This document shows positions 1 through 25,836 of a DNA stretch of 25,836 nucleotides, piece by piece. The first letter of the stretch is position 1; the number at the start of each line of letters is the position of its first letter. The DNA is taken from IMG/VR virus record IMGVR_UViG_3300036885_000028, positions 1-25,836 of that record, one strand, 5' to 3'. A program made the position numbers and the translations under genes. The DNA is from a virus. Below the pieces are notes generated by a model. It ran no database searches, had not been told where the DNA came from, and worked only from the letters and a program-made list of their open reading frames with translations.

Positions 1-81
1 CGCCTGCTGGCCGCCTACGACGAGGCCTGCCGGCGCGTTGCCCGCGCCCTGGCGGCCGTCGACCAGGCCGATCGCTCGTAG
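1..81 (+). CDS. C-terminal end of an unidentified protein (partial)
   Basis: Frame 1 is open from the window edge to a TAG stop at 79-81 and encodes 26 residues, Ala/Arg-rich and probably helical (ending VDQADRS). The start lies outside the window. High GC and strong third-position G/C bias suggest real coding sequence. It is on the same strand as the small genes that follow and may belong to the same transcription unit. Too little is present to assign a function. Confidence 0.45.
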   Translation, partial: RLLAAYDEACRRVARALAAVDQADRS

Positions 82-146
82 GAAGTCATAACCCCAGTAA
101 AACCGTTCGTCATCGTCTCAACCCCCGCCCCCACAAGGAGCCAGCC

Positions 147-464
147 ATGTCACCCCGTCCCACCGTCACCAAGGTCGAGCTCGTCGCCCACTCCGACGAG
201 CTCTTCGCGCCCATCAACCATCTGGAATCTCAGATTGACCATCTGCGCGCCGACGTTGATGCGGCCGTTCAAGTAACCATGACCGCCATTGAAATGGGCA
301 ATTTCTCCGCAACGCTTGACGTGGAGACCCACCGCAACAACTGCCAGAACTACAAGATTCTGAAGCACCTCGCCTCCGTGCTGGCTGACGCGGCGAATCA
401 GGCCGAGCGGACGCACTCCAACCTGAACGACGTCGCCGCGTCCGTCTTCTCCTTGGTCGGGTAG
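147..464 (+). CDS. Hypothetical helical protein (105 aa)
   Basis: The ATG is preceded by a good Shine-Dalgarno (AAGGAG, about 136-141). The product has no signal peptide or membrane segment. It looks like two or three amphipathic helices (for example HLESQIDHLRADVDAAVQ around residues 25-42), suggesting an oligomeric helical protein. I do not recognise the family. It lies in a plus-strand group of small genes facing the phage structural operon, a typical place for phage accessory proteins. A GC-rich hairpin follows the stop at 473-491. Confidence 0.65.
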   Translation: MSPRPTVTKVELVAHSDELFAPINHLESQIDHLRADVDAAVQVTMTAIEMGNFSATLDVETHRNNCQNYKILKHLASVLADAANQAERTHSNLNDVAASVFSLVG

Positions 465-472
465 ACCCTCCC

Positions 473-491
473 GCCGGGGTTGGAGCCCGGC
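473..491 (+). other. GC-rich hairpin after the 147-464 gene
   Basis: GCCGGG (473-478) and CCCGGC (486-491) form a 6-bp stem with a 7-nt loop, directly after the stop codon. There is no following T-run, so it is not a classical intrinsic terminator. It could protect the mRNA 3' end or be chance in GC-rich DNA. Confidence 0.25.
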
Positions 492-522
492 CCAAAGTTC
501 CGTCCACCCTCAAGAGAACCGT

Positions 523-675
523 ATGCTAGCCGTCATCATCTTCACCATCCTCGGCTTATTGGCTGGCATTGCGCTTGCCATTCTGGTGTGGCACTCACAA
601 TGCCCACCCCCAATGGACCAAGAACACAAGCGCATGCGCGACCTCTATAAGTGGTTGATGGAGCCACTGAAATGA
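523..675 (+). CDS. Small single-span membrane protein (50 aa)
   Basis: An ATG at 523 follows a purine-rich AAGAGA. The 50-residue product starts with a hydrophobic helix (about residues 2-23, Ile/Leu/Ala/Val) and then has a short charged tail (DQEHKRMRDLYKW). The stop overlaps the next start as ATGA (672-675), which supports both genes. One N-terminal helix with a short charged cytoplasmic or periplasmic tail would fit a small holin, a spanin-like subunit or another phage membrane peptide. There is no family match I can name. Confidence 0.6.
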   Translation: MLAVIIFTILGLLAGIALAILVWHSQCPPPMDQEHKRMRDLYKWLMEPLK

Positions 676-878
676 AACTCTTCCTCGTTCATTGGGAGAA
701 GGTCTTGCAACATCGGGATGGGACCTCTAACCACCTCAAGAGTGGAAAGTCTGTTGTCCGTGCAGAATCTTCCGACCATCATCGAGATATTGAGGCACAA
801 ATCTGGGCCAAGCAGTGTCTTCATACGGACGAGCGAATCATCCTCGAGACCATTACCTATGCCGCCGAGACCGTCTAG
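672..878 (+). CDS. Hypothetical small protein (68 aa)
   Basis: The start is the ATG at 672, which overlaps the upstream stop (ATGA). An upstream in-frame GTG at 651 would run into the preceding gene and has no ribosome binding site. The product is soluble and mixed alpha/beta (MKLFLVHWEKVLQHRDG... ending ETITYAAETV). It contains a His/Asp-rich SSDHHRDIE stretch near the middle. I do not recognise the family. It is probably translationally coupled to the membrane peptide upstream. Confidence 0.6.
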   Translation: MKLFLVHWEKVLQHRDGTSNHLKSGKSVVRAESSDHHRDIEAQIWAKQCLHTDERIILETITYAAETV

Positions 879-879
879 G

Positions 880-901
880 TTAGCACGTGTTAGCTATTAG
901 C
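880..901 (+). repeat. Three TTAGC direct repeats upstream of a promoter
   Basis: TTAGC occurs at 880-884, 890-894 and 897-901, around a CACGTG palindrome (884-889), just upstream of the predicted promoter at 906-932. Such spaced repeats could be an operator or activator site for the downstream gene, but five-base repeats can arise by chance. Confidence 0.25.
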
Positions 902-905
902 CCTA

Positions 906-932
906 TTTACTTCTCGGATCCCATGCTATAGT
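906..932 (+). promoter_or_regulatory. Sigma70-type promoter with extended -10 (predicted)
   Basis: TTTACT at 906-911 (4/6 match to the -35 consensus) is followed after 15 nt by TATAGT at 927-932 (5/6 match to TATAAT). A TG at 924-925, one base upstream of the -10, gives the extended -10 arrangement that tolerates a weak -35. The 90-nt non-coding gap and the fresh Shine-Dalgarno of the 969 gene support a transcription start here. Confidence 0.5.
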
Positions 933-968
933 CTTTTTAGTCCACCCTCGTTCCTGAAAGGAACATTT

Positions 969-1646
969 ATGCGCCTTCATATAGTTGCCCATCCGATTCA
1001 TAAGTCTGGAGAACAAGAAGTCGCCATGCTCGAGCTCCGTGACTTCCTCGATTCCCGCGATAAGGAGCACTGCGTGATCCTCCACTGGGAGAGGGGTCCG
1101 AAGGAGGACGCCTTCAAGGACCCCGCCATCATGCTCGGCCTGCTGCCCGTCCAGGATGCCGCACTCGTCGACGCCAAGTTGCGGATGGCCCGCATGGTCG
1201 TCCGCGAGTCCGCCGAGCTCGGGGACAAGCCCTTCGCTGAGCCTTCCGCGCTCATCGAGACCCTCATCAAGGGCGGATCTATGGTTGCCGTCTTCGACCC
1301 GCGGATGGGGCGCTACACGTCGCTTGCCGGTCTCCGCCGTGATGGCATGACCGACTGGTCACCGGTCGTCAAACTCGACAAGAAACTCGATCCGGCTCTG
1401 GTTACCACATCTGGCACGACCGAGGAACTTGCCAAGAAGAACATCGCCAAGAACTTCCTGGCGGCCATCACCAAGGACCCCGAATGGGTGGACGCTTTCA
1501 CCGCCTGGCTCAAGGGTGGACAGAAGGTGGAGCGCGAAAGCGAGGCCGGTGCCCGTCCGAACTCGACCTCGGTCGACGTCTATCTCCCCCGCCAACGTGC
1601 TGTCGCCAAGGCCAAGCGCGACGCCGAGAAGAAGACCGAGAAGTGA
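969..1646 (+). CDS. Hypothetical protein, lysine-rich C-terminus (225 aa)
   Basis: The ATG follows AAAGGA in a leader preceded by a plausible extended -10 promoter. The soluble product starts with a short hydrophobic strand (MRLHIVAHPIH). It then has a mixed alpha/beta region and ends in an Ala/Lys/Arg-rich helix (AVAKAKRDAEKKTEK) that could bind nucleic acid. No catalytic motif is evident. A DP[ED]WVDAFTAWLKGG segment near residue 165 looks like a compact helical unit. It is the largest gene of the plus-strand group and is followed by a strong terminator-like hairpin. I do not recognise the family. Confidence 0.7.
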   Translation: MRLHIVAHPIHKSGEQEVAMLELRDFLDSRDKEHCVILHWERGPKEDAFKDPAIMLGLLPVQDAALVDAKLRMARMVVRESAELGDKPFAEPSALIETLIKGGSMVAVFDPRMGRYTSLAGLRRDGMTDWSPVVKLDKKLDPALVTTSGTTEELAKKNIAKNFLAAITKDPEWVDAFTAWLKGGQKVERESEAGARPNSTSVDVYLPRQRAVAKAKRDAEKKTEK

Positions 1647-1662
1647 AGGTCTCACGAGCGAG

Positions 1663-1700
1663 CCTCCTCCATCCTGACAGGGTGGGGGAGGTTTCTTTTA
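1663..1700 (+). terminator. Hairpin with U-rich tail after the 969-1646 gene
   Basis: The arms at 1663-1674 and 1680-1691 form a 12-bp stem (10 Watson-Crick pairs plus 2 G-U) around a 5-nt TGACA loop, followed by TTTCTTTTATT. This is a good intrinsic terminator for the gene ending at 1646. The 3' arm also contains GGGGGAGG (1684-1691), the only plausible Shine-Dalgarno for the next gene, so the hairpin could also hide that ribosome binding site. Confidence 0.65.
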
Positions 1701-1702
1701 TT

Positions 1703-1918
1703 GTGGCAACTAGCGACCAAGCCGAGGCCTTCTTGGCTCTTCGTGGTCCGCTTGGAGTGACCGTTCGCGAGTTATGTGATCACCTTGGGTGCACGTTCGG
1801 GTCGGCTTCTAGGGCATTGGCAAAAGCCCAGAATGCCCGTTTCTCATGGGAAAAACCATCTAAACGACCGGACGCGGCACATCTAGTGCAGGAAGGGCGC
1901 TACCATGCGACCTCTTAG
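1703..1918 (+). CDS. Small winged-helix-like DNA-binding protein (about 71 aa)
   Basis: An open frame starts at GTG 1703, 11 nt after GGGGGAGG in the terminator-like hairpin. An alternative GTG at 1643 overlaps the previous stop as GTGA and would give 91 aa. The body contains a helix-turn-helix-like stretch (TVRELCDHLGCTFGSASRAL, about residues 21-40) followed by a possible wing (RFSWEKPSKR). It overlaps the next start by 14 nt. Codon use is plausible but the gene is short. It could be a small regulator; the family is not recognised. Confidence 0.5.
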   Translation: MATSDQAEAFLALRGPLGVTVRELCDHLGCTFGSASRALAKAQNARFSWEKPSKRPDAAHLVQEGRYHATS

Positions 1919-2321
1919 TCTGCTCCTCCTGGCGTGCCTTGCATTCGCAGACGATGAACCAACCGATGGAAACTGGATCGTCGTCGAGATGACGGCCTAC
2001 TGCCCTTGCAAGATCTGCACCGACGGTCTAGGCATCACCACCGACGGGACTAAGGTGCGCGAGTATCCCTACGGGCTGGCCGGCGACCGTCTCCACTTCA
2101 AGTTAGGCCAGCAGGTATGGATTCCTGGGGGACAGGGCGTGCTCGACCGTCTGTTCCCCGAGGACCGGATGTTCACGATAGAGGATCGTGGTCAAGCACT
2201 TGACCGCGAACGCCGAAGGAAAGGGATTCCCCGCATTGACCTTCGGGTAAAGGAACACTGGTGGGCGAAGCGATTCGGCCGCAAACTGATCGTGGTTGTG
2301 ATAGGTCCGTCCTGGCGGTGA
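1905..2321 (+). CDS. Secreted 3D-domain (peptidoglycan-active type) protein
   Basis: The ATG follows GGAAGGG. Residues 1-15 form a signal peptide (MRPLSLLLLACLAFA, likely cut before DD). The mature part matches the 3D (three-aspartate) double-psi beta-barrel family seen in MltA-like lytic transglycosylases and Rpf-like proteins: MTAYCPC near 29-35, GLAGD (57-61), LGQQVWIPG (67-75), EDRG (93-96) and RIDL (110-113), giving candidate acidic residues D61, D94 and D112. It probably acts on cell-wall glycan in lysis, since no other endolysin is visible here. Its last 49 codons lie antisense to the end of the phospholipase-like gene. Confidence 0.75.
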   Translation: MRPLSLLLLACLAFADDEPTDGNWIVVEMTAYCPCKICTDGLGITTDGTKVREYPYGLAGDRLHFKLGQQVWIPGGQGVLDRLFPEDRMFTIEDRGQALDRERRRKGIPRIDLRVKEHWWAKRFGRKLIVVVIGPSWR

Positions 2322-2697
2322 GAGCCAGCACGTCGGCCATCGTTCGCTTCTTGTCGGCGTAGTGGAAGTATCGCTTTCCGAAGTACTCCACCGCCTCGTA
2401 GTAGATTCGCGCGGCGTCGTGGAGCGACGCCCGCACGGCCCAGCGCCACAGCCAGAACTTGTCGTCGGCCGAGCGGTCGGCGTCCCGGATGAGGCGAGCG
2501 TAGAAGTCCAGGTTCGCAGCGTGCCTGTCGGCCTCAGTGCAGCCGATCCAGTAGTGGTAATCGTGCCGGTCACAGGATGCGTGGAACATGAACTGCGGGA
2601 CTGGCACGGTGCCGCCCTTCCCTCCGCACCCATTGCAGAGGGTAGCCTTTTGATCTTCGGTCAACTGCTCAAACGGCGGGGCAGGAGTGTCGATCAT
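2173..2697 (-). CDS. Phospholipase A2-like protein
   Basis: The ATG at 2697 overlaps the holin stop (ATGA). The fold-defining motifs resemble secretory and prokaryotic phospholipase A2: a glycine/cysteine loop (CNGCGGKGG, residues 21-29), as in the Ca2+ loop, then SCDRHDYHYW (41-50) with the His45-Asp46 pair, and ANLDFYARL (61-69) with a second possible active-site Asp64. The amphipathic helices that follow (about 80-118) complete the domain. Residues after about 126 are read from the strand opposite the 3D-domain gene and look like non-domain read-through. Its place after two holins suggests a membrane-attacking lysis accessory. The enzyme activity is inferred. Confidence 0.65.
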   Translation of the reverse strand: MIDTPAPPFEQLTEDQKATLCNGCGGKGGTVPVPQFMFHASCDRHDYHYWIGCTEADRHAANLDFYARLIRDADRSADDKFWLWRWAVRASLHDAARIYYEAVEYFGKRYFHYADKKRTMADVLALTARTDLSQPRSVCGRIASPTSVPLPEGQCGESLSFGVRGQVLDHDPLS

Positions 2698-3029
2698 GGC
2701 GCGGGAGCGACCGGGTTCTCAAGCTGAGCGCGAGCCACATCGGCGGACGCGGTTTTCACGTCAGTCCGCGATTGGACATACTTGTTCGCAGTCACCATAT
2801 GAACCACGAGCCCGCTGATGGTGACGATAGCGGTGGCGGCGATGCCGACCGGAGATGCGGCAGCGGTCACCCCGATGGCGGCAAGAACCACCTGAGCGAC
2901 AGTGCCAGCAAGACCAGCCCAGAAGCCAATCTGGCCGGTGAGGCCAGCGGACTTCGCCGTCTGATACTCGCTGGTCATATCGCCGGACTTGGCGATGGCC
3001 TCGATGATGGGAGTGGTGTTGATGTCCAT
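2694..3029 (-). CDS. Holin-like protein with two membrane helices (111 aa)
   Basis: The ATG at 3029 has an AGGAG Shine-Dalgarno; a longer upstream frame to 3194 has none. The product has a polar N-terminus, two hydrophobic segments (about residues 34-56 and 60-79, rich in Ala/Gly/Val) separated by a short SP turn, then a charged cytoplasmic tail with Ala-rich helix (DVKTASADVARAQLE). Size and topology fit a phage holin, and it sits between an XhlA-like protein and the phospholipase-like protein, overlapping the latter by 4 nt. The exact holin class is not clear. Confidence 0.65.
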   Translation of the reverse strand: MDINTTPIIEAIAKSGDMTSEYQTAKSAGLTGQIGFWAGLAGTVAQVVLAAIGVTAAASPVGIAATAIVTISGLVVHMVTANKYVQSRTDVKTASADVARAQLENPVAPAP

Positions 3030-3039
3030 GGTGAGTCTC

Positions 3040-3366
3040 CTACTTGGTTGAAATGTGAAGCCACGCGACGATGGCCACGACGACCACGCCGACGATGATA
3101 GGGTAGACGAGGTAGAGCAGACGATTGACCCTCGCAGCCTTGAGCTCGTCGATGTCTTTCTGCTGCGCCGTATCCTTGGCGACGAGCTGGGCAAACATCA
3201 CGTTGCCGTCACCTAGGGTGCGGCGGATGTCGTCCACGCCAGTCTGGAGAGTCTTCAGTTGGTTTGCGACGTGGCCGCGCACGATGTCAGCGACGTTGAA
3301 CATGTCGGACTCCAAGCGGGCAATCTTCTCGGCGTGTTTGCGGATCTCTTGGTCGGTGTCTGTCAC
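3040..3366 (-). CDS. XhlA-like coiled-coil holin partner (108 aa)
   Basis: It starts at GTG 3366, with GGAGGA a few bases upstream. The layout is that of the hemolysin XhlA family: a long N-terminal amphipathic coiled coil (residues about 5-80, EIRKHAEKIARLESDM... QQKDIDELKAARV) and one C-terminal membrane helix (83-103, LLYLVYPIIVGVVVVAIVAW). XhlA proteins act with a holin to permeabilise the membrane at lysis. It is transcribed directly before the holin-like gene, as in phage lysis cassettes. Confidence 0.65.
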   Translation of the reverse strand: MTDTDQEIRKHAEKIARLESDMFNVADIVRGHVANQLKTLQTGVDDIRRTLGDGNVMFAQLVAKDTAQQKDIDELKAARVNRLLYLVYPIIVGVVVVAIVAWLHISTK

Positions 3367-3367
3367 G

Positions 3368-4033
3368 TCATCCTCCGAATAGATCGTAGAGTCTGATGAG
3401 CGGGGGGTAGCCCCCGTTCTGGGTCACCATGAGAAGGCGGAAGTAGCGGTAGGCGGCTTCGGCTGCAAGAGTGATCTCCTCCACGCCGCCAGTCGTCGCC
3501 CATGTCGCAGGACTGCGGCTCACTTGGTTGTCCAGTTCATTTTGGGCGATACCATTGGGGGAGCCATAGAGTTTCCAGGCGACCGGGCCATAGTTGTAGG
3601 CTCCACCACTGACCTTTGCCCCGATGCGATACTTCGTGATGGTGCGAGTGGCACCGAAATCTATTTCAAGGTAAGTTCCTTCGGCTCCAATCCAATAGTC
3701 GTATGGGCCACCGTATGAGCGGGACAGTCCGTCGATTCCCTTCACCGGGGGGTAGTCTCCGCTCGCGGCATAGTCAGCGTTCGCTAGGATCGACGGCGAG
3801 AATGGAGAACCCCCGAGAAGAAGTTCATCGCTCCAGCTCGCCACCGTGACAACCCAGCCATTCCACAGCAACATATCTCGTAGGAGCCACGCCGAGCGGG
3901 TGTAGGATTGTTCCCACGCCCCGGCCTTCCCGACGAAGGCGACATCGACAGTCTTCCATGCTCCACCGAGGCCGACCTGGATCTTGGCCGGTGCCTCGTA
4001 CGCTCCTCCCAGACCTTTCCACAGTCCACTCAT
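3368..4033 (-). CDS. Tail fibre protein with discoidin-like domain (221 aa)
   Basis: The ATG at 4033 overlaps the upstream stop (ATGA). The N-terminus (MSGLWKGLGGAYEAPAKIQVG, about residues 1-35) resembles short Gly/Trp repeats of phage fibre shafts. Residues about 60-221 look like an F5/8 type C (discoidin) jelly roll, with strand motifs TYLEIDFGATRTITKYRI, VAWKLYGS and AAYRYFRLLM and a C-terminal IRLYDLFGG. These domains usually bind sugars, so host-surface binding is likely. It is the last tail gene before the lysis cassette. Confidence 0.6.
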   Translation of the reverse strand: MSGLWKGLGGAYEAPAKIQVGLGGAWKTVDVAFVGKAGAWEQSYTRSAWLLRDMLLWNGWVVTVASWSDELLLGGSPFSPSILANADYAASGDYPPVKGIDGLSRSYGGPYDYWIGAEGTYLEIDFGATRTITKYRIGAKVSGGAYNYGPVAWKLYGSPNGIAQNELDNQVSRSPATWATTGGVEEITLAAEAAYRYFRLLMVTQNGGYPPLIRLYDLFGG

Positions 4034-4380
4034 GGGACGTACTTCCACCACGTGTCACCGTCGGACGGAGTGCCGCTCGCGTCGTCGGTGCTGATGGTCA
4101 CCTTGAGTCCGCCGTTGATGACGACCTTGCTGTAGGTCTTGGTCGTGTCCCCATAGACGATCTTGAGGTCGTACGTCCCGGGGAGAATGGTGAACGAGAA
4201 CTCGCCTTCGCTGTCCGTCTTGACAGGATTTGTCTTGGACGTAACACTGTCGTCTTCGTAGAGGTCGGCAGGAGTCGTGGTCCCCGTGAGATACACCGTC
4301 ACGGTCGCGCCGATCTTGATGGCCCCGTTCGTGTCCTGTACGACATCTTGATACTTGAACTTGAGGACGGTCGTGGTCAT
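4030..4380 (-). CDS. Small beta-sandwich tail-fibre accessory protein (116 aa)
   Basis: The ATG at 4380 follows GGGGGAG. The product is an all-beta protein with an Ig-like or transthyretin-like segment (KTDSEGEFSFTILPGTYDLKI, from residue about 53), the pattern of peptidase regulatory-like and prealbumin-like folds. The N-terminus reads KIGATVTVYLTGTTTPADLY. Such small beta modules occur in phage tail fibres and baseplates as joints or binding units. Its stop overlaps the next gene by 4 nt. The role is inferred from fold pattern and position. Confidence 0.55.
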   Translation of the reverse strand: MTTTVLKFKYQDVVQDTNGAIKIGATVTVYLTGTTTPADLYEDDSVTSKTNPVKTDSEGEFSFTILPGTYDLKIVYGDTTKTYSKVVINGGLKVTISTDDASGTPSDGDTWWKYVP

Positions 4381-4383
4381 GGG

Positions 4384-5337
4384 TTATCTCCCCCAGAGCA
4401 TCTGTTTGATCAGGCCAGCGGTCCATGCGGGAGTGGAAGCCCCTGATAGTTCTTCCGCCAGCCCTGCCCCGCTGATCCCGTAGGTGCTGGCTCCACCACT
4501 CATGTCGATGGTGCGAGATCCGTCGATGACAGGAGCAACGGCTGCGAAGTACCCCCCGCCTCCAGGGCCATCGCCAGGAGTCCCCGCCACGTCGCCGCCC
4601 TTCACGCTGAAAGAGGCCCCGGACAGATAGTGGATCGCGGTCGCTGAGATGAGAATGATGGACCCTCCCCCCGCGCTTGTCTGTCCTGCCGCGTTGATCG
4701 CCGCGCCGATGGATATAGCCCCGTCAGCAATGATGATCAGGCTTCCGCCTCCCCGACTGGCGTTGCAGTTCCCGCCGACAAGCGGACGCTTCCGGGCCCA
4801 GAAGCGATTGATGGTGAGCGGTGACTCCAGAAGACCGCTGCCAGGAGTGCCATCGGGAGAACCCCCTCCGGCTGAACCAAGTGCACCGTCCCCCAGGCTG
4901 GCTCCTCCCCCGTAGTAGGTGCTCCCAATGACACCATCCTTGCCGAGGATCGCTTCGAGGAGCTCCGCCCGCGAAGGAGTGATGACCCGAGGTGTGACGG
5001 TGATGGTCAGGCCAGTGTCCAGGGTGACCGCTCCCTGCGAGCGGATGATGGTCACGTCGGGGAGCGTCTTGCTACCTGAGGTCCAGTGCAGGCTCGAGAA
5101 GTCATAGTGTCCGGGCCTGAGCGCGCTGAGGGCGTCAAGGAAGGTCGCGGCGTCACCAGAGCCGTCGATACCGCTCCCGCCAACACTGAACAAGGACGCC
5201 GAGATGGACGGGGCAGACGGATCGCCCTCGGCGAACGCCTTCATGTTGTCGCGCAGGGCAAAGAACAACGAGGTCATCTCCGGCGAGTCGGGGTCGCACC
5301 AGGAGTTCGGAATGTCAACCCATACTTCACCGGCCAT
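4384..5337 (-). CDS. Glycine-rich tail fibre or tail tip protein (317 aa)
   Basis: The ATG at 5337 has an AGGAG site. The N-terminal part (1-130) is mixed and contains a beta strand series (TLPDVTIIRSQGAVTLDTGLTI, partly). From about residue 140 the protein is very Gly/Ser/Ala-rich with repeated strand motifs (GGGSLIIIADGAISIGAAI, GGGSIILISATAIHYLSG), as in phage beta-helical or polyglycine-decorated adhesin tips. It lies between the tail tip protein and the small fibre genes, so a receptor-facing fibre is likely. No enzymatic motif is visible. Confidence 0.55.
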   Translation of the reverse strand: MAGEVWVDIPNSWCDPDSPEMTSLFFALRDNMKAFAEGDPSAPSISASLFSVGGSGIDGSGDAATFLDALSALRPGHYDFSSLHWTSGSKTLPDVTIIRSQGAVTLDTGLTITVTPRVITPSRAELLEAILGKDGVIGSTYYGGGASLGDGALGSAGGGSPDGTPGSGLLESPLTINRFWARKRPLVGGNCNASRGGGSLIIIADGAISIGAAINAAGQTSAGGGSIILISATAIHYLSGASFSVKGGDVAGTPGDGPGGGGYFAAVAPVIDGSRTIDMSGGASTYGISGAGLAEELSGASTPAWTAGLIKQMLWGR

Positions 5338-5345
5338 GGCAGCTC

Positions 5346-7247
5346 CTAGATGATCTTGTATCCACCGTCACCATTGGACATGGTTCCGGCGTTAGTTGTG
5401 ATGAAGCCGTAGCGGATACGCTGGGCCTCGGTGGCGAGAATGTAGTCAGGGATGTCTTCGGCGGGCTTGGTTCTGCTTGCGGTGTATTGGTCTTGGAGCC
5501 AAGATGGCACGTCGTGTTCTACTCCCCAGTAGTCGTGATAGTGCTCATACGCTGCCAAGCTCACTGGCGCGATGAAGCCATATCGCCCTTGGAAGTAGCT
5601 GTCCTGAAGTTCGTAGTGGAATACAGCTCCTAGGGATGTCTCAGTGACGGACAGGACCTGCATCTGATAAGGGATGCTCACGCCAGCCGCGTCTTGGAGG
5701 CACCGACTGCTGATGGTGACATTGTCCCCCGTCCAAAGAGCGGAGTCCTTGGCGTCCAAGTCCAGTTGCATGAACCGAGGATTGTTCCGATACTTGTTGA
5801 TCAGACGCGCCGTCAGCAAGTAGGCTTCTGGTAGATTGGCCTTGGCGAACCATCGGGAGAAGATCTCCTTGATGCGCTGCTCGCCATACTCGTCATCCCC
5901 TTCTGCGTCTGGGTCGATGCCCAGCTCTTGGCAGTCGTAGTTGTCTTTGCGATCGATGTCCAGTGTAGGATTGTGTTGTGCGAAGTAGACAAAGACTTCG
6001 CTGACACGCTGCGACGGATCGGTGGTAGTGCTGGGACTTCCAGCGAGGATGTTGTAATCTTCATTCAATGCCGTGATCTCGTTCCAAGCTGGAGGCTTGA
6101 TGGCTCGAAATCGTATGGTGGCCAACCGTTCGTCCCACCAGATGCAACAGAGGCATTGCTCCATGAGCTCGTTGAGAAGTGTCTGTGCCCCCTCTGGCTT
6201 GAAGAGCACGGCCGAAAGGGTATAGCCAGGAATCCACGTTGCGAATTCCAAAGCCCAGGCAGATGTCGTACTGCCGTAGGTGTGATCCGGAATCAGGGCA
6301 GGATTGATGAAGGAATAGGTGACAAGAAGTTCGTATATGATGTCGATGACCGGGACGTCTTGCCATACCTTGCAGATCTGCACCGCGTCGCCCGCCGAGT
6401 GCGCGACAGACACCGTATTGAAAGACCCATGGCTATAGATGGTGAGGACATCGCCAGTCCTCCCACTGATTTTCATGATTTCATTTCCTATGGCGACCCA
6501 TCCAGTCGTCGGGTAGGACTCCGAGTCCCCTATTCCCGCGGGGGACAAGGTCAGCGTAGAACCAAGGGCCGTAATGTCCGCCAGAAGAACCCCGGTGTTC
6601 GCAACCGGAACCTGAGTGCGCTGGTCATCTGCGAGCTTGAGCGGATCCTTGGCGGTGATGGTGACAACGCCAGCGTTGTCCGGGCCGTCGATCTTGTCGA
6701 CGACATATGTGCGCTTGTCAAAGTTCGCCGGGATGGCGACACCATCAACGAGGTATCCGGTGTAGACGTCGATGGTCCGATTCTGATAATACGGGTTCCG
6801 CGCCAGCCACTTGCCCCAATAGGTCCCTTGAGACATCACGATGCTCTTGTACGAGCGCGCGTCCCAGTAAGGGTCAACGTCGCGGTCAGCCCAGGCATGG
6901 TCCTGAAAGCGAATGGTGCAAGTGGCTCGCACTCCCAGACTCTTTCCTGGATCGATCTTGCTCGGGGCAAGCGAAACCGAAAGGACAGACGGTATAGACG
7001 TCGGCCATGTCGCATCCACAGGAGGCGGAAAGGTCCGATTGCTGAAAATGTGGTGGATCACAGATGAAGCGAAATGGGCAGGGTCCTGACAGGTCTTTCG
7101 TGTGTTGTAGCACTTGTCCGCTCCCGTCGTGGGGACCGCTGCCGTGCAAGGGCTTGTCCCGTAGACACGAGTGCATCGTGGAACCTGGAGGTCCACCACG
7201 ATGCACACATCGCGTCCTAAGGTCTTCTTAAGAACAGCGTAGGTCAT
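5346..7247 (-). CDS. Tail tip / baseplate hub protein with four-cysteine motif
   Basis: The start is ATG 7247, which overlaps the stop of the preceding gene (ATGA). An upstream in-frame GTG would overlap that gene by 70 nt. The 633-aa product has the order of lambda gpL-like tail tip proteins combined with a hub: an N-terminal cysteine group (C25-x8-C34 and C46-x6-C53), a beta-rich barrel (YVVDKIDGPDNAGVVTITAKD, partly), and a long alpha/beta hub region (YELLVTY, LNELMEQC, ARLINKYRNNPRF). The cysteine spacing resembles that of the Fe-S binding lambda gpL. It lies after the distal tail-like gene, as expected for a tail tip. Confidence 0.65.
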   Translation of the reverse strand: MTYAVLKKTLGRDVCIVVDLQVPRCTRVYGTSPCTAAVPTTGADKCYNTRKTCQDPAHFASSVIHHIFSNRTFPPPVDATWPTSIPSVLSVSLAPSKIDPGKSLGVRATCTIRFQDHAWADRDVDPYWDARSYKSIVMSQGTYWGKWLARNPYYQNRTIDVYTGYLVDGVAIPANFDKRTYVVDKIDGPDNAGVVTITAKDPLKLADDQRTQVPVANTGVLLADITALGSTLTLSPAGIGDSESYPTTGWVAIGNEIMKISGRTGDVLTIYSHGSFNTVSVAHSAGDAVQICKVWQDVPVIDIIYELLVTYSFINPALIPDHTYGSTTSAWALEFATWIPGYTLSAVLFKPEGAQTLLNELMEQCLCCIWWDERLATIRFRAIKPPAWNEITALNEDYNILAGSPSTTTDPSQRVSEVFVYFAQHNPTLDIDRKDNYDCQELGIDPDAEGDDEYGEQRIKEIFSRWFAKANLPEAYLLTARLINKYRNNPRFMQLDLDAKDSALWTGDNVTISSRCLQDAAGVSIPYQMQVLSVTETSLGAVFHYELQDSYFQGRYGFIAPVSLAAYEHYHDYWGVEHDVPSWLQDQYTASRTKPAEDIPDYILATEAQRIRYGFITTNAGTMSNGDGGYKII

Positions 7248-8038
7248 TCGGTGTTGCCTACAAAGGGGAGCCCCGCCGACATGAATCCTGCTCCGGGGAG
7301 GGTATTCTGGCAAGCCGGGATAGCCCCATCAGACCAGCAGAAGGTGGTTTCGGCTGGCCATGCGTCATGATTCCATTGGAGGAAGAATGGCCCCGGAGTC
7401 TCAGCATGGAGGATGAACGGCAGCCACGAGTTGCGGACCCATGCCTGAGAGAGCATGTCCATCGAGATGTTGCTCTTGATGCCCTTGCGAATCATAGTCC
7501 GACCGAGGAAGACTCCGTTCTGGCTGACCGAATTGGTCACCACCGTATTCCTTGCCACAATGGGAGGGGCGAACCCGACGAAGAAGCCCCGTTCGAAGAC
7601 GAGTGCCTTGCCAACAACCATCACGCCGATGAACGGCTTGGTTGAACTGTCCCCGGCTTCCACCAGGACTCGGAAATACCGCTTGATGACGGCAGTGAAC
7701 CTGAAGAAGTAGGGGCGGGACGCCGAGAGCGTGAAGACTCCCAGGCTGGTCCAGGAAGAATTGTCCGGCGAGTGCTGGAGTTCGATGGTGCCGTTGTGTT
7801 TCCACAGGTCTTGCGCGTAGATGGCGAAGTAGTCGAACTCTACCGGATTGCCGAAGTCCGCCTTGAGCCATGCCCCAGTCGCGCTGGACGGCTCCCAGAA
7901 CGTCGCAGGATTCCAATCATACGCATTCTCTTTCGGGTACAAGGCTTCGTCCCCCGACGACGTAATGGTGGCAGCCAGGAAGAGATTCTCATACCCGATT
8001 AGCGGTTTGAGCGGATCGCCAGGAGGAGATATGATCAT
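7244..8038 (-). CDS. Distal tail-like protein with discoidin-like domain (264 aa)
   Basis: The ATG at 8038 overlaps the tape measure stop (ATGA). Residues about 15-140 look like an F5/8C jelly roll (YDWNPATFWEPSSATGAWLK, FGNPVEFDYFAIYAQD, IKRYFRVLVE). Residues 140-264 are a beta-rich domain (RNTVVTNSVSQNGVFLGRT, WLPFILHAETPGPFFLQW) of the sort found in distal tail and tail-tip ring proteins. Its place between the tape measure and the tail tip is the usual slot of the distal tail protein. The carbohydrate-binding role of the first domain is inferred. Confidence 0.6.
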   Translation of the reverse strand: MIISPPGDPLKPLIGYENLFLAATITSSGDEALYPKENAYDWNPATFWEPSSATGAWLKADFGNPVEFDYFAIYAQDLWKHNGTIELQHSPDNSSWTSLGVFTLSASRPYFFRFTAVIKRYFRVLVEAGDSSTKPFIGVMVVGKALVFERGFFVGFAPPIVARNTVVTNSVSQNGVFLGRTMIRKGIKSNISMDMLSQAWVRNSWLPFILHAETPGPFFLQWNHDAWPAETTFCWSDGAIPACQNTLPGAGFMSAGLPFVGNTE

Positions 8039-10428
8039 GCGGTGGCCAACCTCGTTCCGTCTTGGAGCTGCTGATTGATGAGAGCCATGAGCTTTCGAAC
8101 ACCAGAGGAGTCCATGATAACATCGTTGGGGACAACGACGTTGATGGTGGGAGCCTGGGATGCCAGGGAGGATGATGTCTGCGGGTCAGTCGAGGGGAGC
8201 GCGGACATCCCTCCGCCCCCAGAGACAGAGCCTCCCCCGCCGAAGCTGGTTCCTGCGATGGTAGCGATCTGCACCGCTCCTGCGACTGCGACTGCCGCTG
8301 CCATGGCTGCCCCGACCCAAGGAGGGCCAGGGGTGTCCTTGTACGCTTTGACCACGGCGGCAGCGGTGTCGCAGATCGCCTGAGCCAGAGCGGCAGCCTT
8401 CCCAATCTCGAACATCTCACGGCTCTTCGTGTTCATTAGTGAAGCCATACTCCCCATCATAGACCCGAATAGCCCCGCCCGCTGGCTGAACGTCATCTTT
8501 TCCCACTCCAACTGCTTCTGGGCTTGAGTCTTTTCGATGTTCGCCAGCTTCACCTCGTGGTCTTGCTTCAACTGCTCCATGATGGCGTTCTGCTCTTCTT
8601 GTGCCGTCCGCTCCTTGGCGAACTTCTCCTTGAGGATGGCTTTGGACTTTTCGTACTTGGTATTCTCCGCATCAGTGAGGGCATTCAGGCTGCCCTTGTG
8701 GGCTTCCAACCAGACGTCCAAGTCGTTCTTGTCCTCCTGCGTGACTCCGAGTCGGATCTCTTCCAACTTGGCCGCGTGCTTGCGCGCAAAGTCTTCCTGG
8801 ATGGCATTCTGGTCAGCTTGATTCTTGGCTTGAGCATCCAGGTATTCTGAGTCAGAGACGGTGCCTGCCTTGTGGGCAGCATCCAGGTCCATGGTGATCT
8901 TTTGGTAGTGCTTCTTCGTATCAGCTTCCATCAGAGCGTAGTGCTCGTTTTCCACAAGCACCCGCTGATCGAGCCGTGCCTTGTGCTGCACCGACCATGC
9001 CTTCTCGATCTCAGCCTCCACGTCTAGCTCACCGGAGCCTCCTGCTCCTGGCTTCCCTTTGTTGGCGTCATCCTCAGCCTTCTTTTTCCGCTTGTCCTCG
9101 AACGCCTTGATGCGAGCCTCGATGACCCCCATCTGGGCCACGAACTCGGAACTCCAGGTCGTGCTGGTGAGAGCCTTCTGGACCCCTTCAGCCTTCTCGC
9201 GCAAGGAGTCCATGGTGGCATTGAGCTTCTCATCGAGGGGGTCGCCCTTGCGAGCAGCGAGCGCCATCGCATTGACCGACTCCTTCACCAGGAGAAGAGC
9301 TTCCTTCTTGGCATCACGCTCGATTTTCGCAGAGTTGATGCGGGCTTGATCACCGCTTTGCACGGCGATGACGAGTTGACTTTCGGCATGGTTCAACTCA
9401 GCATCGGCAGCGATCAGCTCCTTCGAGTAAGAAATGACAGCCCCGACGATAGCAACCTTCTTCGACAGGATGCTGGCGACCTTCTCCGCCGCTGCCTCCA
9501 GCAATCCCAACTCCAGGGAGAGGATACGGACAACGATCACAATTCCTTGGAAGGCATTGAGAACCGCTTTGATCACCGGGATCAGCGCCTGAATGGCGGG
9601 GCCAGCGATGCTGGAGATGCCACCGGAGTCGACGATGAAGTCCCGCAGGCTCTCCGCCACGGCTGCCAAGGGGGTCGCCAACTCCACCGCGATGCGGTTC
9701 CCTAGTCCTTCCAGGATATGGTGCAGATCACGGAACGCTTCCACCGAGGTACGGACACGCTCCGCGTCCACCGCGTTCACCGTCAGCCCAAACTTCTTGG
9801 CCTCTTCCGTGGCAGCCCGGATCCCCTCGCTGCCCTTCTCGAACATCGGAGCCAGGGCCATGCCCCCACGCCCGAACAGCTCCATCGTGACCTTGGTCTT
9901 CTCTGACTGTGAGCCGAGGTGGCTGATAGCGTCAGCGATGCGCCCGAACGCTTCGTCCGGCTTCAGGTCGCGGAGATCACGCGCATTGAGGCCCAGCTTA
10001 TAGAACGCCCCCTGAGCCTCGAAGATCTTCCCAGATGCATTCTCGATGGCACGCTCAAGACGCGTCACAGAGGAAACGATTGACTCCAGGCTGACTCCAA
10101 CAGCTTCCCCCGCTTCGCGCAGACCATAGAGGCTCTCAGCGGAAACCCCCAGTCGTGTGGACATCCGGTCCATCTGCAGGATGGCTTCCATGCTGCCCTG
10201 CACGAAGTTCTTGAATGCTTCAATGCTGAGGGTCACGCCGAGTGCCGCTGCCAGTTCGAGGACCGCTGCCTTCGCGTTCCCAACGGATGCCTGCACCCCA
10301 TTCAACGTGCTCTGGATGGCCGTGATGGACTGCTTCGTGTCAGCTTGGGCGGCATCCAGACTCGCCTTCAAGCCCGTGACGTCGGCGGTGAGCCTGAGGA
10401 CTAGTTGTTCGAGATCAGAATCACCCAC
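8035..10428 (-). CDS. Tape measure protein
   Basis: It starts at GTG 10428 after GGAAGG. The 797-aa protein is by far the longest of the tail genes. It has an N-terminal helical region (LRLTADVTGLKASLDAAQAD), a TP901-type tape measure core (FKNFVQGSMEAILQMDRMS, MELFGRGGMALAPMFEKG), and long Lys/Glu/Ala coiled coils (about 440-660). The end is Ala/Gly-rich with hydrophobic stretches (WVGAAMAAAVAVAGAVQIAT) followed by a GGGG linker, all typical of tape measures. It sets tail length and passes DNA at injection. It directly follows the tail chaperones, the standard siphophage order. Confidence 0.9.
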   Translation of the reverse strand: MGDSDLEQLVLRLTADVTGLKASLDAAQADTKQSITAIQSTLNGVQASVGNAKAAVLELAAALGVTLSIEAFKNFVQGSMEAILQMDRMSTRLGVSAESLYGLREAGEAVGVSLESIVSSVTRLERAIENASGKIFEAQGAFYKLGLNARDLRDLKPDEAFGRIADAISHLGSQSEKTKVTMELFGRGGMALAPMFEKGSEGIRAATEEAKKFGLTVNAVDAERVRTSVEAFRDLHHILEGLGNRIAVELATPLAAVAESLRDFIVDSGGISSIAGPAIQALIPVIKAVLNAFQGIVIVVRILSLELGLLEAAAEKVASILSKKVAIVGAVISYSKELIAADAELNHAESQLVIAVQSGDQARINSAKIERDAKKEALLLVKESVNAMALAARKGDPLDEKLNATMDSLREKAEGVQKALTSTTWSSEFVAQMGVIEARIKAFEDKRKKKAEDDANKGKPGAGGSGELDVEAEIEKAWSVQHKARLDQRVLVENEHYALMEADTKKHYQKITMDLDAAHKAGTVSDSEYLDAQAKNQADQNAIQEDFARKHAAKLEEIRLGVTQEDKNDLDVWLEAHKGSLNALTDAENTKYEKSKAILKEKFAKERTAQEEQNAIMEQLKQDHEVKLANIEKTQAQKQLEWEKMTFSQRAGLFGSMMGSMASLMNTKSREMFEIGKAAALAQAICDTAAAVVKAYKDTPGPPWVGAAMAAAVAVAGAVQIATIAGTSFGGGGSVSGGGGMSALPSTDPQTSSSLASQAPTINVVVPNDVIMDSSGVRKLMALINQQLQDGTRLATA

Positions 10429-10672
10429 GGGCTTCCTTCCTTAGCTGTTCATCAAGCTGTTCCCTGAGAGTCCCCACATCCTCCTCGCCTAGACCACCTG
10501 ATTTCATGCGCTCTTTACGCTTGCCATACTTCCATGACCAGAACTCCCACCACTCCAGAGGGGACAGAGCCCAGGCATCACCCGGGGGTATCCCCCACTC
10601 GCACACGGACATGGACACATACCCGAGCCAATCGGTCCGCGGCGGCAGACTCAGCCTGTCGCCGCTGCTCCG
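10421..10672 (-). CDS. Tail assembly chaperone, frameshift extension (gpT-like)
   Basis: This is the -1 frame continuation of the upstream chaperone. The frame is open, without a ribosome binding site, from the slippery site at 10672-10678. The conserved part begins before any good start codon (TDWLGYVSMSVCEWGIPPGD) and continues WALSPLEWWEFWSWKYGK, like GTA and lambda-type second tail chaperones with their Trp-rich helix. The only candidate starts (GTG 10618, ATG 10612) lack a Shine-Dalgarno. The fused product would be about 198 aa (115 + 83). It overlaps the tape measure start by 8 nt. Such fusions bind the tape measure and bring tube subunits to it. Confidence 0.8.
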   Translation of the reverse strand, partial: RSSGDRLSLPPRTDWLGYVSMSVCEWGIPPGDAWALSPLEWWEFWSWKYGKRKERMKSGGLGEEDVGTLREQLDEQLRKEARG

Positions 10673-10678
10673 TTTGGG
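10639..10678 (-). promoter_or_regulatory. Programmed -1 ribosomal frameshift signal
   Basis: On the minus strand the zero frame reads CTC CCA AAC, giving the slippery heptamer C-CCA-AAC (10678-10672), an exact X-XXY-YYZ pattern. After a 6-nt spacer (10671-10666) there is a 10-bp hairpin with one A-C mismatch (10665-10656 pairing with 10648-10639). Its 7-nt loop holds the zero-frame TGA stop. The -1 frame is open through the second chaperone. All three elements of a standard -1 frameshift site are in place. Confidence 0.9.
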
Positions 10679-11016
10679 AGGTCTTCCTTGTCCCTCTCGC
10701 CGTTCCCGGCCCTGATGGAATCCGTGAGGAGGGTCACCAGAGCCGGGAGGGCAGCGAGATAACCATTCTCGAAGAGCAGCTTCCCTGCCTCATCGAGTGA
10801 CAGGTTCTCCCCTGCCTCCGTGGCGAACGCGGACAGCATGAGAGCGACGTCTCGGATGCGGATGTCGGACTTCTTCACCCGCATGGCGATGAGAAGGACC
10901 GACGTCCCGAGGGCTTCCTCGACGGCACACAAGGAAGCGAAAGACGCCTTCAAGCGGATCTTTCGCCCCCCGATGAACGCCTCGGATTCCCCTCTGGCTT
11001 TGAGCGGTGTGCTCAT
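10651..11016 (-). CDS. Tail assembly chaperone (gpG-like)
   Basis: The ATG at 11016 follows AGGAG. The 121-aa product resembles the GTA gp10-like tail chaperones: IGGRKIRLKASFASLCAVEE at about 16-35, DVALMLSAFATEAG at 56-69, and a Leu/Ala-rich helix (GYLAALPALVTLL) at 85-97. It sits between the tail tube and the tape measure, the fixed position of this gene. Near its end it carries a -1 frameshift signal, so two products are expected: this short form in excess and a longer fusion. Confidence 0.85.
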   Translation of the reverse strand: MSTPLKARGESEAFIGGRKIRLKASFASLCAVEEALGTSVLLIAMRVKKSDIRIRDVALMLSAFATEAGENLSLDEAGKLLFENGYLAALPALVTLLTDSIRAGNGERDKEDLPNGAAATG

Positions 11017-11050
11017 GAGAAACTCCTAGGACGGGTGTGGATGGACGGAA

Positions 11051-11461
11051 TCAGGTGTTCACGTAGGTGATGTCCCCGGCGCTGGACAGCTTGAAGGAGT
11101 AGGTGATCTCCTTCTGGTAATCGCCGGCCTTGTCGAAGGACGCGACCAAGAAAGCACCGGTCGCGGTGTTCCCCAGGCTGTCCGTTATCCGGAAGTTCTT
11201 GATGTTGCCGACCTGGGCATACCCCACCATCTGCTTGACGGTGGCGTCGTCCGTGAAGACACCGGCAGCGGTGACCTCCAGGGTGCGCTCGCCGCCTTCG
11301 ATGAGCTTGCGGAAGGTGGTCCCGTCTTTGTTGGTCACATCGAGGGCTGCGGTCGCCCCTGCCTGTGACAACGTCCTGCACGCTGCGAGCGTGACGTAGG
11401 TGTTGGGCACCGTCGCACTCTCGATCTGCAGGAGGAAGGTTTTGCCGACTGGGAATGTCAT
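11051..11461 (-). CDS. Major tail tube protein
   Basis: The start is ATG 11461 (MTFPVGKTFLLQIES), with GGAG upstream; a longer frame runs back into the previous gene. The 136-aa protein resembles the TP901-1 type major tail protein family: an initial GKTFLLQIE strand, TLSQAGATAALDVTNKDGTT (about 30-49), the conserved core LEVTAAGVFTDDATV, and an end of the SFKLSSAGDI type. It polymerises into the tail tube. It lies between the tail terminator and tail chaperone genes, as expected. Confidence 0.85.
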   Translation of the reverse strand: MTFPVGKTFLLQIESATVPNTYVTLAACRTLSQAGATAALDVTNKDGTTFRKLIEGGERTLEVTAAGVFTDDATVKQMVGYAQVGNIKNFRITDSLGNTATGAFLVASFDKAGDYQKEITYSFKLSSAGDITYVNT

Positions 11462-11462
11462 G

Positions 11463-11882
11463 TCATGTCTCCATGGTTTGGATGTGGAACTTGAGAACAC
11501 CATGAAGCGTCTGCCCGTCTGGGTCGCGCATCACGGTCTGGAAAGAAAGCCGACAGACGTAGCATACACCTGAAGGAAGCTTGAGTTGCTGGCCATGAAT
11601 CATCGAGCAGACGGCTGCCTGGATTTTCATAACCTCTTCGTTGCTGCGCTGACGAGACCATGCGTGGATGGTGATTTCTCCGTCGTAGCCCTCTGCCGTC
11701 TTGCATCCGCCATCCCCCCAGGTGTGCTCGCCGATATGGACGAACGGGAACACGAGCGTGCCCAACTCTTGAGGCACGTAGTCGTAGACTCGCTTGTCGA
11801 TCAGCGACGTGAGCACCGTGTCCTTCGTGAAGAGTCCGAAGAGCGCCTTCTGCACGTCTAGGGGGATGCGGCTGGCGGACAT
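11463..11882 (-). CDS. Tail terminator / tail completion protein (DUF3168-like)
   Basis: The start is ATG 11882 (MSASRIPLDVQKALF); the upstream extension overlaps the neighbouring gene in another frame. The 139-aa protein matches the DUF3168 pattern: LIDKRVYDYVPQELGTLVFP (about 27-46), a GDGGCKTAEGYDGEITIHAW strand (about 56-75), an EEVMKIQAAV helix and a final RDPDGQTLHGVLKFHIQ. These proteins cap the tail tube and join it to the head. It directly precedes the major tail tube gene. Confidence 0.75.
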   Translation of the reverse strand: MSASRIPLDVQKALFGLFTKDTVLTSLIDKRVYDYVPQELGTLVFPFVHIGEHTWGDGGCKTAEGYDGEITIHAWSRQRSNEEVMKIQAAVCSMIHGQQLKLPSGVCYVCRLSFQTVMRDPDGQTLHGVLKFHIQTMET

Positions 11883-11886
11883 ATGT

Positions 11887-12255
11887 CTAGTTCGGATTCG
11901 AGGTGAACTCGACCACCATGATGGTGATGTCCGTCTGGATGCTGGTCGTGAGATTGACCGCGCCGGACGCATCATTGTAGATGCTCGGAGGGAACGGCCC
12001 AATGAGCTTCTCGGCCCCACCGGCCACAGCGATGACCCGGTCCGTGACCGTGAGACCGTCCGGCGTGCTCGCGGTGCTGCCAGTGGGCAAGGCATCGATG
12101 GTGACGTTGAGGGAGGGCGAACCAGCATTCTTGACCAGGAGGAATTGCTTTCCGTTGTTCTGGAAGGTGTTCCCCGAAGCCGAAGGGAGCGTGCCTGCGA
12201 CGAGCAGTCCCGTGTTGACGATGGGTGAGGGGGCGGGGAGTGCGACTGCGGTCAT
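11887..12255 (-). CDS. Small beta-rich virion protein, decoration-like (122 aa)
   Basis: The ATG at 12255 follows AAGGAG with a 7-nt gap. The product is an all-beta protein with NNGKQFLLVKNAGSPSLNVT (about 33-52), TVTDRVIAVAGGAEKLIGPF (about 69-88), IYNDASGAVNL, and a Thr/Val-rich end. I know this pattern from small phage proteins near head-tail genes, usually annotated hypothetical; the beta-sandwich and conserved AEKLIGPFPP turn suggest an exposed capsid or tail decoration. It lies between the HK97 gp10-like and tail terminator genes. The function is inferred. Confidence 0.55.
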   Translation of the reverse strand: MTAVALPAPSPIVNTGLLVAGTLPSASGNTFQNNGKQFLLVKNAGSPSLNVTIDALPTGSTASTPDGLTVTDRVIAVAGGAEKLIGPFPPSIYNDASGAVNLTTSIQTDITIMVVEFTSNPN

Positions 12256-12276
12256 ATGAGTCTCCTTCTGGGAGGG

Positions 12277-12717
12277 TTAGGATTCGTTCCAAGCGTGCTT
12301 GAGTTCTTCGAGCGCCGAGGGGAGATACTTGTGGTAAGCGGGACTGAGGAAGGGGCGAGCAGCCATATGAAGCGTGCCGAATTCCAGGGCGGGAGCGTAG
12401 TCAGCCTTCGCAATGACGCAGACTTCGCCTTTGCCCTTATCCATGGTGATTTGAATGTGGCTGGCGAGATATCCGGTGTCACTGGCGGGGGCCTCACCGG
12501 GGGCAGACGCCTGATGCTCCTTGTACTGAGTTTCCCCCCGACGATTCTTCATGACGGACCCGTCTTTGCGATGACGTGCGTTCTGGTACACGACCCCCGA
12601 CTTAGGACCGTGGAGGATGGAAATCACGGCCTCGCGCTGGATGTTGATTGCCAGACGAGCCATGGCTGCGAAGACTGCCTTCTTGGCGCGGTCATTGAGG
12701 CGGTCGAATGCGCTCAT
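12277..12717 (-). CDS. HK97 gp10-like head-tail/tail completion protein
   Basis: The start is ATG 12717 (MSAFDRLNDRAKKAVFAAMA), overlapping the upstream stop as ATGA. The 146-aa protein has the HK97 gp10 family pattern: an N-terminal basic helix, SAPGEAPASDTGYLASHIQI (about 72-91), and the conserved YAPALEFGTLHMAARPFL (about 109-126) with a final helical segment. The family acts in connecting head and tail. It follows the stopper-like gene and precedes a decoration-like gene and the tail terminator. Confidence 0.8.
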   Translation of the reverse strand: MSAFDRLNDRAKKAVFAAMARLAINIQREAVISILHGPKSGVVYQNARHRKDGSVMKNRRGETQYKEHQASAPGEAPASDTGYLASHIQITMDKGKGEVCVIAKADYAPALEFGTLHMAARPFLSPAYHKYLPSALEELKHAWNES

Positions 12718-13070
12718 GTCGCGACCCCCTCTTCGCAGGTGATCAGCATGTAAGCACCTCGCTCCTCGATATTGTGCATATCGCGAACATTGAAGATGTG
12801 TCCTTCTGGGGTGATGAGCCGATGCGCGGCATCCAATCGCTTGTCCCAGCGAGCGGTGATGTTGATGGTGCAATGGGATTGGACGCGTTGAGCATTGATC
12901 TGCTCCCCGCCCCCACCATACTTCACGTCCCCCCAGATCTTCCAAGCTTCATCGACCCAAGTGGGCACCTGCCCACCCGAGTCGTTTGACACCATCACGC
13001 ATCGCTGCACCCTGAAGGGAGTGCGGAAACGCGAAGGGATGCATTTGGGGGAACGCGAAGCAACGGCCAT
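12714..13070 (-). CDS. Head-tail joining (stopper-like) protein
   Basis: The ATG at 13070 shares one base with the upstream stop (TGATG); a TTG three bases upstream is less likely. The 118-aa product resembles SPP1 gp16-like head-tail stoppers: a beta core with WVDEAWKIWGDVKYGGGGEQ (about 38-57), TINITARWDKRLDAAHRLI (partly), and INVRD-like final strands (HIFNVRDMHNIEERGAYMLI). Stoppers form a ring under the adaptor that closes the portal. Position after the adaptor supports this. Confidence 0.7.
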   Translation of the reverse strand: MAVASRSPKCIPSRFRTPFRVQRCVMVSNDSGGQVPTWVDEAWKIWGDVKYGGGGEQINAQRVQSHCTINITARWDKRLDAAHRLITPEGHIFNVRDMHNIEERGAYMLITCEEGVAT

Positions 13071-13744
13071 CAATAGGTCCTCTCACGATCGTCGCGGATG
13101 GCGCGCGTCCCAGGGCGCATGACCATGAACTGCCGAAGGAAGGAGTAAGCACCGGATTCGTGGACTGCCACGTCGTCCGCCTCGCCCCGATTGGCATATA
13201 GATGGGCGATTAGCATCAGGATGGCCACCCGGATTTCTGCGGGGACTGCCCCGTTCTCGTATCCGGCTTTGAACAAGATTTCCACCGCATCCGCGCGCCG
13301 AAGGTTGACGGGCCAGATGGCCCCGATGTTCAGGCAAATTCGTCCAGGGATGTTAGGGTCGGCCTTCTCCAGGAAGTAGTTCGTTGACGCGAACACGAGC
13401 CGAGTGTTAGTTAGGTCGTACGAGGCCACCTCAGTGACCGAAATCGTAGGAGCCATGGCCAGATCGATCGCGCGCCTCTGGTAGCTGGCCAGAGCACCGT
13501 CCACTTCGCCGTCCCACCAGGGCATCCGCATCCCAGGGAACGCGTCCAGCGCGAGCACGACATCTTGCTTGGGGATGGCTCGCCGCGTCAGACGTTCGAA
13601 GAGGGAACGGGCAGCCGTGATGAGCGTGCCGATGTAGACATCGTCTTCCGCATGGGTGACGCGCAAGTGGCTCTTGACTTCGGCCAGGGTGACGGGTTCC
13701 AGGGAGCCAGCGACCAAGGCTGTCGTGATGCGTTCGATGGACAT
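13070..13744 (-). CDS. Head-tail adaptor protein (HK97 gp6-like)
   Basis: The ATG at 13744 starts MSIERITTALVAGSLEPVTL. The 224-aa protein opens with the adaptor pattern EPVTLAEVKSHLRV...DDVYIGTLITAARSLFERLT (about 16-53), then a beta hairpin region and a helical end (VPAEIRVAILMLIAHLYANR), as in the phage head-tail connector family of HK97 gp6 and related proteins. These form a 12-fold ring on the portal. It is followed directly by the stopper, sharing one base. Confidence 0.8.
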   Translation of the reverse strand: MSIERITTALVAGSLEPVTLAEVKSHLRVTHAEDDVYIGTLITAARSLFERLTRRAIPKQDVVLALDAFPGMRMPWWDGEVDGALASYQRRAIDLAMAPTISVTEVASYDLTNTRLVFASTNYFLEKADPNIPGRICLNIGAIWPVNLRRADAVEILFKAGYENGAVPAEIRVAILMLIAHLYANRGEADDVAVHESGAYSFLRQFMVMRPGTRAIRDDRERTY

Positions 13745-13747
13745 GGA

Positions 13748-13990
13748 TTACTTCTTGATCTTGAGGGGCTTCGCGGGCTTGGAGGGGACGGCAGGGACCG
13801 GAGGCTGTTCGGCTTTGGTCTCGACCGCTGCGGGCTTGGTCACCTGGGCCTTGAGCTCGATGGCCGCATGCTCCTGGAGGAGCACTCGCGCCGCATCGGC
13901 ATTGGTCTCGATGACTTCGTCCTTCTTCAGACAGGATTTGTGAATCCCATCAAGGTAGATTTCGTGGTCCCGAGTCATACGAAGTTGCAC
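13748..13990 (-). CDS. Small protein with Lys/Pro/Ala-rich tail (80 aa)
   Basis: The start is GTG 13990, which has AAGGAG six bases upstream; the ATG four codons later has a poor site. The first part (TRDHEIYLDGIHKSCLKKDEVIETNADAARVLLQEH) looks like a compact alpha/beta fold. The last third is Pro/Ala/Lys-rich (PAVPSKPAKPLKIKK) and likely unstructured and basic. It lies between a virion beta protein and the adaptor. It may be a small capsid-associated or structural helper; I do not recognise the family. Confidence 0.6.
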   Translation of the reverse strand: MQLRMTRDHEIYLDGIHKSCLKKDEVIETNADAARVLLQEHAAIELKAQVTKPAAVETKAEQPPVPAVPSKPAKPLKIKK

Positions 13991-14021
13991 GGGGGACTCC
14001 TTGTGAAAGGGTGGAAGACCG

Positions 14022-14053
14022 CCCACCTTCGCCAAAGGGCCGACGAAGGTGGG
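14022..14053 (-). other. Strong hairpin between the 14086 and 13748 genes
   Basis: A 10-bp perfect stem (14022-14031 with 14044-14053, CCCACCTTCG / CGAAGGTGGG) has a 12-nt loop. It lies in the only sizeable gap of the connector region (13991-14085). There is no T-run on either strand, so it is probably an mRNA stabilising or processing structure that sets lower expression of the connector genes, not an intrinsic terminator. Confidence 0.5.
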
Positions 14054-14085
14054 GGTGAACTGCTTTGGTATGAGACCGGTGAGCA

Positions 14086-14499
14086 CTAGACCACGGGGGC
14101 CAGATTCGGATGGCCCTGGATAGCGACCACCGCGACCTGCACCGAGGTGCCGGACACGTAGGTGATGGTCGCGCGGACCCATTTCTTGCTGCCCTTGTAT
14201 CCGACGCGCTGGACCGTGTTGGTCAGCACCGGAGCTGCGGCGAGCGCGGTTGCGCCGCCCCAGTCCATGTCGGCAGCGGCGACATCGGTGTAGCTGCCAT
14301 CGACGTCGGTGTCGCACTCTTCCAGCTTGAGGGTGACGAGACCGGCGGCCGAGATGGCGCCGACGAGGAAGAGCAGCACGAGGCTGTCGAAGCCTGCGGT
14401 GTCCACGCCGATGCTGTGCGTATGGGTCGCGCTGATGACCGTCGGGGTCAGGAGCAGCGTGTCCTTGATATTGGGTTTGAGGGAACGAGTGACAGCCAT
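14086..14499 (-). CDS. Small beta-rich capsid-associated protein (137 aa)
   Basis: The start is ATG 14499 (MAVTRSLKPNIKDTLLL), with AAGGAG upstream; an upstream ATG at 14553 is less well placed. The product is an all-beta protein (TAGFDSLVLLFLVGAISAAG, VTLKLEECDTDVDGSY, RVGYKGSKKWVRATITYVSG) with a final AVVAIQGHPNLAPVV. The pattern, following directly after the major capsid gene, is common in siphophages and suggests a capsid decoration or cement protein. Function is inferred from position and fold. Confidence 0.6.
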   Translation of the reverse strand: MAVTRSLKPNIKDTLLLTPTVISATHTHSIGVDTAGFDSLVLLFLVGAISAAGLVTLKLEECDTDVDGSYTDVAAADMDWGGATALAAAPVLTNTVQRVGYKGSKKWVRATITYVSGTSVQVAVVAIQGHPNLAPVV

Positions 14500-14550
14500 G
14501 ATTGGCTCCTTGGTGATTGGTTGGATGATGAGAAAGAGCGCATGAAAAGC

Positions 14551-14618
14551 CAAGGGGCTGCCCGCCCGTCCGCCACCGATCCCCGTCCTAGGAATCCCAG
14601 TTGAAGCGGACAGCCCCT
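14551..14618 (-). terminator. Stem-loop after the major capsid gene
   Basis: On the minus strand, 14618-14607 pairs with 14564-14553 over 12 bp with one G-U pair, around a 42-nt loop, followed by a TTGGCTTTTC tail. It lies just downstream of the capsid stop at 14629. It could be a partial terminator that keeps capsid mRNA above the connector genes, or an mRNA stabiliser. On the plus strand one pair becomes an A-C mismatch, which favours the minus-strand role. Confidence 0.5.
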
Positions 14619-14628
14619 CAGCAAGAAA

Positions 14629-15861
14629 CTAGGACGCCGTTCCCTTGAGGATCTTGATGGCCTCCTGGTTCCGCACCTGCCCGCCAGTCCGCTTCGTGGT
14701 GTAGAAGAGGACGTAGGGTTTCGAGGTGTAGGGGTCGCGGAGGACGCGGATGCCGATGCGGTCGACGATCTGGTAGGCTTCCTGCCAGTCAGCGAACGCC
14801 AGACAGAGGGCACCGCTGCCGATGTCCGGCATGTCGGCGAACTCTTCGTAGGGATAGCCCATGATGCGATCGGGCTGGCCGAGTTGCAGACTGGGCTCCC
14901 ACAGATAGCGACCGTAGTTGTCCTTGAGAGTGCTGAGGTAGCCAACGGTCGCACGATTGCACACGAAGGTAGCCTTCATGCGGTACTGCTTCTTCAGCTT
15001 GGCCACGAGGCGCTTCATGCTGCCGAAGTCCATGTAGTACGTCGCGACCGCGCCGTCCACCTGTTCGACATAGCCTTGCTCGGTATTGATGGTCGCCGAG
15101 TGAGGATAGGTCAGGAATCCGCGGGGCTGATTGTTGCCGTCCCCACTGACGAAGGCGGTGTTCTCGATGCGCGCGAGCTTCTCGGCCACCTTCTTGGCCA
15201 GCCAAGCCTCCACGTCCACCGAGCTGTCGTCGAGCATCTTCTGCGAAGCTGCGGGCATCGCGTAGAGCTCGAACACCGGATTCCGGTATTTCCCCCACTT
15301 GGGATTGGCCGAACCGGAGCGAGCGCCGGTCTCACCGACCCAGCCGCCAGCCGCTTCATCCTGGTCGATCAGACCTTCCAGGGCGTCGGAGCTGATGGAC
15401 TGGACTTCGCACAGAGGGCGCATGGGACTGGTCTCCCAGATGCGCTCGACCACGCGGCCGGACATGTCCGCGGTGACGGTGTATCCACCGTCGCTGTCGG
15501 AAACGACCGCCATGGACTTCTTCTCCCAGGAGAACTCCTGCTTGTTCCCCTGGCTGCCGTCGCCCTTGCGGAGGAACTTGTTATAGGCTGCCTTGACCTC
15601 GACTTCATCCTCGGGCGTGTCGCCCTTGGTTCCGCCGACGTTGCGGGCGAGCCGGTCGATGGCCGCGTTGAGGCGTTCCATCTCCTTCTTCTGGTCCTGG
15701 AGCTTGGTGATGTCGTCGAAGATCTTGGTCATCTTGGTCTGGATCTCGCCGACCCCGAGCCCCTTAACAGCCAGGGCGATCTTCTCGTCGGTGGCCTTGC
15801 GGTGCTCGTTGACCGTGCTGGCCAGCGTGTCGATGAGGGTTTTGACTTCCGTGAGTTCCAT
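14629..15861 (-). CDS. Major capsid protein (HK97 fold)
   Basis: The ATG at 15861 has AAGGAG about 9 nt upstream. Residues 1-75 form a charged coiled coil (IKLxxxI-type helix, ITKLQDQKKEMERLNAAIDR), the usual scaffolding delta domain removed by the prohead protease. From about 115 the HK97 capsid fold follows: GGYTVTADMSGRVVERIWET (125-144), AMPAASQKMLDDSSVDVEAW, NTAFVSGDGNNQPRGFL, and RYLWEPSLQLGQPDRIMGYP near the P-domain. It ends VRNQEAIKILK. The 410-aa length fits the phage_cap family. It lies immediately downstream of the protease gene. Confidence 0.95.
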   Translation of the reverse strand: MELTEVKTLIDTLASTVNEHRKATDEKIALAVKGLGVGEIQTKMTKIFDDITKLQDQKKEMERLNAAIDRLARNVGGTKGDTPEDEVEVKAAYNKFLRKGDGSQGNKQEFSWEKKSMAVVSDSDGGYTVTADMSGRVVERIWETSPMRPLCEVQSISSDALEGLIDQDEAAGGWVGETGARSGSANPKWGKYRNPVFELYAMPAASQKMLDDSSVDVEAWLAKKVAEKLARIENTAFVSGDGNNQPRGFLTYPHSATINTEQGYVEQVDGAVATYYMDFGSMKRLVAKLKKQYRMKATFVCNRATVGYLSTLKDNYGRYLWEPSLQLGQPDRIMGYPYEEFADMPDIGSGALCLAFADWQEAYQIVDRIGIRVLRDPYTSKPYVLFYTTKRTGGQVRNQEAIKILKGTAS

Positions 15862-15865
15862 GATG

Positions 15866-16564
15866 TCATGCTCCTTTCAGGAGTGTGTTGGCGTTGATGA
15901 GAGCTTCGGAAAGCTCCTTGAGGTCCTTGGCAGCCTTCTCTTCAGCGTCCCGCTGAGTGAGAAGTCCGTCGCGTAGCTTGGCGATGAAGCCCTTCGCCTC
16001 GCTATCAGAAAAGCCCCCTGCATCCCGCAGGATCTCTTCCGCCTCGCGGATCGTGATGATTTCTTTGTCTTGAAGCGCAGACTTGACACTGAGAACCAAT
16101 GCCTTCGCGTTCATCGGGTATGGCACGGGGCTGATTTCGCGCAGATCCACCGCCGTGAGCCGCCTCGCAGTCTTCTTGTCAGACTGTTCATACTTGTGCT
16201 CCTTGGTGACGAACCCGATGCTGAGCCCCTTCGGGCCATTGCCCTTGAGCATACGGTAGGTCTGTTCGGCCTTGGGAATACCCTGGTCCACCCAGATCTT
16301 TCCTGTGGCCCTGAGCCCTTTCTCGTCGGTAGTGACGTGCTCCCAATCCCCCACGGGCTCGTTGGGGTCATGGTTGAAGAACATGTGAGGCACCGTGCCC
16401 GCTTTCTTGTGCTCCTTGAGAGTTCCCTCGAAGCACTTCGGGTCCAGGATGTCCCCACCCTTGTCCAGATTGTCGAAAGCGCCTCCATAACCGACGACCG
16501 ACCCCTTTGTCCCGTCGTCGAGCTTGAGCTCCAGCATTGGCACTATGATGCGCTTGAGTTCCAT
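15866..16564 (-). CDS. Prohead protease (HK97 family, U35)
   Basis: The start is ATG 16564 (MELKRIIVPM), which has AGGAG 8 nt upstream; an ATG two codons earlier is too close to that site. The 232-aa protein has the prohead protease pattern: YGGAFDNLDKGGDIL (26-40), FFNHDPNEPVGDW with His65 (62-74), KGLSIGFVT with Ser115 (112-120) and LREISPVPYPMN (141-152). His65 and Ser115 are the likely catalytic pair. The final Glu/Lys/Ala helix (about 170-225) is typical. It is directly upstream of the major capsid gene, whose delta domain it should remove. Confidence 0.9.
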   Translation of the reverse strand: MELKRIIVPMLELKLDDGTKGSVVGYGGAFDNLDKGGDILDPKCFEGTLKEHKKAGTVPHMFFNHDPNEPVGDWEHVTTDEKGLRATGKIWVDQGIPKAEQTYRMLKGNGPKGLSIGFVTKEHKYEQSDKKTARRLTAVDLREISPVPYPMNAKALVLSVKSALQDKEIITIREAEEILRDAGGFSDSEAKGFIAKLRDGLLTQRDAEEKAAKDLKELSEALINANTLLKGA

Positions 16565-16607
16565 GTTCATTGCTCCTGTAGGGCGAAGAAGGAGGCGAAG
16601 TCCATGG

Positions 16608-17927
16608 CTAGGGTGCGTTCACTAGGGCTGCGGATTCCTCGTAGACGATCCTGACCCGCACCGTGCCAGCCGTGGCATCAGTATTGCCAAGGGCGGCCCC
16701 GGTCGTCTCGCAGATGCACACGTCCAGGGTCAGCGGAGCGGCCAGTGGCGTCACCGTCCCACCGAGGAAGCCGTTGGTGATCTTGCTGTTTTTCACCAAG
16801 TCAGCCGCGAGGCCGTAGCTTGATGGTGTCGAACCATTCAGCCCAAGGCCGACCTTGACCGACGTGCCGCCAGCCGTGATGGTGCTTTGGATGTTGACCG
16901 CCGACGAGAGGATGAGCGCACCTGCGGGAATGGTCTGCGTCAGTGTCTTGTATTTCGCGGCGGCAGCGAAACTCACCGTTTCCTCGATGACTTTTACCTG
17001 CAAGCCTTCGGTGAGAGCCACGCCGAAGGACATGGCGCTGGCGGCGGCGGCGGCACCGGCGGTGGGGTGGAAGGCGCCAGCGGTGCTAATCTCTGCTGAA
17101 CCAATCAACGCCCCGTCAAAGTAACTCGGGCTCGTCGTCCTGATCCGCCCCGCCCCGATCCCGCCCGCGACATAGAGCTGCGCCGCCGTCGGGGTCGTCG
17201 CGTCGGTCGTGCCGGGGATGAAGACTTCGGTGACGGAGGAGTTGCCAAGGATAACTTGGTTGGACTTGGTAGCGGTTGCCCCTGCGCCAAGCGAAGTGGA
17301 GTTTGCGTACGCCCCTACTCTTGCTTGGTATCCCAAAGCAGTCGCCCCCGTCCCGCTAGCCCATGCTCCCGCACCAATCGAAGTGGAATGATTTTCATTG
17401 GCTCTGGCGTCATCGCCAACGGCAGTGCAGTCAGTACCACCCGCCAACGATACCGTTCCTAGCTGCACACACCTGTCGCCGAGATTTCCGCCACCACCTT
17501 CTCCACGCCAGAGTTTTATCGTATTTACCAACAATGAAGTTCCATCGGTCGTGAGCGTGCTGTAGTCCGTCAGCGTCGAAGCGCCCGACGCGACAGGGAT
17601 TCTGGTCGCGGTGAGAGCGCCGGTGATGCCGCCGGAAGGGGTGGCCCACGACAGGATGCCGTTTCCGGCCACGTCCGTCAGGGCTGTGCCCGCACCACCG
17701 ACTGCAAGCGGAAGGGTGTAGGTGACGGATGCGCTCTGCGTGCCCGCCTGGAAGATGGTGTAGAAGGCGTTGTTCCCGCCGCTCCACCACTTGACGAGGC
17801 CCGCCGTGTTCGCCGTCCCGGCAGGATTGTCGCGGCCGACGGCCACGCCTCCTGGCATGGATGTCGGCTGCTCCGCCGCGAAGGCCGTAGCAAGGAGCGC
17901 GAGGAGAAGGATGAGGATGCGGTGCAT
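16608..17927 (-). CDS. Secreted-type fibre protein with YadA-like beta-roll
   Basis: The ATG at 17927 has AAAGGA. Residues 1-17 (MHRILILLLALLATAFA) form a clear signal peptide with an Ala-x-Ala cut site. Residues 165-236 have YadA-like head repeats, with TAVGDDARANENHSTSIGAG, GATALGYQARVGAYANSTSLG and NQVILGNSS as left-handed beta-roll rungs. Around these are Gly/Thr/Ser-rich shaft regions (ILSWATPSGGITGALTATRI). The end is beta-rich. It looks like a trimeric fibre. It is encoded between head genes and could be a head fibre, but the signal peptide is unusual for a virion protein and is listed as a finding. Confidence 0.65.
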   Translation of the reverse strand: MHRILILLLALLATAFAAEQPTSMPGGVAVGRDNPAGTANTAGLVKWWSGGNNAFYTIFQAGTQSASVTYTLPLAVGGAGTALTDVAGNGILSWATPSGGITGALTATRIPVASGASTLTDYSTLTTDGTSLLVNTIKLWRGEGGGGNLGDRCVQLGTVSLAGGTDCTAVGDDARANENHSTSIGAGAWASGTGATALGYQARVGAYANSTSLGAGATATKSNQVILGNSSVTEVFIPGTTDATTPTAAQLYVAGGIGAGRIRTTSPSYFDGALIGSAEISTAGAFHPTAGAAAAASAMSFGVALTEGLQVKVIEETVSFAAAAKYKTLTQTIPAGALILSSAVNIQSTITAGGTSVKVGLGLNGSTPSSYGLAADLVKNSKITNGFLGGTVTPLAAPLTLDVCICETTGAALGNTDATAGTVRVRIVYEESAALVNAP

Positions 17928-17937
17928 GGTGTTTCCT

Positions 17938-18447
17938 TTACGGGGTCTGGCTGATGCGCTGACCGGAAGCCGTCCAGCCGGTGGTGGCGGGGGTCGCGAC
18001 GAGCTGAAGATGGGTGCCGTCGTTGACGCAGGTGATGGTCACGTCCACGTCGCCGTAGGTGACCTCACCGAAGACGGACCAATCGACCTCGGTCGCGCCG
18101 CCGTCGGTGAAGCCGATGACGAGCATGGTCCGCGTGTTCGTGCCCTTCTTGAGCGTGAGCTTCCACAGGGCGGAGCGTATCGCGCTGGTGAGCACGCTGT
18201 CGAGCACGTTCGCGGAGACGGCTAGGACGGTCGGCGCGATCATGATGCTTGGGTTCTGTGCGGGGGTGAGCTTGCTGTCCGCGCCAAGAGTGGCGACGCC
18301 GGAGGCGGCACCCTTTTGAGCGAGCGGGATGCTCGGGCTGTCCAGCCCTGCGCTCGCCAGCGCGCCAATGTCCTCCTTCGTGTCGTAGAAGAGAAGACGC
18401 GTGCGGAGGTTCAGGGCTTCGATGTAGACGTCGGATGAGCGGGGCAT
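17938..18447 (-). CDS. Fibre/spike-associated virion protein (169 aa)
   Basis: The ATG at 18447 shares a base with the upstream stop (TAATG). The N-terminal 60 residues (IALNLRTRLLFYDTKEDIG-type helix, then PLAQKGAASGVATLGADSKL) contain the GVATLGADSKLTPAQ motif common in phage fibres. The rest is beta-rich with VIGFTDGGATEVDWSVFGEV and VDVTITCVNDGTHLQLVATP, and ends in a short polar tail. It directly precedes the YadA-like fibre gene in the operon, so it may anchor that fibre. The function is inferred. Confidence 0.5.
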   Translation of the reverse strand: MPRSSDVYIEALNLRTRLLFYDTKEDIGALASAGLDSPSIPLAQKGAASGVATLGADSKLTPAQNPSIMIAPTVLAVSANVLDSVLTSAIRSALWKLTLKKGTNTRTMLVIGFTDGGATEVDWSVFGEVTYGDVDVTITCVNDGTHLQLVATPATTGWTASGQRISQTP

Positions 18448-19262
18448 TAGGGCATCTCCTCTAGGGATGGGATAGAAGCAGACGCGTCATTGAACACCAC
18501 GACGCATCGGCAGTTGATGGTTTCTTCGGGAGGGCCGTCAGGGTCCCCAGGATACTGGAGTTCCGCGCTCCCTACTGTAAAGGGTTCATCCATGGGCTGC
18601 TCTTGCAGGTCAGCGTCCGCATGATCGTCCCGTGTGCGTTGGTCGCCAGTCGCGATCCATTGCTTGGTCAGCGGAATGCCCAACTCCTTGGCCGTCTCGA
18701 TGGACGCGTGCTGACTGGCGGTATGGGTTTCCGTGCGCGCGATCACCTGAGCCCTCGTAGGACCGATTTCATTGCAGTCATTCTCGATCTCGTCGGCCGT
18801 CTCGTCCACAGACCAGCCTTCCTTTTCGCCATCTGCAATGATGTCCTTGATGCGCCCCTTGGTCGTGTCTCCCACTTGATCGACCTTTTCGGCCGACCAC
18901 TTGTCCACGAACGCTTGCATCCGGGCGTCAAACGCTGCCTGACCAGCGGGCTGTCTGGCCTTCGCCTTGATCTCCAGCTTGGCGGTCGCGGACTTCTGCC
19001 CGAAGAGCTTCTTGGCACGGTCACCGAACTCCTGGAGAACGCTGGCGTAGTGCGCGCGGAAGATGCCGACCATGCGTTGCTTGTGATCATAGATCAGACC
19101 AGGCAGCCCGTAGCCATCAGCTCTCCTGGCCTTCGCCTCTTGCCCCACACGCTGGAACTCAGTGGTCATCTTCACCCGAAGCGCTCGCTCCGCTGCCTTC
19201 CGCATACGGTCCTGGACCGCATGCTCGCGACGCTTGGCTTTCGTGGTGGGGAGGCGGAGCAT
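18447..19262 (-). CDS. MuF-like head morphogenesis protein (SPP1 gp7 family)
   Basis: The stop shares a base with the next ATG (TAATG). The start is not sharply defined: ATG 19262 lies one base after the upstream stop; 19274 and 19325 are alternatives, none with a clear Shine-Dalgarno. The protein has a basic N-terminus and a long helical middle. From about residue 160 it shows the SPP1 gp7 / phage Mu F pattern: ARTETHTASQHASIETAKEL, KQWIATGDQRTRDDHADADL, and the final PPEETINCRCVVVF with paired cysteines. Such proteins act in head assembly or are injected. It lies downstream of the portal, as usual. Confidence 0.85.
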   Translation of the reverse strand: MLRLPTTKAKRREHAVQDRMRKAAERALRVKMTTEFQRVGQEAKARRADGYGLPGLIYDHKQRMVGIFRAHYASVLQEFGDRAKKLFGQKSATAKLEIKAKARQPAGQAAFDARMQAFVDKWSAEKVDQVGDTTKGRIKDIIADGEKEGWSVDETADEIENDCNEIGPTRAQVIARTETHTASQHASIETAKELGIPLTKQWIATGDQRTRDDHADADLQEQPMDEPFTVGSAELQYPGDPDGPPEETINCRCVVVFNDASASIPSLEEMP

Positions 19263-19263
19263 G

Positions 19264-20127
19264 TCAGTTGCCATACGTCTTGGAAAAGTGTAAGCTGGCC
19301 ATCTCGTGGTGTTTGCCAGCTTCATTATGCAGTTCGATTAATGGGCCATGTGCAGCGTTGTTGGGATCAAGGGCATTAACAGCACGAAAATGAGCTTGAG
19401 CTGCGTCCCCATGCGCCTGGGCTAAGCCATGCAAGTATTGAAAAGTGTGTGGGATATTTTGAGCTCGCTTCGATGCACTGACCGCAGCAGCTGAGACTCG
19501 GCTCAAATGCTTACCATTGAACTTCTCGGTCACCTCATGCGACAACCTGGAGTACTGTGTGCCCGCCTCTATTGTATTCGGCTTGGCACTGCCACCTTCT
19601 CCTGATGCGAACCGCCCACGTTCGTCGTGGTTCGGGTTGAACTTCTTCTCCAGAGCCTCCACCTTCTCCACGCACGACTTCAGCTCCGAAACGGCACCAT
19701 CGGCCTTCTTGGCAGATTTTGCCGCGACCTCGTGAGCAAAAGCCGCTGCTCGATGAGCGCCTGCCGCATCAAGATGCAACGATGCGGCTTCCTTGGAAGG
19801 AGCAAAAGCGGTTGACTTTTCTCCGTTTGATTCGGCGGCTCCAAGATGCTCTTTGGCCGCTTCCTCGTGAGCTTTGGCTGCGTCGGTGTGCGCGGACGCG
19901 GTATCCCACTCGTCCGCATTATGAGTCGCGAGATTTGCCACTCGGCTTTTCTCGTCCGCTTTGTTGGAGTGATCCTGAGCTCCGGTGGGGTTTTGCACCG
20001 TCCAGGCATCTGCGCGCTCTCCGAGGGTGTTCCAAGAGGCTTTCTTGGCACTCTTGCTGATCTCCCTGGCGTTGGAACTCTGGCTATGGGCAAAGCGTCC
20101 GTGATCATCGTGGTTGTCGTTGCTCAT
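19264..20127 (-). CDS. Double-unit GRFASG-leader protein with Ala/His-rich helices (287 aa)
   Basis: The ATG at 20127 has AAGGA upstream. The protein contains two leader cores: NHDDHGRFAHSQ (residues 5-16) and NPNHDERGRFASGEGG (about 164-179). The second is preceded by SELKSCVEKVEALEKKF, the same helix that starts the single-unit relatives at 22295-22585 and 20173-20556. After each leader comes an Ala/His-rich helical body (HTDAAKAHEEAAKEHLGAAE; LHGLAQAHGDAAQAHFRAV). It therefore looks like two units fused in frame. The second body (19264-19560) has lower GC than its surroundings. Role unknown; position among head genes suggests a virion or assembly role. Confidence 0.7.
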   Translation of the reverse strand: MSNDNHDDHGRFAHSQSSNAREISKSAKKASWNTLGERADAWTVQNPTGAQDHSNKADEKSRVANLATHNADEWDTASAHTDAAKAHEEAAKEHLGAAESNGEKSTAFAPSKEAASLHLDAAGAHRAAAFAHEVAAKSAKKADGAVSELKSCVEKVEALEKKFNPNHDERGRFASGEGGSAKPNTIEAGTQYSRLSHEVTEKFNGKHLSRVSAAAVSASKRAQNIPHTFQYLHGLAQAHGDAAQAHFRAVNALDPNNAAHGPLIELHNEAGKHHEMASLHFSKTYGN

Positions 20128-20165
20128 GGCATGTTCCTTAGTAGAGGGCCTTGATGCCCGTGGCG
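20125..20165. repeat. 41-bp near-exact repeat (other copy 20554-20594)
   Basis: 20125-20165 and 20554-20594 match at 39 of 41 positions, including an exact 30-bp core (20136-20165 with 20565-20594). Each copy covers the last codons of a spike-base-like reading frame (ATGIKALY), its stop, a Shine-Dalgarno and the ATG of a leader-family gene. They record a duplication of the unit [end of spike base gene + start of leader gene]. Confidence 0.85.
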
Positions 20166-20176
20166 ATCTTGCTCAT
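20138..20176 (-). pseudogene. Remnant of a duplicated spike base gene (12 codons)
   Basis: An open frame ATG(20176) to TAA(20138) encodes MSKIATGIKALY. Its last eight residues equal the C-terminus of the spike base protein encoded at 20567-20848. Its start overlaps the 20173 stop as ATGA. The sequence around the ATG (20174-20194) also matches the junction between portal end and spike base start (18 of 21 bases, 20846-20866). It is best read as an internally deleted copy of the spike base gene left by tandem duplication. A functional peptide is unlikely. Confidence 0.7.
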
Positions 20177-20556
20177 GGGTTATCCTTTGCCGTACCTGCG
20201 CGTGCATCATGGTAGGCAGCTTTAGAATCATGGTTCATAGCCGCAAACTCGTGACTTTGAGCCTGTGCGAGTTTCGTTGCACTAGGGTTTATGGTGTATT
20301 CCTTTGTGAGTCGCGAAGATGCGGTACGATGTGCTTGAGCAGCAATCCGTTGTAATATAGCTGCCTTTTCATTCTCTCCGCGTGTGCCAATAATAATCGC
20401 TTTGTCGCGCGCCATATCTGCCTTGGACGAAGCCATATAAGCGGCCGAACTAGCTTCTCCACCGGACGCGAAGCGACCGTTCTCGTCGTGGTTCTCGTTC
20501 ATCTTGAGCTCCAGCTTCTCCAGCTTGTCCGCAGCTGCTTTGATGCCGTTGTCCAT
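20173..20556 (-). CDS. GRFASG-leader small protein with helical body (127 aa)
   Basis: The ATG at 20556 follows AAGGGAC. Residues 1-33 form the family leader: a charged helix (KAAADKLEKLELKM) followed by NENHDENGRFASGGE. The remainder is an Ala/His/Ser-rich helical body (IAAQAHRTASSRL, KLAQAQSHEFAAMNHDSKAA) of lower GC than neighbours. The leader DNA is nearly identical to that of the 22295-22585 gene (a shared exact 35-mer). It lies between the spike base gene and its remnant copy. Function unknown; possibly an internal or accessory head protein. Confidence 0.65.
   Translation of the reverse strand: MDNGIKAAADKLEKLELKMNENHDENGRFASGGEASSAAYMASSKADMARDKAIIIGTRGENEKAAILQRIAAQAHRTASSRLTKEYTINPSATKLAQAQSHEFAAMNHDSKAAYHDARAGTAKDNP
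20481..20515. repeat. 35-bp exact repeat in leader-family genes (other copy 22510-22544)
   Basis: 20481-20515 and 22510-22544 are identical over 35 bp, and after two mismatches the match continues for about 12 bp more. Both lie in the sequence encoding the conserved leader (LELKMNENHDE). The bodies downstream are unrelated at DNA level. This points to recent copying or recombination limited to the leader. Confidence 0.85.
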
Positions 20557-20566
20557 GGTATGTCCC

Positions 20567-20848
20567 TTAGTAGAGGGCCTTGATGCCCGTGGCGGTCGTG
20601 TTGGTGGACATGACCTTGCGGACGCGCCAGCGGTGCTCGCCGACGCTGATGGGCAGAACGGCAGGGGCGGAGTCGTCCACGAGCTGGACGTTGATGTTCC
20701 CCGCGACGGTGACGTCGATGGCGTTGGTCACCTCCGCCAGCTCATCGGTGTCCGAAGGCACGATGGCAGTGGCACGACGATACGGGCCGGAAGGGGCGAC
20801 ACCATAGGTGCCGAACTTGTCGACTGCGACGATGGGGGCAGCGGGCAT
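20567..20848 (-). CDS. Head spike base-like protein (RCAP_Rcc01079 type)
   Basis: The ATG at 20848 lies just after the portal stop. The 93-aa beta-rich product has the pattern PSDTDELAEVTNAIDVTVAG (31-50), a middle strand INVQLVDDSAPAVLPISVGE, and the characteristic end VRKVMSTNTTATGIKALY. This resembles the spike base proteins first named in the Rhodobacter capsulatus gene transfer agent, which sit on capsid vertices and carry head spikes or fibres. The nearby fibre-like genes (16608-18447) could be the spike. Recognition rests on pattern memory. Confidence 0.65.
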   Translation of the reverse strand: MPAAPIVAVDKFGTYGVAPSGPYRRATAIVPSDTDELAEVTNAIDVTVAGNINVQLVDDSAPAVLPISVGEHRWRVRKVMSTNTTATGIKALY

Positions 20849-20851
20849 AGG

Positions 20852-22291
20852 CTATCCTTTTCCGTAAGTGAGGTTGTGAAGGGCTTTCTTGACTTCCACA
20901 GCGAGTGCGATCTCTGACTTGGTAGGCGGAGCTTCGTCTTTGCCAGGGGGTTTCTCCTGACCAGGAGGGACGGGCTTCGCTGGCGGATTCTGCGCCACGT
21001 CCAGCGCGACTTGCTGTTTCTCGACCGACATGCTCAGAGGTACGAGCGTGGACGGGATCCATACTTCGTCTGCGGCCGGGTCGTCGAGCGGCTCCATGTC
21101 CAGGGCCGTCCGCTTCTCATTGATCGTCATGTGCTGGGCACCGGCAATCTGCGTCCACTTCTCCGTACGACGTGGGGCCAGGGCTGCGATGCGATCCATA
21201 TCGGGCACAAGACGCAACTCGGGGTCGAAAGCGGGCACAAGCCACTCGTTGAGGTTGTCCAGCAGCCTGTCCAGCAGCGGGAGCACCGTGTCTTCATACA
21301 AAGCGAGGCGAGCTTGTTCGTAGTTCGCATAAGTGTTGTCGCCAGGGATGCCGAGGAGCTGGCTTGGGACACCGTATGCCAGGGCGATGATGCGAGCAGC
21401 GTCGCGCTGGCCTTCCAACCAGTCCAGGTCCACGGCGCTCATTGACATGTCGTTCCACTTGAGCCCACCGTCCAGGATGAACGGTCGGCGCGCGTTCTTC
21501 GGGCCAGTCATGCGCTCGTCGATGTCGCGCTCAAGCTGCTCGCGCTGCTCGCGCGTGAGGATCGCCCCTACATTGCCAGCGGGCTCGTAGGTGAATCCCC
21601 CTGGCGGACGACCGCTGTTCTGCAAGACCGACATATTCCACTCGGCCGCGCTATTATGCTGGTCCACCTGCATCGCGGCTGCCCGCATGATGGGCATTCC
21701 GTAGAGGTTGTTCAAGGGATTGAACGTGCGGAAGTGCAGCACTGAGCTGCGTCCGTCCACGAAGTTGACCTTGAAGTCCACTTGCCTACCGTCGCGCTTG
21801 AAACGATACGTCGCTGGCGTGCCGTCTGGCGCGGGAATGATTTCAATGCAGTTCGGCGGCATCTGCCAGAGTTCCACTGGCGGGCGACCAGTATTCTTTT
21901 CCCCGCTGTCCCCGATCAGGTAAGCATTACCCCAGAGGCAATACCATGAGATGTACGCCTCCCAGAAGTCGAATCCGTTGGTGACAGGATTGGGCTTGTG
22001 CATGATCTGCTTGAGCGGATGATGCCTGTCGACCACCTCTTCGTCGAAGCCATCCCCGTCGCTGTCCAGATGCATGATCTTCAACGGAACATGCGCCACC
22101 GCTTTCGCCACCTTCTCGATCGCTGCCTTGACGATGGCGCACTTGGCGAAGCCCTCCTCGGAGTACGACTTGAAGTCGTCCGGCATACGCTGAGGCTTGC
22201 CGACCTTCCAACCGACGTCGATGGCGCCGACCGGATTGGACTTGAACTCCCGATTGGGGAAGAAGCGGTCGATGAGGGAGCGGAGGGACAT
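20852..22291 (-). CDS. Portal protein (HK97 family)
   Basis: The ATG at 22291 lies 3 nt after the upstream stop. The 479-aa protein shows the phage portal pattern: ALQRI-type helices, then HHPLKQIMHKPNPVTNGFDF (89-108), WYCLWGNAYLIGDSG, RSSVLHFRTFNPLNNLYGMP (about 181-200), SAAEWNMSVLQNSGRPPGGF, and AYGVPSQLLGIPGDNTYANY (about 289-308) with the WLEGQRDAARIIALAYG helix before it. The Pro/Lys-rich end (about 430-460) is a flexible tail. Portals form the 12-fold channel for DNA at one capsid vertex. It follows terminase, separated by a small leader-family gene. Confidence 0.93.
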   Translation of the reverse strand: MSLRSLIDRFFPNREFKSNPVGAIDVGWKVGKPQRMPDDFKSYSEEGFAKCAIVKAAIEKVAKAVAHVPLKIMHLDSDGDGFDEEVVDRHHPLKQIMHKPNPVTNGFDFWEAYISWYCLWGNAYLIGDSGEKNTGRPPVELWQMPPNCIEIIPAPDGTPATYRFKRDGRQVDFKVNFVDGRSSVLHFRTFNPLNNLYGMPIMRAAAMQVDQHNSAAEWNMSVLQNSGRPPGGFTYEPAGNVGAILTREQREQLERDIDERMTGPKNARRPFILDGGLKWNDMSMSAVDLDWLEGQRDAARIIALAYGVPSQLLGIPGDNTYANYEQARLALYEDTVLPLLDRLLDNLNEWLVPAFDPELRLVPDMDRIAALAPRRTEKWTQIAGAQHMTINEKRTALDMEPLDDPAADEVWIPSTLVPLSMSVEKQQVALDVAQNPPAKPVPPGQEKPPGKDEAPPTKSEIALAVEVKKALHNLTYGKG

Positions 22292-22294
22292 AGG

Positions 22295-22585
22295 TCAATG
22301 TCCGCTTGCAAGCTGGAAGTGTTCTACAGCTTTTCCACGATGATAGAATGCTGCATCTGAGTTTCCCATCTTGGCATGAGCTTTTGCTGCTGCTCTATGG
22401 GCCCATGAGGCTGCGGCATGGTCAGTTCGTTTGTTTGTTTTACTAGCCTGTTCTGAAAGTTTTTCTGCTTTAGCTGATAAACTTGATCCTCCTGCGCTAA
22501 ACCGACCTCTCTCGTCGTGGTTCTCGTTCATCTTGAGCTCCAGCGCCTCCAGCTTGTCTATGGCCGACTTGAGTTCATCGCTCAT
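22295..22585 (-). CDS. GRFSAGG-leader small protein with helical body (96 aa)
   Basis: The ATG at 22585 overlaps the terminase stop (ATGA). The leader (residues 1-33) is SDELKSAIDKLEALELKM followed by NENHDERGRFSAGG, nearly identical at DNA level to the 20173-20556 gene. The body is Ala/His/Lys-rich and helical (DHAAASWAHRAAAKAHAKMG, DAAFYHRGKAVEHF). The body DNA (about 22310-22500) is around 45% GC on three-line counts, below the portal and terminase 3' parts on either side. It is wedged between terminase and portal. The function is unknown. Confidence 0.65.
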   Translation of the reverse strand: MSDELKSAIDKLEALELKMNENHDERGRFSAGGSSLSAKAEKLSEQASKTNKRTDHAAASWAHRAAAKAHAKMGNSDAAFYHRGKAVEHFQLASGH

Positions 22586-23970
22586 GTGATCCTCGGGGTT
22601 GCAGTTTGGAGGAGGACACCCGCAGCACCATCGGCCGCGTCGATCTGGTCGTCGTGGTAGCCGGTCGGGGTGTCAACCTGGTCCTCATCGACGAACGCTT
22701 CGGCCTCATCCAGGAAGGCCTCATTCCACGCGCCGCGCACAAGCTTGACGTTCCCGACCTCGGCTGCGGCAGAGAGCGGACCGGAGCGTGTCCACTTGCT
22801 GCCGGTCGGCTTGACCCAATGCGGAGCATACTCGGCAAGGGCTGTGCTCAGGTGCTGCTTTTCCACTTGGCCTGCTTGCGCGGGGTCTTCCTCGAGCCAG
22901 AGCTCGGTCGTATCCCCATCCTGGGAAGCGGTGTTCTGTAACATCGCTTGCACACCGAGCGGACGCATGCGATCGCGGCGCATGTCCACGATGTAGAGCA
23001 GCCCTGTTCTTGAGCGGTAGACCCGAGCACCGGCGGTATGATCCGGATCGGGGTTCGCGTCCGAGGGAATAGTCGAGGCACGATCCCAATAGCGTACCAT
23101 CCGACCACCGTCGCGCGGGTAATCGGCAACGATCTCGAACCACAAACGTTTGAAGCGCATGCCACCCTCTGGTCGCACGCGCCAGTTGCCACCCAGCAGA
23201 ATCTCGCGCTCGTAGAGCGGGAGCGCCATGAGATTTGCGCGATATGCTGGGTCACCAATGTTCAATGCAGGATTGTCTTCAAGCTTGGCAGAAATAAATG
23301 TGAACGAGCGCGGCATGTTTGGTTGCCCGGTCTCATCCTTCTGCGGAAGTTCTTCTTTGGAATCAGCCCAAAGAATCTTATTTCCTTGCCGTACAAACCA
23401 TCTAACGGCACCAGACCGTTCCTTGATCGGGTAACCATCAGCACCTATCCACCACTCGATCAACTTTTCTACCCATGAACCGGGTTCTGGGTTACATGTG
23501 GCACGAACATATGGGCGCACGCCACAAAGTGACCTATTGCGTGATAAAAGATACCAGAATTGAGACTCAGAGAAATGTGTAAGTTCATCCCAAAGGATAA
23601 GCGGCAATGCACTGCCTTGCCATGAGAACTTGTCAGCTTCATATTGCAAGTGGCTAAAGCGTACGCGTGCTCCTGAGGGGAACTCAAACGAGAGCCCAGT
23701 CTCATTTACTTTTGCACCAAGCGGTCGATATAACTCATTAGCCACATCGAACAAACCACCAAGTTGCTTGATCTGAGGGTATGTCCGCCGAAAGACAATA
23801 GCTGAGAAATTAGGAATGTCTACATAGTGCAATGGTTCAAGCAAAAGTGCAAAGCTCTTTCCGCCTCCGGCCGAACCTCCATAAACTGCAATATCACAGT
23901 CACAAGCTGCAAACTGTGCTTGTGGCCCCTTCTGTGGGGCAATCTGCTCTAACGTTGCGGAAGGGCTCAC
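22582..23970 (-). CDS. Terminase large subunit
   Basis: It starts at GTG 23970, overlapping the upstream stop as GTGA. The 462-aa protein has the ATPase motifs YGGSAGGGKSF (Walker A, 31-39) and LPLILWDEL (Walker B, 122-130), with CNPEPGSW (159-166) at the coupling region. The nuclease part shows YWDRAS (294-299), EED (360-362) and HDDQIDAADG (439-448) for metal-binding acids. It packages DNA into the prohead and cuts it. GC content drops from about two-thirds in the nuclease half to about half in the ATPase half, with a change near 23230, at residue about 247. Confidence 0.95.
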   Translation of the reverse strand: MSPSATLEQIAPQKGPQAQFAACDCDIAVYGGSAGGGKSFALLLEPLHYVDIPNFSAIVFRRTYPQIKQLGGLFDVANELYRPLGAKVNETGLSFEFPSGARVRFSHLQYEADKFSWQGSALPLILWDELTHFSESQFWYLLSRNRSLCGVRPYVRATCNPEPGSWVEKLIEWWIGADGYPIKERSGAVRWFVRQGNKILWADSKEELPQKDETGQPNMPRSFTFISAKLEDNPALNIGDPAYRANLMALPLYEREILLGGNWRVRPEGGMRFKRLWFEIVADYPRDGGRMVRYWDRASTIPSDANPDPDHTAGARVYRSRTGLLYIVDMRRDRMRPLGVQAMLQNTASQDGDTTELWLEEDPAQAGQVEKQHLSTALAEYAPHWVKPTGSKWTRSGPLSAAAEVGNVKLVRGAWNEAFLDEAEAFVDEDQVDTPTGYHDDQIDAADGAAGVLLQTATPRIT

Positions 23971-24611
23971 TTAGAACCCACCTTTTTGGCAAGGCGTCCA
24001 TTGGCAGGTAGCACAATCACTCGTCCAGCTAAACTTTCTCCCTCGGTATCGGTTAGCTCTAGTGTTTGTATACGTGGATACGTGTATGGAAGAATTGACT
24101 CGGTGGACTTCTGTCTGAGGCTCGGTGGAATAAGCTGAAGAGCTATATCGTGCCCCGAGGGAAGCTCTACTCGGGCACCTCCGATGTCCACTATTCTTTT
24201 CGGAGCGTCGTATTCCTCTTGAGTCATGAACCCCAGAGCCACGGCATCCCCACGTGCGAAGCGGGTCAGAGTCTCTACTGGATCGAACTTCAACTTCTGC
24301 AGTAGCTCGAAGACATGCCGAACCCGTGCTCGGTTCCCTCCGCATGTGCCGCGATCCTTGGGTGGTTGACAGTCCTGGAAAACAGGAGCTCTTGAGAGCG
24401 CTCTGATTTCCTGACCTCCGTTCGCCGTTGAGAAGCCTACTATTTTGGCCACAGTCCTTGCTGGGTCCGCACTGCCACCGCTTTTTTTTGGGTGCAGGGA
24501 CGATAACTTTTGGGACTGAGACTTCCGAGATATTCTCACGAGCGCTAGTATGACATGTCTTTTCCCAATGTCAACTAAAACTTCGCCATAGGATACGGTT
24601 GAGGTATACAC
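23967..24611 (-). CDS. Terminase small subunit-like protein (start uncertain)
   Basis: The stop overlaps the terminase GTG (GTGA). The C-terminal half shows the TerS-like pattern: KFDPVETLTRFARGDAVALG (about 108-127), then LRQKSTESILPYTYPRIQTL (about 165-184), which is the Ala/Leu-x-Tyr-x-Tyr-Pro end of many phage small terminases. The N-terminus is unclear: GTG 24611 has a poorly placed AAAGGG, and a TTGACA-type promoter lies inside the first 25 codons. GTG 24539 (190 aa) is an alternative. An A8 tract at about codon 42 is a possible slippage or sequencing-error site. It should bind the packaging site and load TerL. Confidence 0.65.
   Translation of the reverse strand: MYTSTVSYGEVLVDIGKRHVILALVRISRKSQSQKLSSLHPKKSGGSADPARTVAKIVGFSTANGGQEIRALSRAPVFQDCQPPKDRGTCGGNRARVRHVFELLQKLKFDPVETLTRFARGDAVALGFMTQEEYDAPKRIVDIGGARVELPSGHDIALQLIPPSLRQKSTESILPYTYPRIQTLELTDTEGESLAGRVIVLPANGRLAKKVGSK
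24547..24574 (-). promoter_or_regulatory. Possible sigma70-type promoter before terminase genes
   Basis: On the minus strand a perfect TTGACA (24574-24569) is followed after 16 nt by CATACT (24552-24547, 4/6 match to the -10 consensus). It could start the head operon transcript near 24540, very close to the in-frame GTG 24539. The -10 is weak, so confidence is modest. Confidence 0.4.
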
Positions 24612-24658
24612 ACCCTTTTAGCTACTGCCTCCCATAATCATTACCAAAGGGGATAGCC

Positions 24659-24967
24659 ATGGATTTCGATGAAGAAGAATATGCAACTCTGCTGGCAATG
24701 AAAGAGCATGGAGAACTGATAAACCGCGAAGACCTCTTCCGATTTCACTTATTGCAAAAACTAAAATCAAAGATGCCTAGAACCCAATCTATTCCAGGAG
24801 AAGCAAAACGTCGTGCCGCAAAAAGGTGGAGGCAAAAATATCCGGACAAAGTTCGAGCCAATGCAGCGCGCCACTATGCCGCGCATCCGGAGCTGCAAAA
24901 AGCTGCCAATGCAAGATGGCGCACTAAAAAGAAGAATCGCAAAGTTCGATTCGTCTTTCATAAATAG
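24659..24967 (+). CDS. Small basic protein with HNH-associated-type repeats (102 aa)
   Basis: The ATG follows AAAGGGG. The product starts acidic (MDFDEEEYATLLAMKEHGEL) and ends strongly basic. Residues about 48-97 show repeats of the kind WRQKYPDKVRANAARHY and AHPELQKAANARWRTKKKN, like the NP-KV-A/Y-R repeats often found before or after HNH nucleases in phages, but no HNH motif follows. The gene is AT-richer than the structural operon and runs against it. It probably binds DNA or RNA. A CATAAT box at 24633-24638 may be its -10. It may be an inserted accessory (moron-like) gene. Confidence 0.65.
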   Translation: MDFDEEEYATLLAMKEHGELINREDLFRFHLLQKLKSKMPRTQSIPGEAKRRAAKRWRQKYPDKVRANAARHYAAHPELQKAANARWRTKKKNRKVRFVFHK

Positions 24968-25109
24968 TTATAAGGGGTTCCATTCATAAAGCTACCCCAT
25001 ATACCTATACTATATCTTATCTTTTTTTCACGTTTTACCTTATTAATGCAGAACCTAAAACACCCTCTATAGGTATATAGGGCACGCTTACGAATGAAAC
25101 CCCCTATAA
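24968..25109 (-). ncRNA. Candidate structured RNA: 42-bp inverted repeat with 58-nt loop
   Basis: The arms 24968-25009 and 25068-25109 are inverted copies matching at 34 of 42 positions without gaps. Of the eight differences, six become G-U pairs in minus-strand RNA (only A-C mismatches in plus-strand RNA), leaving two true mismatches. The loop (25010-25067) contains a nested stem (GTTTTA 25032-25037 with TAAAAC 25056-25061, extended by two G-U pairs). There is no U-run after the minus-strand 3' arm, so it is not a plain terminator. It could be an RNase III processing site, a small RNA, or as DNA a packaging or origin site. Confidence 0.55.
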
Positions 25110-25342
25110 TCGGTTCCCACCACGCCTACCCCCTACGGAATACCAATCTTGGTAACCGTCGGAACGATACCCCGCGACACCCATCACGTCTTACAGCTCC
25201 AGAGCAAGATGGTCGCGCGTGGGTCTCGCGCGTGCACGAGTCGAACTCTCCAGAAGCAAAGCAACACGCACGACATCCCCAAGGCGGTACAACTTGGACC
25301 GCGTAGCATCCTGGTGGGGCTTCTCTCCAATTCAATACGGAA
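25110..25342. other. Non-coding stretch, possible packaging-site region
   Basis: I see no convincing gene here. It contains a 9-bp direct repeat TCGCGCGTG (25213-25221 and 25226-25234, period 13). It also has small competing stems: GCGGT/ACCGC (25284-25288 with 25298-25302) or CCAAG/CTTGG (25279-25283 with 25293-25297), within an outer CCCCA/TGGGG pair. With the inverted repeat on its left it forms the only long intergenic gap upstream of the terminase genes, which is where cos or pac sites usually lie. That role is inferred. Confidence 0.35.
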
Positions 25343-25573
25343 TTAGAATGGCGGTTCATCGCTAAGCTCAAGACCTTGCGGCTCATGCTTCAAGATTGCC
25401 CATTGGATCAATTTGTCGACATTACGCTCAAGCCTGGCTATTTGCGAGTCATGCTCCATTATTGCATCTGCCGCTCTCAAGACTAGATCTTCTGCCTCCT
25501 CCTTTCGCTTTGCCATACGCTCGGCAATTCGGTTCATGGCCACGCCAGGATTTCCGGTCCGTTTGATCTTCAT
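25343..25573 (-). CDS. Small coiled-coil protein (76 aa)
   Basis: The ATG at 25573 overlaps the upstream stop (ATGA) and has GGAG six bases upstream. The product is basic at its start (MKIKRTGNPG) and then a long amphipathic helix (RIAERMAKRKEEAEDLVLRA, DSQIARLERNVDKLIQWAIL) that probably forms a coiled coil, with an acidic end. No family is recognised. It is translationally coupled to the winged-helix-like protein upstream. Confidence 0.65.
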   Translation of the reverse strand: MKIKRTGNPGVAMNRIAERMAKRKEEAEDLVLRAADAIMEHDSQIARLERNVDKLIQWAILKHEPQGLELSDEPPF

Positions 25574-25821
25574 ACTCCGCTCCTGGCATGATACACCGCC
25601 ACGCGTCGCTTCCGACCATCCGCACTTACGCGTCGTTCGTACCGTACTTCCACCAATTCAGGATGGAAATGGGCGAACTTCGCCGCACCTGCCTTGCTAT
25701 ACCGAACCGCCGCTCGGATCTCGCTGGCAGTCGCACCATCAGGCCTTGACCTCAAGAATGCCAGTATAGGGTGCGAAATAGGTTCCCCTCTATACTTGGA
25801 AAAGCATCCTTTTACCGTCAT
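25570..25821 (-). CDS. Small winged-helix-like DNA-binding protein (83 aa)
   Basis: The ATG at 25821 has AAAGG upstream. Residues about 17-50 look like a helix-turn-helix (ISHPILAFLRSRPDGATASE, then IRAAVRYSKAGAAKFAHF), and the end forms a likely wing of two basic strands (VEVRYERRVSADGRKRRVAV). It may be a small regulator or DNA-binding packaging or replication helper. It is coupled to the following coiled-coil gene. The family is not recognised. Confidence 0.65.
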   Translation of the reverse strand: MTVKGCFSKYRGEPISHPILAFLRSRPDGATASEIRAAVRYSKAGAAKFAHFHPELVEVRYERRVSADGRKRRVAVYHARSGV

Positions 25822-25836
25822 TTTCGCCTTTACCGG

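Follow-up and report, generated by a model that had tools for sequence, protein, structure and literature searches.

Most of what is known about effectors that are delivered from the phage head comes from T4, P1 and MuF fusions, and such effectors have usually been discovered singly. In T4, the internal proteins have only an N-terminal leader in common, which directs their packaging; beyond this leader, they are unrelated anti-restriction proteins that are injected with the DNA (PMC12373910, PMC3012670). In the internal protein IPIII, the leader begins with the part responsible for targeting and ends with the part responsible for processing (PMC9026906). Here we analyse a phage leader that looks like a functional counterpart of the T4 capsid targeting sequence (CTS), without detected homology to it.

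The window, i.e. the whole 25.8 kb stretch of DNA that was analysed (IMGVR_UViG_3300036885_000028), is a fragment of an uncultivated tailed phage. Its head operon is encoded on the minus strand and includes units A, B and the two-part unit C, three genes that have an NxNHDxxGRFASG leader in common in front of unrelated bodies (Table 1). Unit A is located between the terminase and the portal. The three ORFs proposed in the initial annotation were confirmed in position, lie on the minus strand and contain four NHDxxGRF-type motifs altogether.

Table 1. Coordinates of the head genes, units, leaders and bodies in the window.
Feature	Position	Strand	Basis or remark
Terminase large subunit	22582..23970	(-)	PHROG/Pfam match
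Unit A	22295..22585	(-)	one NHDxxGRF leader and a body
Unit A leader: helix MSDELKSAIDKLEALELKM followed by NENHDERGRFSAGG	22487..22585	(-)	motif match; AF2
Unit A body, 63 aa, Ala/His-rich predicted helical hairpin, GC3 0.25	22295..22486	(-)	
Portal protein	20852..22291	(-)	PHROG/Pfam match
Small phrog_12296 protein ('tail fiber' in PHROGs)	20567..20848	(-)	3' end duplicated ahead of unit C
Unit B	20173..20556	(-)	one NHDxxGRF leader and a body
Unit B leader MDNGIKAAADKLEKLELKMNENHDENGRFASGGE	20455..20556	(-)	motif match; shared 35-mer
Unit B body	20173..20454	(-)	95% identical DNA present in L115
Mini-ORF MSKIATGIKALY*	20138..20176	(-)	repeats the final codons of the gene before it
Unit C	19264..20127	(-)	two leaders, two bodies
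Unit C first leader MSNDNHDDHGRFAHSQ, helix absent	20080..20127	(-)	motif match
Unit C body 1 (C1), Ala/His-rich	19711..20079	(-)	
Unit C second leader KKADGAVSELKSCVEKVEALEKKFNPNHDERGRFASGEGG	19591..19710	(-)	motif match; L115 comparison
Unit C body 2 (C2)	19264..19590	(-)	in L115 replaced by body B, both flanks conserved
MuF-type head morphogenesis protein	18447..19325	(-)	overlaps the end of unit C
Prohead protease, Peptidase_S78	15866..16570	(-)	
HK97-type major capsid protein, N-terminal delta-like region	14629..15861	(-)	

The exact 35-mer that had been noted between the leaders of units A and B was recovered, and codon-shuffled versions of B reached a maximum of 13 nt. Furthermore, the leaders of A, B and C2, which are all the helix-bearing leaders, align as a DNA repeat family. 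The charged helix that had been ascribed to all four leaders stands before the motif in three of them (A, B and C2) and is lacking from the first leader of unit C. In the AF2 model of unit A, a helix spans residues 2–21 and the motif that follows is disordered, with low confidence for residues 30–35. The model thus suggests that a unit is built from a helix, a conserved unstructured peptide and a body. When the capsid delta region, the portal and the protease were considered as docking partners of the leader helix, sequence resemblance was not above that of shuffles.

Among the four bodies of the window, no homology was found by sequence search. The bodies are rich in alanine and histidine, as annotated (27–35% Ala+His compared to 10–17% in core genes), and their helical nature was borne out in the predicted structures, albeit with a unit C model at pLDDT 53, which is below the usable level for a fold search. 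For the body of unit A, AF2 predicts a helical hairpin (block pLDDT 72–86 over the better part; 69 for the whole unit), and a fold search with this model returned only generic helical hairpins, none of them at E<=0.001. The claim that the bodies are AT-richer applies to A and B, where GC3 is 0.25 and 0.40, whereas core genes have 0.73 (none of 4000 windows is as low as body A, and 1% are as low as body B); it applies weakly to C2 (0.52, 8%) and fails for C1 (0.57, 10%, not significant). We found no recognised effector domain in these bodies with PHROGs and Pfam, no match with PADLOC, nothing useful in a PDB sequence search and, for units A and C, no full-length relative in a sequence search of 50,697 phage records. 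The likeliest classes for the four bodies are small anti-defence proteins, comparable to T4 IPI–III, or internal core proteins.

The bodies had been described as swappable, and the comparison with L115 (IMG/VR 3300037225_000031), the sole close relative found, substantiates this. Its portal is 95.6% identical in DNA to that of the window. In L115, the end of the terminase adjoins the start of the portal and unit A is absent; the leader and body of unit A thus appear to be a cassette that is missing from L115. The single unit gene of L115 ends immediately before MuF, as unit C does in the window. At this site, the leader is similar to that of the window and the downstream flank is nearly identical, whereas the body is B (95% identical to body B of the window) instead of the unrelated C2. 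Since body B stands behind different leaders in these close relatives, we conclude that bodies have been swapped with a breakpoint at the leader, and that variable genes are exchanged at a fixed locus. Upstream of unit C, the 3' end of the phrog_12296 gene is repeated as a copy of 12 codons that includes its ribosome-binding context, which reads as a tandem duplication scar.

To search for the leader alone, we scanned viral contigs with a DNA pattern for NHDxxGRFA, using the same codons in permuted order as a control. The scan detected 82 stretches compared to 14 with the control. An asparagine two residues before NHD is present in 71 of 76 open-frame matches (0/8 in the control), and an aromatic residue or methionine three residues before NHD in 60 of 76 (again 0/8). 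As neither residue was required by the pattern, their conservation shows that the leader is not a chance match. The logo of 137 non-redundant copies reads [VLI]-x-K-[YF]-N-P-N-H-D-E-x-G-R-F-A-S-G-x-G-G-G, i.e. about 20 residues. Here, the regular expression imposed Asn -3, H, [DG], G, [RK] and F, whereas K-5, [YF]-4, the hydrophobic residue at -7, P-2 and the SG-rich tail were free. There is little conservation beyond about -7 to +14, so that the leader is a short linear element and not a domain. Synonymous codons in the leader vary freely between phages; thus, the constraint acts at the protein level, and an element that acts at the DNA level was rejected.

Leaders of the same contig resemble each other at positions -8 to -4 (2.60 within compared to 0.55 between contigs; 0/300 permutations), even where the bodies are unrelated. 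This dialect fits a phage-specific partner, but it could also stem from recent duplication rather than from adaptation to a partner. In 73/127 frames, the first motif lies no further than 60 residues from the start of the frame, and a frame contains up to five copies. Among the 50,697 named phage records, a consensus search gave a convincing leader in just two, MW202897 and the Nitrososphaera provirus FR725450. This places the element chiefly in uncultivated phages, a distribution that would account for its obscurity. Matches in Rhizobium/Agrobacterium and Vibrio phages were dropped (E 3–8), and the unannotated record MT837250 matched weakly (E 3). The 'HYGVKGMKWG'-type motif of gut phages was not found in the leader-bearing loci. 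A QPRD/HPRxPAGSxxGGQF variant adjoins the NHD form in leader loci; in named phages, it gave weak matches or none.

To analyse the neighbourhood of the leader, 50 contigs, all of them fragments, were picked by an in-frame motif while ignoring the neighbours. Matches to portal, MuF, terminase or S78 are present in 40 of these. The nearest head gene is on the same strand as the motif in 39 of the 40 and at most 5 kb away in 37, with a median distance of 667 b. Among contigs of at least 20 kb, the fraction of motifs within 5 kb of a head gene is 0.78 compared to 0.32 after circular shift (p=2e-4). The leader-only search and the shift control thus support the view that the leader is portable and associated with the head genes of phages. 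An even spread over non-phage proteins, which would have contradicted the annotation, was not observed: a strict pattern detected only five loci in 257 Gb of prokaryotic genomes, of which one is a portal gene, two are motif ORFs and two contain no in-frame motif ORF. No head gene was found within 7–8 kb of sequence around the motif ORFs of the genome loci L093 and L094.

Beyond the window, the bodies are diverse: 168 bodies form 98 clusters, of which 67 are singletons, and only one of 66 body pairs within the same polypeptide is homologous. Many of these bodies are effector-type enzymes. Matches to Pfam and PHROG include ADP-ribosyltransferases of several families, among them the Alt-like ART phrog_802 and ART-PolyVal domains, as well as zeta toxin, topoisomerase IB, PI3/4-kinase, 2H phosphoesterase, pyridine nucleotide oxidoreductase, glucosaminidase, LPD3, NUDIX, SprT and, weakly, RelA/SpoT. 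Several related loci encode, near virion genes, at least two effector domains in one polypeptide, whereas the window units do not. The carriers upstream of the leader are portals, MuF proteins and prohead proteases, which are prohead-interior proteins in other phages. For instance, the prohead protease of MW202897 bears two leader units, of which the second has a body that is helical and rich in alanine; L023 contains a comparable protease fusion and L060 one of the same type with a weak protease match.

Taken together, we consider it fairly probable that the leader is a head-cargo tag, whose interchangeable bodies would be packed in the head and delivered into the bacterium. During assembly, the short helix and NxNHDxxGRFASG(G) would recruit a protein into the prohead interior, either stand-alone or as a fusion to portal, MuF or prohead protease. 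The glycine-rich end would form a flexible, probably cleavable junction that releases the body. As interchangeable effectors or internal proteins, the bodies would exit the capsid along with the DNA to act in the new host cell. We infer that these proteins are packaged, targeted by the leader, cleaved and injected. By analogy with T4, the helix would serve for docking and NHDxxGRFASG as the junction, which is perhaps cut. New bodies may be gained via recombination in or beside the leader, and we propose that the site beside portal and MuF therefore behaves as a cargo locus. Counting against a cargo tag are L093 and L094 with their lack of nearby head genes, and the window bodies, which have no effector domain or informative fold. 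In addition, a targeting signal would be redundant in portal and protease fusions, which favours a pure junction role. More tentatively, NxNHDxxGRFASG may be a general cargo signal that has so far not been named: one that serves tailed viruses with various portal types, extends to archaeal proviruses and both routes and releases cargo. If one peptide did both, long head polyproteins would be delivered as several separate effectors.

The stretch might instead be mainly a processing site, where an S78 or S78_2 prohead protease cuts at or near NHDxxGRFASG and frees each body, while the carrier or the helix does the targeting. The stretch indeed lies between carrier and body and between consecutive bodies, and the leader is present on protease genes themselves. 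Furthermore, 12 contigs contain S78 and 14 others S78_2, compared to ClpP in two and S49 in none of the 50 motif contigs, which gives a raw count of 26/50 for S78 and S78_2 together. Capsid proteins are expected to be cut by the same enzyme, so that it counts against a processing site that no GRFA-like stretch was found in the window's capsid protein or protease, and that none was seen among the first 150 residues of the capsid protein of MW202897. In addition, at least one motif protein has a ClpP-type protease in place of S78. We regard this explanation as doubtful. The evidence on cutting by the prohead protease, which the initial annotation had suggested, is thus mixed, with S78 co-occurrence for and the absent capsid site against it, whereas portability, the link to head genes and the swappable, unrelated bodies of the annotation's interpretation stand.

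Two further explanations concern the nature of the bodies and of the leader. That the Ala/His-rich units of the window are structural, i.e. internal core or scaffold proteins and not injected effectors, would agree with the helical hairpin predicted for the unit A body and with similar Ala/His-rich helical bodies on the prohead proteases of L023 and MW202897 and behind the weakly matching protease-like domain of L060. Yet it would be unusual for a core scaffold to be absent or wholly replaced between phages with 96% identical portals, or to have a base composition as foreign as that of bodies A and B, and we consider this explanation unlikely. A plain flexible inter-domain linker that plays no part in recognition and has spread because it offers a convenient seam for recombination could explain the tail rich in glycine and serine, the predicted disorder between helices and the breakpoints of body swaps at the leader. 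However, the invariant or near-invariant N-x-N-H-D-x-x-G-R-F goes far beyond the needs of a spacer, the leader is often near the N-terminus of stand-alone proteins and conservation is at the protein level with free synonymous codons, which makes a plain linker highly improbable. If the leader does mark head cargo, effector and anti-defence genes could be read from metagenomic phage genomes regardless of fold. Such a tag would furthermore make protein loading by HK97-type phages testable, and the leader might act as a loading tag in engineered capsids.

When comparing the leader to known systems, we find partial likeness to several of them. In phage P1, DarA and Hdf are head-internal, injected anti-restriction proteins and the prohead protease cuts the N-terminus of DarA, whereas the accessible part of that report describes no shared portable tag for DarA/Hdf (PMC12810830). 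In MuF polymorphic toxins, a head protein likewise carries swappable C-terminal bodies; however, a term search of the paper detected no mention of a motif or linker (PMC5576092), and units A–C contain no MuF domain, as MuF is a separate gene in the window. Polyvalent proteins of phages and conjugative elements combine several unrelated effector domains per polypeptide near head genes, are fused to MuF or portal with a proposed injection and include LPD3 and ART-PolyVal, which we also found here, whereas a leader or junction peptide is absent from the accessible part of their description (PMC5512222). The window units differ from them in being small and having no known enzymatic domains.

The closest likeness is to T4, where IPI–IPIII with their CTS are otherwise unrelated small proteins with one N-terminal leader, as found here, and are variable genes at a fixed locus (PMC9026906, PMC12373910, PMC3012670). 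Alt-type ADP-ribosyltransferases are also among the T4 cargo, and here they occur on leader bodies outside the window. Unlike IPI–IPIII, however, the units match no T4 internal-protein family in PHROG or Pfam, and the window encodes a head of the HK97 type together with an S78 protease. A text search of 5.39 million open-access papers found no phage paper that names the leader motif. That swappable head cargo can have a leader in common is a principle already known from T4; new relative to the searchable literature are this leader, its hosts and, unlike the T4 CTS, its use in large polypeptides, both inside domains and between them, and on portals, MuF proteins and proteases.

The junction leader (NxNHDxxGRFASG, the NHD form) was also found in the compared loci. 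In L019, it precedes a ClpP-type protease domain within one large ORF, which adjoins a lambda-type portal. The portal of the Nitrososphaera provirus carries the leader and overlaps a Rel/Spo-like gene, and the two are possibly a split portal-leader-alarmone unit. Six loci (L007, L035, L017, L071, L092 and L018) have another dialect of the junction, K[YW]xxxQPRxPAGSxxGGQFTSG, which co-occurs with the NHD form in shared gene clusters and sometimes in one polypeptide.

Coordinates of features in the window and in the compared loci
Feature	Locus	Position	Strand	Annotation
871-aa ORF	L019	7382-9994	+	NHD leader, then ClpP-type protease domain
Portal and overlapping Rel/Spo-like gene	L111 (FR725450), Nitrososphaera provirus	3792-5808		Leader close to C-end of the portal
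93-aa protein	Window	20567-20848	-	phrog_12296 (label 'tail fiber')
439-aa protein	Window	16608-17927	-	YadA head repeat (PF05658)
Tail-end protein	Window	3368-4051	-	F5/8 type C (discoidin-like) domain
Unit A relative	L116	566-1198	+	

Within the window, the phrog_12296 gene lies between the portal and the cargo genes, and a duplicate of its 3' end was found 0.4 kb downstream. The 439-aa protein, whose N-terminal start resembles a signal peptide, is flanked by MuF and the prohead protease, which is an odd site for an adhesin-like protein. The tail-end protein is likely a receptor-binding part.

Lastly, the relative of unit A, a leader-bearing candidate cargo gene, encodes two copies of a GARHSxxDxxxIxxxHDxI-like stretch at its C-terminus; such stretches probably occur in other phage head proteins.

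Follow-up and report, generated by a model that had tools for sequence, protein, structure and literature searches.

An inverted word upstream of terminase genes in several unrelated phage lineages, a candidate packaging site

The window, by which we mean the whole stretch of 25,836 nucleotides analysed here, is a 25.8-kb viral record obtained from environmental sequence. Its minus strand carries the genes of the head, which encode the terminase large subunit, the portal, the prohead protease and the capsid. The gene of the terminase large subunit (22582-23970, minus) matches Terminase_6N/6C and phrog_979. Its start is overlapped by a second minus-strand gene (23967-24611), which we predict from its position only to encode the terminase small subunit. 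A family search with this protein returned no match, and neither of two small proteins encoded upstream of other terminases was similar to it. On the opposite strand, a gene of 102 aa (24659-24967, plus), for which our searches found no family and no relative, ends one base before the left arm of a long inverted repeat. The far side of the repeat is occupied by a gene of 76 aa with no convincing family (25343-25573, minus) and, at the window edge, by a small gene (25570-25836, minus) with a weak MarR-type match below the cut-off. Beside the repeat, TCGCGCGTG is present in two direct copies 13 bp apart (25213-25234). Within the head region, three small proteins (19264-20127, 20173-20556 and 22295-22585, all minus) have in common an N-terminal stretch of the NENHDERGRFA type, with pieces that are 44.7% and 69% identical.

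The repeat is made of two 42-nt arms (left, 24968-25009, plus; right, 25068-25109, minus) around an AT-rich spacer, or loop, of 58 nt (25010-25067, no strand). An earlier sequence-only reading of this DNA had described the same geometry, and recomputation agrees with it: the arms are complementary at 34 of 42 positions (81%) without gaps, and the left arm starts at 24968, directly 3' of the stop of the 24659 gene (TAG, 24965-24967). Its count of the eight differences is also reproduced. Six of them place A opposite C on the plus strand, i.e. G-T on the minus strand and G-U in RNA, such that all six transitions stay paired in minus-strand RNA only. The other two are adjacent (24991-24992 versus 25085-25086) and a one-base slip re-pairs both in the fold. 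The ungapped inverted-repeat score of 18 is far beyond chance, since no dinucleotide shuffle scored above 13, whether of the 2.3-kb region (60 shuffles) or of the whole window (10 shuffles), and the window contains no second inverted repeat of this class. Each arm holds an outer box that reads inward, TATAAGGGG on the left (24969-24977, plus) and TATAGGGGG on the right (25100-25108, minus). The pair spans 140 bp (24969-25108), and the same pair of boxes is found ahead of terminase genes in other lineages. The two boxes of the window are unlike each other, with A in the left one and G in the right one. The repeat does lie upstream of the terminase operon, as had been claimed, but with the opposite-strand gene (24659-24967, plus) in between. 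A promoter-like TTGACA-16-CATACT also falls within the frame of the predicted small subunit (24574-24547, minus). If the true start of the small subunit is further downstream, the terminase operon might be transcribed from a promoter of its own, past the hairpin.

We scanned viral contigs for two forms of the outer word, TATARGGGGTT..AACCCCYTATA and TATARGGGGT..ACCCCYTATA; taken together, the scans covered spans of 115-176 bp. Three scans gave 11, 16 (11 of them repeated from the first) and 5 loci, for a total of 21 distinct loci. In 15 of the 21 the word lies directly upstream of a terminase gene, 32-262 bp away from it; the window, too, has the word upstream of its terminase genes. Counting by lineage, a terminase-adjacent word is found in four of nine unrelated lineages, which corresponds to p~2e-5 to 6e-4 under our own assumption that 2-5% of a phage genome qualifies as "just upstream of terminase". 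The inverted word is recurrent before terminase in several unrelated lineages. In the terminase-adjacent lineages the outer box ends are 119-158 bp apart, and in all four the paired boxes of one locus carry the same A or G. Beyond the word, the arms differ from lineage to lineage. L024-L027, which are closest to the window by terminase, lack the word, and the box pair, even with one mismatch allowed, is absent from 13 of 13 phage-record loci (L113 and L158-L169).

A single phage superfamily accounts for 12 of the 15 terminase-adjacent loci (L142-L148, L150, L151, L154, L155 and L157). Its small and large subunit genes stand apart, and the repeat stays beside the small subunit. In L146 the word (8532-8653) is followed by the small-subunit gene (PF03592, 8758-9351), and in L154 the word (7714-7852) is next to a small-subunit gene on the minus strand (7020-7682). 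L155 and L157 are arranged like L154, and the remaining members align with L146 across the repeat stretch. Inside the superfamily repeat (e.g. L146, 8560-8570), TTCCGTCGCGC is unchanged from the L142 group to the L154 group, whereas the spacer flanking it differs. The L142 group might correspond to the HMO-2011-type phages, which are the subject of PMC9038755. The three other terminase-adjacent loci are L149, L156 and L174. The word of L174 (781-938) precedes a small subunit (1200-1595) and a large subunit (1659-3002), and that of L156 (1593-1711) precedes a large subunit (1934-3586). In L149, where all features are on the minus strand, the word (13378-13506) is followed by a small-subunit-like gene (12744-13148) and by a large subunit (10623-12353) that is a distant relative of the one in the window (36%); hardly any arm extends past the word, and the score of 11 is not above shuffles. 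The other six word loci belong to five lineages. Four of them have the word inside open frames (L152, L153, L176 and L178, the last two being the same sequence), and L175 has it away from terminase and with no arm extension. The sixth, L177 (12975-13140; L183, 5175-5340), has TATATAAGGGGTCAACGCGCTCGAGA as a perfect inverted repeat of 26 nt, placed between two genes of the structural region and far from terminase.

In L063/L064 (arms starting with TTATA, span 159), L032 (span 118) and the phage DSL-LC04 (span 203), a long inverted repeat likewise stands before a small-subunit-like gene; the "small subunit" of L063/L064 and L032 is called by position only. We compared 16 gaps with 40 shuffles each, the above-shuffle set being largely pre-selected. 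Nine were above all shuffles: the window, L146, L154, L156, L174, L064, L032, DSL-LC04 and a 3.5-kb Rhizobium phage stretch, the latter by one point (12 versus 11). The other seven were not (HTVC023P, HTVC027P, 023Pt_psg01, Pag-Yong1, CRP-901, the Methanoculleus virus L4768 and L149). A motif-free scan of 80 terminase loci in 19 clusters showed upstream inverted repeats in few lineages, namely L032, L063/L064 and, marginally, L046. The same scan picked up repeats elsewhere in L041/L042/L047, two in L046, and one common to eleven loci of one cluster. In one phage locus, L031, we observed two similar 24-nt hairpins of terminator-like size with GTTAACATCCGCATAAGC (2424-2479 and 3132-3183).

We tentatively favour the interpretation that the repeat is a paired terminase-proximal DNA site, i.e. 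a packaging signal of the cos or pac type, and would place it somewhat below an even chance. DNA packaging would start when the terminase small subunit, or a partner, binds two TATA(A/G)GGGG boxes that face each other 120-160 bp apart directly upstream of the terminase genes. Cleavage would then occur nearby and be linked to the genome ends. A DNA role, for instance as a packaging site, had been a secondary suggestion of the sequence-only reading, and it is backed over an RNA role by the position of the repeat: as for cos and pac sites, the terminase small-subunit gene is adjacent, with 357 bp from the arm to the predicted gene in the window. Against a packaging site, the word is missing from L024-L027 and its box pair from the 13 phage-record loci named above, the word also occurs with good arms far from terminase in L177, the boxes of the window are unmatched (A left, G right), and a late promoter or operator would equally sit upstream of the terminase operon. 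Our literature searches returned no paper joining inverted repeats, pac site and terminase small subunit.

One may go further and propose that the boxes are terminase nick sites, one on each strand, and that fill-in duplicates the 120-160 bp between them, which would then bound a short direct terminal repeat. Terminal repeats of 81-540 bp are listed in PMC3896407, and models of their duplication involve nicking, according to PMC4281155. We nevertheless find this nick-site form improbable because such boxes are missing from four phages whose repeats are known: the direct-terminal-repeat boundaries of T7 (160 bp), T3 (231 bp), SU10 (193 bp) and LUZ24 (184 bp), which served as positive control, lack both the word and any clear inverted symmetry.

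The boxes might instead form a DNA site in the gap before terminase that controls the late operon, as a pair of operators or promoters would, or that serves as an origin of replication. In L146, L064 and L156 the genes flanking the gap with the repeat point in opposite directions, and in the lineages found the gap adjoins the first terminase gene. By our reading of the alignment of the L142 group, TTGAAT, 17 nt and TATAGG can be made out in both arms of L146, an arrangement resembling a sigma-70 promoter, but L154 and L174 lack this spacing in our reading. Moreover, mutually facing boxes are unusual for promoters, and a promoter scan of the window found no excess. We regard a control site as possible, if on the unlikely side.

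The primary proposal of the sequence-only reading was selection for RNA pairing in the minus transcript, where the hairpin would act as an RNase III site, a small RNA or a leader controlling the head operon. The minus-strand RNA of the repeat indeed has a very stable fold (-63.5 kcal/mol, z -9.4), and the expectation that it would be clearly lower in energy than the plus strand (-36.3 kcal/mol, z -5.5) was correct. Yet this difference in energy is the G-U count in another form, not independent evidence. The odds of "about 1 in 64" that had been attached to the six transitions are arithmetically right, but they become 1 in 32 in a two-sided test and were chosen after the fact. The nested stem that had been described within the loop is present in the fold, but it is weak and the minimum-energy and centroid folds disagree. 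Four-fold sites have more C than G on the coding strand, and a simple genome-wide C-to-T bias therefore does not explain the six transitions; locally, however, the minus strand has G over C, which leaves room for a local mutational bias. The 24659 gene separates the repeat from terminase, and hence a hairpin-bearing minus transcript would run antisense through this gene first. Rfam gave only sub-threshold, hairpin-like microRNA matches to the repeat (best MIR6136, 35.2 bits versus a gathering threshold of 99), and we rejected a microRNA-like identity given scores so far below gathering. A terminator scan of 24300-25836 found three terminator-like sites, and the repeat is not among them. Searches of the literature found no paper joining RNase III, long hairpin and terminase, and none joining G-U pair, inverted repeat and phage genome.

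We folded the repeats of 17 loci on the terminase-sense and antisense strands. The window strongly prefers the sense strand, but the preference is not common: the L142 group folds better antisense by 8-17 kcal/mol in all seven loci folded, L156 does so by 9 kcal/mol, and the remaining eight loci differ by less than 6 kcal/mol. Covariation was assessed in the L142 group, with nine sequences, seven of them distinct, in a shallow alignment that is not homologous to the window arms. Among its 44 pairs, 35 never vary, five are broken in some members, three are unpaired in all and one shows a both-sided change. Covariation as high as observed was reached in 301 of 500 shuffles of this alignment. Both boxes are invariant, and three positions just outside them break. 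This pattern of variation is more in keeping with putative DNA boxes recognised by their sequence than with a conserved stem. The RNA reading was thus correct as to the minus-strand fold and the G-U count in the window, but selection for RNA pairing is unsupported across lineages, since strand preference is varied and arm changes in the L142 group are mostly uncompensated. We consider a structured RNA unlikely.

A small MITE-like mobile element inserted after the 24659 gene, or a functionless repeat, is very improbable: complementarity of the arms ends sharply, the repeat is AT-rich relative to its surroundings and TATA, which flanks it at either outer end, may represent a target duplication, but the window contig holds no second copy, the whole hairpin had no match better than E 1 among 50,697 phage and 72,556 plasmid records, and the multi-copy hairpins found in the genomes of L106 and L108 do not end in the word. 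The latter were rejected as kin of the window repeat for this reason. In L106 (1595-1763) and its Gemmataceae genome G001, a nested palindromic hairpin starting with TTTACCCCGAAGGGGTTG recurs, the genome having dozens of copies. L108 (2775-2906), with the 1.1-Mb genome G002, shows 3-4 copies of a near-perfect hairpin of ~120 bp, with a conserved core and an outer stem that varies from copy to copy. In a Planctomycetota genome, L109 (4305-4472) has a GC-rich palindromic unit around GCGGGGTTGCATTAGCG in tandem copies. A mobile-element family defined by the pattern GGGGTTNCATT..AATGNAACCCC was discarded, its two viral and seven genome loci being around chance by our own arithmetic, and the hairpins in bacterial genomes that match the arm-end pattern are unrelated to the window repeat. 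The one-arm pattern gave 20 loci, in which the second arm is not visible in the blastn listing and printed contexts. Syntenic relatives sought through the terminase large subunit reached at best 51% identity, with neighbour genes not in common, and those sought through the small subunit or the 24659 protein yielded none of use.

To our knowledge, the packaging sites of most phages are unknown, as they have no obvious sequence signature. If the inverted boxes are truly a packaging signal, such sites would become predictable from sequence across unrelated environmental phages, and the prediction would be directly testable. If the nick-site form is true, the box pair would mark both ends of the terminal repeat, which could be read straight from the genome sequence. 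If they are a late-operon control site instead, they would still be a regulatory signal common to unrelated phages.

The repeat shares traits with several known systems. Like hairpins processed by RNase III and intrinsic terminators, it is a long stem between genes that is stable on one strand; unlike them, it has a 58-nt loop, is not terminator-like in the scan and has a strand preference that varies among lineages. MITEs and REP-type bacterial repeats are also inverted repeats of 100-200 bp between genes, whereas the window repeat is single-copy and has no relatives with the same arms. The short direct terminal repeats of T7-type phages are similar in length to the 119-158 bp spanned by the box pairs, but their known boundaries differ in word and symmetry, as described above. 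The cos and pac sites of tailed phages, such as cosB/cosN of lambda and pacL-pacR of SPP1, are non-coding, lie beside the terminase small-subunit gene and contain repeated recognition boxes. The candidate packaging site of the window is likewise non-coding, adjoins a predicted small-subunit gene and has repeated boxes. Unlike in those sites, the putative recognition boxes here are two in number, inverted and facing inward at 120-160 bp from each other, and they often come with long arms.
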